Positions 1-64,000 of a stretch of DNA of 64,000 bases are shown piece after piece (the first letter of the stretch is position 1; every line of letters begins with the position of its first letter). The notes beneath the pieces were generated by a model. It saw only the letters and a program-made list of their open reading frames with translations, did not search any database and was not told the DNA's origin. The stretch is taken from IMG/VR virus record IMGVR_UViG_3300013132_000046, positions 1 through 64,000 of that record; one strand, 5' to 3'. A program made the position numbers and the translations under genes. Source of the stretch: a virus.

Positions 1-774
1 AACCTTAGGAGTTTTAACTTCTGTGGTTGCCTCTAGTTCACCGAATGTTTGTTTGGCTGTGAATGTCTGTGCTACTCCTAGTTTAACTGGAGTCACAGGA
101 ATCCAATTAGAGCCGTTCCAAGCAGGAACCTGATCTGTAGCCGCAGAGCTTTGTGTAAGGTCACTGAGGGGATGTGTATGGGCTGTGGGTGTTCTTGAAT
201 TAGTAAGCCTAGGATCATTACCCTCACAGATTGTATTGGCAGTTGACCCATATCTATCGCTAATTAACTCTGACCCTACTGATATATCCCAACCAGTATA
301 AGTACCGGGTGTTCCATAGGATTTTGTAATACCAAATATTAAATCACCTACAGTTGGATCATAGTCTTTAACTTGTGCATAAAAATACTCAGTAGGGGAG
401 TGGTTAAATACAAGAGTTTGGTTTACTCTATATGTATAATTTAATCCAACCCATACTGAGTTTGGTGATATTGTTGTATCGATTACAAAGTCATTAGATG
501 CAGCTTTAGTCTGATCTTTTTTAACTATTTCACTCTTTAGTGAATTAGGATAAGCTTCGTCTTTTTCACTGTTTAAGGCTGTTTGAACCTGATAAGTTAA
601 CTGATCAGATGTGTCTATTCTTTGGTTTAAGTAGGATGTCGTGTTGTTAAGCTGTAGAGATAGTTGATTTAGCTGTGAGTTTATTAATGTTGTGTTCTCA
701 AGTAAGCTTGATTGAACAGGAGCCAATAATAAACGCATTGCATTTAGTGTTTTTCTATCTCTATCTGCATTCAT
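1..774 (-). CDS. Fibre-like virion protein, N-terminal part (runs off window)
   Basis: The frame starts at an ATG overlapping the stop of the upstream gene (ATGA), with an AAGGGATGA ribosome binding site, and is open for 258 codons to position 1, so the 3' end is missing. The N-terminus looks helical and coiled (repeated Leu/Asn/Gln, residues about 8-55). Later comes a segment with AHTHPLSDL, a histidine-containing motif typical of phage fibre and tail-spike stems. The end of the visible part is rich in Thr and Val. It is probably an accessory tail or head fibre. The phase at position 1 matches the open frame entering at position 64000, so the two may be one gene. The fibre call is inference from composition, the AHTH motif and the place between portal and scaffold. 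Confidence 0.65.
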   Translation of the reverse strand, partial: MNADRDRKTLNAMRLLLAPVQSSLLENTTLINSQLNQLSLQLNNTTSYLNQRIDTSDQLTYQVQTALNSEKDEAYPNSLKSEIVKKDQTKAASNDFVIDTTISPNSVWVGLNYTYRVNQTLVFNHSPTEYFYAQVKDYDPTVGDLIFGITKSYGTPGTYTGWDISVGSELISDRYGSTANTICEGNDPRLTNSRTPTAHTHPLSDLTQSSAATDQVPAWNGSNWIPVTPVKLGVAQTFTAKQTFGELEATTEVKTPKV

Positions 775-1070
775 CCCTTACATTTCCTACCCTTTGGGCA
801 GCTTTGCTTAGAGCCACCTGGGCCAGCCCATAGATTCTTGCAGGCCCAATACTTGGCTGATAGCTTGTTGTTTGCTTGATCACAGTTATGTCTAGCTTTA
901 AAGCTCTTTCTAGCTCCTGACGAGTAGTTATGACCATACCCCTTGGCACCAAAGTGAATGATCTTTTCTTGACCATTGGCGCAAGCCTTGACCATTCTTT
1001 TCTTACCGGGTGAGGTAGATGGTCTTGGTTTATTACAGGGCATACTCGCTTTGTTTGCTTTCTTAGCCAT
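771..1070 (-). CDS. Small basic cysteine-containing protein after portal
   Basis: 99 residues, strongly basic, with four cysteines in the C-terminal half. It begins MAKKANKAS and continues with MPCNKPRPSTSPGKKRMVKAC, then ARKSFKARHNCD and SAKYWACKNLW. I recall this MPCNKP / ARRKSFRARHxC pattern from small conserved unknown proteins of T7-like aquatic phages, but I cannot name a function. The start overlaps the portal gene by 8 bases and is served by a GGAGGT inside the portal's last codons, so it is translationally coupled to portal. The internal Met at residue 10 is an alternative start. Confidence 0.75.
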   Translation of the reverse strand: MAKKANKASMPCNKPRPSTSPGKKRMVKACANGQEKIIHFGAKGYGHNYSSGARKSFKARHNCDQANNKLSAKYWACKNLWAGPGGSKQSCPKGRKCKG

Positions 1071-2667
1071 TCATACCTCCAAATAGTTTCATTGCTTGTT
1101 GTTGTACTTCTGGTGGAATGTTTGCACCACCAGTATTCTTTAGATCTTCTTGCATAGCAGAGCCAGCAGCGTTTGCTGTTTGCTGAGCAACAATCTTTTG
1201 CAGTTCCATCTGCTGCTGCATCTGAGCTTGCTTGTTCTTTTCTTCTTGCATTTCTTCTTGTGATTTAACCCAGTTATCTGGATCAAACCCAAGTGAAGTA
1301 ATAAGTGCTCTAGCAAAGGCATCCCATTTAAAGGATAATGCAGCCTGCTCAGGTAGATTTCTTACCATTTCACCCATCTGGAGTAACTTGGTAATATCTG
1401 ACTCTCTTGACAATGATTGTAAACCAGTCAGGATTTCGATGTTAAGAATACCATTCTTTTCATCAAACTGGTCTTTGATTCTTTCATCTATTTCGTTGTT
1501 ATCCAACATTAGATATACTGTTCTTCTAATAATAGGGATCATAAAGTCTCTAGCAATAGCAGAGAAAGTACCACCAAGGATATTCTCTAACTCATTACCG
1601 ACAGCTCTAATAGCGGTAGCTGTTACGCGATCACCTGTAGGCATTGCTGCTGTCTGTAGCAGGAAGCCCTGACCAACCTCTTTGCGCATTGTTTCTACTG
1701 CTGAAGCACTTACCTGAAGTTGTGCATTCATAGTATCTGATGGTGAGATTGTAAATACTTCGTTCTTTTTTGCGGCTACCCATTGACCATTAACAGCCCC
1801 GGATAGGTCATCAATTTCTGTTATACCAGCTGGATCTACACCCATAAAGAAAGTAGAACCAGCAGCCATACCTTGAATCAAAGCTCTGCTATATGATTCC
1901 AGAGTCTTGATATCAGAGTAGATATCTTCTACATGGGATCTACCATAATCTTCACCAGCAATTGTAGCCCAACGTAGTATTACATACGGAAGAACATCAT
2001 AGTAACCTACATCTATAATTTCTTTTTCTAGTTCTTTTTCTACTTTCCAGCGACCAGTATCTTCCTCTTGGCAAACCCGGATATAAACTGTTTTATACCC
2101 AGATTGTTCTTCTTCACCAGAAATAAAATCATAGAAGTTAGCTGGTTCTACATTGGATGGAGAAACGAATTCTAGGTAGATAAACTCTTTAATAGACCCA
2201 TTTACATCCCTTCGGATTACAAACTGGTCAAGACGGACTACCCTAAATGAATAATCATTTTCCATCACAATAAGAACATCGCCAACAACTATGAGGTGTT
2301 GCATGGCAAGATAGGAAACTTCTCTAAGGTTATTAGATATTAGTTTCTTATATACCTGGAAAGAAAGCTTATCTAGGAATTCTGCTACTTCCCTAGATGG
2401 TTCACGACCATTCTTAAGACCAAATGAAAAGAATGGTGTATCGTTTAGTGGGATTAGTACGCTGAGAATCTTACTAGCAAGTGATGTTACACCCCTAGAT
2501 TGAACGGAAGAAAATGTCTGAAGTAGGTTATCCTCTCCAGTCATTGACTCATATGGCAACAAAGTAGGAACAGTTATAGCAGAACATGCTCTTGCTTTGT
2601 TTAGTTTAGTATCACGTTTGGCATTTAAAACCTGCCATCGTTCTTTAATTGTTTTCTCAGTATTCAT
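1063..2667 (-). CDS. Portal (head-tail connector) protein, T7 gp8-like
   Basis: 534 residues, the usual length for the T7 gp8 family that forms the dodecameric portal through which DNA is packaged and ejected. The N-terminus has the family pattern: KERW...LNAKRD, then VPTLLPYES, then a stretch leading to GVTSLASKILSVLIPLNDTPFF. The C-terminus ends in a Gln/Met-rich helical tail (about residues 480-525). It is separated from the scaffold gene by at least one fibre-like gene, unlike T7 where gp8 and gp9 are adjacent. The upstream neighbour ends 9 bases before the start. Confidence 0.9.
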   Translation of the reverse strand: MNTEKTIKERWQVLNAKRDTKLNKARACSAITVPTLLPYESMTGEDNLLQTFSSVQSRGVTSLASKILSVLIPLNDTPFFSFGLKNGREPSREVAEFLDKLSFQVYKKLISNNLREVSYLAMQHLIVVGDVLIVMENDYSFRVVRLDQFVIRRDVNGSIKEFIYLEFVSPSNVEPANFYDFISGEEEQSGYKTVYIRVCQEEDTGRWKVEKELEKEIIDVGYYDVLPYVILRWATIAGEDYGRSHVEDIYSDIKTLESYSRALIQGMAAGSTFFMGVDPAGITEIDDLSGAVNGQWVAAKKNEVFTISPSDTMNAQLQVSASAVETMRKEVGQGFLLQTAAMPTGDRVTATAIRAVGNELENILGGTFSAIARDFMIPIIRRTVYLMLDNNEIDERIKDQFDEKNGILNIEILTGLQSLSRESDITKLLQMGEMVRNLPEQAALSFKWDAFARALITSLGFDPDNWVKSQEEMQEEKNKQAQMQQQMELQKIVAQQTANAAGSAMQEDLKNTGGANIPPEVQQQAMKLFGGMNG

Positions 2668-2676
2668 TTACTTTCC

Positions 2677-3045
2677 TCAGAGTGGTCTTTGCTCTCGTTC
2701 ATATGCTGGTCTTTCAATAATCGGCATGTCTAGGTTCATACCAGCTTCACCTAGGGTTATCTCGCCCATATCAACCTTAGCTTGAGCGGTTTGCTCTAGG
2801 AAGGTTGCTGTTTCTCTACGACGTTCTTCAGCAAGTACACCAGCTCTTCTTGCTGCTGCTTCTTGCTGTAGTCTTTCGTTTTCAATTCTGTCTAGTCTGG
2901 CGTTTTCACGCATTCTTTCTTCTTGTTCTCTTTGTAATTTAGCTTGCATTGCCATTTGCTCACGCATAAGTCTCATAGCATATGCATCTGGATCTGTGAT
3001 TTGTCCACTTGGACCACGATTACCACCACCTCCACCAAAACTCAT
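2677..3045 (-). CDS. Coiled-coil protein upstream of portal
   Basis: 122 residues. A Gly-rich N-terminus (FGGGGGNRG) is followed by a long charged helix rich in Arg, Glu and Gln, about residues 25-90, almost certainly coiled coil. The start has a textbook AAAGGAGGT ribosome binding site. Its place immediately before portal matches that of T7 gp7.3, a small virion or tail-assembly protein, but I see no sequence similarity that would prove homology. Confidence 0.75.
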   Translation of the reverse strand: MSFGGGGGNRGPSGQITDPDAYAMRLMREQMAMQAKLQREQEERMRENARLDRIENERLQQEAAARRAGVLAEERRRETATFLEQTAQAKVDMGEITLGEAGMNLDMPIIERPAYEREQRPL

Positions 3046-3067
3046 AGGTTACCTCCTTTCCTGAAGG

Positions 3068-3340
3068 TCAAACATTGCCCGTATCTTCTGAACTAGTTCT
3101 ATCTGACCCGCCTTGAAGCCACGCTCGTAATCCTTTAACTTTAGGTCGTTTGGGTTCAGTGTTATTACTTTTTCCAGCTTCTCTATCAATTCTTTGCTTA
3201 TTCTCAAGTTGTTCTCGTTCATTGTTTAATCTTGTTATTTCTTCTTTATAATCTCTAATAAGCTTTAAACATAGCTGAAGGTCTGGATCCATTTGTGCAT
3301 TATGTTTTAATCTTAATAGTAAATATTCAACTCTGTTCAT
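3068..3340 (-). CDS. Unknown small helical protein
   Basis: 90 residues. A leucine-rich N-terminal helix and a charged coiled-coil-like middle (about 28-55) are followed by a Lys/Pro-rich linker and a polar tail. The start overlaps the upstream gene by 14 bases. I do not recognise a family. Position among coupled genes between ribonucleotide reductase and portal is the main support for its being expressed. Confidence 0.6.
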   Translation of the reverse strand: MNRVEYLLLRLKHNAQMDPDLQLCLKLIRDYKEEITRLNNEREQLENKQRIDREAGKSNNTEPKRPKVKGLRAWLQGGSDRTSSEDTGNV

Positions 3341-3554
3341 TTTTAGATACCATAATATTTAGCATAAAGTTTTTTGTACCAGGATCTATTCTATTTTCAG
3401 TTAGTGCCGTGTGGAAGTTACTTAGGAATATGTGTGCCATATTCATGTTGTGAAAGCCAACATCTAATTGAGAATCCTTTAGTTTAACGAGCTTAATTGC
3501 TTCGTTTAAAACAAGATCCAAATCATACTCACTTTCAACAAACATTGTAGACAT
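3327..3554 (-). CDS. Unknown small protein downstream of ribonucleotide reductase
   Basis: 75 residues, mixed charged and hydrophobic, no membrane segment, no cysteine. A clear AAGGAG site lies 6 bases before the ATG, and the gene begins 10 bases after the ribonucleotide reductase stop. I do not recognise the family. Confidence 0.65.
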   Translation of the reverse strand: MSTMFVESEYDLDLVLNEAIKLVKLKDSQLDVGFHNMNMAHIFLSNFHTALTENRIDPGTKNFMLNIMVSKNEQS

Positions 3555-3564
3555 AATATACTCC

Positions 3565-5481
3565 TTAAGTTATTTCACAGGCACCAGCAGAACAAGCTAG
3601 TTCGTGTGATGCTTTAGTTGTATCTTCTCTTTCATATTCTGAAAGTAGATTCCAATTTACATGAGTAGGCATTAACGCCTCAAGTCTACCATACTCTTCT
3701 TCAGTAATAGACTCAAAGGGTGCTTGCTGGTAGATGTGTTCTACAGTTGGTAGGAATGATACACCAGATACCATGTGCCAGTGTTGCCATAACCAACCAC
3801 CTACATACAAGAAGTCATTATCTGTATAGTTTACAGTAACGCTAGGCTTGTGATCGCAGTAGAATAGTTGATAAGCCAACCACAATTGTAGGTGACCTAG
3901 TGCATTAATCTCATGTCGAGTAACACCAAAGTTTGCCTTAATTGGGAATGAAAATACTGTTGTGTTTTCTGGCCTCATAACACAAGGCTCATGTGGAATA
4001 CCAGCATTAGCCATAAACTTGGACATTGGTGAGTTCTTTTCCATTCTGATTCTACGGATATAGAACTTATCAAATCTTGGATGAAGACCACTGGCTGAAC
4101 CAGCAACACAGGATGTTGTGCCTTCTGGCTTTACACAAGTAATTGACTTGGATGGATTAATACCAAGATATTCAGCAAACTGTTCATTTGTTTTGCGAGC
4201 AACAAACTTAAGTGCTTCAAGAATCTTTTGTAGTTCTTCAATACCATGACCACCATTTGTAAGGTTGTTATCAAAGATACCAGTCATAGATACACCAAGC
4301 AATCTTTCTTCTTCGCAGTTTTCCTTGAAAGATGTTTGACCATTCTTTTCAAAGTAAGTAAAGTTAGTAAGCGCACTCTGGAGAGTACCTAGGATTGTAG
4401 CTAGTCTAATCTTTTCAATTAGCTGTGGGCCTTGGTCTTTTGGCTTAACTACAATAGTACTTAGGTTGCAGAACTGATCTGGTCTGAGGATAATCTCACT
4501 ACAGGGATTAGTACCAAACTTGTAATTAGGATTTCTACCAGCCTTTTCTGCAATCTTCTGCATTACTTCTCTATTACAAATACCACGCTCACCTGACCGT
4601 GAATTGTAAAGAGAAGCCCATTCATTCATAAATGTACCAAGACTTGGCTTGCTAGTAAATACAGCAGAGTTATTAGCTAATGATCTATGACCATTAGTTT
4701 CCCACCAGGGGCCACTTTTGGCATGGGCCATATCATAATCATTTAGATCTGATAGGCTAATCAGGGCTGAGCGTCTTACGCCACCACTGATAATGCTATC
4801 TGCAATCTGACATACAAGATCGTGAACTTCAATTGGTTTTAGTTTACGACCACTGGCACCGTAGAAGATGTTAGATGTAAACTTAATAAGACGGACAAAT
4901 GGTTCTGGACCACTGGCTCTGCCACCAAAAGTCTTAAGTCTTGTACCAGCTGCTCTTATTTTACTTACGTCAACTGTAAAATGCTTACCATTGAACAGTT
5001 CCATAATAAAACACTTATAGGCATTAGCCCAACCCTCTCTTGAGTCCTCAACTACAATAGAGTCTGATAACTTTGTAATTGTTTCTGGGATCTGGGGTAG
5101 GTTATTAATCTCTTCAGACTCAACTGAAAAGCCAACTACAGTGCCACAGGCTAGGGTGTACAGGATATTTGAGAATGATTCTACTGAATTAACAGCAACA
5201 TAGCAGCAGTTATAGGCTGCAACATCATCTTTATCAAGAGCTGGGCCAGCCGTCATAAGAGCGCGCATAGAACCGAATATTTCACGATTCTTCATTGCTT
5301 CTCTGGCCTTATTAAACTCTTCGTATTGTAGTTTAGGTAGCTTGGTGTTTAGATTTAGGCGGCTATCTAGGTAGTTAAAGTATCTATCTACAGCCTCGTC
5401 CCAGGTTTCTCTGCGGTTTAGGTCATCTACCCAACGACAATACTTATCAATTGCTACTAATTCTTCAAAAATCTTACTCAT
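3565..5481 (-). CDS. Adenosylcobalamin-dependent (class II) ribonucleotide reductase, monomeric
   Basis: 638 residues. It reduces ribonucleotides to deoxyribonucleotides using a cobalamin-generated thiyl radical. The active-site segment NPCSEI (Cys327, Glu329, Asn325) is followed by the family's FCNLS. A Cys pair at 92-93 (YNCCYVAVNS) should contain one of the redox cysteines, and the C-terminal ACSAGACEIT carries the shuttle pair (Cys630, Cys635) that is reduced by thioredoxin. The pattern fits the Lactobacillus-type monomeric reductase, which needs no second subunit. B12 must come from host or environment. Strong AAGGAG site. Together with ThyX, the kinase and the deaminase it supplies dNTPs. 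Confidence 0.93.
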   Translation of the reverse strand: MSKIFEELVAIDKYCRWVDDLNRRETWDEAVDRYFNYLDSRLNLNTKLPKLQYEEFNKAREAMKNREIFGSMRALMTAGPALDKDDVAAYNCCYVAVNSVESFSNILYTLACGTVVGFSVESEEINNLPQIPETITKLSDSIVVEDSREGWANAYKCFIMELFNGKHFTVDVSKIRAAGTRLKTFGGRASGPEPFVRLIKFTSNIFYGASGRKLKPIEVHDLVCQIADSIISGGVRRSALISLSDLNDYDMAHAKSGPWWETNGHRSLANNSAVFTSKPSLGTFMNEWASLYNSRSGERGICNREVMQKIAEKAGRNPNYKFGTNPCSEIILRPDQFCNLSTIVVKPKDQGPQLIEKIRLATILGTLQSALTNFTYFEKNGQTSFKENCEEERLLGVSMTGIFDNNLTNGGHGIEELQKILEALKFVARKTNEQFAEYLGINPSKSITCVKPEGTTSCVAGSASGLHPRFDKFYIRRIRMEKNSPMSKFMANAGIPHEPCVMRPENTTVFSFPIKANFGVTRHEINALGHLQLWLAYQLFYCDHKPSVTVNYTDNDFLYVGGWLWQHWHMVSGVSFLPTVEHIYQQAPFESITEEEYGRLEALMPTHVNWNLLSEYEREDTTKASHELACSAGACEIT

Positions 5482-5482
5482 A

Positions 5483-6268
5483 TTACTCCTTATTTAAATC
5501 CAAAATGTTTCTATCTCCAAGGTTATTTGGACACCAAAGGGTGATTTCCCTGGTTTCTTTGTTAAAATCACCATTTCTTAGGATTCTAACACACCTAGCT
5601 TGAGCAAGAGCAAAGTCACTAGGTGCCATATCAGGCACCTTATCTTCTGGTCTTTTTGCCCAGTCTTCTGCTAGGTACATATCCATGATAACCTTATCCC
5701 ATTCTTCTCTGGGATACTTGTCCAAAATCTTATTAGCTTTTACAGCCCCAACCTTCCATAGACCCCAGATGTTATCTGTAGAATCTCCGGTTAGCCATTG
5801 CTGGTAAAAGTATCTATCTGCGGCATCTTGTTCAACACAAACAGGTTCTTCTTCCTTATCAGGATTCCAGTGCCAACCAGGAATCTGTCGTAGATCCTTG
5901 TCTACTGTTACCCCAATAGCTTGACCAGAAGAAACCAGCATACCAATTAAGTCATCTGCTTCTAATCTATCTACACACCGTGATGTAATACCGGTATCAT
6001 AAATACACTCTAGAGCATAGCTCATTGAGTCGGGTGCTTTGAAATCATCTCTGTGTTCCTTGTAGGGCTTCCAGAAGACTCTACGATAGTTCTTGTTTCT
6101 CGGGCATGACATAGCAATATAAACTTTGTCCACACCCTTGGGAGTCCAATCGTTAATGTCTTTATTGATCCTTTCCGGCAATGCATCAATACCTTCTTGG
6201 TCGGCCCAAAACGCCGCACGATAAGCGATAATATCTCCATCTAAAATAGCCTCTGTTGGTTTATTCAT
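5483..6268 (-). CDS. 5'-3' exonuclease (FEN/T7 gp6-type)
   Basis: 261 residues with the acidic-cluster layout of flap-endonuclease-like 5'-3' exonucleases: ILDGDIIAY at the N-terminus, VDRLEADDLIG (about residue 98), VTVDKDLRQI, and TGDSTDNIWGL followed by VGAVKANKIL, which corresponds to the helix-hairpin-helix region. It probably degrades host DNA and removes RNA primers, as T7 gp6 does. It follows the polymerase cluster as gp6 does in T7. Its start overlaps the upstream kinase gene by 8 bases. Confidence 0.88.
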   Translation of the reverse strand: MNKPTEAILDGDIIAYRAAFWADQEGIDALPERINKDINDWTPKGVDKVYIAMSCPRNKNYRRVFWKPYKEHRDDFKAPDSMSYALECIYDTGITSRCVDRLEADDLIGMLVSSGQAIGVTVDKDLRQIPGWHWNPDKEEEPVCVEQDAADRYFYQQWLTGDSTDNIWGLWKVGAVKANKILDKYPREEWDKVIMDMYLAEDWAKRPEDKVPDMAPSDFALAQARCVRILRNGDFNKETREITLWCPNNLGDRNILDLNKE

Positions 6269-6914
6269 TTTCGTCTTCTTTTGTCCAAGGTAGTTCTTCG
6301 ATTTCTAATTTACCAGTATCAAGAATTTCATCAATAGATTCATTTATGTCTTCCTTTAGTTCCATAAGAGTTTCATTATTGACAATAATAAGGTCAAATA
6401 ATTCTTCATACTCACTGTTAGGAAGACCAAAGCTATCTTCTACATCATTGGCTAGCTTTTCACTTTCGTGGTTACGCCACTCAGCATTTTCTTCGTTAAG
6501 TGTACGACCACCAGAATCAATAAATATCTGTGTGGCTGCTAGTTCCCTGCCAAGTGCTATTTCATTCATGTACCTAACATCATCCTGAATGATAACATAT
6601 TCCCAGTACTTTTTATTCTCGGATTTGTTATCTACTTCTTTAAGCATATAATTTTGAATGGTTTCAAAAGTCTTTTCAATCCAGTATTCTGGATTTTCTT
6701 TACGTTTTGAAGCACCAAGTTCTTGGCAAAACTTACGATACTCGTCTGGTTTTGTTTCCTTTGAGTATCCAAGATCTTCTGCTGCTTTCTTTAGTGAGTC
6801 AGCAAATGGTATAATAACTGGAATATAACCCCTATGGTAAGCTAGGGCTTCTATAATCCTAGCTACCGATGTCTTTCCAACTCGGCCCTTGCCGCTGATC
6901 TGAATAATTCTCAT
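6261..6914 (-). CDS. Deoxynucleoside monophosphate kinase-like P-loop protein
   Basis: 217 residues. A P-loop GKGRVGKTS at residues 8-16 follows the first strand. Further features are IIPFADSLKKAAEDLG, QELGASKRKENPEYWI and VIIQDDVRY(M)NE, the latter resembling the Asp-Asp-Val-Arg motif of phage deoxynucleotide monophosphate kinases and related adenylate-kinase-fold enzymes. It likely phosphorylates dNMPs for phage DNA synthesis. It overlaps both neighbours. The substrate is inference. Confidence 0.75.
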   Translation of the reverse strand: MRIIQISGKGRVGKTSVARIIEALAYHRGYIPVIIPFADSLKKAAEDLGYSKETKPDEYRKFCQELGASKRKENPEYWIEKTFETIQNYMLKEVDNKSENKKYWEYVIIQDDVRYMNEIALGRELAATQIFIDSGGRTLNEENAEWRNHESEKLANDVEDSFGLPNSEYEELFDLIIVNNETLMELKEDINESIDEILDTGKLEIEELPWTKEDENE

Positions 6915-7050
6915 TATGTATTTCCTTCCAGTTACGAATAATATAACCTAAACCAATATTACCTTTTTGGTAATCAACAACAATTGGGTGTTCTGGGTTA
7001 CTAGCTATAAACTCGTTTACTTGTCTCATAAAAGTAACAGAGTCATTCAT
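6859..7050 (-). CDS. Unknown 63-residue protein between HNH and kinase genes
   Basis: Its ATG overlaps the HNH gene's stop (ATGA), and its last 56 bases overlap the kinase gene in another frame. The sequence has an N-terminal helix and a hydrophobic segment VVDYQKGNIGLGYIIRNW. Coupling supports expression; the long overlap with the kinase start lowers confidence. No family recognised. Confidence 0.5.
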   Translation of the reverse strand: MNDSVTFMRQVNEFIASNPEHPIVVDYQKGNIGLGYIIRNWKEIHNENYSDQRQGPSWKDIGS

Positions 7051-7268
7051 CTTTTTGCTCTATTGTAAGACTTGGAAACAACTCTTAGATTCTTAGATGT
7101 GTTGTTTCTTGGGTTACCATCCCTATGATCAATGTCTTTACCATCACCTTTGCGAACAGTTCCCTTACGGAGTCCTGCTCGTCGTGCTTTATTACGATGT
7201 GCACGATCTTTCTTTGATTTAGTAGATGATTGGAATTTCTTGTACTCGTCTTTGTAATCTCTTGACAT
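7047..7268 (-). CDS. Small HNH-type nuclease-like protein
   Basis: 73 residues, very basic. The C-terminal half has DIDHRDGNPRNNTSKNLRVV followed by SKSYNRAKR, the core of the HNH fold (Asp-His, then Asn-Asn, then the NLR-x-V strand). The preceding part is Lys/Arg-rich and probably binds DNA. Such short HNH-like proteins sit next to polymerase genes in many T7-like phages. No second zinc-binding Cys pair is visible. GAGGTAAC ribosome binding site. Confidence 0.72.
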   Translation of the reverse strand: MSRDYKDEYKKFQSSTKSKKDRAHRNKARRAGLRKGTVRKGDGKDIDHRDGNPRNNTSKNLRVVSKSYNRAKR

Positions 7269-7275
7269 GTTACCT

Positions 7276-7503
7276 CTATTCTAGAAACCAAACTTTACCC
7301 TGACTCTTTAGTAGTTCTGCTACTCTGAATCTAAGTATTTTGTTTTCTTCACTTAGTTTGTCGATTTCATTTTTAATAATAGTTGGGATGACAACATCCA
7401 CAACACTCCACTGGTGCTTTACTAGACTTGCATGTAAAGTATTGTAAAGCTCTTGTTCATTAGCGTTATCAGAAACTTTAACTTCTAGATATACAGTTTT
7501 CAT
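7276..7503 (-). CDS. Unknown small protein downstream of DNA polymerase
   Basis: 75 residues, beginning with a beta-strand-like MKTVYLEVKV and containing a charged helix (EIDKLSEENKILRFRVAELL). The start shares one base with the polymerase stop (TAATG), so translation is coupled. No family recognised. Confidence 0.62.
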   Translation of the reverse strand: MKTVYLEVKVSDNANEQELYNTLHASLVKHQWSVVDVVIPTIIKNEIDKLSEENKILRFRVAELLKSQGKVWFLE

Positions 7504-9224
7504 TAGTGTGTCTCCGACCAGTTGTTACCGATCTTGTATTCAGCTTCAATTAGACAATTACACTTCATTAGATCACCAGCAGTGGTTGCTGATTCACAAA
7601 TTATATTACCAATCTTGTGAGCATACTCTGGATCACACTCTAGCTGAAGCTCGTCATGGACTGAGGCTACCCAAGCAAACTTGGATGGACCTACTTCTAG
7701 TTGCAATCTATGATTAGCAACACAAGCCCAAGCCTTGGCAATGTGGGCACCCGATGACTGGAGTAGTGTATTGAGAGCAGCATGTTCCTTACGGACAGGA
7801 ATGGGTCGCCATCCAAATGGCTTGACAACACCATCACTGAGGGTAGAGAAACGACACTGATCAATCAGCTTCTTAAGTCCAGGAATATTTGACAACAACT
7901 TATTCTTTACTTGCTTTGCCTTGTAGGTAGAGCAACCAATAGTCTTGCCAAACTTCTCATCACCACCACCATACAAGAAGCAATAGATTGCAGTCTTGGC
8001 TGTAGATCTAGACTCTAGCTCCATAGCCTTTTGGTTGTGTGTATGGACATCACCTTCGCATACTTCCTTGGCATATGTGCCTCCGTCGTATGGGTGTAGA
8101 TAGTGTGCCAGCATCCGTAGCTCAAGACCCTTAAGGTCAGAGCCAACTAGTACCCACCCATCCCGTGGCTTGAATAGAGCACGGGCACGGGGATCTGAGT
8201 GAACCTGTTGCATGTTGGGTTCTTTAGCAGACATTCTACCAGTAACAGTACCAAGGATATTTACATAGCCGTGAATACGATTGTCTCGGCTTGTCTTGGC
8301 TCGGCTAACCCAATCAGATACTTGACCCATCAACTTGATAAGGTCGAAGTATTTGCACAGTGTCTTTGCTTCTGGATATTCTAGTTGAGATAGAACATCG
8401 TGGTCAACCTTTGGGTTACCCTTGTCAGTTTCTGGTGGTTCCCAACCATACTTTTCTTTTAGTCTTTCAGCAATCTGCTGACGAGAGCCGGGATTAAACA
8501 CCTCAATTTTATCCTTAAGTTGCTTACCAGTTTTCTTAGAGACTCGCTTGATAATCTTGTCTGGAAAGATGCGTTGCATTTCATCTTCAATCTGTGACTT
8601 TTCAATCAACAGTTCCATCTCAAGATTCTCTGCCTTGTCTAGATCAAAACTAAAACCATTTTCTACCTGACCAGAGATCATGTCAGCAACAACATGCTCC
8701 ATCTTGATTGCTCTTGAGTAGGTTTCCCAATACTTAGAGCTAGTCAAGTGGTTGTAAAGCTTAGCAGTTACAACAGAGTCTTGCAAGCAATAGTCACCCA
8801 TCTCCTTAGAGTATGCATCCCAACCACCTTGGTAGTCAGACTTACATTCCTTTAGGTATTCACCCCAGGATCTAAGTGAGTTGCTTTGGTCAGCTGTTGG
8901 TGGTGTTTCTGGATACATCATTCTGGCTAGAATAAGAGTATCAATTACACCAGTAAATGGTTCCTTGTTTAGTGGACCATACAATCTTTCAATCAATGGG
9001 ATATCAAACCCATAAATATTATGACCAACAATTGTATCTGCTTGTTTTAGTAGTTCAATACCAACTTCAAGGTTGTCTTGTTCAAACAGGAATGAATCTC
9101 CTGATAGAATATCAACAATTGATAGGCACCAGATTTTGCTGCCTTCCTTGATATAAGTTTTCTTCTTACCAGCAATTACTTCATTGAGTCCATCTGCTTC
9201 GACGTCAAATGCTAATATTTTCAT
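7503..9224 (-). CDS. Family A DNA polymerase with 3'-5' exonuclease
   Basis: 573 residues, shorter than T7 gp5 (704). Exonuclease motifs are FDVEADG (residues 6-12), VGHNIYGFDIP and YCLQDSVVTAK. Polymerase motifs are SDLKGLELR (motif A), RSTAKTAIYCFLYGGGDE (motif B) and VHDELQLE (motif C). In motif B the residue equivalent to E. coli Pol I 762 is Tyr, as in T7, a state associated with fast lytic phages. The Ser usual in motif A (DxSGLELR) is Lys here. No clear T7 thioredoxin-binding loop is evident. It works with the upstream primase-helicase, whose 3' end overlaps this start by 20 bases. Confidence 0.95.
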   Translation of the reverse strand: MKILAFDVEADGLNEVIAGKKKTYIKEGSKIWCLSIVDILSGDSFLFEQDNLEVGIELLKQADTIVGHNIYGFDIPLIERLYGPLNKEPFTGVIDTLILARMMYPETPPTADQSNSLRSWGEYLKECKSDYQGGWDAYSKEMGDYCLQDSVVTAKLYNHLTSSKYWETYSRAIKMEHVVADMISGQVENGFSFDLDKAENLEMELLIEKSQIEDEMQRIFPDKIIKRVSKKTGKQLKDKIEVFNPGSRQQIAERLKEKYGWEPPETDKGNPKVDHDVLSQLEYPEAKTLCKYFDLIKLMGQVSDWVSRAKTSRDNRIHGYVNILGTVTGRMSAKEPNMQQVHSDPRARALFKPRDGWVLVGSDLKGLELRMLAHYLHPYDGGTYAKEVCEGDVHTHNQKAMELESRSTAKTAIYCFLYGGGDEKFGKTIGCSTYKAKQVKNKLLSNIPGLKKLIDQCRFSTLSDGVVKPFGWRPIPVRKEHAALNTLLQSSGAHIAKAWACVANHRLQLEVGPSKFAWVASVHDELQLECDPEYAHKIGNIICESATTAGDLMKCNCLIEAEYKIGNNWSETH

Positions 9225-10926
9225 GGCGATAAATTACTTCTCCTTCCGGTGTTACAATGAACGGTACATCCATAAGCTTGGCTGTTTGGTCGTTGTAATA
9301 CAAAGCGGTAGAGATACCACGACGGCCACCCTTACGGTTCTTTAGTACACGAATGTTAGTTGTATTAGAGATAAGGGGATCAGGATGCTGAGCATTACGC
9401 TCTAGTGCAAATACATTGTCAGAGATCTGGGCAAGAGAACCAGAGCCACGAAGGTCATTGAGATTGATACGATCACCCTCGTCTACATTCTTATCTGTCT
9501 TCTTGATATGAGCAATGACATGGATAGTAACACCAGTACGCTCAACCAGTTCTCGTAGCTTCTTCATTACTGAATCTAGAACAAGTCTTTCGTCATTGCC
9601 GTAATCAGTCCCAGCAGATAGGAGCATATTGCCCAGAAGGGTAATATGATCAAGGATAATAATACGACAATCAAGACCAACAGCCATGTACTCAAGGCGA
9701 TTAATGATGTTAGTAATATTAGAATTACCAATATGGTCATAGAGATAAAGAGATTTCCCAGAGATTTCAGTCTTAGCAATTTTGTATTCTTCATCTGTTA
9801 AGTTGTCCTCTACCATATCAACGGTAGCCTTGTTGTTCTTCTTTCTTAGTTCATTAAGCTGACGCTGAGACATGATCTTGCGTACAGGCTTACCAATCTT
9901 AGATGAGATTAGATCATCTACAGTTTGCTCTGGAGATTCTTCAAGGAACACAGCACCAACATTTCTGTTGTGGTTTAGGTGATCCATAATAAGCTCACGA
10001 ATAATTGTTGACTTACCATGGCCAGTTGCTGATGTCCATAGGTTTAGTCTACCAGAGTCTTGGCCAATCATAAATGTAGTTAGAGAATCCCAAGGATATT
10101 CATAGACATCATTGTTACGCTTGGTTGATTCAGATACTACCTGACTAACATGAAGGATTGAGTCTGGTGAATACGCTTGTGCATTCCAGTATGCTTGTAG
10201 CAACTGAGCAGTTTCAGCATTAACCATCATCTCATTTGGATCCTTACGAGGCAAGGCCATGATCTTTACCTTACCGGGTGGAAGGATCTCTGCAACCTCA
10301 CGCGCAGCTTTCTGGCCAGGTTCATCCATATCAAAGCAGAGTACAATTGTTTCAAATGAAACAATAAACTCATAGTTATCTTTGACAGCCTTGACCGCAG
10401 AGTTAACACCATTAGGTACTGAGACTACAGGATACTTGTTATCAAACACCTGTGCCATAGTTAAGCAATCAATTGCACCTTCTGTAATGGTAATACGTTT
10501 GCCACCAGTAGAGAATAGATGCTGACCATAGAATGTTAGATTGCTGGTGTCACCAAGCCAAGCAAACTTCTTGCCATCATACCGGATGTGCTGAGCCTGC
10601 ACCTGACCTTGTGCATTGTAGAATGTTTCAATCTCGCTGCCGTTGATACCAGTCAGATAGCCATACTGCTTTGTAGTTTTCTCTGAGATACGCCGATGCG
10701 GTAGGGGCACAGCTTCTCCTGATCGGAATGTTTCATTACTATAAACCGGTGTCTCAATAACTTCTGTTGTCATACTTGTCTTTGTTCCTTTAACATAAAA
10801 CTTACAGGCATAGCAATAGCTATGGCCATCATCATATACTGCTAGGTTGTTACCAGATGTGTCTCCGCCTTTTGCTGCACATGCTGGGCAACGCTTACGA
10901 TTAACTACCTTAGATTCTGTATCCAT
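9205..10926 (-). CDS. Primase-helicase (T7 gp4-like)
   Basis: The N-terminus has a four-Cys zinc motif (CPAC and CYAC), a TOPRIM domain (ITEGAIDCLT, then LCFDMDEPG) and a RecA-type helicase with Walker A (ATGHGKSTI), Walker B (IIILDHITLL) and GSGSLAQISDNVFALER (helicase motif H4). All parts of T7 gp4 are present, so it should both prime and unwind at the fork. I place the start at the fifth possible codon of the frame because GGAGGT lies 4 bases before that ATG, giving 573 residues. Confidence 0.95.
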   Translation of the reverse strand: MDTESKVVNRKRCPACAAKGGDTSGNNLAVYDDGHSYCYACKFYVKGTKTSMTTEVIETPVYSNETFRSGEAVPLPHRRISEKTTKQYGYLTGINGSEIETFYNAQGQVQAQHIRYDGKKFAWLGDTSNLTFYGQHLFSTGGKRITITEGAIDCLTMAQVFDNKYPVVSVPNGVNSAVKAVKDNYEFIVSFETIVLCFDMDEPGQKAAREVAEILPPGKVKIMALPRKDPNEMMVNAETAQLLQAYWNAQAYSPDSILHVSQVVSESTKRNNDVYEYPWDSLTTFMIGQDSGRLNLWTSATGHGKSTIIRELIMDHLNHNRNVGAVFLEESPEQTVDDLISSKIGKPVRKIMSQRQLNELRKKNNKATVDMVEDNLTDEEYKIAKTEISGKSLYLYDHIGNSNITNIINRLEYMAVGLDCRIIILDHITLLGNMLLSAGTDYGNDERLVLDSVMKKLRELVERTGVTIHVIAHIKKTDKNVDEGDRINLNDLRGSGSLAQISDNVFALERNAQHPDPLISNTTNIRVLKNRKGGRRGISTALYYNDQTAKLMDVPFIVTPEGEVIYRHENISI

Positions 10927-10951
10927 AAAGACCTCCATAAATATCTATAAA

Positions 10952-11024
10952 TGCCCCCAGTAGGGATCGAACCTACGACCTATTGATTAAAAGTCAACTG
11001 CTCTACCATCTGAGCTATAAGGGC
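10952..11024 (-). tRNA. tRNA-Lys (UUU)
   Basis: Complete cloverleaf on the minus strand: 7-bp acceptor (GCCCTTA/TGGGGGC with two G-U pairs), D arm TAGCTCAGATGGTAGAGC, anticodon loop CTTTTAA with anticodon TTT, T arm with GTTCGATC, discriminator A. CCA is not encoded. Confidence 0.95.
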
Positions 11025-11027
11025 GTA

Positions 11028-11111
11028 TGACTCCGGGGGGAATTGAACCCCCACGCCGTTTAGGGCGGCAGATTTTAAGTCTGCTGCGTCTGCCTGTTCC
11101 GCCACGAAGCC
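11028..11111 (-). tRNA. tRNA-Leu (UAA)
   Basis: 84-nt type II tRNA with a long variable arm (CCGCCCTAAACGGCG region), acceptor GGCTTCG/CGGAGTC, anticodon loop containing TAA, T loop TTCAATT, discriminator A. It lies 3 bases from tRNA-Lys and was probably co-transcribed with it. Confidence 0.95.
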
Positions 11112-11118
11112 ATGTATA

Positions 11119-11232
11119 TTATTTCTTTAAACGCTTTATCTGTTTGTATGTAACATAAATATAACTAATAACAGCAACATTTGCTAAAAGCAAAATAACT
11201 ACAGAAGTTTGAAGAAAAGTTACTTCATCCAT
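11119..11232 (-). CDS. 37-residue single-span membrane protein
   Basis: Acidic N-terminus (MDEVTF), one hydrophobic helix (about residues 6-28: LQTSVVILLLANVAVISYIYV) and a basic C-terminal tail (KQIKRLKK), which predicts an N-out/C-in bitopic inner membrane protein. The start shares a base with the upstream stop (TAATG). Small phage proteins of this shape include holins and lysis regulators, but nothing here proves that. It ends just before the tRNA-Leu gene. Confidence 0.6.
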   Translation of the reverse strand: MDEVTFLQTSVVILLLANVAVISYIYVTYKQIKRLKK

Positions 11233-11558
11233 TAGTGTTCTCCTTCCTTGAAGCATTGCCAGCCCTTGCTCTGTGCGATATTGATAGCCCTCTGCTCCTC
11301 TCCGTTACCTGTTGCGTAGCAATAACTACGCCTCGCCTCGTCGCGCTCTTTGCTAAGGCGTTCGTTCTCTAAGCGCAGTATGTCGTAGGCATTTTCTTCT
11401 ACAACCAGTTTCCTACGCAACCGTTCGATCTCGTCGGCGGCTTCTCGGTTCATCAGTTCCACGCTACGATCATTGTGAAACACCGCGCGTAGTCGGGCTA
11501 CAATATCATCTCGCATTTGCTGTTGCCACGCTTCAATACTTGCTGGATCATCAGACAT
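11232..11558 (-). CDS. Coiled-coil protein, unknown
   Basis: 108 residues, with a long charged helix (EIERLRRKLVVEENAYDILRL onward) and a short C-terminal segment with two cysteines. The gene is visibly richer in G+C than its surroundings, with codons such as CGC and CGG, so it may be a recent arrival. AAAGGAATT ribosome binding site. It sits between tRNA genes, a common place for cargo. Confidence 0.65.
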   Translation of the reverse strand: MSDDPASIEAWQQQMRDDIVARLRAVFHNDRSVELMNREAADEIERLRRKLVVEENAYDILRLENERLSKERDEARRSYCYATGNGEEQRAINIAQSKGWQCFKEGEH

Positions 11559-11580
11559 AATTAATTCCTTTCTAGTTGAG

Positions 11581-11654
11581 CATCCCCAGCTGGACTTGAA
11601 CCAGCAACCTACAGCTTAGAAGGCTGTTGCTCTATCCAGTTGAGCTATGGAGAT
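11581..11654 (-). tRNA. tRNA-Arg (UCU)
   Basis: Complete cloverleaf: acceptor ATCTCCA/TGGGGAT, D arm TAGCTCAACTGGATAGAGC, anticodon stem ACAGC/GCTGT around loop CTTCTAA (anticodon TCT), T arm GCTGG/CCAGC with loop TTCAAGT, discriminator G. Confidence 0.95.
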
Positions 11655-11658
11655 GTAT

Positions 11659-11730
11659 GAGAACAGGTGGGACTTGAACCCACACTCTTGGGCATTGTTC
11701 AGCTTGCCTCTACATTGGGCTACTGTTCTC
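11659..11730 (-). ncRNA. tRNA-like element with no canonical anticodon arm
   Basis: The 5' and 3' ends form a perfect 8-bp acceptor-like stem (GAGAACAG/CTGTTCTC). The T arm is perfect (GTGGG/CCCAC with TTCAAGT) and the D-arm region TAGCCC...GGC resembles a tRNA. No 5-bp anticodon stem with a U33-led 7-base loop can be drawn: either U in the middle region gives mismatched stems. It may be a degenerating tRNA, an unusual tRNA, or a tRNA mimic. The isotype is not assignable by eye. It starts 4 bases from tRNA-Arg. Confidence 0.6.
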
Positions 11731-11771
11731 GGGGTTTAATATTTTATATGATGGAAACGATTTTCTTTTGT

Positions 11772-12233
11772 TCAGTTTTCATTGTACTTCCACTTGATCT
11801 TCTTGTTCTTGATGCTATCAACTCCATTGGAGAACTTCCGCATCGCAGGCAATGAATCCAAAGTAAACTCAAGGCTTACATAGTTGTCACGCTGCATTCC
11901 CTGCTCGGTGTAATCGATCTTGTTCACCACCCAAGCTAAGGATGGGAACTGCTTTGCAAACTGCTTTCTAAAATCCTTGATCCACAGGCTGTCCGTATAG
12001 ATCAGGCCGTGCTTGTCCGTGTTCCACGACTTCTTGGGGAAGTACACTTTCATATGAACAGGCAGAAAGACAGTACACCGATACAGACACGCATCGATTT
12101 CTCCAACTTCCATTTCAATCTTGGATGTGGCAACAGTGCGGTTGGTGCTGCTCCAGTACCCATCCCCCTTGGTCTGACAGAGCATGGGGGTCTTGGAAGG
12201 CATGGTGATTGTGCAGTTATCATCTAATGGCAT
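11772..12233 (-). CDS. Unknown protein, 153 residues
   Basis: Predicted mostly beta at the N-terminus, with a basic C-terminal tail (KNKKIKWKYNEN). AAAGGAG site before the ATG. The gene stands alone between the tRNA-like element and the next small gene. I recognise no family; no membrane segment or nuclease motif is visible. Confidence 0.65.
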   Translation of the reverse strand: MPLDDNCTITMPSKTPMLCQTKGDGYWSSTNRTVATSKIEMEVGEIDACLYRCTVFLPVHMKVYFPKKSWNTDKHGLIYTDSLWIKDFRKQFAKQFPSLAWVVNKIDYTEQGMQRDNYVSLEFTLDSLPAMRKFSNGVDSIKNKKIKWKYNEN

Positions 12234-12251
12234 TTTGATTCTCCTTTTGGT

Positions 12252-12497
12252 TTAGTATTGTGTACGATTAGCCGTAGGGTACTCGGCTACAATATAGAAC
12301 ACCCCAAAGATAAGGTGATCTACTAGTCCAACCAAACCTTGCATTTCCTTACGATCCTCAGGCATGAGTAATTCAGAAGACAAAGAAATAAGAGTTTTTC
12401 TTTGCTTCTTTAGAAGCTCAATATCTACTGGAACATGGATAATACATCGGTCTGGATCTTGTGGATCAATACCGATATTGGTAGGTGGATTTTTCAT
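12252..12497 (-). CDS. Unknown protein, 81 residues
   Basis: Contains a charged helix (IELLKKQRKTLISLSSELLM) flanked by short hydrophobic strands. The start overlaps the upstream stop (ATGA). No family recognised. Confidence 0.6.
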   Translation of the reverse strand: MKNPPTNIGIDPQDPDRCIIHVPVDIELLKKQRKTLISLSSELLMPEDRKEMQGLVGLVDHLIFGVFYIVAEYPTANRTQY

Positions 12498-12715
12498 GGT
12501 TTAATTATATTACTTAAAATAATTCTTACTACGGGATTGAAATCAGAGGCATCGCCTCCGCTTTTACAGATATCATAATACTCTTTGTTTTTTACAACTA
12601 GAAGTTCACAACTATGAACATCTGTGTAAGTCTGGCCATCGTTAAGTACAACGATTGTTACATAGCCATCCTTGTCATAAGCATTAGGATCAACATCATC
12701 TTCTAGATCAGCCAT
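12494..12715 (-). CDS. Unknown acidic protein, 73 residues
   Basis: I take the internal ATG (MADLEDDVDPNAYD) as start because it overlaps the upstream stop by 8 bases, whereas the longer frame would run far into the upstream gene. Acidic N-terminus, beta-like middle (GYVTIVVLNDGQTYTDV). No family recognised. Confidence 0.58.
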   Translation of the reverse strand: MADLEDDVDPNAYDKDGYVTIVVLNDGQTYTDVHSCELLVVKNKEYYDICKSGGDASDFNPVVRIILSNIIKP

Positions 12716-13226
12716 TACTACCCATCCATCCTGCAAATCGCATACCAGGCTCCTTATAAAACCAATCAAAGTCCAACTTGTATTCACTGGTTAGAGTCTT
12801 GTACAGTTCTTCTGGTGGACTCCAAGCAGTGTCAAATGAAACATAGATATCAGTATACTCATCATCTAGTGTACACTTTAGGAATTCATCAGATGTACAA
12901 GACCAATTGGCATCATCACCAACATCCCATTTGGTCCCCCAGTTATTGATGTTCCAATCATACCAGTGTGCAGCACCATACTTTGACTTTAGATCCTTTA
13001 CTTCTTGTTCAGTTAGAATCTGTGTTTCACCTTCTCCAATTTTACGTTCATATCTTTCGCCGCCATCTACATAGCAATGATTAATATTCTTTAGCTCTTC
13101 AGGCATAGGCTTGAGCCGCTGAAAGCTAAACTGATGGCCATCAAAGTAGCCACAGTTAGTTAGGAAACGCTTTAGTTCTTCTAAAGTTCCGCTAATAGTA
13201 ATTTCGTTCGAGCACCAATTAGGCAT
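12708..13226 (-). CDS. Api92/DUF1281-like protein with ferredoxin-like fold
   Basis: 172 residues from the ATG that follows an AAAGGAA site. The longer open frame upstream is antisense to tRNA-Ile and is not coding. It begins MPNWCSNEITISGTLEEL and later has YDWNINNWGTKWD and SFDTAWSPP, the signature of the phage and plasmid Api92-like/DUF1281 family. The molecular function of that family is unknown to me. Confidence 0.78.
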   Translation of the reverse strand: MPNWCSNEITISGTLEELKRFLTNCGYFDGHQFSFQRLKPMPEELKNINHCYVDGGERYERKIGEGETQILTEQEVKDLKSKYGAAHWYDWNINNWGTKWDVGDDANWSCTSDEFLKCTLDDEYTDIYVSFDTAWSPPEELYKTLTSEYKLDFDWFYKEPGMRFAGWMGSNG

Positions 13227-13276
13227 AATAAGATTCCTTTTGAGATAAAAACAGGCCAAGTTAACACCTGGCCTAA

Positions 13277-13350
13277 TAGAAGGGGCGGGAGTTGCACCCA
13301 CATATTCACGCTTATAAGGCATGCGCTCTAACTATTTCAGCCACCCTTCT
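13277..13350 (-). tRNA. tRNA-Ile (UAU)
   Basis: Acceptor AGAAGGG/CCCTTCT, D arm from GCTGAAATAGTTAGAGC, anticodon stem CATGC/GCGTG around loop CTTATAA (anticodon TAT), T arm GTGGG/CCCGC with loop TGCAACT, discriminator A. An unmodified UAU anticodon reads AUA, a codon that is rare in many hosts but frequent in A+T-rich phage genes. Slightly irregular D stem. Confidence 0.85.
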
Positions 13351-13375
13351 GTGGTAGGGGATTGCTCCCCCACGG

Positions 13376-13627
13376 TTAACGCTTGCGATTATTCTTTAGT
13401 CTAGAAAGCTCAACACAAGCATCATCAATTAAACGAGTATGATTATCAACACTTTGCTGCAATTCAAATTGCTTGGTAAACAAAGCATCAAAATCATTAT
13501 TTGATATGTCTCTATCTACTTGTAGTTCGTTGTTAATCTGCCGGATACGCTTGGTAACCTGGTATAGATAAACAGTAGTACAAACAGCAAATAAAAATAT
13601 AACAATAAAACAAATTTCAGTAATCAT
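13376..13627 (-). CDS. Membrane-anchored coiled-coil protein, 83 residues
   Basis: An N-terminal hydrophobic helix (ICFIVIFLFAVCTTVYLYQV) is followed by a cytoplasmic or periplasmic charged helix to the end, ending RLKNNRKR. It has the build of a signal-anchored bitopic protein; a spanin-like or holin-like role is possible but unproven. It is preceded by a perfect 10-bp hairpin and a GGTTAGGA ribosome binding site. Confidence 0.62.
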   Translation of the reverse strand: MITEICFIVIFLFAVCTTVYLYQVTKRIRQINNELQVDRDISNNDFDALFTKQFELQQSVDNHTRLIDDACVELSRLKNNRKR

Positions 13628-13647
13628 TTGTAAATCCTAACCCTATT

Positions 13648-13672
13648 GTAAAACATTGTTTGTCTTACAATT
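13648..13672 (-). promoter_or_regulatory. Hairpin upstream of the 83-residue membrane protein
   Basis: On the minus strand TTGTAAGACA and TGTTTTACAA form a 10-bp stem (one G-U) closed by a 5-base loop. The right arm contains TACAAT, which could be a -10 box. There is no following T-run, so it is not a terminator. A similar TTGTAAGA hairpin precedes the capsid gene. Operator, promoter or processing site cannot be told apart. Confidence 0.4.
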
Positions 13673-13725
13673 TTATGTTGTTTTTGTTTGACTTTTAATA
13701 GTCTTTTTATAAAGTTTAACATGGC

Positions 13726-14097
13726 CTAATAATCCAACTGAACTAGTCCGTTGGGAATTGAATAATAGATCTCATCGAATGTATTAATACACCAGGGCAA
13801 ACACTTAGCACATGGTTTGGATAACTTCATATCTCCCTTTGGACCAAACCTAAAATTAATCAACACAAGATCTAATCGTTGATTCTTAGGAACCTTTAAG
13901 AGTGCATCGAGTTCACTGTGGAGTTCACAGTTCCTATAGCCATACTTCATGGCAAGAGGATGGGTCTTTCTCTTGTTAGTTCCAATACCAACGATACGAT
14001 TATCTGCAACCACAATTGATACATGGTTGTAGTTTCTTAGTTGACTTGATTTCTGGTATTCTTCGTAAGCGATATCACGATACTTTGCGATGTCCAT
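13726..14097 (-). CDS. Zinc deaminase-fold protein (dCMP/cytidine deaminase-like)
   Basis: 123 residues. HSELDALLK gives the zinc-binding His and catalytic Glu (HxE), and KPCAKCLPWC gives the PCxxC pair, in the order of the cytidine deaminase superfamily. Upstream, RNYNHVSIVVADNRIVGIGTNKRKTHP forms the core strands. The likely reaction is deamination of a cytosine nucleotide, for instance dCMP to dUMP feeding ThyX. The substrate is inference; nucleic-acid deaminases share the motifs. Overlaps RusA by 23 bases. Confidence 0.8.
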   Translation of the reverse strand: MDIAKYRDIAYEEYQKSSQLRNYNHVSIVVADNRIVGIGTNKRKTHPLAMKYGYRNCELHSELDALLKVPKNQRLDLVLINFRFGPKGDMKLSKPCAKCLPWCINTFDEIYYSIPNGLVQLDY

Positions 14098-14476
14098 CTT
14101 TGATAGTTTCTACGGCTACAGTAAAGTAACCTTCTGTATCTTTGGGTGCCCATTCTTTTGAAATAAACAAAGCCCAGATTTGAGAATCATCTTCCCACAA
14201 CTTCCCGTTCAATGAATCTAGAATAGCTTTGGAGTAGTTGTCTACATCAGCCCTTGGGTATTCTAGTTTCGTTGTCTTAGGTCTTGTAATATAGCATCTA
14301 ATATCTACAGCTAACTTACCGCTCAGTGGAGTAAAGTTCCGGCCTAGGACTTGGTTTATAACCTGAGCCGCTAGATGCCGGAACTTTTTATAAGGCCCTG
14401 TAAAATACGCGCCAAACTTGCCAACTCTAGGTCGGCTGGCAGCTACTGGGTTTACAGGAAACTTATACTCCATCAT
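14075..14476 (-). CDS. RusA-type Holliday junction resolvase
   Basis: 133 residues. The N-terminus has PVNPVAASRPRVGKFGAYF, and the catalytic region reads PRADVDNYSKAILDSLNG...WEDDSQI, matching the RusA Asp-x-Asp-Asn and downstream Asp-Asp pattern. It would cleave branched DNA before packaging, the role that T7 gives to endonuclease I. Two adjacent ATG codons follow AAGGATTAAC; I take the first. Confidence 0.88.
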   Translation of the reverse strand: MMEYKFPVNPVAASRPRVGKFGAYFTGPYKKFRHLAAQVINQVLGRNFTPLSGKLAVDIRCYITRPKTTKLEYPRADVDNYSKAILDSLNGKLWEDDSQIWALFISKEWAPKDTEGYFTVAVETIKDGHRKVS

Positions 14477-14486
14477 GAGTTAATCC

Positions 14487-14966
14487 TTAGAACGGAATGT
14501 CACTGGATACTTCTTCCTTTACCGCAGTAAATTCTGAAGAACCAGAGACATAGTTACGTTCAATTAGCTGGATTGATTCCATGTAGAATGAAACCGAATT
14601 GTCACGGGCAATCAGAGCAGGAGTTACCTTGACTCGGACTACATCCGTACCAAACGGAATCATTTCTGATGGCTTGTTGTCAGGGCCAACGCATGGGAAA
14701 GTCTTGATACCCTCCTTGGCCTTGAGTACGTTCTTGAACTTAATGGTCTTAACACCTTCGGAATCCTTGAGGCCGTTGATCTTCTTACCACCTAGTTCCT
14801 TGACAGATGCTTGAAGTTGCTTCTGCAACTCAGGAGTTAGCTCCACAGTTACGGAATGGTTTGGGTTTCCGAACTTATCATCTGGTGTCATTAGGTGTGA
14901 CCATTTAACGGTCACATGCCCAGTGACAAAGGGCTTAGCATACTTATTCTTGGCTGGTGTTGCCAT
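14487..14966 (-). CDS. Single-stranded DNA-binding protein, T7 gp2.5-like
   Basis: 159 residues. It starts with a basic/beta region (GHVTVKWSHLMTPDDKFGNPNHSV) typical of gp2.5-like OB-fold proteins of T7-like phages and ends EEVSSDIPF, the acidic tail with terminal aromatic that contacts polymerase and helicase. Located next to RusA, as expected for recombination and replication partners. Confidence 0.88.
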   Translation of the reverse strand: MATPAKNKYAKPFVTGHVTVKWSHLMTPDDKFGNPNHSVTVELTPELQKQLQASVKELGGKKINGLKDSEGVKTIKFKNVLKAKEGIKTFPCVGPDNKPSEMIPFGTDVVRVKVTPALIARDNSVSFYMESIQLIERNYVSGSSEFTAVKEEVSSDIPF

Positions 14967-15135
14967 TTGTGTTTTCTCCTTCAGTCTTGGGAGTAATGTT
15001 GTTGATGTTGGTGCGTAGGTTAAACATAATGCTATCTAGCTGACGGTAAACTTCAGATAGATAAGCAGCTACAGCACCAGCAGGAATAGCTACAGTTGAT
15101 TCTTCCTGCTTGATTTCTTCTGTTATTTCGCTCAT
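14944..15135 (-). CDS. Small acidic protein, 63 residues
   Basis: I choose the ATG (MSEITEEIKQEE) that shares one base with the upstream stop and has GGAGATA before it. One amphipathic helix (AVAAYLSEVYRQLDSIMFNL) is followed by a polar tail. Overlaps the SSB start by 23 bases. No family recognised. Confidence 0.6.
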   Translation of the reverse strand: MSEITEEIKQEESTVAIPAGAVAAYLSEVYRQLDSIMFNLRTNINNITPKTEGENTNGNTSQE

Positions 15136-15788
15136 TAGAATATCTCCAAATATGGTTGATTGCCATCTATTACAATACCACAACTGACGATGGCTTTCTT
15201 CAGATGTGCTTTAGAATATTGGAATACAGGATTTGATTGATCAATTCCCGCGCCAACATTCATACCAAAATACATGGTATTAGGGCCTTTAATCCAGTTT
15301 ATACTGGCAATACTGTGGTGATGGCCGCAAACTACAGACTGTAGCCTGGCCTTAGCAGCATTGAATGATGGATACATTCCGCCCCATCCATCACCATGTG
15401 TGTACAGTACACCGTCTACGTCTGTTTCCATAACCCAGTTCCACTTGGGTGTGTTATAGATATCAGAAAAAGACTTGAGGTACATACTAGGTATGCCATG
15501 CTTGTTTGATTTACGATGAACTCTTGCATCGTGATTACCAATACAAACAGTAGCATTTGGAAATGCTTTGTACCACCAGTACACTTCCCTTAGTGCATCT
15601 TTGTATTCTTCAAGAGGACCCGGTAGATCCGGGTTCTTGTCATGCATTGAGATTGCTTCGTGGTCAATTATATCTCCAATGAATACAGTGTTATTAGTCT
15701 TGTACTTTTTCTGCATTGCTTTACAGAATTCAAGATAATTAGGATGCACTGCTGGGCAGTGTAAGTCACCTATTACTAGTGTTCGCAT
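15135..15788 (-). CDS. Calcineurin-like metallophosphoesterase
   Basis: All metal-binding motifs of the family are present: GDLHC (residues 7-11), GDIID, GNHD and GHHH, plus THGDG. 217 residues from the ATG spaced 8 bases from AGGAGAT; two upstream ATG codons are too close to that site. Related phage enzymes include lambda phosphatase and Mre11-like nucleases; the substrate is unknown. Confidence 0.85.
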   Translation of the reverse strand: MRTLVIGDLHCPAVHPNYLEFCKAMQKKYKTNNTVFIGDIIDHEAISMHDKNPDLPGPLEEYKDALREVYWWYKAFPNATVCIGNHDARVHRKSNKHGIPSMYLKSFSDIYNTPKWNWVMETDVDGVLYTHGDGWGGMYPSFNAAKARLQSVVCGHHHSIASINWIKGPNTMYFGMNVGAGIDQSNPVFQYSKAHLKKAIVSCGIVIDGNQPYLEIF

Positions 15789-15999
15789 TTCCATATCTCC
15801 TTTTAGCATCTTCCTTCCATTGAACCGCTAGAGGAGGAAGAGGCTCGCCCCCATCTTCTTGGGGAATAGGAGCGTATACATCAATCTCTCCTCTTAGGTG
15901 CATTTCTTGCCACTTATTCAGTGTAATGCTTCCTCTGTCTCGCAGCTCGACGGGCTTGTTCGCGACGCTTCTTTTCTTGTTTGGCTTTGTATTTGTCAT
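15766..15999 (-). CDS. Unknown basic protein, 77 residues
   Basis: A Lys/Arg-rich N-terminus (NTKPNKKRSV), a GSITLNKWQEMHLRGEIDVYAP segment and a proline-rich middle. Overlaps the phosphoesterase start by 23 bases. The ribosome binding site is weak. No family recognised. Confidence 0.55.
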   Translation of the reverse strand: MTNTKPNKKRSVANKPVELRDRGSITLNKWQEMHLRGEIDVYAPIPQEDGGEPLPPLAVQWKEDAKRRYGNANTSNR

Positions 16000-16019
16000 A
16001 ATTAAAGTCTTTAGTATCT

Positions 16020-16352
16020 TTACGTCTTATGTTCTTCTGTTCTGCCATCTTTCAAATCCGTAATCTCTACGATCATTCTCTTTGGGATTTTATTTACCTG
16101 AGCTGTTTCATCAGGACCAATAGTATTTGTTACTGCAAAATGATCTTCATCTTCATGCAATACAAAACCAACAGTAACCATAATTGGTAATGGAGACTTG
16201 CTAAATGATTGAGCTTTGCTCTTATCTAGCCACTCCTCACCACCCATAGTTACAGCATCAATCCAGAAGATCATAACCAGTTGACAAACTTCTTGTGGAT
16301 AGGTTACATTCTTAGGCAAAGAAGTATTCAGATCCGAGTACTTCTGAGACAT
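16020..16352 (-). CDS. Unknown protein, 110 residues
   Basis: The start ATG (MSQKYSDL) follows GGAG at good spacing and overlaps the RNA polymerase 3' end by 41 bases. A hydrophobic segment VCQLVMIFWIDAV, then a beta-rich part (IMVTVGFVLHEDEDHFAVTNTI). The strand pattern resembles small phage proteins of unknown function; I cannot assign it. Confidence 0.6.
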   Translation of the reverse strand: MSQKYSDLNTSLPKNVTYPQEVCQLVMIFWIDAVTMGGEEWLDKSKAQSFSKSPLPIMVTVGFVLHEDEDHFAVTNTIGPDETAQVNKIPKRMIVEITDLKDGRTEEHKT

Positions 16353-18747
16353 CGAATTCTCCATCTGGTTCTGGGCAGTCTGGAAGGAAGATTTGGTATC
16401 TCTCTTCGGTTTCTTTCTTGAGTTTTTCAAGTTGATTCTCCTTATGAATCTTTACAAACTCTTCTCTTAGAATCTTATGCATTACATCAATGTCTGTAGC
16501 ATGTGTTCCATATGAATCATGGATCATAGAAAATGTATTAATACCTACATTCATCATCCTACTGATAGACATAAACATATGTGCTGCATCTATCGCATGG
16601 ATAAAGTTTGGAGAAACAGCGAGATACTGTGCTTTACCGTCGAGATCTTCCGTAACAGTCGAGAATACCAACTGCTGCCTGTTAAATAGTTCGGCATAAG
16701 AAACTCTTTCTAGTACTTCGTTGTATACATGGTGTACTTCAAACCCACTAGGGGTTGTCCATACCAATGGTTTGTTCATTCCATTTAGAACTTCAGCAAC
16801 TGAACGCAACCACTCTTTACCTTTATTTGGTGATTCCATAGTTTCACCTAGACCAGCCTGGATAGCACGGCTAAGTTCTACTACAGCACCTCCTCTGGAT
16901 TCTTTTGGAACCCAATCCACATGACCCTCTTGCTTTACATACTTCTGCATTCCATAGAATGTAAGACCATATGCATCGCACATTGTAGGTCGTTTTGTTA
17001 CAGCCCGTGGTAATTTATTATTCCAGTTTAAAAGAAATACTTGATACCAATTATTTTCAGGATGCTCTAGCATATACTGAGTACTAGAGTCTGCAACATA
17101 CTGGTATAGATCTTCTGGTTTTTTATTTGGCAGGAGATTTGTAAGCTTTGCTAGCTTCTTGTTTCTCATAATAGCTGACCAATGTTGACCACCATTGTTA
17201 GCACCATCCATTTGAATAGGAAGCTGAGTCATGCCATCCTTCCGGGCAATTTCAAAGATTGCTGCAAGGCGTTGGAATGACTTGTTCTTTTTCTTTAGTG
17301 GATCAATCCATTCTTTATTTGAGTATGGATCTTCTGCAATGCGCAGTAGCATATCAATGTTGTCGTCTACCCAGTTAACTCTATCTTCAAATGGCTTTTT
17401 GTCTTGGTCAAATAGGTTTGCTAGGTGAACCTTAAGCCAGAACAAACCACGTTCAGTTTGTTTCTTTGGCATTGCAAACTGTACAAGACCACGATCAAAG
17501 TCTACTCCTTGTGGAGATAGTAACTCACACACAGAGTATGCACGACCTCTGAAGTCCAGGGTATATGGCATATAGAAGAAGTCCCAGTCTAGCATTTTCT
17601 TTGCTAGCTGTAGCCGTACAATCATTCGACTGCGGGCTTGTTCTTCTTTGTACCATTCTCCCCAAGCTTCATTGGATTCTTGCATCCATTTAGCTTGTTC
17701 TTCTTTTGAACCATCTGTAGGATACGGCCTAGTAAAAGCATAATCCTTGAATGTAAATGCTGGTAGATTTGCAAGCTTATGATCATTTTCAAACATAGTT
17801 TTCATAACAGAATAGACTTGTTTGTTTACTGACCATTCAGTTTCACTAAGGGCATTAAGCCCACGGAGAACAAGTTCACTTGGTCTTGAGTCCCAATCCT
17901 TGGGATCTGCACCTACTGGATGATATCTTTTAATCATCTTCTTCCGAACCCAAGGTGACAAGAAGCCACCATCTTCTTCGGTAGTGTGCTTTACAGGAGG
18001 ACAGATCATCGGTCTGTAAACTAGGCAGGCAGTCTCAAGCATTTCGTGACGCTTGCTTAGTTCTTTTAAAATCCAAGGGGCAAAACAAACCAACAATGAT
18101 TTCTTGTTCTTACCATTCCAGTGTACCCGTGAAACAAGGATATCACTAGAGAGTGCAATGCGAAGCATGTTATGACCAAAGTCTTCCTTCTCTTTTGAGT
18201 TTAACTTAGGAAGCTTACCAACTTTAGTTGTAAATGCTTTGCAACGTTTTACAGTCCAGTTCTTAATAAACTTAGACTGCCTACGCCAATCTTCTGAGAA
18301 CTTTTTCTTTGCTTGTTGATAAGCAATAATTGAGATTACATCATCAGAGATTAACTTTGATACTTGTTGGGCAACCGGAGCATTGTTTGGAATACCTCTA
18401 GTATCGTCAAAGTTTTGAATTGTATTCCTGGTTAGGAATAAACGCATAACATTTCTGATTGTAATGTCTGCCATCTTAGCAGCACCAACACATAGAAGAG
18501 GTGCTAACCAATCAGGCGACTTACGGTTACTACAACATTCATCAATCCACTTCTGATAATAAGGAGTAAGATGTATGACTGCACTTTCAAGCAGAAGTTG
18601 CTCAGGCTTTCCTTCATCAACAGCACGATTGTACTCCTTCCAGTATTTTTCAATACCATTATCTAGTAGATCTTCTTCAAATAGCTTTTGATTTATTAAT
18701 CTATTATCTCTTTGTTCTTTAGATAGTTGTAACCAAGCAGTTGTCAC
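16312..18747 (-). CDS. Single-subunit DNA-dependent RNA polymerase (T7-like)
   Basis: 811 residues with every catalytic motif: DFRGR (398-402), motif A MDGANNGGQ (Asp514), motif B RAVTKRPTMCDAYG (Arg581, Lys585, Tyr593) and motif C IHDSYGT (Asp744). It should transcribe the middle and late modules from phage promoters. The wording PTMCDAYGLTFYG is as in marine T7-like phages. The start is a GTG overlapping the upstream stop (GTGA). A second, very different polymerase lies at 25410-27299. Confidence 0.96.
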   Translation of the reverse strand: MTTAWLQLSKEQRDNRLINQKLFEEDLLDNGIEKYWKEYNRAVDEGKPEQLLLESAVIHLTPYYQKWIDECCSNRKSPDWLAPLLCVGAAKMADITIRNVMRLFLTRNTIQNFDDTRGIPNNAPVAQQVSKLISDDVISIIAYQQAKKKFSEDWRRQSKFIKNWTVKRCKAFTTKVGKLPKLNSKEKEDFGHNMLRIALSSDILVSRVHWNGKNKKSLLVCFAPWILKELSKRHEMLETACLVYRPMICPPVKHTTEEDGGFLSPWVRKKMIKRYHPVGADPKDWDSRPSELVLRGLNALSETEWSVNKQVYSVMKTMFENDHKLANLPAFTFKDYAFTRPYPTDGSKEEQAKWMQESNEAWGEWYKEEQARSRMIVRLQLAKKMLDWDFFYMPYTLDFRGRAYSVCELLSPQGVDFDRGLVQFAMPKKQTERGLFWLKVHLANLFDQDKKPFEDRVNWVDDNIDMLLRIAEDPYSNKEWIDPLKKKNKSFQRLAAIFEIARKDGMTQLPIQMDGANNGGQHWSAIMRNKKLAKLTNLLPNKKPEDLYQYVADSSTQYMLEHPENNWYQVFLLNWNNKLPRAVTKRPTMCDAYGLTFYGMQKYVKQEGHVDWVPKESRGGAVVELSRAIQAGLGETMESPNKGKEWLRSVAEVLNGMNKPLVWTTPSGFEVHHVYNEVLERVSYAELFNRQQLVFSTVTEDLDGKAQYLAVSPNFIHAIDAAHMFMSISRMMNVGINTFSMIHDSYGTHATDIDVMHKILREEFVKIHKENQLEKLKKETEERYQIFLPDCPEPDGEFDVSEVLGSEYFFA

Positions 18748-18911
18748 TCTTCATTATCTCCTTCTTCTTTTGCGGCGTGGTGTTCCCATTCAGTATCGTA
18801 AAGATCTCTGTCACAATGACCACAAATTTGACCCGCATAGTATGGCGCACCATCTACATGTCCACACATTGGGCAATCCATTCTTGGATTATTATCTTCA
18901 TCAATATTCAT
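18744..18911 (-). CDS. Small zinc-ribbon-like protein, 55 residues
   Basis: Two Cys pairs, CPMC and CGHC, spaced about 17 residues apart, bind one zinc. Acidic tail (HHAAKEEGDNEE). I start at the ATG preceded by AAGGAAAT; a longer frame begins with TTG and has no ribosome binding site. Directly coupled to RNA polymerase, which hints at a role with it, but that is inference. Confidence 0.65.
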   Translation of the reverse strand: MNIDEDNNPRMDCPMCGHVDGAPYYAGQICGHCDRDLYDTEWEHHAAKEEGDNEE

Positions 18912-18998
18912 TGAGTTTATTTCCTTAGCTATATACTTGGTTATCAAGGTGTGTATAAAAATGTGGAATAAATCGACAGGTTATCTGGACTTATTTAT

Positions 18999-19697
18999 TC
19001 AACCGACAATAGAGTTGCCCCATACTAGGTGCTTCCAAGATACACTCATGCTATCTGGGATTAGATCATACATAGCTTGTGCATATTCTTGGATTTCCTT
19101 TTGTGCATGAGGATCAGTACGCTGTAGGTAAAACCTTGCACAACTAGATAAATTACCAGTCCAATACCACTCGGTGTAAACACCCTGAGGTAGCACAAAC
19201 CGTGCCTGTTCTGGACAAATACCAGACTTAATCAAATAATTGTATGCAACAATTGCATTTTCACAAGCAAGGCTGTAGACTTCATGTGCATTGTTAGCTA
19301 CATCAATATTAATATCTGTGTTACTACCCTGCTTAATAGAACCATCAGGCTTTGATCGCCAAGTTGGTTGCATAAACTCAGGTTCAGAAGAAACATATCG
19401 ACGGCTGATTTCATTTTCAACAAAGCCAACCTTGTGCTTAAAGAACTGAGTACGAATTGGAATTGGTGCTTTGATGTGCCAAGTCAAACTAGTATGAGCA
19501 AAGGGAGTCCAGTGCTTGTGCTCTGCAAGATACTTAATTAGTTTCTTATCTTGTAAACTAAGCTTACCATCTACTAACTGGGAACGCTTGCCAAAGGATA
19601 CACGGGCAGCATTAACAACAGATAGATCTGAACCCATATAATCTACTAGTGTAATAAACCCACCGTTACCAACTCTAGTTGTTTTGTTTAATTCCAT
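18999..19697 (-). CDS. thyX: Flavin-dependent thymidylate synthase ThyX
   Basis: 232 residues. DYMGSDLSVVNAARVSFGKRSQ is the family N-terminus, and FFKHKVGFVENEISRRYV is a variant of the ThyX signature (Lys-His-Lys in place of Arg-His-Arg) often seen in phage enzymes. It methylates dUMP with methylenetetrahydrofolate and FAD. A longer frame exists, but the internal ATG fits the family start and avoids a long overlap. The base sequence TTTTACAATA lies just upstream. Confidence 0.92.
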   Translation of the reverse strand: MELNKTTRVGNGGFITLVDYMGSDLSVVNAARVSFGKRSQLVDGKLSLQDKKLIKYLAEHKHWTPFAHTSLTWHIKAPIPIRTQFFKHKVGFVENEISRRYVSSEPEFMQPTWRSKPDGSIKQGSNTDINIDVANNAHEVYSLACENAIVAYNYLIKSGICPEQARFVLPQGVYTEWYWTGNLSSCARFYLQRTDPHAQKEIQEYAQAMYDLIPDSMSVSWKHLVWGNSIVG

Positions 19698-20127
19698 GTT
19701 GTTTAATAGTATTGTAAAATCTTTTAGGTGTTCCGCAGAATACAGGTAAATCATTGAATAGATAGTTTAGTATTCTACTAGAATTATATACACAATCATT
19801 CTTATGTGGTAGATAAAACAAAGTAAACATACCGGAAAGATAACGCATTGCATGATCTTTCTTTGACATATACTTTAGTGTTTTTATAAAACCAATAAGA
19901 TCTTCTGCTTGTTTGTTGGATGTACCAACATACAGTATATTACTAAGCGAATTTAATTTATTATCTGCTTTAGCTGATATAGCTCTTGGATAGTTGTATT
20001 GATCACTAAAGTGAAGTACTGTATTTTCTATCTGAACTGAGCAATGATTGTCCCCGTAAATGCTGGATGCAATCTTGCAGTGTAGTCTGGAGTCCACTAC
20101 ATTGTATGTTCTTAGGTAAACTTCCAA
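19675..20127 (-). CDS. Unknown protein, probably the 3' part of a frameshifted gene
   Basis: Open frame of about 150 codons beginning only at a TTG without ribosome binding site; it is open upstream just to position 20142. Sequence has hydrophobic and aromatic segments (MRYLSGMFTLFYLP). It overlaps ThyX by 23 bases. The neighbouring frame (20006-20224) would supply a normal N-terminus, so the two probably form one gene split by a frameshift, either real, programmed or from sequence error. No family recognised. Confidence 0.4.
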   Translation of the reverse strand: MEVYLRTYNVVDSRLHCKIASSIYGDNHCSVQIENTVLHFSDQYNYPRAISAKADNKLNSLSNILYVGTSNKQAEDLIGFIKTLKYMSKKDHAMRYLSGMFTLFYLPHKNDCVYNSSRILNYLFNDLPVFCGTPKRFYNTIKQHGIKQNN

Positions 20128-20224
20128 GAGGAATAGCCTTTCTTACTTCTTCATATGGTAAAATTGGACTACCGTCCTCTGAGTAATTGATCCTACGAAT
20201 AGTTATGTCTAGTACAGATATCAT
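20006..20224 (-). CDS. Possible N-terminal part of the same frameshifted gene
   Basis: Frame starting MISVLDITIRRINYSEDG immediately after a terminator hairpin; the longer start would lie inside that hairpin. The first 30 or so residues look protein-like, the rest less so. A shift in the region 20125-20142 would join it to the 150-codon frame. No ribosome binding site is visible. Confidence 0.35.
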   Translation of the reverse strand: MISVLDITIRRINYSEDGSPILPYEEVRKAIPLGSLPKNIQCSGLQTTLQDCIQHLRGQSLLSSDRKYSTSL

Positions 20225-20258
20225 AAAAAAGGGCCACACAGGTTTCCCTGTGTGGCCC
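20224..20258 (-). terminator. Rho-independent terminator after the DUF932 gene
   Basis: Perfect 12-bp G+C-rich stem (GGGCCACACAGG) closed by a GAAA tetraloop and followed on the minus strand by six T. It shares its CACAGG-GAAA-CCTGTG core with the two hairpin repeats at 24.2 and 24.5 kb. Confidence 0.92.
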
Positions 20259-20279
20259 CTAAGGTTAATCAAGCGATAA

Positions 20280-21212
20280 TCAAGCGTGTTGTAGTGCGTA
20301 TTCCATTACGCGGATCTTTGCCTTAGCACGATCCCCAAACAGAATATCATCGAACTTGTTATCAGTCTTGTTGTTGCCACGATAAATCTGGTCGTGATCC
20401 AACCAGTTAGTCACAGCATTTGCCGCAGTCCAGAGGCTTGCTCCGGTACTACGACTTTCTGAATCAAAGGTATTAGACCACTTGATCATGGTGCTAACAG
20501 CCTTTGAGTTGTCATCAGCTTGGTCAGCGTTGACTGGGTTTTCATGGATGTTACCGAACTGACTGATGTAAACATTAGTCCAGAAGGTCTGAACAAAGTC
20601 AGTAGTAACTTCCCGTTGTGCCATAAGGTTAGCTTGCTTAGCAAACTGCTCAGTACGAACACGGAAGAATTCAATACCATCAATCAGTGAGTTAATACGA
20701 GCCTGGATATTTCCAGTGTGCTTAATGGTTACCGACATCTTACTGCTACGAAGGGCAGCGTTAAGCGTGTTCTCACAGATGACACGCACGGTCGTAGGCA
20801 GAACACTCAGGGTATGCTTACCATTATGAGCATTGGTAAGTAGCGTGTAAGGACGAACTTCATCATCGCGGTTACCAACATTAAAGCTGTCGCCACGCAT
20901 GAGGAACCAAATACGCTCACCTTGGTAGAGATTACCTACGGTTTCAATGCGAACATTCTTACCATTAATAGCCTCTGCCATAGCAGCGACTTCAGAGTTT
21001 TGGATAACTCGGTACCCAGAACCAACAATACCAAGCACACGACCAGTATCCTGGCGCACGTTGGAGTAGTACTGTCCATCAGCCTTGATCTCAGCTTCAT
21101 GCTGATAAAGTACAGGCTGAGTAGTAACAGTCCAATCAAGGTTAGCATGAGCAATGGCCTCGGTCATGCTCATACCATCTACATTACGACCGGCAGTTGT
21201 GAAGATTGACAA
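20280..21212 (-). CDS. DUF932 (phage/plasmid TIGR03299-like) protein
   Basis: About 310 residues. Diagnostic stretches are MSMTEAIAHANLDWTV, VGSGYRVIQNSEV, RIWFLMRG, PYTLLTNAHNGKHTLSV and VRVICENTLNAAL, as in DUF932 proteins of phages, plasmids and CRISPR-adjacent loci. The function is not established. I start at a TTG because AAAGGA stands 6 bases before it; no ATG start is available until MSMTE. It is followed by a strong terminator, so it ends its transcription unit. Confidence 0.85.
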   Translation of the reverse strand: MSIFTTAGRNVDGMSMTEAIAHANLDWTVTTQPVLYQHEAEIKADGQYYSNVRQDTGRVLGIVGSGYRVIQNSEVAAMAEAINGKNVRIETVGNLYQGERIWFLMRGDSFNVGNRDDEVRPYTLLTNAHNGKHTLSVLPTTVRVICENTLNAALRSSKMSVTIKHTGNIQARINSLIDGIEFFRVRTEQFAKQANLMAQREVTTDFVQTFWTNVYISQFGNIHENPVNADQADDNSKAVSTMIKWSNTFDSESRSTGASLWTAANAVTNWLDHDQIYRGNNKTDNKFDDILFGDRAKAKIRVMEYALQHA

Positions 21213-21393
21213 TCTTATTCCTTTCAATAAATGTTGCGAGTGGGATCCACTCGCTTGAGGTGTCTAAAACCCACCCATCAAAGGTGTAGTCTAGGATAAT
21301 TCCAGCATCAAGAAGCTTGCTTACCATTAATTCCGAAGAGGTACTCATACCACTTGATGGAAGGGTCTGATTCGACTTCGTTGGGTTCGTCAT
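21184..21393 (-). CDS. Unknown protein, 69 residues
   Basis: Polar N-terminus and a compact middle (SKLLDAGIILDYTFDGWVLDT). Overlaps the DUF932 gene by 29 bases. Start uncertain: an internal ATG at residue 16 is possible. No family recognised. Confidence 0.5.
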   Translation of the reverse strand: MTNPTKSNQTLPSSGMSTSSELMVSKLLDAGIILDYTFDGWVLDTSSEWIPLATFIERNKIVNLHNCRS

Positions 21394-21404
21394 AGTAAAA
21401 TTCT

Positions 21405-21602
21405 TCAGTCGGATCCGGCTCTGGATCTGGGGTTGCTGCGGCGATTGAGTTCATAGTCAATACAATCTACTTCAATTTGATATGCGGGGTGAACATCTCT
21501 ACCAGAGTTAATAAGACTAAGGAAATAATCCCTAGCCTTGATTAACTCATCGGTAGTTAGAGTATCGAACGATGGGCGATCTTTGATCTCACTCTGGGTC
21601 AT
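21405..21602 (-). CDS. Unknown protein, 65 residues
   Basis: Starts MTQSEIKDRPSF at an ATG overlapping the upstream stop by 14 bases. Contains a helix TDELIKARDYFLSLINSGRD and a conserved-looking QIEVDCIDYELNRR. Similar short helical proteins with YELNRR ends are common in phages; function unknown. Confidence 0.58.
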   Translation of the reverse strand: MTQSEIKDRPSFDTLTTDELIKARDYFLSLINSGRDVHPAYQIEVDCIDYELNRRSNPRSRAGSD

Positions 21603-21879
21603 TGTAATAAGGATCAGGAAGCATATCAAGTTCATAAACGTAGTTGATAAACTCCTTAAGCTTATTCAATTGATCTTGAGTAAGGACTAGAATTGGCCTA
21701 TTTTCCTGAAAGACAGGACCAAAAGCAATGTAAACATTGCGTGGCCTGTAACTAATCTTATCAGTACTAGCTTCCTTTGTGAAGCCAAAAGTAACCTGAT
21801 TAGTTTCTTCAAGACCCCTAAGGATTAGGTGTGCTGAGTTAGTTGTACTAAACTTATATTGCTTGTCGTTATTAAACAT
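21589..21879 (-). CDS. Unknown protein, 96 residues
   Basis: Start at the ATG (MFNNDKQYKF) overlapping the upstream stop by 8 bases. Beta-rich first half and a helix QDQLNKLKEFINYVYEL at the end. No family recognised. Confidence 0.6.
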   Translation of the reverse strand: MFNNDKQYKFSTTNSAHLILRGLEETNQVTFGFTKEASTDKISYRPRNVYIAFGPVFQENRPILVLTQDQLNKLKEFINYVYELDMLPDPYYNDPE

Positions 21880-22264
21880 TTGATTCTTCTTTCTCAAACT
21901 GACCAAACGAAACATATTCCTGCATGTCGGGACCACCCCAACACTCTGGAATCTGTTCAGAGATTACTTGCTTAAGTCTTTCTGTCATTTCTGAATCAGT
22001 AAGACCCTTGTAATCAATAACCCGTACACCAATTTCTCCAAGACCATCAACCCAGTCGCGCCAGTTGGTTTCCGTAACATCAGTAAAGCCAAAACCAACT
22101 TCGGCTAGCATCTTAGCATTGGTAGTAAGTTTAGCGTTCTGGTCAAGCCAGACGCTCATCTCAATAAACTTGTCCTTGTTGTCACCGATAAGATGATTAA
22201 TCTTGTCCAAGCGGTTCTGCCGCTTACGTTCAATAAGTTCTTTGTTAACCATTGTAGTTTGCAT
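21872..22264 (-). CDS. Unknown protein, about 130 residues
   Basis: Highly charged and helical N-terminus (ELIERKRQNRLDKINHLIG), then EVGFGFTDVTETNWRDWVDGL. Two possible ATG starts 12 bases apart, both overlapping the small upstream gene. No family recognised. Confidence 0.6.
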   Translation of the reverse strand: MQTTMVNKELIERKRQNRLDKINHLIGDNKDKFIEMSVWLDQNAKLTTNAKMLAEVGFGFTDVTETNWRDWVDGLGEIGVRVIDYKGLTDSEMTERLKQVISEQIPECWGGPDMQEYVSFGQFEKEESNV

Positions 22265-22391
22265 CCACTTCCATAATTTCTTCTGAGATCTTTTCTAGTT
22301 GCTCATAAACATGGGTCATGTCACCCACAGTTTCATTACGTTCTTCAACTAAAATCATAAGATTATTAAATGCTTTGAAAATATCTTCCAT
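22245..22391 (-). CDS. 48-residue acidic helical protein
   Basis: MEDIFKAFNNLMILVEERNE begins an almost fully helical acidic protein (VYEQLEKISEEIMEV later). The ATG directly follows the upstream stop (TAAATG) and the 3' end overlaps the next gene, so it fits the overlapping gene chain. No family recognised. Confidence 0.55.
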   Translation of the reverse strand: MEDIFKAFNNLMILVEERNETVGDMTHVYEQLEKISEEIMEVDANYNG

Positions 22392-22775
22392 TTACCACCA
22401 TCCAAGTATTACGCCATTGTTATTAGCAACGGCATTGAACCAATCAGCAAGCATTTCTGCTTCGCTGAGATCTACACCATAGATAGATTCAGTTGCCTCA
22501 AAGGCAAGGTGATCTGGGTTTTGCTTTATAAAATGGTCAACAAACTTGGTAAGCTTATCAGCCATCTTCTTAACAACTTTTTCAGGAATAACAGAAGCAT
22601 ATAGAGTTTGTCCTGTGACATACTCTACATAGTCATTGTAGACTTTGCCCCTGAATGTGTTATTATTCATTGAGCAAACCCCAGAACACAATTTATTATT
22701 GTTAAATAGACTATTATCCATGACGGTGAATCCACCATCTGAATCTCTTGTACATGCAAAGTTATCAAGTCCCAT
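22392..22775 (-). CDS. Conserved-type phage protein starting MGLDNFA
   Basis: 127 residues from the ATG after GTGAGGAA. MGLDNFACTRDSDGGF followed by a cysteine-containing segment (LCSGVCS) is a pattern I recognise from small proteins of aquatic phages with no assigned function. The C-terminus SEAEMLADWFNAV...GVILGWW is also typical of that group. Confidence 0.65.
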   Translation of the reverse strand: MGLDNFACTRDSDGGFTVMDNSLFNNNKLCSGVCSMNNNTFRGKVYNDYVEYVTGQTLYASVIPEKVVKKMADKLTKFVDHFIKQNPDHLAFEATESIYGVDLSEAEMLADWFNAVANNNGVILGWW

Positions 22776-23148
22776 TGAAATATTCCTCACATTTGTTCTT
22801 AAAGAACTCTTCGTTGGTTGAGAACAACATATGATATTCAGCCCGGAAGTCTTCCTTAGACTTCCATTCCTGGGTCTTTAGTTCAATTCTAAAGCCCTCT
22901 TCGAATGGCCCCCAGATACTTGGGTCATCTTTGTTGTATTCTTCTTCTTCGTATGATTGGAAAGCATCACAATAGGCACAGCTCCCAAAGTGATACCAAA
23001 CAATCCCAAACAATCCATCAGGATTCTTCACAAGGTACATGGATGTACCTGAGAAATCTCCCTCGTGTTCAACCAAAACAACAGTGCAATTAACTTCTTT
23101 GCACATAGCTTCAATCACTTGATAAACACTCTTGTATTTAGTAGCCAT
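22765..23148 (-). CDS. Unknown protein with CxxC, 127 residues
   Basis: First gene after a region of inverted repeats. AAGGAT site before the ATG. Contains SCAYCDAF (CxxC), an acidic EEEEYNKDD stretch and several aromatic residues. Overlaps the MGLDNFA gene by 11 bases. No family recognised. Confidence 0.62.
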   Translation of the reverse strand: MATKYKSVYQVIEAMCKEVNCTVVLVEHEGDFSGTSMYLVKNPDGLFGIVWYHFGSCAYCDAFQSYEEEEYNKDDPSIWGPFEEGFRIELKTQEWKSKEDFRAEYHMLFSTNEEFFKNKCEEYFNGT

Positions 23149-23240
23149 ATAATCCTTAGGTTTACCTAGGTAATATTAATACTATAGTAATAATAAATAC
23201 CTAGGTTTGAAGCCCTAGCTATATGCTAGGATATTGGGAT

Positions 23241-23276
23241 AAAAACAGGTTGCAAGGATTATTAGTCCTTGCAACC
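23241..23276 (-). terminator. Rho-independent terminator after the 84-residue gene
   Basis: 11-bp stem (GGTTGCAAGGA) with a 7-base loop followed on the minus strand by TGTTTTT. It closes the transcription unit that includes the small genes at 23.3-23.7 kb. Confidence 0.9.
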
Positions 23277-23281
23277 CTAGG

Positions 23282-23536
23282 TTAGAAGGGTAGACTGGTT
23301 GCCAAAGGCTCAGGAGCCGGTGGCAATTCAGCAGTCTTAGGCGAGGGTCGGCTAAGCTTACCCTTGAAGGCAGGAGCCCTCGGGTGAGCAGCCCCCGAGT
23401 TATCCCACATACTGATGGGATACTTAACTCCGTTGATTGTGACATAACCATTGAGTGCAGGCGATGCCGGGTTTACCGAATTAACCTTCCACACATCAAT
23501 ACGAATATTAGGTGCGTTTGCGTTTGTTTCTTGCAT
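23282..23536 (-). CDS. Unknown 84-residue protein with proline-rich tail ending SLPF
   Basis: A beta-rich half (IRIDVWKVNSVNPASPALNGYVTI, read in parts) is followed by a Pro/Ala-rich tail ending LATSLPF. The terminal Pro-Phe recalls the tips of SSB proteins, which dock on partner proteins, but there is no acidic tail. The start overlaps the upstream 38-residue gene by 29 bases; the terminator follows 6 bases after the stop. Confidence 0.62.
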   Translation of the reverse strand: MQETNANAPNIRIDVWKVNSVNPASPALNGYVTINGVKYPISMWDNSGAAHPRAPAFKGKLSRPSPKTAELPPAPEPLATSLPF

Positions 23537-23624
23537 TTGTAAAACTATTGTAAATATTATCTAGGACGTTTCCTAGGATTGATAAACCTAGACAAATTAC
23601 CAATCCCGATACAAGGTAAAACAT
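23508..23624 (-). CDS. 38-residue membrane protein
   Basis: A hydrophobic N-terminal helix (FYLVSGLVICLGLSILGNVL) and a basic C-terminus (ARNKRKRT) predict a single-span protein. GAGGAATA precedes the ATG, which shares a base with the upstream stop (TAATG). Convincing as a protein because of helix plus basic tail. Function unknown. Confidence 0.55.
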   Translation of the reverse strand: MFYLVSGLVICLGLSILGNVLDNIYNSFTNARNKRKRT

Positions 23625-23695
23625 TATTCCTCTAATTCATAGGAAGACATTAGGTCTTCCCATTCAGCTACTAGCTTCCAGTCTTCTTCTTCCAT
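23624..23695 (-). CDS. 23-residue acidic peptide
   Basis: MEEEDWKLVAEWEDLMSSYELEE, read in two parts as MEEEDWKLVAEW and EDLMSSYELEE; acidic, aromatic, helical. AGGGAG lies 9 bases before the ATG, and the stop overlaps the following start. It may be a leader peptide for the 38-residue gene. Part of it can fold as a 7-bp hairpin, so it could also belong to the structured RNA next to it. Confidence 0.4.
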   Translation of the reverse strand: MEEEDWKLVAEWEDLMSSYELEE

Positions 23696-24216
23696 GAAAT
23701 GAAACTCCCTGGTTAGGATTACGTTAACTTCTTAAAAGACATTCCACACATCTCTGCGAAGAATGCCATATTGGGGATTCCTAGTTCGACCCCAATCTCT
23801 ATCAGGGGATGCCTGATAGCTTTTGGCTAACTAATGTGCCAAGGCTAAGGAAAAGACAACCTAAGGGTTAGCCTAGGTTGTCCCATGTAGGTCTTTATAT
23901 CATCTCTTACCAGAGTAGATATAGACCTTAGACTATCTACTCTTGGTTATCCAATAACCGATGAAACGGTACATATTAGGGGTGTTTCATGTCCCTAACT
24001 GACTTCCGGCTTGAATTGAGTCCCCCATGTAGATCCGTCAACCCACACGGGACGCACTATGCTTAGGCTTCTATTTATACTCGCATAGTCGAGTAATCTT
24101 GAGGTATTGTTGGGGTATTGTCTCTCTATCCTTGGCCTTGCGGCTACATGCTAGGGGATAGTGTTCCCTATATTTACTGCCAACAGCAGCGAGTCCAACA
24201 CCATTACCTCTTGAAG

Positions 24217-24251
24217 AAAGATATCCCACAGGTTTCCCCGTGGGATACCAC
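24217..24251 (-). repeat. 35-bp exact repeat forming a GAAA hairpin, copy 1
   Basis: Identical to 24534-24568. On the minus strand it folds as an 11-bp stem (TATCCCACGGG with CCTGTGGGATA, one G-U) capped by a GAAA tetraloop. Confidence 0.9.
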
Positions 24252-24533
24252 TACCTATAACTGTTGTACAAGTCGGTAAGCCTTGCACATGAGTCTATAT
24301 GTTATTCAGATATACCCTATAGACAGGATATATCTAAAGAGGGTGTTTACAGTTCCCACAAACATGATCAAGTGTTTATAGGTAACACATAACTGCGTGT
24401 TTTCAATACACGCATCGAATGCTTTTCTATGAAGAAGGCTGTAGAGGCATTGGCCAGCCTACTAAAGGTTATCTTATACGCAAAGCGTAAAATAGGGAAC
24501 CACCCTCAAAGATGCCAATACGACATCTTTAGT

Positions 24534-24568
24534 AAAGATATCCCACAGGTTTCCCCGTGGGATACCAC
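24534..24568 (-). repeat. 35-bp exact repeat forming a GAAA hairpin, copy 2
   Basis: Same 35 bases as copy 1, 317 bp away. The identical loop sequence is a GNRA tetraloop, which usually docks into a receptor helix in large RNAs. Confidence 0.9.
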
Positions 24569-24872
24569 GCTAGACTTGGTTCTAGCACGGGTGGAATGTA
24601 CCACCTATATCTTCGGTCTTGGTTATACTGGCGGAAGCGCACCAGTAGAGATCTCTGCAGCCTTGATGGGCATTACCCCGGGCCGTGGCTTGGCTGGGAT
24701 TTTAACCGTGTTTTAAGCCACAGTCAACCACTAGTTTGTTGCCCTAGTTGGCTTAATCCAACTACCCGGGCAGGGCTGGCACCTAGAATGCCATTAGAAG
24801 CCACGGAACTGGTGACCCCTACCATGTGGGGGTTGACCAGTGCATGACCTCTAATGGAAGCCTAGGGGCTTG

Positions 24873-24917
24873 GTATAAAAGCAGGGGCACCCAAGCAAGA
24901 TTGCCTGGATGCCCCTG
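24873..24917 (-). terminator. Terminator after the 89-residue gene
   Basis: Long hairpin (CAGGGGCA/TGCCCCTG continued by a second helix with one mismatch) followed on the minus strand by CTTTTATA. It separates the early G+C-rich unit from the structured RNA region. Confidence 0.82.
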
Positions 24918-24935
24918 TTTCGTCTGTTTCCAGCG

Positions 24936-25205
24936 TCAGAGCTGGGGTTCGGACTGGGTTTCAATCAGTCCACGGGCTTCAGCCTCGGCCAAGATCCCCT
25001 GAATCTTCGATTCGGAGGTGACCTTACCGCGCTGGACCTGGATGACCAGATTCAGCAGCTCCTTGTCGCCCATCCGGGTGTAATCCACAATCTGCGGACG
25101 GGGGAGGGCCACAATGGCCTTCGACGTAAAGGTGATGTTGATGGGCATCACCAATCCTTTCTGGGAACCACTGATGATAGTGAACATTCCCTTTGGGTCC
25201 AACAT
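24936..25205 (-). CDS. Unknown 89-residue protein of the G+C-rich island
   Basis: Beta-rich N-terminal half (GMFTIISGSQKGLVM, INITFTSKAIVALP) and a helical C-terminal half (DKELLNLVIQVQRG, IQGILAEAEARGLIE). The first ATG is preceded by a perfect 14-base palindrome rather than a ribosome binding site; an ATG six codons later follows AAGGGA closely, so the start is uncertain. It lies downstream of the second RNA polymerase and a structured leader. No family recognised. Confidence 0.65.
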   Translation of the reverse strand: MLDPKGMFTIISGSQKGLVMPINITFTSKAIVALPRPQIVDYTRMGDKELLNLVIQVQRGKVTSESKIQGILAEAEARGLIETQSEPQL

Positions 25206-25212
25206 CAGCAGC

Positions 25213-25370
25213 CACTCGCGCGAGTGATCTTACTGATGTAAAATCGCAAGAGTGGCGCGACGCGAAGCGGAGTCGCCACAACGGGAGGGCAACCAGAGGC
25301 AAGCCCTGCGCTGAACGGAGCGTGTGGCTCCGTAAAGTCCGCTCTAGGGGCACTTATCCCTAGGGGATAA
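25213..25370 (-). promoter_or_regulatory. Structured leader between RNA polymerase 2 and the 89-residue gene
   Basis: Five hairpins in about 160 bases: 25213-25226 (6-bp G+C palindrome), 25252-25279 (6 bp), 25286-25307 (5 bp), 25316-25332 (6 bp) and 25354-25370 (7 bp, 3-base loop). No open frame. Probably a regulatory or processed untranslated RNA. Confidence 0.55.
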
Positions 25371-25409
25371 TATTATTAGTTAATTGAACCTATGAGTCAG
25401 GTTATTGGC

Positions 25410-27299
25410 TTAGCCCATGAAGTTGCGGGAAGCCATGAAGCGATGCTCGTTGATGGGCTTCCATCCCTCCTTCCAGATCTTGTGGTTGAGGTGGACCTGG
25501 TACTGAGCCAGGTTGTTTGCAAGGCGGGGTTCGGTCATGTACATCTTCTTGTACAGAACCTTCCACGCCATCTTGACGAAGCGCACACCCGCACAGGAAG
25601 TGCCGTGCGAGTCATGGATTGGTGAGTATGGCAACCCCTTGATTGCCATGAGCCGAGCGATGCCTGCCACATGGGCAGCATCTTCCGAGTGAATCACCAG
25701 CGGCGGGGCTGCGCTGGCCTGCTTGATCAGCTTACGCTTCATCAGCGTAACCTTGATCTTGCGGTCCCCAACCTCAAACTCCACGCGGTTGGGCTTTTCA
25801 TCCTTGTCCCAGTCGTACTGGAACACGAATGACTTGGCACCGTTGTGGTGATGCCAAGTGAAGACCTGGCCCTTGTCATGTGCCTTGCTATAGGCATCAC
25901 GAACCAAGCGGATAAACTCCCTCAACTTGGGGAACATCCGCAACAGTGCCGCATGGTACGCCTTGGAAACTTCCAAGGCATCCTCCCATGCCGTGTCCAG
26001 CCTGCCAACCCAAACATCAATCCAGTCTGGGTTGAATGCCTCTGGGTCCTTGGCCAACAATGCCTTGGCCTTCTTTGGGCAATAGTTATTGCCCTCTGAG
26101 ATGCGGTCCCAGTCATCTCCGTCCTTGAGGATGAGGCCCTTGGCCAAGCCGCCCGTTCCTGCGCCATAACCAAGGCGCATGACAAAGTACTTGGCCTCTT
26201 CAGGGTGGAAGAACTCCAACAAGGTTCCGCCATAGCCAGCCTGTGCTGACTTGGCAACCTCCTTGTACAATGACTTCTTCCTCTTGGTGCCACCAAGGTT
26301 GGTGTACCAAGCCAAGGTTGAGTCACCGCACAGCCCAGCAATGCGCTGATAGCCATCGCTGGTGCAGTCTTGCTGGAACACATAGGACGTTGCCCCCGTG
26401 TCTTCCAGCTCAGCCATTGCCACGGCCAATTCAAACCGGGCAACGATCTTGGTGACCTTGCAGCCGAACCAGTCAGCCGCACTCTGGAGATGGGCAATAG
26501 CCCCATCTCGTGGGTGGAAGGGCTGTTCCTGGGTAGGAACAAACCCAATCTTCTCCGACTCCGCATGGGTCATCGCCATGCGGACGCGGAAGATCAGTTC
26601 ACGGTAGTTACGGGGAGTAACCCCATCCTCCTTGGCAACCGCCCAGCAAGCTGCCAAGTTTGCCGCCTTGTCTTTACCAAGGCTGTAAGCCTTGGCGTAG
26701 CCCATCAGGCTACGAACCAACACACCGCCCATGTGGGCAAGCGTGTCGGGGAAGTAGAAGCGGCGACGCTTGAAGCAGTAGAACCTAAACACATCGGTCC
26801 CCTGCTTCTCGGCCTGTGCCACAGCCTTGAGAGCCGTGGCAAACTTCAGCCCTCCGCCTTCGGCACCCGGCATCTTCTGCCCAATGCTGTACAGGCGGGA
26901 AGAACCAAACGCCTTCAGGAATCGGAGTGCTTCCGGCCTGAAGGCGTACTGTACGCCCTGAAGGAAGTTCAGGGTGTCTGCGTCTGATGCAGACAATCCG
27001 GGCATTTCCTCCCAAACAGGAGGTTCTGCCCGAGTCAAGAGCGCAGTCTTGGGCACAACCCAGATGCGCTCTGAACGATGGCCGTCATCCGTGACCACTT
27101 GCTCACGGCTGATGGCGTACTCAGGCCGCAGCAGCAGCTGCTCCACGGCCTTCTTGGCGGCAGCTCCCAGCTCTGCCTCATTGCCAAGGAACGTGCATGC
27201 GTCCTTGGCGACGGCCCAGCACCGCTGGATGGTGAGCGGGTATGTTACCCGCTGAACCAGCGCGCTGAGCATTGCACTGACAATCTTCTTATTGGTCAT
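25410..27299 (-). CDS. Second, compact divergent single-subunit RNA polymerase
   Basis: 629 residues against 883 in T7. Motif A is QDCTSDGYQ (Asp311, Gly316, Gln318), motif B EAKYFVMRLGYG (Lys370, Tyr378-Gly379 at T7 spacing), motif C IHDSHGT (Asp563), and HSEDAAH (537-543) matches T7 HSQDGSH. The DxxGR motif is reduced to FKRRRFY (Arg180, Tyr182 kept, Asp and Gly lost), and the T7 Arg627 position is Pro366. The N-terminal promoter-binding domain is much shorter. Both catalytic Asp and the Lys/Tyr remain, so it may be active, presumably with different promoters. GAGGTAACC before the ATG. G+C-rich unlike the rest. A DNA-templated role is inference. Confidence 0.85.
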   Translation of the reverse strand: MTNKKIVSAMLSALVQRVTYPLTIQRCWAVAKDACTFLGNEAELGAAAKKAVEQLLLRPEYAISREQVVTDDGHRSERIWVVPKTALLTRAEPPVWEEMPGLSASDADTLNFLQGVQYAFRPEALRFLKAFGSSRLYSIGQKMPGAEGGGLKFATALKAVAQAEKQGTDVFRFYCFKRRRFYFPDTLAHMGGVLVRSLMGYAKAYSLGKDKAANLAACWAVAKEDGVTPRNYRELIFRVRMAMTHAESEKIGFVPTQEQPFHPRDGAIAHLQSAADWFGCKVTKIVARFELAVAMAELEDTGATSYVFQQDCTSDGYQRIAGLCGDSTLAWYTNLGGTKRKKSLYKEVAKSAQAGYGGTLLEFFHPEEAKYFVMRLGYGAGTGGLAKGLILKDGDDWDRISEGNNYCPKKAKALLAKDPEAFNPDWIDVWVGRLDTAWEDALEVSKAYHAALLRMFPKLREFIRLVRDAYSKAHDKGQVFTWHHHNGAKSFVFQYDWDKDEKPNRVEFEVGDRKIKVTLMKRKLIKQASAAPPLVIHSEDAAHVAGIARLMAIKGLPYSPIHDSHGTSCAGVRFVKMAWKVLYKKMYMTEPRLANNLAQYQVHLNHKIWKEGWKPINEHRFMASRNFMG

Positions 27300-27319
27300 G
27301 GTTACCTCTAAGAAAACTT

Positions 27320-27399
27320 GTGGTCATTTAAACTGTTGACCACTTGCAGTTACCCCAAAGGGGAAGCCCAAGGTAAGACACTTAAGCCTTACCTTGGGG
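27320..27399 (-). repeat. Three-hairpin intergenic element, copy 1 (before RNA polymerase 2)
   Basis: On the minus strand: a 10-bp hairpin (CCAAGGTAAG stem), a CCCC/GGGG hairpin and a 7-bp hairpin (GTGGTCA stem, loop with CAGTTTAAA). It lies 20 bases before the polymerase start. A second copy at 27761-27835 keeps the three stems with changed bases. Confidence 0.8.
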
Positions 27400-27404
27400 T
27401 AAAG

Positions 27405-27734
27405 TCAGCGAACGCAGGAGATCAGGCGGTTAACATTGAATGACCGCTTCTGTGGAGATCTCCCGCTTGGGATTTCAAAACCAACAACACACTGCCCAAC
27501 AACCTCAGTAACGATGAACTCGTCAAACCGCCGAAATTCACCATCAATCTTCATGAACCGGACTGAGTACAGCCGATCACCGGGCTGAAAGACGTGCCCG
27601 ATGAACCACGGCTGCGGGTTCCGATTGTATCCCGCTGCCTTTTTTTCTTCCTCCGAGGTTGTGAGGAAGATAGCAATCATGCCACCCAGGATGAGGAGGA
27701 CAGCCGCAAAGCAGATGTAGAACAAGATTTCCAT
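27405..27734 (-). CDS. Membrane-anchored unknown protein, 109 residues
   Basis: N-terminal hydrophobic helix (MEILFYICFAAVLLILGGMI) then a soluble beta-rich domain (HVFQPGDRLYSVRFMKIDGEF, EFIVTEVVGQCVVGFEI). I start at the ATG after GAAAGCGAG, a site also found before the next upstream gene. Lies between the two three-hairpin elements. The soluble part has an SH3- or KOW-like strand pattern, but I cannot name it. Confidence 0.62.
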   Translation of the reverse strand: MEILFYICFAAVLLILGGMIAIFLTTSEEEKKAAGYNRNPQPWFIGHVFQPGDRLYSVRFMKIDGEFRRFDEFIVTEVVGQCVVGFEIPSGRSPQKRSFNVNRLISCVR

Positions 27735-27760
27735 CTGAGTCTCGCTTTCAATCAAGGCTA

Positions 27761-27835
27761 GGCCATTTGAACTGTGGCCCTTACAGTTACCCTAAACAGG
27801 GAATCCCAAGGTAAGACACTTAAGCCTTACCCTGG
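27761..27835 (-). repeat. Three-hairpin intergenic element, copy 2
   Basis: Same order of hairpins as copy 1: 10-bp stem, CCCT/AGGG stem, GGCCA/TGGCC stem, with shared ACACTTAAG and CAGTT loops. It begins 27 bases before the start of the 109-residue gene. Confidence 0.8.
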
Positions 27836-27848
27836 AGTAGTACTGCGA

Positions 27849-28283
27849 CTATCTAACAAATTCTTCGTGCTCGCACGGCTTCGAGACCAACTCATCATGT
27901 GGAATCACCGGATATGGTGATTCGACAAAACCATAAAACTTGTTAACCCATGGAGCGGGAATCCGCATCTTGTCCCATGTAACATAGGCATAGTACCAGT
28001 CCCGCATGACCCATGTTGATGTAACTACGTCGAGAAGCGTAATTGCTTCTCCGTTAATTTCGACAAAATCTAGAAATGGTTCCTCGCCCCACACCCACCC
28101 TTTGATGTAGGTGGGATCTCCCCTAACAATCCTGGACAACAGTGAACGAACACTCCAACACTCCCTTGCTAGGCGCAACCAACGCACGCGCTGGTTGCGT
28201 TCGCGGTAATGCTGGGTTTCGGACGAAACAATGGACAGAATCAAACGAACCCACAACTCAATGGTAACAAAGAAGTGCTTCAC
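27849..28283 (-). CDS. Unknown protein, first gene of the G+C-rich early island
   Basis: About 144 residues from a GTG that has AGAAAGCGAG in front, as in the next gene; a longer TTG start is possible. Amphipathic N-terminus (FFVTIELWVRLILSIV), an Arg-rich middle and a Trp/Tyr-rich C-terminal half (VMRDWYYAYVTWDKMRI). No family recognised. It is the first gene after the late module, the place where T7-like phages carry host-takeover proteins. Confidence 0.55.
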   Translation of the reverse strand: MKHFFVTIELWVRLILSIVSSETQHYRERNQRVRWLRLARECWSVRSLLSRIVRGDPTYIKGWVWGEEPFLDFVEINGEAITLLDVVTSTWVMRDWYYAYVTWDKMRIPAPWVNKFYGFVESPYPVIPHDELVSKPCEHEEFVR

Positions 28284-28406
28284 GATCAAACTCGCTTTCT
28301 GGTACAAATGTACCAAATTCAAGCCAAAAACCCAGGGCTACGGGGGAAAATTACCAACGATGATAATCTATCCACCCCGACGAATTTTTTTGACCCCTAA
28401 GTCGAT
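28284..28406 (-). other. Intergenic region at the late/early boundary
   Basis: Short non-coding stretch with a run of seven A on the minus strand, a CCCCC run and GTCGGGGTGG. Base composition changes abruptly here. In T7-type genomes the terminal repeats and the first host-type promoters lie between the last late gene and the first early gene, so this is the likeliest place for them, but I see no diagnostic site. Confidence 0.35.
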
Positions 28407-31400
28407 TTACAGTAAAGCTTCTGGTGCCTGTATTGGCTGGTTAGCCTTTTGTAAATCTACGGATGTGGAAGTTTGTTGTGGTTGTGGTTGCTGTGGTTGT
28501 GGCTGTGGCAACTGTGGTTGCTGTGGTTGTGGCAATTGTGGTTGCTTAGGTTGTGGCAATTGTGGTTGCTGTAGTCTTTCCGAACTACGCTTCAAGTATT
28601 CTTCTAGATGTCTTTTTGGAATATTATTATATTGTGTTTCTCCTCGCAATACTGCTGGATACTCTGGGAACATTTCCCTAATTAGTGCATTTGTTGTATC
28701 TTCTACTGGTGTAGACATTGAATCTATAATTGCGGATATGTCTCCCTTGGCTCCTCTATACGAGCCTCCTGAGGTTGGTGAGCTAGTTCCCCATGCTTGT
28801 GCTACGGCTACTCTAATTGGTAGTGAGTAACCGTTGGCAATTAGCCAAGGCCCCAATGCTTTATAAGCGGCCCAGGTTTTTGCATCCCAAGTTTCTTGTG
28901 GTGATGCAAATGCTTCAACCATTTTGTATATATCTTTAAATTGTTGCATTAAGCCAGCTTCAGCAACAGAGCTAAGCATACCACCCTGTGATCTACCGGT
29001 TGCTGCTGCTATACTAGCATTAGCAATTAACCCTAGTATGTTATTACTAAATATTGGATTACGCATAACATACCTAGCAATTTCGCTGATATTGTCTCTT
29101 CTATTAAGTTTTTCTAGGATATCTTCATAACTTAATGTGCCTCTAGCCAAAGCAAGTACAAGGTTATAAGTAAAGTCTAGTAAACTTGCAGTAGCAAGCA
29201 TCATACCCATTTTTGGAAAACTAGCTGTACTACCTCTTCTAATTATTTGCTGAGCAACAAACAAAGAAGTATATGATTTATAGAATGTTAGTAGATCGGT
29301 AGCTAAGTTATCACTTCGTGGGGCATCTAGTGCTTTACGGACAACCATACCTCTTGTTGTGTTAAATTCTTGGAATTTAGCCATAGCTGTTTTAGCTAGA
29401 CTTAGTTCAGCTAGTAATTCATTCCTAGTTAAGAATGGTCTTGGTAGTGGTCCGGTTGATCTTGGTGAGGTTGAGTCTTTTAGTTCTAGTTCGACATCCA
29501 TCATATCTTGGAATAGAATAACACCTCTAAATGTATTCTTTTCTGTTCTGATATATCGCAATGCCTCTAGTCTCTTGCCCTCCAGTAAACCAGATTGAAT
29601 TATATATACAGCAACTTCTTGGTCAATAAAACCTAACTTGTTTTGCCGCAGTAATTCTTTAATTTGACCAACTGTGGTTGGTTTAGTTGCGGCAGCTCTA
29701 TAGGCATCTCGGAATCTATTAAGATGTCCCATTCTTTCTAGTTTAACTATTAATCTATTACCGGCAGCATCCATAGCAACTCTTACAGATTTCATTGCAC
29801 TGGAGTTGGAACGGGATCTATTTAGTTTCCATCTATCCCAGAATCCTAATTTTTCAATTAGATCTGAAGATGGATCCATAGATAAGAGATTGCTTGGTAG
29901 CATTGGTGAAGTAGTTTCTTCAACAAATGATAAAGTATTTTGAGCAAGTCTTCTAATCTTTCTTTGTCTGATTGGGAAGAATTGTCTTTTTGTTCTTCCA
30001 CTTGCGTCTGTTACTTTTCCTGGGAAACCAGAAGTATCTACTATAGCATTTGCCGCATTAACTATACCATCTTCTGCCATATCTCTTAGGAATCTAAAGG
30101 AAGATATAACACCAACAAACGGGTTGCTTTCTTGGAACATTTGCGACATTGTACTCATTACACCCTCTACCATATAAGTAGCTGTGTTGATATTCATACC
30201 GAACCGCATTAATACAAGTGTTTTAGCTCGGTTGTTCCAATCTGCTAGGCTTTGGCCCATGTCTGTGGTATCTCGTACTAGATTACCCTTTGTTTCTAGT
30301 AGCGCAAGTCTAAGTCTATTGATACCTTGACGCATTAAAGCGTTGTTATCAATCTTTAGGTTTCTTTCTCCACGTTGATCAAATAGGGTAATGTTTCTGC
30401 TATTGGAATTAACTGTTTGATCATTCTCAGCTTCAAACATATCTAAGATCTGAGATATATTGAAGTATGCATTTGGAATACCTGATAGCTGCTGAACCAT
30501 TTTACGTTCAATAGCATCATATGCAATCTTACCAGTACCCTTAGCCAATGTTGATAGATTTGTTTCAAACAACTTAAGCATGTTTGGGTTAGTTGATAAG
30601 AATACATCTCTGCTGGTTAGGAATACAGAATCCTGTTTAAATAGCGCAGAAGACTTTGTAACTCTATTTAGGAACTCAATGGTTAGTACATCAGATGGAC
30701 CCAAGATACCAGTCATTTCTCCAGTTAAACCATGTGGCATGTTTCTATCAGAAATACTAAAGTGTTTCCTTACGTCATCTCTTTGGAACTTAGTATTCCA
30801 TCTTTCGGCTGTTTTTTCATCTGTTGGAATTAGGAATGCTTTCTTAAAAGCTAGTACAACCATGTCCATATTTTGGGTTGTCATTCCACCAAATGTTTTT
30901 TCTAAGGTAACATCACCATCTCTAGTTTGCCACAGTATTTTATGAATTATTTCCTGTACATCTTTATGGATTCTAACCAAAGATTGTGTAGAAGCATAAT
31001 CTGCTACTGTTGTAATACCTGTTCTACCAATTGATTGTTTTGCAGCTGTTCTTACAGCCCAATTTATAATTGCTTCTCTACCACCATTAGCAATAGTATC
31101 CTTACCGGAAATAATATCAGCCACAACCTTGTTTAAAGATGCTTCATCTGCTACTAGCATTTCTTCTGGATTTAGTGGAATTATTCCAGAAGTATATCCT
31201 AATAGTGGAGAGAATGTCGCATACTTCCCATTAGTATCTAACATTGCTATATTCTTATTAACCAGTTCTTGTTTAATTATATCAAACGCATCTCTAGCTA
31301 GGTTACGATCCTGTAATAATGAAGTATCTCTTAGTCTAACCGGGAACACATCATTTTTACTAGTTTTTTCTAACATGCCTACTTGGGTTTGTAGCTCTAC

Positions 31401-34400
31401 GGTTTTATCTGTTAATAGTCTAAAAGCACCAGTAAGGCTTTCAACATGCTTCTGTTCTTTTGCTCCGGTTAGGATTGGTCTAATACCTAATAAATTCCTT
31501 ACTACATCCTGAATAATAGCATGTTGCATATTAAGGTTATTGGGATATTCTGAACTTAGGTCTGCTGATTTGATCATTACATTATAAACATAAGGATCAA
31601 TCAATAGTTTATCGTTTTGAATACCACTAACATCAGACTGTAAAGAACCCTTTGTTGTTACAGAAGCCTGGTCAATTAGTTCTGTTAGAATAGCTAATGG
31701 TGCAAATGGGCTATTATAGGTTAATGAAGTTGCATTCATAAACCCTTGTAATAGGTTGTTTTGCAGTATGGTTGAGATCATTAACTCGGAACCAACAAAG
31801 GGTATACTTCTAATAATACCAGCAGCTGTTCCTTCATCTGCTCTTTCTCCTCGTCTATCAATACCACGTTGAATAAGCCCAACTAAGAATGCTCTTCTAA
31901 ATCCATTATCAAGAAGATCTCGTTCTGTTAGTCTTGAACCCTTTGTTGTTGAGAAATCATCTAAATCAGCTAAAGTTCTTGCAACAAACCCAACACTAAT
32001 ATTCATAAATGTATTAATGTCTTTTTCTCTAATCTTTTGTTTAAGATCATTTATCTTTGAGTCTATAGCTGCAAGTGTTGCCATATTTGGAATTGGCTTG
32101 CTGCTTTCTATCTTATAGTTTTGTTCTTCTACTCTTAGTTCTGAAATTAAGATATTAAGATCAGCCATTTCTGTTGGTGTTAGCTGTCTATTGTTTTCTG
32201 TAGCAACAACACGTTTAAATGCATTGAGTTGAGCATCGGGATTACCAACATCAGCTCTAGTAGACATCCCTGTTCCAATAACAGCCATTACAACATCTTC
32301 AGCTTCTTTCATAAAGCTAGAGTATTCTGTGTTATCATTTAGTTTATTAAATGTAATAAGGACTCGTTGAGCCATTTTCTTAATAGCATAGAAAGCATTT
32401 TCCCAAAGTCTATAAGCCCTACCAACTGGTGCATACTTGTCTCTTAGTTTTGTAATAGCTTCCTTCGATCCCAGTACATTTCTTAGTAAGAAGAATGCAC
32501 CCATATGGGCAAAGAACTCATCAGTATTGCTAAGTGCATACTCTACTTCTTGTTCTAAGTTTTCGTATGGTTTGCCATTATTCATGGCTAATAGCATTTC
32601 TCTAATTACTGGTTTTGATCTTGTTGTATCAAATAGTCCAGTAACTTTACGCCACTCGGGTGAGTTTGTTTTTACATACTTTAGTCTAGCAATGTGAACT
32701 AATTCTTCTGCAAATCTAAATAGGATTTCATTTTCTGCTGTAACCTTCATTGCTGTTATGTTTTGACCTATTACATATCTACCATTTCTTTTGGCAGCAA
32801 ACATAATACCGTCTTTACCTTCGCCAGCAAACGATTCTATTGTTAGTTCTTCTACAATATCTGGGTTATGCTTTGCCAGGTTACCAATAAGCATAAGCTT
32901 CATATCCCGTGCTCTTGCTGATATTACACCACCAGAAACAAGACCATCAAGATAGTTTACAAACTTTTCTGCTGATTCTCGGTGTGCTGGGTTGCTAAAT
33001 GACATTATAAAGTCATCTGGATCAGTATATACAGCCGAAGAAGATGCATCAGAGTAGATCTCGTCAGCAATTTCTGGTTCTAGTTGTGGTCTGATAAAGT
33101 CTTCAACAGCCGCTCTGATATTAGACACAACTGCTGGTGTTAGTTCTTTACCGCTTGCTGTGGCCATAGCTCTAACAAACACAGCATCGCTTGTTAGGTT
33201 TCTTGGTTCAGCAACAACTCGTTCCATTGCTGCTCTAGTTACATAGTATTCTTTTGCATTATCATGTGGTTCGTTATCCATGACGTACATTAATGCAGAT
33301 ACAACATCATCAATTTGTTGCTTTTGGCTGGTCTTTAAACCTTCTGCATTAAAGTATCTATATACAGATCGCTCTGCTGCATCGTTTCCTGCTACTTTAT
33401 ACATCATGGCAGCAATCTTAATTAAAGCATTTGGAGACTTTACAGACTTTGGTAACTGTGTTTTGTTGTTATTTGCCCATACAATAAAATCACCTATTTG
33501 AGATGCTTTATCTTCAAATCCAAGTTGTTGAGCTTTTACAAGAACTTCAGTTAATACAGTTAAGAATGGAGCATCTGCAACAGAGATGTTAATCTTTTGC
33601 TGTTTAACTGTTTTAAAGGCTCTACCCGCTACTATATAAGTATCACTAGTTGGTATTGTTATTGTAATTGTAGCTGGATTATCTCCAGAAGACCGCAAGT
33701 AATACCCTAAATCAAGAACATCTTTGGACTTTCCATCAATGTTTACCCTTCTGTAATCTTTAAGCATAGCTGGTTTTACAGTACCTGGGTCTGTTTCATA
33801 CAAGAATGCAATACTTTCAGATAATTCATCTTCCATATCGCGCATTTTTTCAAACATCTGGGCTTCTTTTTCTTGAATTACTGAGTCAATCTCAGTTTTA
33901 AACCCATAGATTTCTTTGTTTGTTTGAATAGCAAGTTCAATTTCTGAGAATAACTTATAGTTTTCTAGGTTGTTTAGCATCTGAATCAAACCCTGTGGGG
34001 TATTAAGCCATAGTGTTGATGGGTTATCAACCTGTGATGTTATCTGGGCATACGGATCTGTTGGACCCTGTACGGTAAGCTTTTCTAGTTGCTCGTCTTC
34101 TCTAAATACTTTATTGTTTTTATCTCTTAGTGTTACTCTATTTTCTGAGTTGACAGCAAAGTAGAAATTCTTTAGCAATTCTTCTGCAATACTTTGCTTT
34201 TCAAGTAATGTAGCATTCCAGATTTTCTTATATAAAGCCGAGTCTGTTCTTGGATCAAGACTTTCAATAATAACAAACCCGTTAGAATCATATTTTACAT
34301 TTGGATCTGTTTCATATGGCGTTCCGACAATCATCTTAGTTGCTACTTGCTTAGCAGTTTCGGATGCACCTATTACTTGGTATAGGTGCATTACTTCTCT

Positions 34401-37400
34401 ACCAAAGGCAACTACAGGAACCTGGGTTGTAGATGGGATTCCGGCTCTACCCTGTCTTCCACGGACAATTACTCCAGGATCTAGGGTAATTCCAAACTCC
34501 ATGCTCATTAATCTTTCGATCTTACCCCTAGTACCTAGATATGTTAGTACTTGTAACCAACCAGGTTCTTCACCGAATGTTGCTTTGATATCGTTAATGG
34601 TGTCTAAACTTAGTGTTCTTTCCTCTAACGTTGCCATTAGATCGAGTGGAGAGAATCGCTTTAATCCACTAAGAGTAGCAGAGCTAATTCCAGCTGTTCT
34701 TAAGAACCCATCAATATATCTAATTCTAGCTTCTCTAACTAGTTCGTCTTTTTCTAGAACTTCATCAATTGATGTTTTGGACTGAGATGCTTTTTGTAGT
34801 GTGTCAATAGCTGGGTTTAGTGCTTTATTTCTTAGTTGCATAACTGCAAAGATTCTACCCCAATCTTTTGCTTCTAATGACTCATCTAATCCATGTAACT
34901 TAGCAAACTCTGTTAAGACATTCTGTAGTCTAATAGCATTTTGCTCTACTCTTTCCTTTTGGCCAAGAGCAATAGCTCCAATTACATCATCAGAACTTTG
35001 TGGAATCATTGGCATATTTTGAGGTTCATAAGGTGACTTATATCCTCTCAATGACTCTGGAACAAATCCGTTTGGATCAGCACTTAAGGCACCCTCAACT
35101 TCTGCTAGTTGCTGCAAAGCTTGGTTTTGTTTAATTCTGGCTGCGTGTTGTGCTGCTGCTAGTGCATAAATACCACGTTGTGTAAAGTCAATATCTGCAT
35201 ATGCTGGTCTTAAAGCACCATATCCATCAACAGTAGGATCTAGAATAATCTCTTCTCTGCTACTTACTGTATCAGAAGCAAGAGTTCTAAATCTAAGTCT
35301 AGCATATGCTGTTCCTGCTGCTTTTTTATTTCTATCATTTCTTTCTTTTGCGGTTATTTCAATTCCACCAACAGTATACTTACGAATCTTTGGTGCTTTT
35401 TCTAGATATCTTGATACTTCTGCTGCTTCTATTTCTTTTGCGGATCTTGCTTGTAGATCTAGGAAGTATTTTGTTCTATTTTCGTTTATTTCTGGTTTGT
35501 ATCCAGTAACAATAGTAGGTCTATAGAATTTGGCTAAGTTTAATAGCATTTGTCTAGCAAAGATTTGTTCAAAGTCTGCTCTTGCTGCCTGTTTTTCTTC
35601 AATCTTCCACATACCATAAGGATTGTAATCTCCACCTGGCTCCATAACCCTTGGTTGAGCATACTTTGAGCTTTCTGGACCAAGGCCATACCAACTAACC
35701 ATGTGGTTTCTACCGCTTGCTGTTTCTACTCCATATCTAAAGTAGATTTCTTTATTCAAGTATCTAGTATAATCTTCTTTATCGATATGTACACCCATTA
35801 CAAATCTATGAATGTCTGCCACATCTTCGTCTAGTACAAATGGAGTAGTAGCTCGTCTATTTAAAGCATAAATCATTAGATGATTTTGTGCTGCTTCTTC
35901 GCCGCCAGCAAGTGCAACATTCATTTCATAGATAAATGTGGCATATTCTTCTGGACTCATGCTGTCAATTGCTTTGCCTTCCCAAATACTAGAGGCTTTA
36001 TCAAGTCTTGCTTTCCACTTTGTTAGTAGTTCTGCTTCAATTTCTTGTTCAATTTCTTCAAGTTTTCTATTACTTGGATTTACAATTCCACGAACTCTTG
36101 CTACAGACTTGGCTGTTTCTTTTGCAGAAACAGAAATAAACTCTTGCATACTACCCAATCGTTCCATTCTTGATCGCGCTTCACCAAGAGCTTTGGAGCC
36201 ATTCAAAGTACTGCTATAGGTGCTTGAGTTTAGTCTTTGTGCGTTGCTTAGTAATATATTTCGTAAGTCTTGGATATTTTCTCTACTAAACCCAATAACT
36301 TCATCAATTAATCTAGAACTTCCAATTAACTGCGATCTTACAGACATACGAGCTAAGAATTCAATTTCATCTTCAGTTAGGTCAAGATTTGTTTCTTTTA
36401 CCTTTTCCTGTAAACCCTGTAGAATACCGGGATAGCCTGCTTGATAGAATGCCGGTGTTACAGCACCCTTTAGGAATTCTTTTAGTTGCGCTCTATTCTT
36501 TTCATCGCTTGGATCGCCCATCTTAGCTCTTAATGCTTTAGCTAACTCAGCATCCTCTGGTGTAATATTAAATTTAGATGGATTAGTAGCCATCTCATTT
36601 AGCATATTTGTACCAAAGTATGGGCTATTTTTATCACTGGTTCCAAGTAAGATGTCTATAAACATAAATCTTGGGTCACCTAAATCTTTACCAGCAACAA
36701 CAACCTTTTTACCAGCAAATGTAGCTGGAGCACCTGTTTCATCTGTTGCTTTTAGAACCTGTAACAGATCATCCATAACTTTAAAATTGCCGTCATTAAA
36801 GGCAATCAACATTGCTAGGATGTTATGCTTACCGTTATACTTGTAGTCTGATTTATTTGATGTATTCCAGGCAGCATCCCCATTGGTTCTAAGGATTTCC
36901 ATACCACGATCAAGTACATTTTCAAGCTCCTTAACACCATCTGGTGTCATTAAGCCATAACTAATCATATGTGCTAACTGGTCTATAGCACCGCCCATAA
37001 GTGCAGCAGCGGTTGGTCCACCAGCACTCATAAAGTCTTGCATATAAAATACTGGTTGGGTATCTTTAAAGAATCTTGGTGGAGCTTTCATTCCCATGTA
37101 AGTACAGTCATGGTTAAATGACATAAGTAATCTGGGAATCTCATATAAATGTTCTTCTACTAGCAACCTTCTTTCTGCTAGGTTTGGAATAGCAGCAAAT
37201 GGACTACGAACAGTAACATCAGGACTTATGTCTAGAACCTGTTGTCTAGCAAAGAAACTAATCGGATCTCTTGGTTCTTGAGTTAGTGGAGTCTCTAGCC
37301 AAGAGTATACTGAACTTAGGACAGCAGGATCACTAAGGTCCATATCAAGAATAGCATTTACTCTTTGCTGGAGTCTCCATCCCTCATAGGCTAACTCTTC

Positions 37401-40400
37401 ATTATCAAGAGAGTGTGGCTGTGCCATGTTGACTTTATCTTTACTTGGCATACCAAATATCTTTCTTCTACCCTTGCCACCCCTAGCTAGTAGTGTTCTG
37501 TCATCCATTTGCATAACAGACTCAACTTCATTTCCGCGCTGTAGCAGTACGTCTGTTACTGAAATGTCTGGTTTTTGATCCATCATTACTTGTGCAAAAG
37601 CAATACCAACCTCGTCTGCTGGCTTCCAGTCTAAAGACCCATTACCAAAGTCTTGTAATGCACTTAGACCTGGGACAAATGGTTTAAAGTAATCAAGAAT
37701 TACTCTTTCCCAGTATTGAGACTCTGATTCTGTTTCTTTTCTTGGCTCTGCTTTAACTCTATCAAGCATTGCTTTATTAAATCTATTCTTAACTTCTGAC
37801 TTAGAAATAAACTTAATAAATGAATCAAGTACAGCGTTTTCATATCTTTCTGCACTTCTAACAGAGTTGCTGAACAGGCCATCTTGTTTAAACTCTCCGA
37901 CCGGCATAGAGCCATCTAGATTGTCATTTATACTAACAACAGCTTCATTTCTATCGTTAATGTTGTAATTTAGTGATAAAACAAATCCATACTTGGTAAA
38001 TAACTCATCTAGTAGTGGGTTTATTGCTCTTTGGTTTTCTAAGGCAATGCGTCTAAGAGATCTATCAAAGTTTGTTTCTTCTGCGGCTCTTCCCTCAAGT
38101 CCATTAATAACCGCATTAATCTTAGCTTCGTTAGTTGTTGGATCACCTAATAAACTCTTGAGATACCAATTAATTAGTATATCATAAACAGCATTAGCAT
38201 CATAACCATAAGAACTTACCATATAGGTTTGTTCTACAATATCAGTTACTTTTGGTGTTATTTTAGTTATATCGCTTAGTGTATCAAGTGGAATTAACCC
38301 AGTAAACTCAATGCTGTTATTTAGCAGTAAATTACTCTTTGGTGGGGTAATTGAAATTGTAGTTACTTCATCTAAGTCAGAACCCTGTAGTGCTAGGCTG
38401 CTTATACCAGGATCAGACATATGTAAGAATAAAGCTAGTGTTGTTTCTGTATCATTTTCTGCATAAGCATCAAACTCAAAGAAGTCTCCAGTTTCTTGTC
38501 CCCTTCTCCACAGTTCTGTAATACCGCCTTCACCAAGTTTAATTTCTTCACCTGTTACAAGATTAACAGGATAGCCTGTGGTAAATTGAATTCTGGGTTT
38601 ACCTGTTGTTGGGTCTGGGTAACTAAGTACTGGTGTTTTTGTTGGTAGGTTATTTTTTGCAAGTTCTTTAAGTTTTTTACCTCTAACTCTAGACTTTTCA
38701 AACATATTAATGCCTGGAGCTTGGCTTGTAATATTAGCAAGCAAATCAAAGCTTCTTAAAGATACTCTAGCAAGTAAATCTGAGTCACTAGTAAAGAATC
38801 GTAGTTGTGGTAAATCAAAGCCATTACCATTGTGTGTAATTAGCTTATATCCCATATTCTGTAGTTCTTCGATTCTTTTTAATACGCTAGTAACTTGATC
38901 ATTAGTTAGTACTTGTCTTTCTTTTGCTTCTGTTGTTTTAACATCTACAAGATCAGTACCATTATTTACTAAGACTTCATTTGATCTAGTAAGTGCAGCT
39001 GGATTAGATGAATCATATGTAGCAATCTGAATGCTATAGATACCATCTACTTTTCTATCCGGGTCATTAACATCACCAAAGGTTTCAATATCAATTGTAA
39101 TTAACCTTGAGTTATCCTTGTCAAACCCATCTGCAAAGTCTGGCATTGTTTCAGGATCGCCACCATGAAGCTTTATTAGATTTCTAGCCATACTTAATTT
39201 ATCATCAATACCAACCTGAGATATTACTCTTCTTTGCATTGTTTTTAAGTATGCTTTTTGAAATGCTTCTGGATGGATATCCATAAGACGGTCACCTAAA
39301 ACCTGTCTCAATAGCTTTTCATTTATTGTTCCGTTAAAGTACTTAAAGCCGAATACACTACGAAGTCTTCTAACCGATCCCTCAATAACTCTAGCAGCCT
39401 CTCTGTGAGACTTTACCCGGTTTTTTGCGGGAATAGTACCTCTATTATTATCTGGGTGTACAGCAACCTGGTCGGCTGTTAAAGACGGGGCAAATGTTGG
39501 ATCGATTGCTTCTGGACTAGAAGCATCAACTACTCCACGGCCTACAGCAAATGACTTTAGGGTATTTAACGCTTCTTCTGTTAGTAAGGCTGGGTCTTCT
39601 GTAAAGAATGATCCATCATAACTAGATAGTAACTGGTTTCTCCAGATTTGACTTGCTTCTTTAACTTCTGCTTCATTCATTGGAGACAAGTCTTCAGTTT
39701 TACCGTCTTCTAGTTTTTCTCTCTTACCAATTACGGTTTTAACCGCAAACTCACCAAACATTTCTTCAACCTGAGAAACAACAACAGCTCCGCTTCTTTC
39801 TATTTCATTATTTAGATAAGACAATCTAAGATTCATACCCTCAGTAGCAATTGTCATTAACTTTCTTTGGTTAATAATCATTTGCTGGGATGTCATAGAT
39901 ACATCTCTAACATCCCTAACTAAAGATGTTAACCCAAGTTCCATCATCCTAGCTTGAACTTTATTAAGTTCTTTTTCAAGGTTAAATTTAAACTTGGTTA
40001 GGCTTTCTACTCTTTTGGTCATATCAATACCAGTAATATCTTTTAGACTGGCAATTGATAAACTGGTTAATGCTTTTTTAAGTTCGCTGTTTAGTTTTCC
40101 GAGTTGTTTTACAGCTTCTTTTCTATCCTTCTTTGCTTTATCTTTTTCATCCTTAAAGGACTTTTTCTTTGCTTTGTCTTTAGTTAAGATAATCTTAGAT
40201 TCTAGTGCAGCAATCTTACCCTCTAATAATCTGATATCTAATTCTTTTGCTTTTATTTGTTGTTGCTTTGCTTCAACCTTAGAATCTGCATCAATTACTG
40301 TAGATGTTTTACCAGACTCTTCAATTAATTGTGCAATGTAAATAAAGTTTTCAAGGATAAATTCCTTTTCTAGTAAACCCTGACTTTGGTTTAAAAGGCT

Positions 40401-40925
40401 TTCTACGTTTTCTTCTCTTTTCTTTAAACGCTCTTCTTCAATGATTATTTTTTCTTGTAGATCAGCAACTATATCTCCGTCACCAGCTGCTTCGTGAACC
40501 TTAACAAGTTTTTCTAAATATTCAATATGGTTTCTTCGGTTTATAGCAGCCGTAGCAAAACTTTTTTCACCATCTAACTCAACACCACGCTTCTTAAGTA
40601 GATCAAAGAACTTAATTGCTTTTTCGTCACCTAAGGCATTTCTAATTACCCTACCAATACTACCTTTTACATTATCAGATGTCAAGAAAGATTCATCAAT
40701 AATGTCTGTTAGTTCATAGAATATTGTTACTAACTCTTTCTTTTCATCTTCTGTTAATGGATTCTTATCTACTTTTGTTAGGAACCCCAGTTTATCTAGT
40801 GTTTCAGAATCTGATTTAATTGTTGCTTCTGTCTTAACAAACTCCATTGCCTTGGATACGGACATACCTTTGGCTATAAGCTCTATCAACTTTCTCTGTA
40901 AACTGGGTAAATCGCAAAGTGGCAT
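28407..40925 (-). CDS. Giant internal virion protein (4172 aa) with DEDDy exonuclease domain
   Basis: Takes the place of T7 gp16, the last and largest ejection protein, but is about three times longer. Coiled coil and Lys-rich segments lie at about 155-300. Residues 606-830 hold an exonuclease: TIDIETFGD (Asp612, Glu614), THNGNGFDLP (Asp704) and YAENDTETT (Tyr821, Asp825: YxxxD), so all DEDDy residues are present. Residues about 1150-1720 carry spaced GGKGR, YMQDFMSAGG, KEFLKGAVTPAFY and GVHID segments that may be a remote polymerase-like palm (speculative). AEELVH (2739-2744) resembles a degenerate zincin motif. The C-terminus (about 4110-4150) is a Pro-Gln repeat. AAAGGATT ribosome binding site. 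Probably ejected into the host with the DNA; possible virion enzyme. Confidence 0.85.
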   Translation of the reverse strand: MPLCDLPSLQRKLIELIAKGMSVSKAMEFVKTEATIKSDSETLDKLGFLTKVDKNPLTEDEKKELVTIFYELTDIIDESFLTSDNVKGSIGRVIRNALGDEKAIKFFDLLKKRGVELDGEKSFATAAINRRNHIEYLEKLVKVHEAAGDGDIVADLQEKIIIEEERLKKREENVESLLNQSQGLLEKEFILENFIYIAQLIEESGKTSTVIDADSKVEAKQQQIKAKELDIRLLEGKIAALESKIILTKDKAKKKSFKDEKDKAKKDRKEAVKQLGKLNSELKKALTSLSIASLKDITGIDMTKRVESLTKFKFNLEKELNKVQARMMELGLTSLVRDVRDVSMTSQQMIINQRKLMTIATEGMNLRLSYLNNEIERSGAVVVSQVEEMFGEFAVKTVIGKREKLEDGKTEDLSPMNEAEVKEASQIWRNQLLSSYDGSFFTEDPALLTEEALNTLKSFAVGRGVVDASSPEAIDPTFAPSLTADQVAVHPDNNRGTIPAKNRVKSHREAARVIEGSVRRLRSVFGFKYFNGTINEKLLRQVLGDRLMDIHPEAFQKAYLKTMQRRVISQVGIDDKLSMARNLIKLHGGDPETMPDFADGFDKDNSRLITIDIETFGDVNDPDRKVDGIYSIQIATYDSSNPAALTRSNEVLVNNGTDLVDVKTTEAKERQVLTNDQVTSVLKRIEELQNMGYKLITHNGNGFDLPQLRFFTSDSDLLARVSLRSFDLLANITSQAPGINMFEKSRVRGKKLKELAKNNLPTKTPVLSYPDPTTGKPRIQFTTGYPVNLVTGEEIKLGEGGITELWRRGQETGDFFEFDAYAENDTETTLALFLHMSDPGISSLALQGSDLDEVTTISITPPKSNLLLNNSIEFTGLIPLDTLSDITKITPKVTDIVEQTYMVSSYGYDANAVYDILINWYLKSLLGDPTTNEAKINAVINGLEGRAAEETNFDRSLRRIALENQRAINPLLDELFTKYGFVLSLNYNINDRNEAVVSINDNLDGSMPVGEFKQDGLFSNSVRSAERYENAVLDSFIKFISKSEVKNRFNKAMLDRVKAEPRKETESESQYWERVILDYFKPFVPGLSALQDFGNGSLDWKPADEVGIAFAQVMMDQKPDISVTDVLLQRGNEVESVMQMDDRTLLARGGKGRRKIFGMPSKDKVNMAQPHSLDNEELAYEGWRLQQRVNAILDMDLSDPAVLSSVYSWLETPLTQEPRDPISFFARQQVLDISPDVTVRSPFAAIPNLAERRLLVEEHLYEIPRLLMSFNHDCTYMGMKAPPRFFKDTQPVFYMQDFMSAGGPTAAALMGGAIDQLAHMISYGLMTPDGVKELENVLDRGMEILRTNGDAAWNTSNKSDYKYNGKHNILAMLIAFNDGNFKVMDDLLQVLKATDETGAPATFAGKKVVVAGKDLGDPRFMFIDILLGTSDKNSPYFGTNMLNEMATNPSKFNITPEDAELAKALRAKMGDPSDEKNRAQLKEFLKGAVTPAFYQAGYPGILQGLQEKVKETNLDLTEDEIEFLARMSVRSQLIGSSRLIDEVIGFSRENIQDLRNILLSNAQRLNSSTYSSTLNGSKALGEARSRMERLGSMQEFISVSAKETAKSVARVRGIVNPSNRKLEEIEQEIEAELLTKWKARLDKASSIWEGKAIDSMSPEEYATFIYEMNVALAGGEEAAQNHLMIYALNRRATTPFVLDEDVADIHRFVMGVHIDKEDYTRYLNKEIYFRYGVETASGRNHMVSWYGLGPESSKYAQPRVMEPGGDYNPYGMWKIEEKQAARADFEQIFARQMLLNLAKFYRPTIVTGYKPEINENRTKYFLDLQARSAKEIEAAEVSRYLEKAPKIRKYTVGGIEITAKERNDRNKKAAGTAYARLRFRTLASDTVSSREEIILDPTVDGYGALRPAYADIDFTQRGIYALAAAQHAARIKQNQALQQLAEVEGALSADPNGFVPESLRGYKSPYEPQNMPMIPQSSDDVIGAIALGQKERVEQNAIRLQNVLTEFAKLHGLDESLEAKDWGRIFAVMQLRNKALNPAIDTLQKASQSKTSIDEVLEKDELVREARIRYIDGFLRTAGISSATLSGLKRFSPLDLMATLEERTLSLDTINDIKATFGEEPGWLQVLTYLGTRGKIERLMSMEFGITLDPGVIVRGRQGRAGIPSTTQVPVVAFGREVMHLYQVIGASETAKQVATKMIVGTPYETDPNVKYDSNGFVIIESLDPRTDSALYKKIWNATLLEKQSIAEELLKNFYFAVNSENRVTLRDKNNKVFREDEQLEKLTVQGPTDPYAQITSQVDNPSTLWLNTPQGLIQMLNNLENYKLFSEIELAIQTNKEIYGFKTEIDSVIQEKEAQMFEKMRDMEDELSESIAFLYETDPGTVKPAMLKDYRRVNIDGKSKDVLDLGYYLRSSGDNPATITITIPTSDTYIVAGRAFKTVKQQKINISVADAPFLTVLTEVLVKAQQLGFEDKASQIGDFIVWANNNKTQLPKSVKSPNALIKIAAMMYKVAGNDAAERSVYRYFNAEGLKTSQKQQIDDVVSALMYVMDNEPHDNAKEYYVTRAAMERVVAEPRNLTSDAVFVRAMATASGKELTPAVVSNIRAAVEDFIRPQLEPEIADEIYSDASSSAVYTDPDDFIMSFSNPAHRESAEKFVNYLDGLVSGGVISARARDMKLMLIGNLAKHNPDIVEELTIESFAGEGKDGIMFAAKRNGRYVIGQNITAMKVTAENEILFRFAEELVHIARLKYVKTNSPEWRKVTGLFDTTRSKPVIREMLLAMNNGKPYENLEQEVEYALSNTDEFFAHMGAFFLLRNVLGSKEAITKLRDKYAPVGRAYRLWENAFYAIKKMAQRVLITFNKLNDNTEYSSFMKEAEDVVMAVIGTGMSTRADVGNPDAQLNAFKRVVATENNRQLTPTEMADLNILISELRVEEQNYKIESSKPIPNMATLAAIDSKINDLKQKIREKDINTFMNISVGFVARTLADLDDFSTTKGSRLTERDLLDNGFRRAFLVGLIQRGIDRRGERADEGTAAGIIRSIPFVGSELMISTILQNNLLQGFMNATSLTYNSPFAPLAILTELIDQASVTTKGSLQSDVSGIQNDKLLIDPYVYNVMIKSADLSSEYPNNLNMQHAIIQDVVRNLLGIRPILTGAKEQKHVESLTGAFRLLTDKTVELQTQVGMLEKTSKNDVFPVRLRDTSLLQDRNLARDAFDIIKQELVNKNIAMLDTNGKYATFSPLLGYTSGIIPLNPEEMLVADEASLNKVVADIISGKDTIANGGREAIINWAVRTAAKQSIGRTGITTVADYASTQSLVRIHKDVQEIIHKILWQTRDGDVTLEKTFGGMTTQNMDMVVLAFKKAFLIPTDEKTAERWNTKFQRDDVRKHFSISDRNMPHGLTGEMTGILGPSDVLTIEFLNRVTKSSALFKQDSVFLTSRDVFLSTNPNMLKLFETNLSTLAKGTGKIAYDAIERKMVQQLSGIPNAYFNISQILDMFEAENDQTVNSNSRNITLFDQRGERNLKIDNNALMRQGINRLRLALLETKGNLVRDTTDMGQSLADWNNRAKTLVLMRFGMNINTATYMVEGVMSTMSQMFQESNPFVGVISSFRFLRDMAEDGIVNAANAIVDTSGFPGKVTDASGRTKRQFFPIRQRKIRRLAQNTLSFVEETTSPMLPSNLLSMDPSSDLIEKLGFWDRWKLNRSRSNSSAMKSVRVAMDAAGNRLIVKLERMGHLNRFRDAYRAAATKPTTVGQIKELLRQNKLGFIDQEVAVYIIQSGLLEGKRLEALRYIRTEKNTFRGVILFQDMMDVELELKDSTSPRSTGPLPRPFLTRNELLAELSLAKTAMAKFQEFNTTRGMVVRKALDAPRSDNLATDLLTFYKSYTSLFVAQQIIRRGSTASFPKMGMMLATASLLDFTYNLVLALARGTLSYEDILEKLNRRDNISEIARYVMRNPIFSNNILGLIANASIAAATGRSQGGMLSSVAEAGLMQQFKDIYKMVEAFASPQETWDAKTWAAYKALGPWLIANGYSLPIRVAVAQAWGTSSPTSGGSYRGAKGDISAIIDSMSTPVEDTTNALIREMFPEYPAVLRGETQYNNIPKRHLEEYLKRSSERLQQPQLPQPKQPQLPQPQQPQLPQPQPQQPQPQQTSTSVDLQKANQPIQAPEALL
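28475..28572 (-). repeat. Short tandem repeat coding for Pro-Gln-(Leu) units
   Basis: Repeats of a CCACAACCACAA / TTGCCACAA type coding for QPQLPQP units near the end of the giant protein. Typical of slippage-expanded disordered linkers. Confidence 0.85.
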
Positions 40926-40940
40926 TAAATAATCCTTTCG

Positions 40941-43900
40941 TTAGCATGGTTTTGTTAATGAGTTTAACAATTCTTTTTTGTCGTTTATATCATCTATATC
41001 TTCAATAAGTGATAAGACATAGGTTAAGCTTAGGTTATTAGCTTCTAATAGTTGTTTAAATCTACCTACCTCATCCTTAGTATAACCTAAGTTCTCAAGT
41101 TCAGCAGCGGCTGCTGCATCTTCTTTGCTATATACTTGGCTTTCGGTTACTGGATCTGGAGATGTAATTGGGGTAGATGGAGCAGTAACAACCGGTTCTG
41201 CTGGGGCCGTGGAGGCTATTACAGGCGTTACAGCTGGCTCTGCTACTGTCGGTGGGGTAACTGCCTCGGTAGCCGCAGCCTTAAGAGCTGTTTCAAATAT
41301 CTTCCGTTGCTCTGGAGTAAGGTTTTTTCTAACCCCAGCAATGTTTGCTTTTAGTTGCTTACGAATATTATCAAAGTACTTAGCAAGCTGAGGATCAATA
41401 GCTCCACCGCTTTGCTTAATAGCCAGTTGCTTGGTGATCTCTGACTCAATTTTCTTCTCCAAAATCTGGCTATATGATTGTGTGGCACTATCCATGCCAA
41501 TTTCAGAAAACGTCAATTCATTCCCGAAAAACTCGCGTGACAATTGTTGTCCTAGCTGTGCATCCGCTTCCGTTGCTCCGTGCATGACAATTTGATCGGA
41601 AAGTTGGCTTCCTTGGTCCAAATTTTGAACTGTTTTGATGTCTCCGTTGTAACCGCGAGACTGGAGCAATTCCATGAATTGCTTGACTTTGTCTGGAGTC
41701 AAGGCACTATATATATTTTCAAATCCGGCATATGCCTTATGGGTAACCCCACTGGTGTTTGCGCCGCCATTTATTTTGAAATACAACCATGTATTGCTTT
41801 TAGCGGTTCCGCTACGAATGCGAATGCCATTAGCAATTTGCTTGCTAGTTGCGGCATCGCGTTGGATTTGTTGAGCAAACAAGTCAAATGCAGTATCTGC
41901 CTGTTGTTGTTGCGGAGTTGCGGACGAACGCATGGACTTTCGCAATGCTTGATATTCTGCCATAGACGTTGCATTTCGCAGCGTTGTAGCCATTCGCAAT
42001 TGATTGTCAGTAATACGCAACCCATTATCAATAGCAAACTGAACGTATTGTTCTCTTGTCAACGTTGACAAATCAACACCTTGTTGCTTTGCAACACTTG
42101 CCAAAACCCACTGCGCGTTCCAGTCGTACAACTTAGGGTCTGTCGCGTATGTCACATAATTACTTGTACTTGTAGACAACGTATTACGGCCTTGCTTAAT
42201 AGCTTCTCGCTCAGCTAGGAATAGTACTCGCTGGGTGTTTACCAAGACCTGTGCCTGCTCCTTTGGAGCTAGCTTACTGAAGTCTGTCTCGCCAGTACTA
42301 GCCATTGCAAGCCGTTGGGCATCCTGATAGGTCCGTAGTGAGTTAGATCGTACAGCTCGTTCTACAACGCTTTGTAGTGGCTCTGCTGGGCCTTGGTTAA
42401 TCGCTGGGTTAGTTGGAGCAGAGTCGGCTGCGGTTGAAGAACCACCGATCTCACGGGCAGTAGCTGCTTCGGTAGCCGCAGGAGCGACTGTAGGGGCTGG
42501 AGTAGCTGGTTGGTCTACAGTTAATGCTAAACTTCCGTCTATCCCTAAACTCCTGTCTATAAGCCCTTGCTGAGCTTGTTTTAGCTCTTCTTCTCCTGTT
42601 TGTAGACCTCTTGCAGATTCTTCAGCCATCGTTTGTGCATTAGCCGCCATTCTATCTAAGTCTTGTCTACGTCTTTCAGCAATCCTTTCAGCAATCCTAG
42701 CTTGTCTGGCTTCTTCTCTTTTTCTAGCTGGTGCATCTAAGATATCTTGTAACTGCATAAAGAAGTTACCAAATCTGGAAGATAAACGTGCATTTGATGT
42801 TTCAATAGAATCCTGTGTATCCTGATTAAGAACTGTTTCTATTCCTTCTCTTACAAATGTTTGTTCAAGTAAAGAAGTTATTAACTTCATCCTTTTATCT
42901 GTATTACCAGAAATAGAATCAACAATCTTTTTATCGTTTTCGTCAGTAGAATTTAGGAAATCACTAAGGGCTTTGTTTAAATCTGATTCAGCTTGAGCTA
43001 AATCTGCGGCCTTACCAGATTGCTGCGCATCTTTTAGTTTTTTAGCTAGTTCACTATTTACTTTTAGGATATGTTCTTTTATTGCTTTATTAGTTGATTC
43101 TCTTGCCATTATGGTCAGAGCGTTTGTTCTAGTATCTGCGCGCATACCAGCACCAACCAGGGTTAATAAAGAAATAGCACCATCCTCAGTAAACTTAACG
43201 CCATTACCAGTATCTTTACTTACAATACCGGCTTCCATTAAATCTTTTAATGAAGTTGGATCTGCATTATAGTTTGTTTGTAATCCTTCAGCAACTTTAC
43301 TTACTAAGACACCAGCTTCCATAAGGTTTCCCGTTGATATAGCACCTTCCGTACTTCGTAGTTGTCCAGCAATTTGAGAAAGAACTGGTATAGCTGTTTC
43401 GGCTCTACTTAGTCTACCTTCGCTTACTGAACCAAGGGTGTCTTCTAAAACAATCCCACGAACAACCTGTTCTAGTCTAATTTGTTGTTGAATTGGACTT
43501 AGGTTTTCATATTTTCCGTTTAGTGTATCCATGTAGAGACTTAGTTCTTGCATTCTGCTTTTGCTAAGATTGAATATACTAGCAACACGGTTGACAACGC
43601 CCTTACTTACGGCTCTACCAGAAAGGTGTACTGGAATAGATGCGCCACCAATTATACCACCAAGCACTGGTTCCATTAACGCACCCTCAACAGAAGAGTG
43701 GTATAACTGTTCCCAGTCAAAGCTTTCTCTTAAGCCAAGTGCTATTTCGTAGTTTTGATTAACAATGTCAGTAAATCCTTCTTCTACAAAACCTTCAGCA
43801 CCTTGAGATAGAGTCCATATACCCCCGCGTGCTGGTAATCTTGTATACCACTTTAAGTTTTGTATATAGTTAGAAGCACTAGGTAATCTACTTAGTGTTT

Positions 43901-45476
43901 TTTCTAGTAGGGTTGTTGGAATATTGGCTGGTAACCACCGCACAACATTACTAGTTGCCCTACTTACTTCAGATGCAACTCTAGTACTACCACCAATAGC
44001 TGTTCTTAGTGCTGCTGTTCTTGTTGCTCCTGTTGCTGCTGTTCTAGCAGAAGCCATAGCAGTAGCACGCAAACCACCAGCTACTAGTAAATTAGTACCA
44101 CCAGAAGCTACTGTGATCCCTAGTTGTCCAACAAAGTCTCCAGAAATTAATGTACTCTGAAGCATATCAGAACCTTTATAAAACTTATCCCACCACCAAC
44201 CGTCTGTTTTTTCTATAGTAGAAAGGGATCTAGAAATTGAGTTATTAATAAATACTCTATTTACATAACCACGGAACTCACCAGCAGTTTGCATTGATCT
44301 TAGAGTATTTGGATCTGCACCAGCTTTTACCATTTCTACATACAACTCTGGATCTCTTTCTATAATTAAATCAACTAAAAGATTAGCATTAATTTTAGGA
44401 GATAATTCTCTAGCTACTTCATCTGGATTTGTTGTAGTACCGCTGATTGTACTAAATAAAAAATCAACGATTGGGACGTTATTCGGATCGACAAAACCAA
44501 GAACTGATGGATCAGCTGCTCCATAGTCTCCTGCTCTTTTATATCTAGTCCAGTTATTATTAGCGTCTAAGTTATAGTTGTAAAAAGACTCTTCAAATTC
44601 ATTTCTTCTTAGGTATGTCTCTAATCCAAGTTTAGTAACTGTAGCAAGAATAGGCATTGCATCTTTTGCTAATACTGGATTACCATTTTCATAGCCTATA
44701 ATTGAGTTTGGTCCTACCGGTTCATCTGGATCATTACCAACTAAAGAAGAACCAAGGCTACCAAAGGTAACTGGATTACCAGATCTATCAGTATAGTAAA
44801 CATCGCCCTGCTCATTTGTTTTTGCATTCCATCCTGGTATTTGTTCTACTTTAGGTTTCCATGCTGGACTTGTTTCAAATAGTGAGGTTGAGTTGTATAA
44901 TCTATTAGACGATGCTACAACACCTTGGTTTGATGTAAGAAGTTCTAGCCTGCTACCAGCATAAGAGCCAGCCGCAGAACTTTCGTAAAATCCCATAGTA
45001 CCTAATCTAAAATTACCAGATTTATCCATTGATAGAGCGCCGACATCTCCAAAATCTTTCTGAGCTTGTTCTTCAATGTCAGATCTTCCACCAGTTTTTC
45101 TTGAAAACCTTTGAAAAAAGGATAATTTTTCTTCATCTGTTTTTGGTGCAGTTGGTTCTGATGGTGTTGCTTTTGCAGTTTCACTACTTATTGCTAGATT
45201 AGTAAAAAACTCTGGTGGTAGTTGTTTTTCTTTTTTTTCTGCAAATGGACTAGATGATGGAGGAATTGGAGTATCAATAATACCTAAGCCACCAACTCTA
45301 AGTTGACTAACCATATTTCTATAGTATGGCTCAATCTCTGATTGAGTTGCCGTATCAATAGCAAATACTTTTGTTAAATTTAGTATTCTTTCTTTTTCAA
45401 CTTCACTTAGTTCTCTTGGTTGAAATGGTTGTATTGGGTTTTGTTCTCGAAATCGTCCAACACTATATTGATCCAT
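40941..45476 (-). CDS. Large internal virion protein (1511 aa)
   Basis: Located between the gp15-position and giant proteins and coupled to the former by TAATG with AAGGAG. Hydrophobic and Gly/Ala-rich stretch at about 440-500 (VASGGTNLLVAGGLRATAMA, and following), helical charged regions, then a linker rich in Pro, Ala and Thr. A C-terminal domain of about 300 residues (including WLYFKINGGAN, then AYAGFENIYSAL, then SDQIVMHG) is coded by clearly more G+C-rich DNA, then another Pro/Ala/Val/Thr linker. By position it belongs to the ejected core proteins. No lytic transglycosylase motif seen. Confidence 0.8.
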   Translation of the reverse strand: MDQYSVGRFREQNPIQPFQPRELSEVEKERILNLTKVFAIDTATQSEIEPYYRNMVSQLRVGGLGIIDTPIPPSSSPFAEKKEKQLPPEFFTNLAISSETAKATPSEPTAPKTDEEKLSFFQRFSRKTGGRSDIEEQAQKDFGDVGALSMDKSGNFRLGTMGFYESSAAGSYAGSRLELLTSNQGVVASSNRLYNSTSLFETSPAWKPKVEQIPGWNAKTNEQGDVYYTDRSGNPVTFGSLGSSLVGNDPDEPVGPNSIIGYENGNPVLAKDAMPILATVTKLGLETYLRRNEFEESFYNYNLDANNNWTRYKRAGDYGAADPSVLGFVDPNNVPIVDFLFSTISGTTTNPDEVARELSPKINANLLVDLIIERDPELYVEMVKAGADPNTLRSMQTAGEFRGYVNRVFINNSISRSLSTIEKTDGWWWDKFYKGSDMLQSTLISGDFVGQLGITVASGGTNLLVAGGLRATAMASARTAATGATRTAALRTAIGGSTRVASEVSRATSNVVRWLPANIPTTLLEKTLSRLPSASNYIQNLKWYTRLPARGGIWTLSQGAEGFVEEGFTDIVNQNYEIALGLRESFDWEQLYHSSVEGALMEPVLGGIIGGASIPVHLSGRAVSKGVVNRVASIFNLSKSRMQELSLYMDTLNGKYENLSPIQQQIRLEQVVRGIVLEDTLGSVSEGRLSRAETAIPVLSQIAGQLRSTEGAISTGNLMEAGVLVSKVAEGLQTNYNADPTSLKDLMEAGIVSKDTGNGVKFTEDGAISLLTLVGAGMRADTRTNALTIMARESTNKAIKEHILKVNSELAKKLKDAQQSGKAADLAQAESDLNKALSDFLNSTDENDKKIVDSISGNTDKRMKLITSLLEQTFVREGIETVLNQDTQDSIETSNARLSSRFGNFFMQLQDILDAPARKREEARQARIAERIAERRRQDLDRMAANAQTMAEESARGLQTGEEELKQAQQGLIDRSLGIDGSLALTVDQPATPAPTVAPAATEAATAREIGGSSTAADSAPTNPAINQGPAEPLQSVVERAVRSNSLRTYQDAQRLAMASTGETDFSKLAPKEQAQVLVNTQRVLFLAEREAIKQGRNTLSTSTSNYVTYATDPKLYDWNAQWVLASVAKQQGVDLSTLTREQYVQFAIDNGLRITDNQLRMATTLRNATSMAEYQALRKSMRSSATPQQQQADTAFDLFAQQIQRDAATSKQIANGIRIRSGTAKSNTWLYFKINGGANTSGVTHKAYAGFENIYSALTPDKVKQFMELLQSRGYNGDIKTVQNLDQGSQLSDQIVMHGATEADAQLGQQLSREFFGNELTFSEIGMDSATQSYSQILEKKIESEITKQLAIKQSGGAIDPQLAKYFDNIRKQLKANIAGVRKNLTPEQRKIFETALKAAATEAVTPPTVAEPAVTPVIASTAPAEPVVTAPSTPITSPDPVTESQVYSKEDAAAAAELENLGYTKDEVGRFKQLLEANNLSLTYVLSLIEDIDDINDKKELLNSLTKPC

Positions 45477-48400
45477 TATCTAACTCCTTGCTGTAAATCC
45501 CTTATTATCTTAAATGTTCTAGTAAATCTAACATTTCTGGATATTTCATTATTGGCTGGTGCATTAGTATCTACATTTGGAAATGCTCCAGGTATCCCAT
45601 ACGGAACAAGATTATTACCGCGTTTAATTAGTAGTACTGGTTTTTTTGTATCAAATGCTACATCAAACTTAACTTTATTTTGTGATCCAGCACCGATGTT
45701 AGCATCTTTTAGTATTTTTAAAAGCTCTACACCCTGGCCCGTAGATGAAAGATGCTCAAGTACCGAAGTTGAATCAAGTCTTAAGTTAGGATTTGTAGTT
45801 AGGTTTAGTCCAAACATATCTGAAACATACTTTATGTTACTTTCAGTAGCGGGTAAGGACATTAAACCAACAATTACCTGATCTGTTGGATCTAATCCTA
45901 CTTCTATACCCCTGCGTTCACTGGGGTCTTTATCTACAATTTCTCTTAGTAATTCTGCATCTGCTTCAATCACATCAGCTATATCTGGTCTATCAACTGG
46001 TGAGTCTGTGCCTATCCAGCTGTCGAATTTATTTTCTATGTCATCAAAGTTAGGTATTTGTGCGTCACCAGACATTGCTTCTACAGCTTTTTGGCGCATT
46101 GTTTCTGGTTGTAATTCACTAGGTAATCTAGGAATATTTGGTAATCTTGTCTGGTAGCTTATTTGAGTATTTGATCCTGGATTTCCAGTAATAAAACTAG
46201 AACTAACCCTACCATTAGTAAATGTAAATGTAGGTGAAAACTTTGGAATACTAGCTCCAGATACCTCGCTATATTTAATACCAGATCTAAATAACTCTTT
46301 AACACCACTAAATCTCTCTTCTGGTGTACCTATTAATTCCGCTCTGTCCATTACTCCATTTAATATTATAGGAAGTTTCATTAAAGATTTAACAGTTTCT
46401 GGATTTCCCTTTAATGCTTCATTAAAATAATACTGTAGTTTTTGGTCTGGCGTTAGTTTGTTCCAAGGTAATAGAGTTTCTGTTGATACCATTCTAGTCC
46501 CACCACCCAAACTTTTTTCTTGTGTACTTGATACAGTAGTAACAACTGTTTTATTTTCTGTATCACCGGGTAATGGAATTCCATTTGGTAATAGTGGTTT
46601 TAATAAACCATGTATTTGCTCTAAAGATGATTGAGCAACTACTTCTGGTGAACCAACAATAGAAGCAGCCGGAACTCCAATTTCCTTTGCCATTGCAATC
46701 GTTACATATGTTCCAAATTCTTCATCAGAGCCGAGTGGACTTGTGTTACCAGCTTGTAGTGCTCTTGTATATGTATTAACTCTTTCTCCAGCAGTAGTTC
46801 CCACTGAATATCTAACATCTACTGAGCCAGATCCAGTAACAGCAGCTAAAGATACGTCAAGAGCTGTAGCATATATTGTATTATACTTACTAATATTAGC
46901 AGTTGGTGGTATTTCTTGTGATGCCACAAATTCCATAAAGTTTTGCATTACTGGTTGATCATTAAACACACCAATAGTTTGTTTTGAGTTTTTAAAACCT
47001 CTAGTCATTTCTAGCACGGCAAAGAAATTACTTGGCGTTAGATCATCAATACTCTCAGTCGATAAAGCTTCTAATCTTCTTTTGTAATCAGCTAAATATT
47101 CATCTCTACCAGCATAACCTAAATCACTTGCGATTGTTTCTGCTTGTATTCTAAGTTTTAAACCTATTCTTCTACCATCCGGGGTAATAATTCCTGCATT
47201 ATCTACCCAGTTTGTTTGGTCGATTAAAGCAGCATCAACTGGTTCTAGTAGATCAAAGTACTTTAATTCGTCTTTTGATTTTCCATAAAGTGTTTTATAA
47301 GCATCATCAACTTTAGTTAAAACTTGATTAGCCTCAATTAACCTTATTTGTTCTGTTGTTGCTCTACCCGAACTTAATGCACTGTACGCATCTGTTTCTT
47401 CGGTTGAGAGTAATCTCTTACTTTGAGCTGTAAGTAGTAATGCCTGTTCAGCTGCTAATCCAAATGTAGTTTCAAATCTAGCAGCAACATCATATATTAT
47501 ACCGGCTTCTCTTCTTGCTTCTGGTGTGGCAAATGGATCATTAAACACATCTAAAGCTTTTTGAACTATACTTGGATCTTTAATTATTGCTTGTTTTGCT
47601 GCTGTTTCACCTGGTATATTTACACCAAGTTTTGATGATCCTGTTCCAGTAGCTCCCCTAGAAGATTTAATACCAGATTCAGATAAGGTTTTAACAAAAT
47701 CATCCTGTATTTTTATTAGATTTTCTGGAGTAAGTCCTACGCTATCTAATAGTTTTTTATCCTCGGGGCTTAGATTTCTAATAATATCAGCTGGCATTTC
47801 TGTTCTAAGTGTTACAAATCCATCTTTATCTTTAGTAACAAATAATTGCTCTACTGTTGAGATTGGTAATCCAGTTTGTACACTAAACTGTTGTACAAAT
47901 TTTGAAGTTGTGTCTTCAAGACTTGGTGGTTGATTACCCATGACGGTACTGATTTCAATACTTCTTCTTAAAGATTCAGATACTCTAACTGATGCATCCA
48001 TTACACTAGAAGAAATACTTTGACCTTCTTTTGTTTCTCTAACAAAACTAACTATATCTTTTGTTTTTAATCCTTTTAAAGATCCTTTTAGTGGTAATGA
48101 CCTAAAACCATTATTTAGTCCTCCTTCAAGTATTCGTATTTGTTCTTCTATTGGTAGTTGACTTAATTTACCTGTTTCTAAATCATTTAGTATATCAGTA
48201 GCATTCCTAGTCTTAAAAACCTTATCTAGTTCTTCTTCAAGTATTCGTATTTTTTCTGCTGGTGGTAGTTGACTAAAGTTTAAGTCACCATTTAATCTAC
48301 CGGTTTCTAAACCATATAGTATATCAGTAGCATACTTAGTAATTGTATTTAGCTGTTGTGTTTCGTTTTGATCAGCTAATACTTGTTTTAATGAGGTTGT

Positions 48401-49432
48401 TGTAGACTCTAGATTTTCTGGTGTTGGGTTGGCTCTAAAATTTAAAGATGCTATATCATAAGCAGAAGATGCTCTTCTTAATCTATCTTCTGTTTTCATT
48501 CTTCTAGAAAGATCCCAAATATCCTTTGCAGAGGCATCTCTAATACCCGTGGACTTTACAATAAAATCGCCTTGTACTTTTTCGTCTTCAATTCTAAGAC
48601 CAATAAAGGTTAGGTCTTCACCCCATTTTTTGTCAAATGCTTCTTTAAACTCAGCAAAGCTTTTAGCACCAGTAGCCATGTTTAATGTTTCAGCATAAAT
48701 AGGGTCTGTTTCTTTTAGATTATCTGCCCCAATCTCCCCATCAACAAGTGCTTTTTGTTTATCTGGTGTTAGGGTATAATCAGCAGCCTGACTTATCACA
48801 GCTTGATTTAAAGCTCTCTGGGATTCCATTTCAACAAAGGTTGCTTGAGCTTGTGTAAAGATACCCTCAACCCAAGGAACTCCAGCTAGTGCTGGATTTT
48901 CTTTGATAAACTCATCCATAGCTTCCTGGATAAGTTGTGGACCCATGATATCACCATACTTATCACTATTGCTCATTACCCACTTATTAAAACTATTTTG
49001 AGCTACTTCATTTGAGAAATCCGCACCCCAAGATTTTACTACTCTTCTTGTAAACTGCGATTTCCACTCGTTGCCCGAGAATGGTGTTTCTGTTTTATTT
49101 AGGATCTTATTAAACTCAGAGATTTTTTCATCTGGTGACAGAGTATCATTAGCATCAATTTCTTCCCACTGGGATTCAACTTTTGAAATTGTTCGTCTAT
49201 CTAGGGTCTGAGCAATGCTTGAGAAATTATTTAAACCCTGCTGAACACCACCAGCAATCTCGGCTAATGCCATGTATTGTAACTCTTCATTACCCCTACC
49301 AACATAAGTTGGAGCCTTAGCAACGTCAGTTTGTCCACCATAAAACTCAGCACTAGTAAATTCTACTGGATTAGCAGAAACAGATGCTGGAGCTACTTGA
49401 TCAATTCTTAATAGATTTCTTATATCTGCCAT
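45476..49432 (-). CDS. Internal virion protein at the T7 gp15 position (1318 aa)
   Basis: Directly follows the gp14-like gene and starts after AGGAGAATTAAAA. Near the N-terminus AEIAGGVQQGLNNFSSIAQTL and IDANDTLSPDEKISEFNKIL resemble gp15-like core proteins of T7-type aquatic phages, which form part of the ejected channel. Residues about 360-440 contain a tandem duplication (two QLP-x-x-E-x-IRILE units). Otherwise helical and polar, no enzyme motif recognised. Confidence 0.78.
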   Translation of the reverse strand: MADIRNLLRIDQVAPASVSANPVEFTSAEFYGGQTDVAKAPTYVGRGNEELQYMALAEIAGGVQQGLNNFSSIAQTLDRRTISKVESQWEEIDANDTLSPDEKISEFNKILNKTETPFSGNEWKSQFTRRVVKSWGADFSNEVAQNSFNKWVMSNSDKYGDIMGPQLIQEAMDEFIKENPALAGVPWVEGIFTQAQATFVEMESQRALNQAVISQAADYTLTPDKQKALVDGEIGADNLKETDPIYAETLNMATGAKSFAEFKEAFDKKWGEDLTFIGLRIEDEKVQGDFIVKSTGIRDASAKDIWDLSRRMKTEDRLRRASSAYDIASLNFRANPTPENLESTTTSLKQVLADQNETQQLNTITKYATDILYGLETGRLNGDLNFSQLPPAEKIRILEEELDKVFKTRNATDILNDLETGKLSQLPIEEQIRILEGGLNNGFRSLPLKGSLKGLKTKDIVSFVRETKEGQSISSSVMDASVRVSESLRRSIEISTVMGNQPPSLEDTTSKFVQQFSVQTGLPISTVEQLFVTKDKDGFVTLRTEMPADIIRNLSPEDKKLLDSVGLTPENLIKIQDDFVKTLSESGIKSSRGATGTGSSKLGVNIPGETAAKQAIIKDPSIVQKALDVFNDPFATPEARREAGIIYDVAARFETTFGLAAEQALLLTAQSKRLLSTEETDAYSALSSGRATTEQIRLIEANQVLTKVDDAYKTLYGKSKDELKYFDLLEPVDAALIDQTNWVDNAGIITPDGRRIGLKLRIQAETIASDLGYAGRDEYLADYKRRLEALSTESIDDLTPSNFFAVLEMTRGFKNSKQTIGVFNDQPVMQNFMEFVASQEIPPTANISKYNTIYATALDVSLAAVTGSGSVDVRYSVGTTAGERVNTYTRALQAGNTSPLGSDEEFGTYVTIAMAKEIGVPAASIVGSPEVVAQSSLEQIHGLLKPLLPNGIPLPGDTENKTVVTTVSSTQEKSLGGGTRMVSTETLLPWNKLTPDQKLQYYFNEALKGNPETVKSLMKLPIILNGVMDRAELIGTPEERFSGVKELFRSGIKYSEVSGASIPKFSPTFTFTNGRVSSSFITGNPGSNTQISYQTRLPNIPRLPSELQPETMRQKAVEAMSGDAQIPNFDDIENKFDSWIGTDSPVDRPDIADVIEADAELLREIVDKDPSERRGIEVGLDPTDQVIVGLMSLPATESNIKYVSDMFGLNLTTNPNLRLDSTSVLEHLSSTGQGVELLKILKDANIGAGSQNKVKFDVAFDTKKPVLLIKRGNNLVPYGIPGAFPNVDTNAPANNEISRNVRFTRTFKIIRDLQQGVR
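48121..48333 (-). repeat. In-frame tandem duplication within the gp15-position gene
   Basis: Two diverged copies of a segment of about 85-100 bases, both containing TTCAAGTATTCGTATTT and TTTAGTATATCAGTAGCAT-like runs on the plus strand. Each codes for ATDIL-LETG...SQLP-EIRILEE-type residues. Confidence 0.85.
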
Positions 49433-49434
49433 TT

Positions 49435-50091
49435 TTAATTCTCCTTAAAAGCTCCACCAATTGCTGCGCCACCAATACCACCAGCAATCTGAGCACCACC
49501 AGCAATATAACCAGCTGTTGCATAAGCTGATGAGTTTTCGTATATTGGACGCTCTCCAGCAATTCTTAGATTCGGTAAGAAAATGTTTTCTGTTCGCTGA
49601 GACATAGTAGATCTAAATTCTCTATCAAGGTTTTGTAATTCTGTTTGGTAGTTTTTCTTTAGCTGGGTTGCGTTATTAATTACATCAATATTTTGTGCCA
49701 AAGATAGAGCTGCATATAAACCACTATTTGCAGATATGCCTTTATTTGTTACTGCATTTAGTAAAGAAGCACCGGCTTGTGTAGCCTGCCTTGATAACTG
49801 TGTATTTTGGAATGTGTTAATTTCTGCTGCGTTTTGTCCTTTTTCTGTTCTTGTTCTATATGCAGATGAAGATATAGCAGCATTTCTTTTTGTTTGTTGT
49901 GCAAAGTTATATGCTGACATAAACTGTTCTCTAGCATTAAAGTTTGCAACTTCTCTTAAGTTTTGCAACCACTGTTGATATGCTTCTTGATTTCTTTGTT
50001 CTGAAGCTGCTTGATTTGCTCTTCCTTGAGCCATTGTACCAACACCACCAGCAATAGCACCAGCAATTAAAACACCAGCTAAAATAGCCAT
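49435..50091 (-). CDS. Internal virion protein, T7 gp14-like
   Basis: 218 residues. Hydrophobic Gly/Ala-rich N-terminus (AILAGVLIAGAIAGGVGTM), a long Gln/Asn-rich helical body and a second Gly/Ala-rich segment at the C-terminus (YIAGGAQIAGGIGGAAIGGAF). This is the layout of gp14, which inserts in the outer membrane on ejection. The start shares a base with the upstream stop. Confidence 0.82.
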   Translation of the reverse strand: MAILAGVLIAGAIAGGVGTMAQGRANQAASEQRNQEAYQQWLQNLREVANFNAREQFMSAYNFAQQTKRNAAISSSAYRTRTEKGQNAAEINTFQNTQLSRQATQAGASLLNAVTNKGISANSGLYAALSLAQNIDVINNATQLKKNYQTELQNLDREFRSTMSQRTENIFLPNLRIAGERPIYENSSAYATAGYIAGGAQIAGGIGGAAIGGAFKEN

Positions 50092-50588
50092 TACAGACCT
50101 CTTTCTAAATAGTTTAGAATTTCTTTAGTTCTACTAGTTAAATCTTCAGTATATACATATAACACAGAGTTAAATTTATAGTTATTAAGTGCTTCTAGAT
50201 GATTGTTATAGATAGTTTCTACAGATAAATCCGAAAATAAACTACCAACTTTTGTTTTAATTTCATCCTTCCACACTTTATACATACTGTTTAACTGCGC
50301 TTGTTTATCTTTTCTTTCAATTATTATGGCAGCACCAATGCTATTTGGATCTAGTAGTTTAAGACCCTGGGACCACATCTTTACAATGTATCCATCAAAT
50401 GCATTGGTTGCGGCTAGTTGGGGTATTACATAGGGATCTAATTCCCAATATCCACTTAGATTGTGTTTTTTTATTGTAAGACCCTTTAAATGTTTTTTAC
50501 CCATAATAGGTAATCCAACCTTACGGGCTTCATTCATTATATACGAAGTACCAACTCTGGGTCCTACCCCAGTTACAATAGATATCAT
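50091..50588 (-). CDS. Small sulfotransferase-like P-loop protein
   Basis: 165 residues from the ATG overlapping the terminase stop (ATGA). ISIVTGVGPRVGTSYIMNEA matches the 5'-phosphosulfate-binding loop of sulfotransferases (GxPRxGTS), and AAIIIERKDKQAQLNSMYK matches the 3'-phosphate site (Arg...Ser). A complete small PAPS-type fold is plausible. Why it lies between large terminase and gp14 is unknown. It could modify virion glycans or host surface, or merely share the fold. Confidence 0.6.
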   Translation of the reverse strand: MISIVTGVGPRVGTSYIMNEARKVGLPIMGKKHLKGLTIKKHNLSGYWELDPYVIPQLAATNAFDGYIVKMWSQGLKLLDPNSIGAAIIIERKDKQAQLNSMYKVWKDEIKTKVGSLFSDLSVETIYNNHLEALNNYKFNSVLYVYTEDLTSRTKEILNYLERGL

Positions 50589-52246
50589 CTCCAACCCCAT
50601 TGATTTTTCTTAGGTGGTTTATGATTAGTCGATATTAGTTTTAAAGCACCGCTGCTTGGGATATAATCACCAGCCCTAAAGTTTTCAGCCCAGTTTTTTA
50701 CTCGCTTTTCCCAAGCTTTCTTTTGATTGTCTTCTGAAGTTTTAGAAACATCTAACTTCATGTGTTCTTTGTAGTATTCTACAGCTGATGCCAATACGTC
50801 AATCCTATCGTCATGTTTTAGTGCCCCACGTCCACGATGGATTCTAGTCAACTGAACTTGGTTTTCTTGGTCTTTAATAACTTTACGATCAATAACCAAT
50901 CTATGCATAGCCATAACTGGCTCTAGAGTTTCTATAATACGGATTTCTTTTTGTCCTTTTACCTTGTATTCTTCTACACCTACCCTACCACACTCATTCA
51001 TTAGAAATGGTACTAATACTTTGGTAAACAAACCATCACCAAAGTTAGACTCCGTTCTAACTAGTTTTATTTCATATTCATTGACAAGTTTAGCAATTTT
51101 ACCCAGGGTAATGTCATCATATCCGCCATCAATACCCATTAGTTCATGTACAAAGATCATTCCATTTAGTACAGAAACAACGGCAACCCCGGTTTGGTCT
51201 GTTCCTCTACCCGATGGGTCAATACAAAGATGTGTATGTTGATATGGCATAAAGTTATCAGACATGTGCATTGGTTCTGGAATTATGTCTCCAGTTATAC
51301 CAAACATTGGCATACCTGATAATGCATTTTGACCCTGCCAAACTATTAAATCTGGGGCTACTGTAGGATTAATATCCATAACAATAAGATCCCGTAACTT
51401 TAGTGGGTATCTATCGGCATCGGCTAAAGAGGTTATAAGACGATATTGTAGAGCATACGCGCTAGGCCCCATTTTAGCCTGTCTGGCGGCTAGCTCTACT
51501 CGGTCGAACCGTTCGGGCTGGGTTGCATCCCCTGGCTCTATATCAAGCTCTAGGACCCAGGGAGCCACGTCCTCAGTCTCATGGGGAGTTAGAGCATTAG
51601 GCATCTCAGCCGGATACTTAATCATGGGGTACGAAACTTTAAGGACATTATAAATAGAGTCTTGATAATGGGGTGTACCTAAAAAGATAACCCTAGATGG
51701 TTTGTTTCTAATAGACTCAAGTTCATTAAGCTTTTTAAGTAAGTTTTCCTTACCTATTGGTGTTTCATTCTTACCAGCAATCTCAATGTCATCTAGGATA
51801 ATACGGTCTGCATGAAGACCAGTAATCTGCCCAGTAATACCACGGGCTGCACAACTTAAATCTTGTGTAAACTTAGTCCTAACAGATATGTTAAAACCAA
51901 GTGCGTTATCCTTATCTGCTTCACCAGGAATAAGGTGTTGGCAGTACGGAACAACAGATAAAATCTTTCTAGCTTGGGAAACAAAGTCAATAGCTTTGCC
52001 CTGAGTATTAGACAATACAAGGAAGGTACAGTTAGGATTTCTTAACCACTCCCAACTTGCCATGCAGGCTGTAATGGTTGATTTACCAGTACCGCGTCCT
52101 GCGGCTATAATCTGATCATCTGGACCTTCTTGGATTTGTCTAGCTAGTTCATACTGGATTCGGGTAGGTTCCCCAAGGCCGAGATGCTTAAAACAAAAGT
52201 AAAGGTGGTTTCTAAAATCATCTACAACTTCTTGGGGAACCCGCAT
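50585..52246 (-). CDS. Terminase large subunit, T7 gp19-like
   Basis: 553 residues. Walker A AAGRGTGKSTI (about 46-56), Walker B RIILDDIEI, and a RNase H-like nuclease with LCIDPSGRGTDQTG, RTESNFGDG and LKHDDRIDVLASAVEYY. It pumps DNA into proheads and cuts concatemers. TAGGAGATT before the ATG. It follows the small subunit, as gp19 follows gp18. Confidence 0.95.
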   Translation of the reverse strand: MRVPQEVVDDFRNHLYFCFKHLGLGEPTRIQYELARQIQEGPDDQIIAAGRGTGKSTITACMASWEWLRNPNCTFLVLSNTQGKAIDFVSQARKILSVVPYCQHLIPGEADKDNALGFNISVRTKFTQDLSCAARGITGQITGLHADRIILDDIEIAGKNETPIGKENLLKKLNELESIRNKPSRVIFLGTPHYQDSIYNVLKVSYPMIKYPAEMPNALTPHETEDVAPWVLELDIEPGDATQPERFDRVELAARQAKMGPSAYALQYRLITSLADADRYPLKLRDLIVMDINPTVAPDLIVWQGQNALSGMPMFGITGDIIPEPMHMSDNFMPYQHTHLCIDPSGRGTDQTGVAVVSVLNGMIFVHELMGIDGGYDDITLGKIAKLVNEYEIKLVRTESNFGDGLFTKVLVPFLMNECGRVGVEEYKVKGQKEIRIIETLEPVMAMHRLVIDRKVIKDQENQVQLTRIHRGRGALKHDDRIDVLASAVEYYKEHMKLDVSKTSEDNQKKAWEKRVKNWAENFRAGDYIPSSGALKLISTNHKPPKKNQWGWR

Positions 52247-52258
52247 CCGAATCTCCTA

Positions 52259-52480
52259 TTAATAAGTGGCCTGTTTCATCTTGAATGGAGCAGCATTTTT
52301 CATGGCTTGCTCAACAGCTTCAATAGACTCACTTGGAATCTTGTTAACCTGGTCCTTGTGGTCACTAAGGATACCACGGACTACAGTGTAAAAACCAGGA
52401 GTACACTTAGCTTCATCACCAAAGTCGGCAATAAGACGAGCAATCAATAACTCCTGTAACTTATTTAAATGCTCCTTCAT
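52259..52480 (-). CDS. Terminase small subunit, T7 gp18-like
   Basis: 73 residues with LLIARLIADFGDEAKCTPGFYTVVRG and a following helix KDQVNKIPSES, aligning with T7 gp18 (LADLSDDERRSPQLYNAINK pattern). Small acidic-basic helical protein that recognises DNA ends for packaging. Immediately upstream of the large subunit. Confidence 0.8.
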   Translation of the reverse strand: MKEHLNKLQELLIARLIADFGDEAKCTPGFYTVVRGILSDHKDQVNKIPSESIEAVEQAMKNAAPFKMKQATY

Positions 52481-52481
52481 A

Positions 52482-52583
52482 TCACTTCTTGCCTAGCTTA
52501 GTGATTGGGAAGACATGACCAGCAACATAACCAACTACAAATAACATACCAGCAAACCAAAGACTGCCTAAAAATGATTCCAT
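52482..52583 (-). CDS. 33-residue membrane protein (holin candidate)
   Basis: MESFLGSLWFAGMLFVVGYV begins a nearly all-hydrophobic helix, then HVFPITKLGKK with a basic end. AAAGGAGAATTAAT gives an excellent ribosome binding site. It lies where T7 has its holin (gp17.5) and spanins, between fibre and terminase genes, so a lysis role is a reasonable guess. Confidence 0.62.
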   Translation of the reverse strand: MESFLGSLWFAGMLFVVGYVAGHVFPITKLGKK

Positions 52584-52584
52584 A

Positions 52585-53130
52585 TTAATTCTCCTTTTTA
52601 CTTAACTTACTGTAAGCCGCATCAAAAGCGGGGTCTGATGCCCGTAATGCAGCAACCATTTCCCGGGGGGTAACTGGATCAGACTCGTCTAGCGTCTTCT
52701 TAGCTAACTCAGCCTGCTCTAGTTTAGCCTTAGGAATAAATAAACCTAAAGAATAGAATATACCCTTAAGTAATGTACCTAGTCCGGTATACCAAAGTAT
52801 AAAGCAAATAGCAATTATACTAAGAGTAATCATTATATAAGATAATAAACTAGCCCACCAAGGAACCTTGTCTTCTACTTTGGTTAACGCAACCAGTGTA
52901 GACTTAGTTAGATTAACTATAGTATCTTGTTCTTTCCTTCCAGCAGATGCTTCTGCTTGAATCGACGCAACATCTATAACCTCGGTTTTTGTGGCTTCAT
53001 CAATTCTAATAAACCTTTCCTTAGAAGATTGAGCCAAAGTAGATACTTGATTAGCATCTTTTGCGATTTGTGCTGTTGGTGATTTACAACCAACTAGAAC
53101 TAAACATAGTAGTAATATATACTTATACAT
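52585..53130 (-). CDS. Lipoprotein-like protein with two membrane segments
   Basis: 181 residues. The N-terminus YILLLCLVLVGCKSP is a signal-peptidase II lipobox (LVGC). A helical periplasmic part follows, then a hydrophobic segment (about 88-113, WWASLLSYIMITLSIIAICF) and a second one (LLKGIFYSLGLFI), and a charged C-terminus. A lysis accessory (spanin-type) role is suggested by position but not shown. Confidence 0.65.
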   Translation of the reverse strand: MYKYILLLCLVLVGCKSPTAQIAKDANQVSTLAQSSKERFIRIDEATKTEVIDVASIQAEASAGRKEQDTIVNLTKSTLVALTKVEDKVPWWASLLSYIMITLSIIAICFILWYTGLGTLLKGIFYSLGLFIPKAKLEQAELAKKTLDESDPVTPREMVAALRASDPAFDAAYSKLSKKEN

Positions 53131-53396
53131 TACTTTCTTCTTTCTAGTTCAACAACCCTGGCTTTAAGATCATCTAGTATTGCTTTGTGGGTAGCATCAT
53201 TAGATGAAACTTGGATTTGAGCTTTAACCAAGTCTTGAACAATTGTTTTTAGTTCTGATAAGTCTTGATTTGTTTTATCTATCATTTGTGATCTTTTGCC
53301 AATATCAACAAAAAAAGCACCAACACCAACGGCTAAAACAACCAATTGGAACCATTGAACTAATATAGCAGATGTTTCTTTTTCTTTTGGTGGCAT
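53130..53396 (-). CDS. 88-residue membrane protein with coiled-coil tail
   Basis: Polar start (MPPKEKETS), one hydrophobic helix (ILVQWFQLVVLAVGVGAFFV), then a coiled coil to the end (LKTIVQDLVKAQIQV, ILDDLKARVVELERRK). Shape fits an i-spanin or a holin-family protein. The next gene's start overlaps its stop (TAATG). Confidence 0.65.
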   Translation of the reverse strand: MPPKEKETSAILVQWFQLVVLAVGVGAFFVDIGKRSQMIDKTNQDLSELKTIVQDLVKAQIQVSSNDATHKAILDDLKARVVELERRK

Positions 53397-53405
53397 AAGA
53401 TTTCC

Positions 53406-56400
53406 TTAGGTTTCCGAAGTTGCGGTTGAGTTTATTCCCTGGTTAGCTGGCAATCCCCCATCTTGTATTAAGTTTAACATACCATCAGTACTAAGTATGC
53501 TAAGCCTAATCCAAAGATCACTTGGTAATCCAACATTAACAAATTTTACGGCACATTCATTTCTACCAGAAATAGAACTACCTGAATTGGTAGTCCAGTT
53601 ATTGCTATTAGCTGTATTAGTTGTTTTAGTATGTTTTGTAAATACGGGTTTTGTAGCTATTTTATCAAATTGTTGATGAATCTTTGTTACAACACCAGAG
53701 TTTTGACCTGATGGCGAACCCATATAAACTTCTTTAAACTGCAAAGGATATCCAGTAAAGTTATACCAATCAGTTAATCCGTTTGCTGTTCCTGTGTTAT
53801 GCGAACTAATTGGTAATTCTGCATATCCTGTTTGATTGCCTGATGCAGAAGTAAATTCATCAAAAGAATACATAGTTAAGTCCCAATTCCAGGGACCATA
53901 ATCTAATTCCGAGTCCGCAACAGAACCAGTTCCTATTAAATCTCTTGCTCTAGGTAATGTAGTAAAATGATTCGGTGCTGTTTTTCTAAATATTCTTGAA
54001 TATCCAATTGATTTTACTCTTGGTACTATAACTCCAATTGTAACTACAAGTCTATCTTTTTGATTTGGGGCTGTTCCTATTCTTTCGATAGATTCATTTT
54101 TTACATATACTTTAATCTTAGAATAGTCAACTCTTGTTTTTACATAATTACTTTGAGCTTCAGTTATATTATTTTGAAAAATACTATCTAATCCAGCAGC
54201 TGTATCTGTAAGAATATTACTAGATGAGAATCTACTATTGGATGCAAATCCATGTTCTAGTATAATACTTGTTTTTAGTTTGTTTATTCCTGCTTGATAG
54301 AATGAGCTTGTTGTGTTTCCTGCTTTACAAACAACTCTAAAAACATATTCATCTACTGGATCTGGAACAAATCTACTTGCTTCTGAAAACAGCTTATTAG
54401 CATCTATATTTAAAAGATGTGTACCAACTAAACCGTCAGCGTGTTGTGGTGCAGTAAGAGCACCAATTCTAATATCGTTTGGTCTATGTGGCCAAGGCCA
54501 CCAAATGCCACCTTGTGTATTACCAGCAAGTGGTGAATCAGGATCTGTAGAGCCATTTAAAAACCCACCAGTAACATCAAATCCAGAATATACAATTGGT
54601 GGTACATATGTTGGATTTCCAGCGGTAAATAATCTCATATTAAAACCACTTACGTTTCCTGATAATGTTGTACCAACATCAGATAACATCCAATCTATAT
54701 CTGCATGTCCAAAGAAAAATGGATTGTCAGTATAGTATTGGCCTACCCATTGAAAATTCCAGTTTTGCCATACACCATCTGCTTTAAAAACAGTTCCATT
54801 GTTTGTTTTCCAATTGGTTGTTCCATAATCTGTTGTTCTTGGTCTTGACCAACCCTCAAATCTAACATGTTTTCTTAATGCGTCTAAGTCACCAGCATTC
54901 TTTGAAAAATAACTATTTGTTCCTGGTGGTTGTGTTAGCTGTGGATTATTACCATGCCCATCTCCCTGAATAGCAGGAAAAGTTGTAGTGTTTTTATCCC
55001 ATGCTAAAGCTAAGGCTGCTTTATTATAGTAAATAATCTGTTCTGGAATTTTCCAAAGAACATTAACTGCTGCTTCTGAGCTTTCAAGCCTTTTAAACGA
55101 TACATCTTTAAATGTATTATATTCAGCAGATATAAGAGAAGCTTTTCTTCTTCTTACAAATCGTTCTTTTACGACAACATTATTATTTGCATTTTCCCAT
55201 TCTTGATTTGGTAGTGGAAATGGACTAACTACTTCTCCGCCTGATGCAACTTCTATTCTATCATTCATTGCAGCAAAAGCAAAATCCCTTAATGCAGCTA
55301 AATAAAAATCATGGTATTTTACTGTTACACTTGAGTTTACATCTATAAATCTTGGTGTAGAGTTTACTGTTAATTTTCCTGATAATCCAAGTGCGGATGC
55401 ACCACCTAAAGAACCTAAAGTACTAAATGCAGAGTTTTCTCTAACAGGAATACTAGATAAGCAAGAGGTAACACATTCTGGTACAGATAGATAAAAATGT
55501 TTTACACCATAGCATTCTATTTTTGATGTAAAAACACTTCCCGGCGTAGCAACTTTAGTAAAATATGGCGAAACAGTATAAGTTCCAGTAGCATTGGTAA
55601 TATTAAAATATTGTAATAGTGTACCAGCACCCGAGTAATAACCATCTGTTGAGTATAGTTCTTCTGGTTTATTCCAAAACATTGTTGCTGAATTATCTAA
55701 ATAAATTGGTGTTACTTCATTACTCTTAACTGTTTGTAGTCTGTTTTCATTTAGATTCCACAATAATTTTACTTTAATTGGGTTTGCAACATTTGCTGCA
55801 ATATTATCAAACCTATTTTCAATACTTTGAAGATATAGTGTAAAATCTGTTATTGGTGGATTTTGGCTTTGTGATGTTGGTACTTGAGATTGAATTATGC
55901 TATATACTGTAGGTGGATCTGGTATTACCCAGTTATTATTATCGTCTTTAAAGTTGTTTAACTTTGAACCTACATCAACACCAGGTCCTGCAGCTGAATA
56001 AGCTATAGAAGTATTTAAATTCCCTTGAAAGACTCTACCTGGTGTGACAACTGGAGTACTAAACAAATTAAAAGAAGCTTGAGTATTTATCCACCTAAAT
56101 ATTGTAGAATCATACTTAAGAATATCATTATTTGCTGGTGGATTTGGTAATGTTACATCAGTTAAACTATTTAAGTCTGTAGATACGCCATTACTGGCAA
56201 CAAACTTAGTTCCATCCCAACTAAGGGTAGAGTTTGGATCAAGGTTTTCAAAATCAAATATTACTGGATTTGGGCCACCAATACTAACAAAATTAAATGA
56301 AGATGCTGTTACAAGTGTCCATTTATCTGGGTGACTTGTCGGACTTTCTCCAGCTGTTGTTAACTGTAAACACCGATAAACTGATCCGCTAAATGTAACT

Positions 56401-56864
56401 ACAGAACCAATCTGATAAACAGACCCATTACTCCATGCAGGAATACTGTTTAGGTCGGTAAATACATTATTATATGTAGATCCACTTAGTTCTTTTTCTT
56501 GTGTTAAAAAGAGTAACTGATGAAAGGCTGAGTTAAGTTCAGTAGCCGATAGTTTTGCACCATCACTAAATACAGTAAGCATTCTTTGGTCATTAGTTAT
56601 TCTTCTAATAACAACCTGACCAGATGGAGCGGAGTTAAATACAATGTTAGTACCTTGGATTGTGTATTCAGTATTTTCTACCCGTAGTGTTTCTACTCCG
56701 TTTACTGATGGTCTTGTGTATACATAAATCTGATTAGAAATAGGTATTTCACAAATGTAATATAAAGAATCGTATGAGAATGTAGTACCACCAGCTGCAT
56801 TAAAAACTGCTTCTACATTGCTGGCTAAAATAGGTAGATTTGCTGAATAACTATAACAAGGCAT
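53406..56864 (-). CDS. Tail fibre protein with T7 gp17-like N-terminal domain
   Basis: 1152 residues. The N-terminal 130 residues follow the T7 tail fibre anchoring domain: VYVNG-like YVYTRPSVNGVETLRV, YTIQGTNIVFNSAPSGQVVIRRIT, and FSDGAKLSATELNSAFHQLLFLTQEKE. The rest is beta-rich with many Asn, Thr, Ser and aromatic residues, as in receptor-binding shafts and tips. AAGGAGAATT before the ATG. Attaches to the gp11/gp12 tail and binds the host. Confidence 0.88.
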   Translation of the reverse strand: MPCYSYSANLPILASNVEAVFNAAGGTTFSYDSLYYICEIPISNQIYVYTRPSVNGVETLRVENTEYTIQGTNIVFNSAPSGQVVIRRITNDQRMLTVFSDGAKLSATELNSAFHQLLFLTQEKELSGSTYNNVFTDLNSIPAWSNGSVYQIGSVVTFSGSVYRCLQLTTAGESPTSHPDKWTLVTASSFNFVSIGGPNPVIFDFENLDPNSTLSWDGTKFVASNGVSTDLNSLTDVTLPNPPANNDILKYDSTIFRWINTQASFNLFSTPVVTPGRVFQGNLNTSIAYSAAGPGVDVGSKLNNFKDDNNNWVIPDPPTVYSIIQSQVPTSQSQNPPITDFTLYLQSIENRFDNIAANVANPIKVKLLWNLNENRLQTVKSNEVTPIYLDNSATMFWNKPEELYSTDGYYSGAGTLLQYFNITNATGTYTVSPYFTKVATPGSVFTSKIECYGVKHFYLSVPECVTSCLSSIPVRENSAFSTLGSLGGASALGLSGKLTVNSTPRFIDVNSSVTVKYHDFYLAALRDFAFAAMNDRIEVASGGEVVSPFPLPNQEWENANNNVVVKERFVRRRKASLISAEYNTFKDVSFKRLESSEAAVNVLWKIPEQIIYYNKAALALAWDKNTTTFPAIQGDGHGNNPQLTQPPGTNSYFSKNAGDLDALRKHVRFEGWSRPRTTDYGTTNWKTNNGTVFKADGVWQNWNFQWVGQYYTDNPFFFGHADIDWMLSDVGTTLSGNVSGFNMRLFTAGNPTYVPPIVYSGFDVTGGFLNGSTDPDSPLAGNTQGGIWWPWPHRPNDIRIGALTAPQHADGLVGTHLLNIDANKLFSEASRFVPDPVDEYVFRVVCKAGNTTSSFYQAGINKLKTSIILEHGFASNSRFSSSNILTDTAAGLDSIFQNNITEAQSNYVKTRVDYSKIKVYVKNESIERIGTAPNQKDRLVVTIGVIVPRVKSIGYSRIFRKTAPNHFTTLPRARDLIGTGSVADSELDYGPWNWDLTMYSFDEFTSASGNQTGYAELPISSHNTGTANGLTDWYNFTGYPLQFKEVYMGSPSGQNSGVVTKIHQQFDKIATKPVFTKHTKTTNTANSNNWTTNSGSSISGRNECAVKFVNVGLPSDLWIRLSILSTDGMLNLIQDGGLPANQGINSTATSET

Positions 56865-56876
56865 TGTAAATTCTCC

Positions 56877-59594
56877 TTATTCTATACTTGTATTTAACGA
56901 TCTCCAGTTACCAATGATGTCTATATTAGTAATGTTACAAGGAGTCGGATAGTCTGATTTAATGAATATTTTGCATGATTCTGAGTAAGATAAGATTTTA
57001 GCAAAGTGTTCACCTACGGCATCAATCTTAATATTACCTTGAATTGATTGTAAACTGTTAATATCAAAGGGGTAGAATGAAACATTTGTTGATGGTCTAC
57101 CACGTCTTTGAATTTCAATATCGTAAACACCAGAATTAAGGTGTCTGGTTGTAATTCTCTTAAGGTTTAATACACCCTCTACAACCTGTCCTGAACCCTG
57201 GCCACCGCCACGGATTACCTGTTGAGATAGTTCTATAGACATTTCATAAGATCTACCAACCCAAACAGAGTTAGCTGTAATATTACCAGAAACAGTAAGT
57301 TTGGTATATCCAGTAACATTATCAACAAAGGTATTTACGATATTTATATCTGTATAAGCATCATTACCCCATGCTGAAGACTTTATAACTGAGTTTATTC
57401 CTGGATCATAAAATGGTAATGTAATTATTGTATTTGTACCATTAAATGTCATAAATGGTGTAGTTATAAGTGTTAACCAATCAATCATTGGTGTAGTAAA
57501 TGGCACCGTTTCTAGGGATGTAAAGTAAACCGTTATGGCTTTATTTGTTGAATTAGCAGTAGCGGGTCTTTTTGATATAATATAAAAGTCTTTTTCGTAG
57601 GTTTTAAGTGCTACTATGTCATCCTCTGGAGCTAGTATCCATTTATGAAAAGCATTTTGAGCAACCTGTTCGCCATTAGTTCTAAATACAAAGTTAAATA
57701 GTTCATTTCTATTATTATCATCTACCATGTGAATACTATCTGTAGATGAACTTGTAGTTAAAACTCTAATATTTTCTGGTAAGTAATCTTTACAGTGCTG
57801 GCTAACATCAATAGCTGTGGAGTATTCAGTTGTAGCATTACCACTACCTAAATACATATACATTTTACTGGCATTAGCAAAGAAAATATTATTACCAAGT
57901 TTTTGTGGTTCAGTAATTTTAGAGGTGCTATAAAAAGATGTAGGTCTAAACTCTACGTTAAATGGAGAAATACCTACGTCAGCAGAACCCCCTCGGACTT
58001 CAAATTGTAAAGACCCAGCAGTAGCTACAAACAATGTACTCTGAAAAGGTACAATATAAGTAAGTTTGTTATAAACACCTACAGTAGCCTGAATATCAAT
58101 AGGATCTGCTTCTGTTACATTTTCAATATCGTTAATCCAGAAATCAAAATAATCATTTAGTCTACTAGAAAATATTGTATTTTCCGTAGCAATCCAAAGT
58201 CTACTTTTCCATAAAGTAATACCTTGAATTTTTTCTTTTCTAGTAAAGGCTGTTGGTCCGGGATTACTAATATCAGTACCAGAAATCCTAGGTTGTACCG
58301 GTAATGGCCTTACTTTCCAATTACCATTACCACTTACATCTTTGTAAATTATAATGGGTAGTCTTCTATGATCAAATACAGAATTTGGTGATTCAGATCG
58401 TACTCTTTGGTAATACGGATTTTTTGTATATCTAAATGTTCTATAATATGAAACTGGAAATGTACTATAAGAATTACGAGCAAAAAATACTTTACCATAA
58501 CCCGAAGTTGCTGTGTCTCTATTTAAAGGAGATAGCGGTGATGTTAAATAATACTGGTCTGTGGCAAAATTAATTGTGTTACCAGCACCAACTGAAATTA
58601 ATCTAGGTGTGTCAGTTAAGTGACTAAGGGATCTTGTAGCTTTAAATCCACAAGTTGAATCAATAGCATTTTGAATATCACTAAGGGGTGTTTGTGGAAT
58701 AAACTCAAAACTTTCTCTATTTTGCCCTATGTCTTCTTCTTCTCCACCAGAACCAACACTTAATTCAATATCATCTCTAACATTTTTATATACTGCAACC
58801 CCACCTTGAGCTAAATTATCTTCGGTTTGTGGTGTTGGAACAGCACCAGGATCTGAAACTTTATAATTAAATACATCTCCAGAGTGTATGTATTGATTAG
58901 TTTCAAATGTATTCGCCCATCCAGCAGGTGTTGATGTTAATTCTAAAGCTGCATTATCTGGTAAAAAATCTATATCAATTAGTTTATTCCAGAGAATTAT
59001 ACCAACATCAAAATCGGCAGATCCAAATGTATTTTTAGTTGTTGCTGGGCTTACGGATGATTTTAAGGTTCTTGCAATTGGATAGCTAAATGTAGAGTTT
59101 TTGTTACCATATGTTAAGTACTCAAACACAGCTCTGTTAAATCCAGATGTATTACTTATTGTTGTACCTACAGATGGGTCAACGGTTTCTTTTACCCATT
59201 CAGTAGGTTCAATCCTATAAACAGTAATAAAATTAGATAGGTTTATTTCTTCATTTGTATTTGGATTAATATAGCTAGAAGATGGCTCAAAGTCATATCC
59301 AGATCTGTTAATTATAATGCAATAACGATTAAAACCGTCAATATCTAAGAAATGGAAATATAAATTATCAGCATTAAAGTTAAGGTTAAGGGGAGGATTT
59401 AGATTTAAGATATCTAAATATGCGCTCCCCCCACCCGTATTAATACTACTTAGTGGTGGTCGTTTTTCGGCAGACCTCTCCAGCGTAACCAAGCAGTTGT
59501 CAATATTCTCTGCTTCGGTTGTCAATCGTTTAGTAGGAGCTTGTCGCCCTACCCCACCACTAAGGCTGTTAATTGGAAGTCTTATAAATGCCAT
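56877..59594 (-). CDS. Tail tubular protein B, T7 gp12-like (nozzle)
   Basis: 905 residues. It opens with LPINSLSGGVGRQAPTKRL and CLVTLERSAEKRPP, the gp12 family beginning (GGVSQQ...NC.......RP). Inside are IQGITLWKSRLWIATENTIF and TEADPIDIQATVG, which fit the beta-propeller of the T7 nozzle. Coupled to gp11 by TAATG. Confidence 0.88.
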   Translation of the reverse strand: MAFIRLPINSLSGGVGRQAPTKRLTTEAENIDNCLVTLERSAEKRPPLSSINTGGGSAYLDILNLNPPLNLNFNADNLYFHFLDIDGFNRYCIIINRSGYDFEPSSSYINPNTNEEINLSNFITVYRIEPTEWVKETVDPSVGTTISNTSGFNRAVFEYLTYGNKNSTFSYPIARTLKSSVSPATTKNTFGSADFDVGIILWNKLIDIDFLPDNAALELTSTPAGWANTFETNQYIHSGDVFNYKVSDPGAVPTPQTEDNLAQGGVAVYKNVRDDIELSVGSGGEEEDIGQNRESFEFIPQTPLSDIQNAIDSTCGFKATRSLSHLTDTPRLISVGAGNTINFATDQYYLTSPLSPLNRDTATSGYGKVFFARNSYSTFPVSYYRTFRYTKNPYYQRVRSESPNSVFDHRRLPIIIYKDVSGNGNWKVRPLPVQPRISGTDISNPGPTAFTRKEKIQGITLWKSRLWIATENTIFSSRLNDYFDFWINDIENVTEADPIDIQATVGVYNKLTYIVPFQSTLFVATAGSLQFEVRGGSADVGISPFNVEFRPTSFYSTSKITEPQKLGNNIFFANASKMYMYLGSGNATTEYSTAIDVSQHCKDYLPENIRVLTTSSSTDSIHMVDDNNRNELFNFVFRTNGEQVAQNAFHKWILAPEDDIVALKTYEKDFYIISKRPATANSTNKAITVYFTSLETVPFTTPMIDWLTLITTPFMTFNGTNTIITLPFYDPGINSVIKSSAWGNDAYTDINIVNTFVDNVTGYTKLTVSGNITANSVWVGRSYEMSIELSQQVIRGGGQGSGQVVEGVLNLKRITTRHLNSGVYDIEIQRRGRPSTNVSFYPFDINSLQSIQGNIKIDAVGEHFAKILSYSESCKIFIKSDYPTPCNITNIDIIGNWRSLNTSIE

Positions 59595-60253
59595 TAGAAC
59601 CTCGTTCTTGTAAAGTATGGATCGTTACTTAGAATACCACGGCGATTAACTGCTGATCTTGTGCCGGGATCACCTAAGAATATAGATCTGTTCTTTTTAA
59701 ATATATCAGATGCTCTGCCCCTAGATACCAAGACTTCTTCTTGCATAGCAAGTCTTTTATCTATATTAATATCACCTTGAGTAATCATTTGATACTCTCT
59801 GGCGGCAGTTTCCATAATTGCTCTTTGTAAAGGAGAATCAATATCATCCCAACCATATTTACTTGCTTCGTTACCTAGTAAAACAATAACTTCGACATCC
59901 AAAGACTGAGTAAAAACATCTGTTTGCTTGGTGATGTTGAATAGCCTAGTAGGATTGGACTTTAATGTAGTCTGAATCACCTCCCCCGTCGTAGGATCGA
60001 ACAGAGGCTCAACAACCTGGGCATAACAAGCAAGAGATGGTAAGTTAATTTTACCATTAACGTCAGGAGCAATTGTCGTTACATATCTATTATTAGCTAA
60101 CCCCCTTAGTTGATAGGTTTTTATGGTCTGCTTAAGAATAAACTCTGCAACACTTATATCAACCCCGGCTTCTGCGCCAAGGTTATTAATAAGATGTTCA
60201 CCTGAAACAAGCAACATGTGGTTCACAGCTTCGGTATAGCTATAGGAACCCAT
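59594..60253 (-). CDS. Tail tubular protein A, T7 gp11-like (adaptor)
   Basis: 219 residues. YTEAVNHMLLVSGEHLINNL and a later AAREYQMITQGDINIDKRL match gp11 adaptors, which dock to the portal. Correct place before gp12. Confidence 0.88.
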   Translation of the reverse strand: MGSYSYTEAVNHMLLVSGEHLINNLGAEAGVDISVAEFILKQTIKTYQLRGLANNRYVTTIAPDVNGKINLPSLACYAQVVEPLFDPTTGEVIQTTLKSNPTRLFNITKQTDVFTQSLDVEVIVLLGNEASKYGWDDIDSPLQRAIMETAAREYQMITQGDINIDKRLAMQEEVLVSRGRASDIFKKNRSIFLGDPGTRSAVNRRGILSNDPYFTRTRF

Positions 60254-60420
60254 TACTTAGCTCCCTTCTTTCCATAAGGAACAAGCCTGTTTAATGCTTC
60301 TTGGCGTTTCTGACAACCACAGCCTTCTGTTTGCTTGAAGCCAAGCTTCTTAGCAACATTAGCTACGGTATCACCAAGTCCACGGGACGATTGTTGTACT
60401 GGATTGTATGGTTTTAACAT
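60253..60420 (-). CDS. Small basic protein after the capsid terminator
   Basis: 55 residues (MLKPYNPVQQSS...) with a CGC motif (TEGCGCQKRQEAL) and basic end. The start is fixed by GGGAGGATTAT before this ATG; the longer frame would begin inside the terminator hairpin. Coupled to gp11 by TAATG. Function unknown. Confidence 0.72.
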   Translation of the reverse strand: MLKPYNPVQQSSRGLGDTVANVAKKLGFKQTEGCGCQKRQEALNRLVPYGKKGAK

Positions 60421-60435
60421 ATAATCCTCCCTTCT

Positions 60436-60472
60436 AAAAAAAATGCCTAGGGGACCTTTCGATCCCCTAGGC
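60436..60472 (-). terminator. Terminator downstream of the capsid gene
   Basis: 10-bp stem (GCCTAGGGGA/TCCCCTAGGC) followed by eight T on the minus strand. Equivalent in place to the T7 late terminator after gene 10, which raises capsid mRNA relative to downstream genes. Confidence 0.93.
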
Positions 60473-60491
60473 ACGAATAAATTATATCAAA

Positions 60492-61868
60492 TTATAGGTT
60501 GTAGCTGGCCTGAATAGCAGCGCAGAGTTCAGGACGGAGGATACCAGCACCACCCATGATGCTAGCAACTGTAAAGAATGTACCTCTACGAATATCCTTA
60601 ACAGTTTCAACCTTCATACCCTGTAAACGCATTGAGCAGACAGCGTTACGCTGCCAAATCAAAGCTTTAATTGGGTTTAGTGTAGTACCAGAACCAGTAA
60701 CTGGAGCTGCGGGTACGTTGTTTCCAGTTGGAGCTAAAACTGTACCTGTCGGAGCATATTCATTGCTACCAGTCCAGTTAAAGTCATACTTTGGATCACC
60801 AAGATCCCAAGTATAACCAGTTGTAGTAACTAATCCAGTTGATGGGCTTACAACTCTACTTACAGTAGCTGAGTCATTACCTCTAGACTTAACAACAACA
60901 CCGTCAAGTTGAGCAAGGTGGTTGCTCTTAATAATCTTAACACCCATGTATTCAAGCATATCGGTAATACCAAACATGCCTTGGTTTAGACCGGCACCCA
61001 AACCACCAGCTTCTGATACACCACCAAAGAATGGTCTACCAGCACCACCGACAAGACCAGTAGCATCTCTAGCAATACCTAAAGCACGAATGTCATGGAA
61101 TGCAGCTGGAGTAACCGCGCAGTATACTTCACCAGCAGGAACGTCGCTTTCCTGAAGGTTAACCATATACATTTCAAGGCGTTGTAGTAAAGCAAGAGCA
61201 GCATTTGTTCTATCAGTATCGGTTACAGAAGTACCACGATTACCGAGGTTATTAAATACTGCGTTTGGTGTAAATCTAAATTTACTGGCATCATAGTTAT
61301 CATTATTCATACCAGCAAGGCTAGATCCAAATGGATTTCTAGCTGGTGCAAATGCGCCCTGAGCAATCATGCAAGCAATTTGCTTGTCACGGACGTTAGC
61401 TAGAGCAAGACCAGCCTGACGAGCTAGCTCGGCTCTATAGTCCCACTGAGTAAGCATGAGGTGGATATCATCAAGCTCAAAGTAAGCGGCCATAGGACGC
61501 TGATCAAGTGAGATATCGAACCAACCTGGGGTTGAGATACCTGAGTCACCAACGAGTTCTTCACCGGCTTCCCAAATACCTTTGTGACCAACAACACCAG
61601 TAATTGGAAATCGTTTAGTAGTACCTGATTCAATGGTTTCAGTTACAACCATTGGTTCAAATACGTTGTACTGGTCATAGGCGTGAAGAACTTCACCAGA
61701 CCAAACTGGTAACCAGTAATCTGGGTTAGCGGTCCCAGAAGCAGCTGGTGTAGAAATATTAACAGCTGCTTGACCACCTTTTGGCCATGTGTTATTAGTT
61801 GCTGATAAAAAACCGCCGTCTGGACCTGAGTCAATTGGGAAAATATTATCAATATTTGGATAAGGCAT
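60492..61868 (-). CDS. Major capsid protein
   Basis: 458 residues, longer than T7 gp10A. Contains VFEPMVVTETIESGTTKRFPITG, WFDISLDQRPMAAYFELDDIH, and AELARQAGLALANVRDKQIA, all typical of T7-type HK97-fold capsid proteins. Isolated cistron with AAGGAG in front, an upstream hairpin and a downstream terminator, consistent with very high expression. Confidence 0.92.
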   Translation of the reverse strand: MPYPNIDNIFPIDSGPDGGFLSATNNTWPKGGQAAVNISTPAASGTANPDYWLPVWSGEVLHAYDQYNVFEPMVVTETIESGTTKRFPITGVVGHKGIWEAGEELVGDSGISTPGWFDISLDQRPMAAYFELDDIHLMLTQWDYRAELARQAGLALANVRDKQIACMIAQGAFAPARNPFGSSLAGMNNDNYDASKFRFTPNAVFNNLGNRGTSVTDTDRTNAALALLQRLEMYMVNLQESDVPAGEVYCAVTPAAFHDIRALGIARDATGLVGGAGRPFFGGVSEAGGLGAGLNQGMFGITDMLEYMGVKIIKSNHLAQLDGVVVKSRGNDSATVSRVVSPSTGLVTTTGYTWDLGDPKYDFNWTGSNEYAPTGTVLAPTGNNVPAAPVTGSGTTLNPIKALIWQRNAVCSMRLQGMKVETVKDIRRGTFFTVASIMGGAGILRPELCAAIQASYNL

Positions 61869-61942
61869 TTTTGTTTCTCCTTAAAAAAAGTTTCTCTCTG
61901 TTATAAATACATATATAGGAGAAACCATCAATTATTCCGTGT

Positions 61943-61977
61943 CCTTGTAAGAAAAATATATACAAATTTCTTACAGG
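61943..61977 (-). promoter_or_regulatory. Hairpin in the leader region before the capsid gene
   Basis: A 9-bp inverted repeat (TGTAAGAAA/TTTCTTACA), extended by two G-C pairs across a bulge, with a 12-base A+T loop. No T-run follows. Together with the 120-base non-coding gap it suggests a promoter, operator or RNA processing site for the capsid cistron. Confidence 0.45.
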
Positions 61978-61988
61978 ATTATACGGAG

Positions 61989-62918
61989 TTAACGATTTCT
62001 AAAACCATACTTACTGGTATTAATCATCATTACTTCAACAGCCCGTCTAAAATTGGGATCGGTACGATACCGGGGGTCTGACAAAGCAGCCCTCTGTTCA
62101 TTGATGTTATTAAATACCTGTAATTGTTGCGGAACTTGTGATGAATTAACCCGATTACCAACTGGCTTAGGTTCCTGTGAAGTAGCCTGTGGTTTTGCAT
62201 TTATTGCTTCGTATCTGGCTCTAAGACCAAGTAGAACATTTTTATATGCGTTGGACTGCAAAGCGCGATTAGTGGCATCAACTTCCTCTTGTGAAAGATT
62301 TTCTTGTGCCCACTTGAACAAGCGTTTTAGGTTGTCACTGCCTCCTACAACCGAAGCCGCCTCGTCCCATGATTGCTTAGCTAACGCTTTGCGACCACGA
62401 ATCATCTGCTCTATAATGACATCATCAGCACCCATTCGCTCTTTGATTTCGTTTCTGGTAGCTGGGCTTACGTTACCAGTAGAGTCAATTTCACGACCCC
62501 ACTTTGCCCAATCTTCAGAACTAACTTTAGAACCAGCTGGTGGCTTTGATGCATTTTGTGCACTGATCTGTAAAGTTTCTTCTACAGAAGACAAATCCTC
62601 AGGTGGCTGAGGTGGTGTAGCTTGCACGGGTTGTTCCTGATATCCAGGATTAGCTAAACCGTTTTCATTATACTGCTTTTTCAGGGCAGCAATTTCCTGC
62701 CTAGCTTGTGTAAAGCCTTTACGGGCTTCTACAAGACTGTTAAACCACGAATCCGCATCCTTAAAATTGGATGGGATTTTATTACCTTGATCCTGAACAT
62801 ATTTGTTAAACATTGCTCTTTCGTGAGTAATAACAGGATCTTCGGCTGGTGTAGTATTAACTAGTTCTGGCTGAGTCTCGACAGGCTGAGATTGTTCAAC
62901 ACTTGTTGGTTCTAACAT
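61989..62918 (-). CDS. Capsid assembly scaffold protein, T7 gp9-like
   Basis: 309 residues, acidic and helical, Pro/Gln-rich N-terminus (SVEQSQPVETQPEL) and EDLSSVEETLQI in the middle. The C-terminal basic segment ends SKYGFRNR, the part that would bind capsid. Immediately upstream of the capsid gene. AAAGGAG before the ATG. Annotation rests on position and composition. Confidence 0.8.
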   Translation of the reverse strand: MLEPTSVEQSQPVETQPELVNTTPAEDPVITHERAMFNKYVQDQGNKIPSNFKDADSWFNSLVEARKGFTQARQEIAALKKQYNENGLANPGYQEQPVQATPPQPPEDLSSVEETLQISAQNASKPPAGSKVSSEDWAKWGREIDSTGNVSPATRNEIKERMGADDVIIEQMIRGRKALAKQSWDEAASVVGGSDNLKRLFKWAQENLSQEEVDATNRALQSNAYKNVLLGLRARYEAINAKPQATSQEPKPVGNRVNSSQVPQQLQVFNNINEQRAALSDPRYRTDPNFRRAVEVMMINTSKYGFRNR

Positions 62919-62945
62919 TATATTAACTCTCCTTTAGATTGTTGG

Positions 62946-63047
62946 TCATTTACGACCAGTCTTGGATTTTTTGGTTGAGGTTTTAGATGTATCTGGCTTT
63001 GGGCCAGTCCTATTTTTAATGTATTCTTTGTTTACTTTTGGTTTCAT
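62946..63047 (-). CDS. 33-residue basic peptide
   Basis: MKPKVNKEYIKNRTGPKPDT and then KTSTKKSKTGRK: Lys/Thr-rich, disordered, strongly basic. Its ATG overlaps the preceding stop (ATGA). Possibly a DNA- or scaffold-binding minor virion peptide; no family recognised. Confidence 0.55.
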   Translation of the reverse strand: MKPKVNKEYIKNRTGPKPDTSKTSTKKSKTGRK

Positions 63048-64000
63048 TTTTTAAGTTTATTTACAATACCAATACCAGTTCTGTGGTAATTTCTTTCTGT
63101 TTGTGTTAAAGTACCACTACTATTAATATCACCACCATTAAGGTATGATAATCTGGAAACCAATTCACCGCCAGAAGATATTGTTGTAAAAATAAGATTA
63201 GTATTATTAAATAAAGTAGTTGTAAACTGGGGGGTACCACCAATAGAAATAGAATTATCAGCTGGTGTTAATTGTGAAAGTTCTAATATCCAAGTACTAC
63301 CCTTTGCATAAACATCATTTTTAGGTTTAATTAATAAAGTACCGCATTGATTTCCAGCTGTACCACCCCCGGTATCTGCATCAACTACAGTAGTATTATT
63401 AGCAAGCGATATCCAAACAGGCATCCAATTAGGGTTTTCTTCGTATCTTCCTCTAGAATTTAATACAAATTGTTGAAAATGCCAGGATTGAATATTAATT
63501 CTAAATGTTTGAGTTGCTCCAACTATAGTATCAGAAAAACTTATGTTTGATCCTTGAATATTTTGAAAATCTGTTTCAAGTGGATCTACTTGTTCCCAGT
63601 AATCTTCATTTATTGGTAGTTCATGTGCAACAGTTGTATTAACTGTGCACGCATAGTATAATCCTTGATATTCAGCATATTCTCCATCAAAATAAAAAGA
63701 AGTTTCATCAAAAGAAGATACACCAGTAAATGGGTAACCTTCTACTAAAGCTAGTTCAAATGCTGGTTTATTAGGAGAATTTCCTATTGTATTAAATCCA
63801 GTAGAGGTTGAGCTTCCAGTTATAGATATTGTTAATCCACTTGAAAGTGGATTGGCTCCCATATTAGATACTGACCAAAATTGTGCATCACTACCTCTTT
63901 GTCTTGGAATATCAATTTGAATGTTTCCTTGAGCGGTTTTACTTAATCTAGCTATATTATACGGACCCTCCGCTTTAGAAACTGTTATATTTGATGCAGC
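63044..64000 (-). CDS. Fibre-like virion protein, C-terminal part (runs off window)
   Basis: The frame is open for 46 codons upstream of its first ATG, right to the window edge (AASNITVSKAEGP..., then IPRQRGSDAQFWSVSN), so the N-terminus is outside. Ser/Thr/Asn-rich, beta-type, with a module YAEYQGLYYACTVNTTVAHELP that resembles the carbohydrate-binding-like repeats of phage fibres. Ends LTQTERNYHRTGIGIVNKLKK. Likely the same gene as the frame leaving at position 1. Confidence 0.6.
   Translation of the reverse strand, partial: AASNITVSKAEGPYNIARLSKTAQGNIQIDIPRQRGSDAQFWSVSNMGANPLSSGLTISITGSSTSTGFNTIGNSPNKPAFELALVEGYPFTGVSSFDETSFYFDGEYAEYQGLYYACTVNTTVAHELPINEDYWEQVDPLETDFQNIQGSNISFSDTIVGATQTFRINIQSWHFQQFVLNSRGRYEENPNWMPVWISLANNTTVVDADTGGGTAGNQCGTLLIKPKNDVYAKGSTWILELSQLTPADNSISIGGTPQFTTTLFNNTNLIFTTISSGGELVSRLSYLNGGDINSSGTLTQTERNYHRTGIGIVNKLKK

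What the first reader, a model, noticed from the sequence alone, without database searches (positions are those of the whole stretch)
23740..24870. A 1.1-kb ornate noncoding RNA in a phage early region
The longest gene-free stretch of the window is packed with more than fifteen perfect helices of 5-10 bp, nested arms, GNRA loops and loop-to-distal pairings. Strand-specific G-U pairs and GNRA loops favour the minus strand, that of all genes. The size and density recall the large phage RNAs GOLLD and ROOL, but I see no proof of membership; it may be a new class. Seen: helices. Known: GOLLD/ROOL are large phage-linked RNAs. Inferred: this is an RNA product.
Basis: partly seen in the sequence, partly recalled or inferred. 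Interest (0 to 1): 0.93.

Follow-up and report, generated by a model that had tools for sequence, protein, structure and literature searches.

The report
Ribozyme-tipped modular RNA locus in phages
A gene-free stretch of a phage genome is built of swappable folded RNA pieces that end in a known self-cutting ribozyme followed by a previously unrecognised, strongly conserved double-pseudoknot RNA, which suggests that these phages make and trim a special noncoding RNA during infection.

Summary
In detail: window 24879..23740, minus strand, is gene-free and encodes structured RNA. No GOLLD/ROOL match (Rfam, E up to 10). At 24094-24017 lies a Pistol ribozyme (47 bits, cut-off 34.5), followed by a 173-nt domain (24021-23849) of hairpins and two pseudoknots ending in a terminator-like hairpin. 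A covariance model built without the window finds that domain at 69 bits (E 2.8e-19). It is now known in 17 distinct sequences, 15 with a Pistol above cut-off just upstream and 2 below it; 32 of 40 pairs change on both sides. Upstream of the ribozyme the RNA is a mosaic: window, G001 and L242 share the 3' end and a 75-nt module but combine different interior blocks, although window and G001 are 92-98% identical over most of their length. In 8 of 8 TerL relatives with a near-full second RNA polymerase, the Pistol lies downstream of it. Best reading: a phage noncoding-RNA locus whose ribozyme frees a compact ~170-nt RNA of unknown action. Cautions: stem P2 of the window's Pistol is weak; no transcript data; folding energy alone does not set the region apart from the neighbouring polymerase gene.

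The parts
25410..27299 (-). second single-subunit RNA polymerase (629 aa), upstream neighbour
   Evidence: Pfam RNA_pol 4.5e-13; profile A1 found in relatives
24936..25205 (-). 89-aa ORF, upstream neighbour, no known family
   Evidence: by eye a similar small ORF lies there in relatives
24882..24917 (-). terminator-like hairpin between the small ORF and the RNA
24696..24879 (-). 5' part of the RNA, shared with G001; only its last 49 nt shared with L242
24699..24727 (-). sigma70-like promoter match TTGACT-17-TAAAAT, also read in G001 and L242; may be chance
   Evidence: 14 sites found, 8.7 expected; sequences
24609..24695 (-). exchangeable block A1 (shared with L242, absent from G001)
24534..24608 (-). 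module S with GAAA-capped hairpin (shared with G001 and L242)
24095..24533 (-). exchangeable block B1, seen only in the window apart from a second copy of the S hairpin
24220..24249 (-). second copy of the S hairpin, terminator-like
24017..24094 (-). Pistol ribozyme; cleavage expected between 24022 and 24021
   Evidence: RF02679, 47 bits, cut-off 34.5; cleavage site by alignment with PMC4604425
23849..24021 (-). conserved 173-nt domain: P4, P5, P6, pseudoknots PK1 and PK2, terminator-like hairpin
   Evidence: model R1 69.4 bits; covariation
23740..23848 (-). two further hairpins with compensated changes in G001

Best explanation
This is a phage noncoding-RNA locus read from the minus strand. 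It has an exchangeable, highly structured upstream part and a constant end: a Pistol ribozyme, then a 173-nt RNA with two H-type pseudoknots and a terminator-like hairpin. Most likely the Pistol cuts the transcript at 24022/24021 and frees the compact 3' RNA, which then begins with a 5'-hydroxyl and ends near 23850; that RNA is the conserved product and acts in trans in the infected cell, while the upstream blocks are separate, swappable RNA pieces. Shown by computation: the Pistol, the 3' domain and its covariation, their constant pairing, the block exchange, the place behind the second RNA polymerase. Inferred: transcription, cutting in the cell, stability of the product, any action in trans.
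For: Pistol above cut-off in the window and in 8 of 46 TerL relatives, all behind the second polymerase. Model R1, built from five relatives only, finds the window domain at 69.4 bits, E 2.8e-19 over 916,442 bases. 95.7% of 513 cells paired, 32 of 40 pairs changed on both sides, covariation 0.702 against 0.219 in shuffles (0 of 500) and at most 0.113 when slid; 4 of the 5 pairs of PK2, which the model did not contain, change on both sides. A pattern for the 3' domain without Pistol letters found three new members and all three have a Pistol above cut-off directly upstream. The 3' domain is 99% identical in window, G001 and L242 while interior blocks are swapped. In G024 and G046 the unit follows a small ORF almost at once, so it does not need the interior.
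Against: P2 of the window's Pistol has 2 of 4 standard pairs and the junction reads G-A, not G-U; 7 of 16 members tested have at most 2 of 4. No RNA data. The 3' hairpin 23888-23850 is not flagged by the terminator scan, whose loop limit it exceeds. G033 has a Pistol but no match to R1. L132 and L186 have Pistol scores of 25.7 bits, below the cut-off. The genome-wide first look with R1 missed the distant members that cmsearch found on fetched loci (against 81, 82). Most members outside the TerL group came from a Pistol pattern, so their Pistol is there by construction.
Confidence: 0.57

Rival explanations
1. The Pistol unit is a cis element: it cuts and closes the 3' end of the messenger of the polymerase and small ORF, much as RNase III sites separate T7 early messengers (recalled), and the 3' domain is only a processing and termination signal.
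For: It follows the second polymerase in 8 of 8 TerL relatives; in G024 and G046 it lies just behind the small ORF; it ends in a hairpin followed by TCTTTT.
Against: A terminator-like hairpin already stands between the small ORF and the RNA in the window (24917-24882). The unit also occurs in phages without the second polymerase (L118, L132, L157, L186, L203). Two conserved pseudoknots are more than termination needs.
Confidence: 0.3
2. The stretch is one large ornate scaffold RNA of the GOLLD/ROOL sort, with a conserved and a variable half, perhaps multimeric, and the Pistol is a structural relic.
For: About 1 kb of dense helices; conserved 3' and variable 5' part, as stated for GOLLD, whose linker can hold tRNAs (PMC12286853); a tRNA-like block in G001; weak P2.
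Against: No GOLLD or ROOL match up to E 10; terminator-like hairpins inside; in G024, G046 and L204 the large upstream part is missing; an active Pistol would cut the scaffold.
Confidence: 0.08
3. The region is merely foldable intergenic sequence without an RNA product.
For: The neighbouring coding sequence is also unusually foldable; there is no transcript evidence.
Against: Compensated changes over 14 sequences and a Pistol in the same orientation throughout.
Confidence: 0.02

Closest known systems
Pistol self-cleaving ribozyme (Rfam RF02679; PMC4604425, parts 1 and 2 of 4 read)
   Same: Score above cut-off, P1, P3 and the pseudoknot; PMC4604425 says Pistols frequently lie near phage-related genes
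   Different: P2 weak and junction G-A in the window; here it has a constant 173-nt structured RNA behind it, which I did not find described
GOLLD RNA (PMC12286853, abstract and sections 4, 7, 8, 9 read)
   Same: Phage-encoded, large, ornate, conserved 3' and variable 5' part; tRNA pieces possible inside
   Different: No match to the family; carries a ribozyme; not near a tRNA island; the core unit is only about 250 nt
Small RNAs cut from messenger 3' ends (PMC9438474, search listing and start of abstract only)
   Same: A stable 3' fragment with a terminator released from a longer transcript
   Different: Release here would be by a ribozyme instead of a protein nuclease
HDV-like theta ribozymes of gut phages (PMC10879173, abstract and passages)
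   Same: A phage ribozyme set beside a functional RNA whose ends it makes
   Different: Theta ribozymes process tRNAs; here a Pistol precedes an unclassified pseudoknot RNA
Type III antitoxin RNA, ToxI (PMC5086642, passages)
   Same: H-type pseudoknot RNA; phages can carry a pseudo-ToxI
   Different: No tandem repeat and no toxin family match beside the window RNA; a likeness of shape only

Membership tests
Pistol ribozyme | Match to RF02679 at the curated cut-off | tested here: met
   47 bits against 34.5
Pistol ribozyme | P1 hairpin with covariation | tested here: met
   Outer pair A-U in the window, C-G in G001 (24094/24079)
Pistol ribozyme | Pseudoknot between the P1 loop and the P2-P3 junction | tested here: met
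   CTATGC and GCATAG, read; 109 of 116 pattern hits elsewhere keep such a complement
Pistol ribozyme | P3 stem | tested here: met
   cmscan marks only one non-standard pair, in P2
Pistol ribozyme | P2 stem | tested here: inconclusive
   2 of 4 standard pairs in the window; at least 3 of 4 in 9 of 16 members
Pistol ribozyme | Two-nucleotide cleavage junction, usually GU | tested here: inconclusive
   Length two fits the alignment; letters G-A; PMC4604425 says identity varies somewhat
Pistol ribozyme | Self-cleavage | not testable with these tools
   Needs an in vitro assay
GOLLD RNA | Match to the family model | tested here: not met
   No match up to E 10 in the region or its G001 counterpart
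GOLLD RNA | Conserved 3' and less conserved 5' region | tested here: met
GOLLD RNA | Often near tRNA islands | tested here: not met
   Nearest tRNA gene at 13277-13350, more than 10 kb away
GOLLD RNA | Homo-multimeric cage | not testable with these tools
   Needs cryo-EM or mass photometry
ROOL RNA | Match to the family model | tested here: not met
   No match up to E 10
Type III antitoxin RNA | Tandem pseudoknot repeats before an endoribonuclease toxin gene | tested here: not met
   No such tandem array in 23550-25420; the neighbouring ORFs searched have no toxin match in Pfam or PHROGs

The most novel reading that the evidence does not exclude
A phage RNA cassette array: exchangeable structured RNAs (pseudoknots, tRNA-like blocks, GAAA-capped hairpins) are swapped between near-identical phages as an RNA-based counter-defence arsenal, and a Pistol ribozyme clips out the one constant member, a ~170-nt double-pseudoknot decoy.
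Probability: 0.2. Interest if true: 0.92.

Novelty: new variant of a known kind. Interest (0 to 1): 0.75.

Why it matters
Hundreds of Pistol ribozymes are known, often near phage genes (PMC4604425), and I found no assigned job for them in the papers I saw. Here one set has a constant downstream partner with strong covariation, so the question what a phage ribozyme cuts free becomes testable with one short RNA. The locus also shows RNA blocks exchanged between near-identical phages, which would be a form of phage adaptation carried by RNA instead of protein.

Tried and rejected
GOLLD, ROOL and introns: cmscan at curated cut-offs on the window, on 12 and 3 relatives, and with E up to 10 on the region and its G001 counterpart gave Pistols (and tRNAs in the window) plus hits far below their families' cut-offs; a group II fragment model scores 15.6 bits against a cut-off of 35 and was rejected. 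Known phages: no DNA match in 50,697 records and no match of RNAP2.

Helix density as proof: rejected, since RNAP2 and other coding pieces fold with z of about -5 to -7.

Phage Pistols as markers of large noncoding stretches in general: not supported. Of 116 pattern hits, 7 lacked the pseudoknot complement, 11 lay inside an ORF of 90 aa or more and 23 in gaps cut by a locus end; of the other 75, 46 lie in gaps of 600 nt or more, against 0.63 expected from gap lengths.

Cellular homologues: the 3'-domain pattern gave 49 stretches in genome contigs, no more than chance would give for 16 fixed letters in 257 billion bases (my estimate); best R1 hit L296, 18.2 bits, E 0.0021, not accepted. A second 18.2-bit hit in L249 and short partial hits in G058 and G011 were not counted.

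Pairings between the Pistol and the 5' hairpin (two 12-nt complementarities): they cross each other and are eroded in G001; treated as chance. Alignment A2 misplaced P4 and P5 and was replaced by A6. A5 contained three chance-level rows. In A6 the 5' halves of G042 and G009 are misaligned, so PK1 and most of P4 and P5 are not scored for them.

A phage-polymerase promoter: no 10-mer shared by three intergenic pieces; unresolved.

Papers: searches listed nothing that I recognised as a Pistol-linked pseudoknot RNA; I saw listings, abstracts, passages or named sections, no whole paper, and the library lacks most subscription papers.

Full report
What was checked. The window is 64,000 of the 68,574 bases of a virus record. 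Its proteins mark a T7-like podovirus: head-tail adaptor, TerL, DNA polymerase, primase-helicase, ribonucleotide reductase, Thy1 and two single-subunit RNA polymerases of 811 and 629 aa. TerL is at most 39.3% identical to the phage records listed (20 of 2571 shown). Between the ORFs at 24936-25205 and 23282-23536 the minus strand has only a 52-aa and a 45-aa frame of 40 aa or more; the plus strand has frames of up to 96 aa. The larger of these overlap stretches that are replaced in the closest relative, so I do not take them for genes.

Structure or chance? The minus strand folds far better than shuffles (z -13.2 over 1000 nt), and 10 of 12 pieces of the region lie below -3 against 26 of 199 elsewhere. 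But the second polymerase gene folds about as well (z -6.8; one piece -7.9), so energy does not single the region out. Comparison does.

The ribozyme. Rfam places a Pistol at 24094-24017 minus with 47 bits against a cut-off of 34.5. The closest relative, IMGVR_UViG_3300021376_000051 (G001), has it at 43.8 bits. Of 14 differences between window and G001 listed from 24099 to 23774, six form three compensated pairs: 24094/24079 in Pistol P1, and 23819/23799 and 23792/23774 in two hairpins downstream (pairing by my reading).

Relatives. A TerL search gave 60 loci. 46 of their contigs and three pattern-derived ones were searched for the Pistol; 14 short contigs were left out. It is above cut-off in 8 of the 46 (G001, G009, G019, G024, G033, G040, G042, G046) and in two of the three others. 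A profile of the second polymerase matches those same 8 at near-full length; G008 has a partial match (E 1.3e-18) near a contig end, with no Pistol found and little sequence beyond, so it is undecided. By coordinates the Pistol lies downstream of the polymerase in 8 of 8. Four more contigs, found through RNA patterns and therefore not an independent test, show the same order: G050, G056, G057, G058.

The conserved 3' unit. Behind the Pistol I read stem P4, hairpin P5 whose loop pairs downstream (PK1), hairpin P6 whose loop pairs downstream (PK2), the word ACATGGGAC and a hairpin followed by TCTTTT. A model with the four nested stems, built from five relatives and not from the window, finds 23849-24021 minus at 69.4 bits, E 2.8e-19 over 916,442 bases. 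Fourteen distinct sequences were aligned to it. With both pseudoknots added, 95.7% of 513 cells pair, 32 of 40 pairs change on both sides, and the covariation score is 0.702; shuffles average 0.219 and none of 500 reaches it; slid partners give 0.113 or less. PK2, absent from the model, has two-sided changes at 4 of 5 pairs, with 92.9% and 85.7% of cells paired in its two parts; PK1 never varies in the 12 rows scored. A strand-swap test with strands chosen by eye gives 261 of 271 pairs for true helices and 945 of 1720 for mixed ones. Since the alignment was fitted to the nested stems, PK2 and the strand test weigh most.

The link to the Pistol. Loci hold the Pistol by construction. A pattern for the 3' domain without Pistol letters gave 19 viral stretches; six were known members (G001, G019, G024, G040, G046, G050), and among the 13 others R1 accepts three, L242, L249 and L250, all with a Pistol above cut-off directly upstream. 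In all there are 17 distinct sequences: the 14 of A6 and these three (L212 repeats L118). 15 have a Pistol above cut-off; L132 and L186 have 25.7 bits, below it, with an insertion after the core. In G042 and G009 the R1 match starts about 90 nt behind the Pistol because of an insert; in the others it starts at the cleavage site. Conversely G033 has a Pistol but no R1 match, and the whole-contig first look with R1 reported only 4 of 11 distant and near contigs.

The exchangeable interior. Window and G001 are 92-98% identical over most of their length, 74-86% in tail and capsid regions, with 12 stretches of 60 nt or more without counterpart; two of these, 24094-24533 and 24609-24695, are the RNA interior. 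L242 has the window's block A1 (87% identical) and G001's blocks E and B2 (98% and 96%) around the shared module S, and a 3' domain 99% identical to both. The order is A1-S-B1 in the window, E-A2-S-B2 in G001 and E-A1-S-B2 in L242, each before the same Pistol and 3' domain. L207 has B2-like sequence before a Pistol and a diverged 3' part that I read as the same plan; in L204 the long upstream part is missing. In G024 and G046 the small ORF stops within about 60 nt of the Pistol. G001's block A2 looks like a tRNA with two insertions: ARAGORN is silent on it and calls a tRNA in 207 trial sequences after parts are removed in silico; with so many trials this is only suggestive.

How it most likely works. 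A transcript, perhaps from the sigma70-like site at 24727-24699 or by read-through, runs to the hairpin near 23850. The Pistol folds and cuts at 24022/24021. The product is a 173-nt RNA with pseudoknots near its 5' end and a hairpin at its 3' end, a form that should resist decay. Because this part is constant while what precedes it varies from a small gene to swapped RNA blocks, it is the likely product under selection. Transcription, cutting and action are inferred. The weak P2 and the G-A junction of the window leave open a slow or dead ribozyme; 7 of 16 members share the weakness, 9 do not.

Rivals and known families. A cis role at a messenger 3' end is the main rival. A GOLLD-like scaffold fits the size and the conserved/variable split (PMC12286853) but fails the model test. 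Pistol properties are from PMC4604425.

Verdict. A conserved, ribozyme-linked phage RNA with an unclassified 3' domain and a mosaic upstream part. Structured RNA: very likely. Release of a small RNA: more likely than not. Function: open.

Noticed in passing
L003 6457-6497 (block E of G001); also read in L242, L102-L108, L249, L250: A recurring element with conserved AAGCAACC and TATAAATA whose two stems differ between copies yet seem to pair: it looks like a small H-type pseudoknot with an A-rich third loop. Rfam is silent on the loci scanned.
   Followed up: partly
L105 (G040) and L106 (G033), upstream and downstream of the Pistol: Several ~30-nt pieces of the form CAC-CTGAGCA-A-TGTG-CCTAAAC-TGCTCA, which read as mini H-type pseudoknots with matching changes in both stems (seen by eye).
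   Followed up: no
L105 about 5000-5600 (G040): Two tRNA T-arm-like hairpins GGGGTTCGAATCCCC in a large gene-free stretch behind the Pistol unit; ARAGORN calls no tRNA there.
   Followed up: partly
window 23624-23695 minus: A 23-aa ORF with look-alikes of similar size at the same place in G040, G042 and G009 (by eye): perhaps a conserved microprotein.
   Followed up: partly
window 25410-27299 minus: The second RNA polymerase is very divergent (17-96% identity among nine), lies in a G+C-rich island (0.52-0.57 against 0.35-0.45 around) and its coding strand is unusually foldable.
   Followed up: partly
window 27361-27401 and 27799-27839: A 41-nt direct repeat, 93% alike, with hairpin potential, lying in the gaps before two minus-strand genes.
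   Followed up: no
   Followed up: partly
window 28407-40925 minus: An ORF of 4172 aa that I did not search against any library.
   Followed up: no
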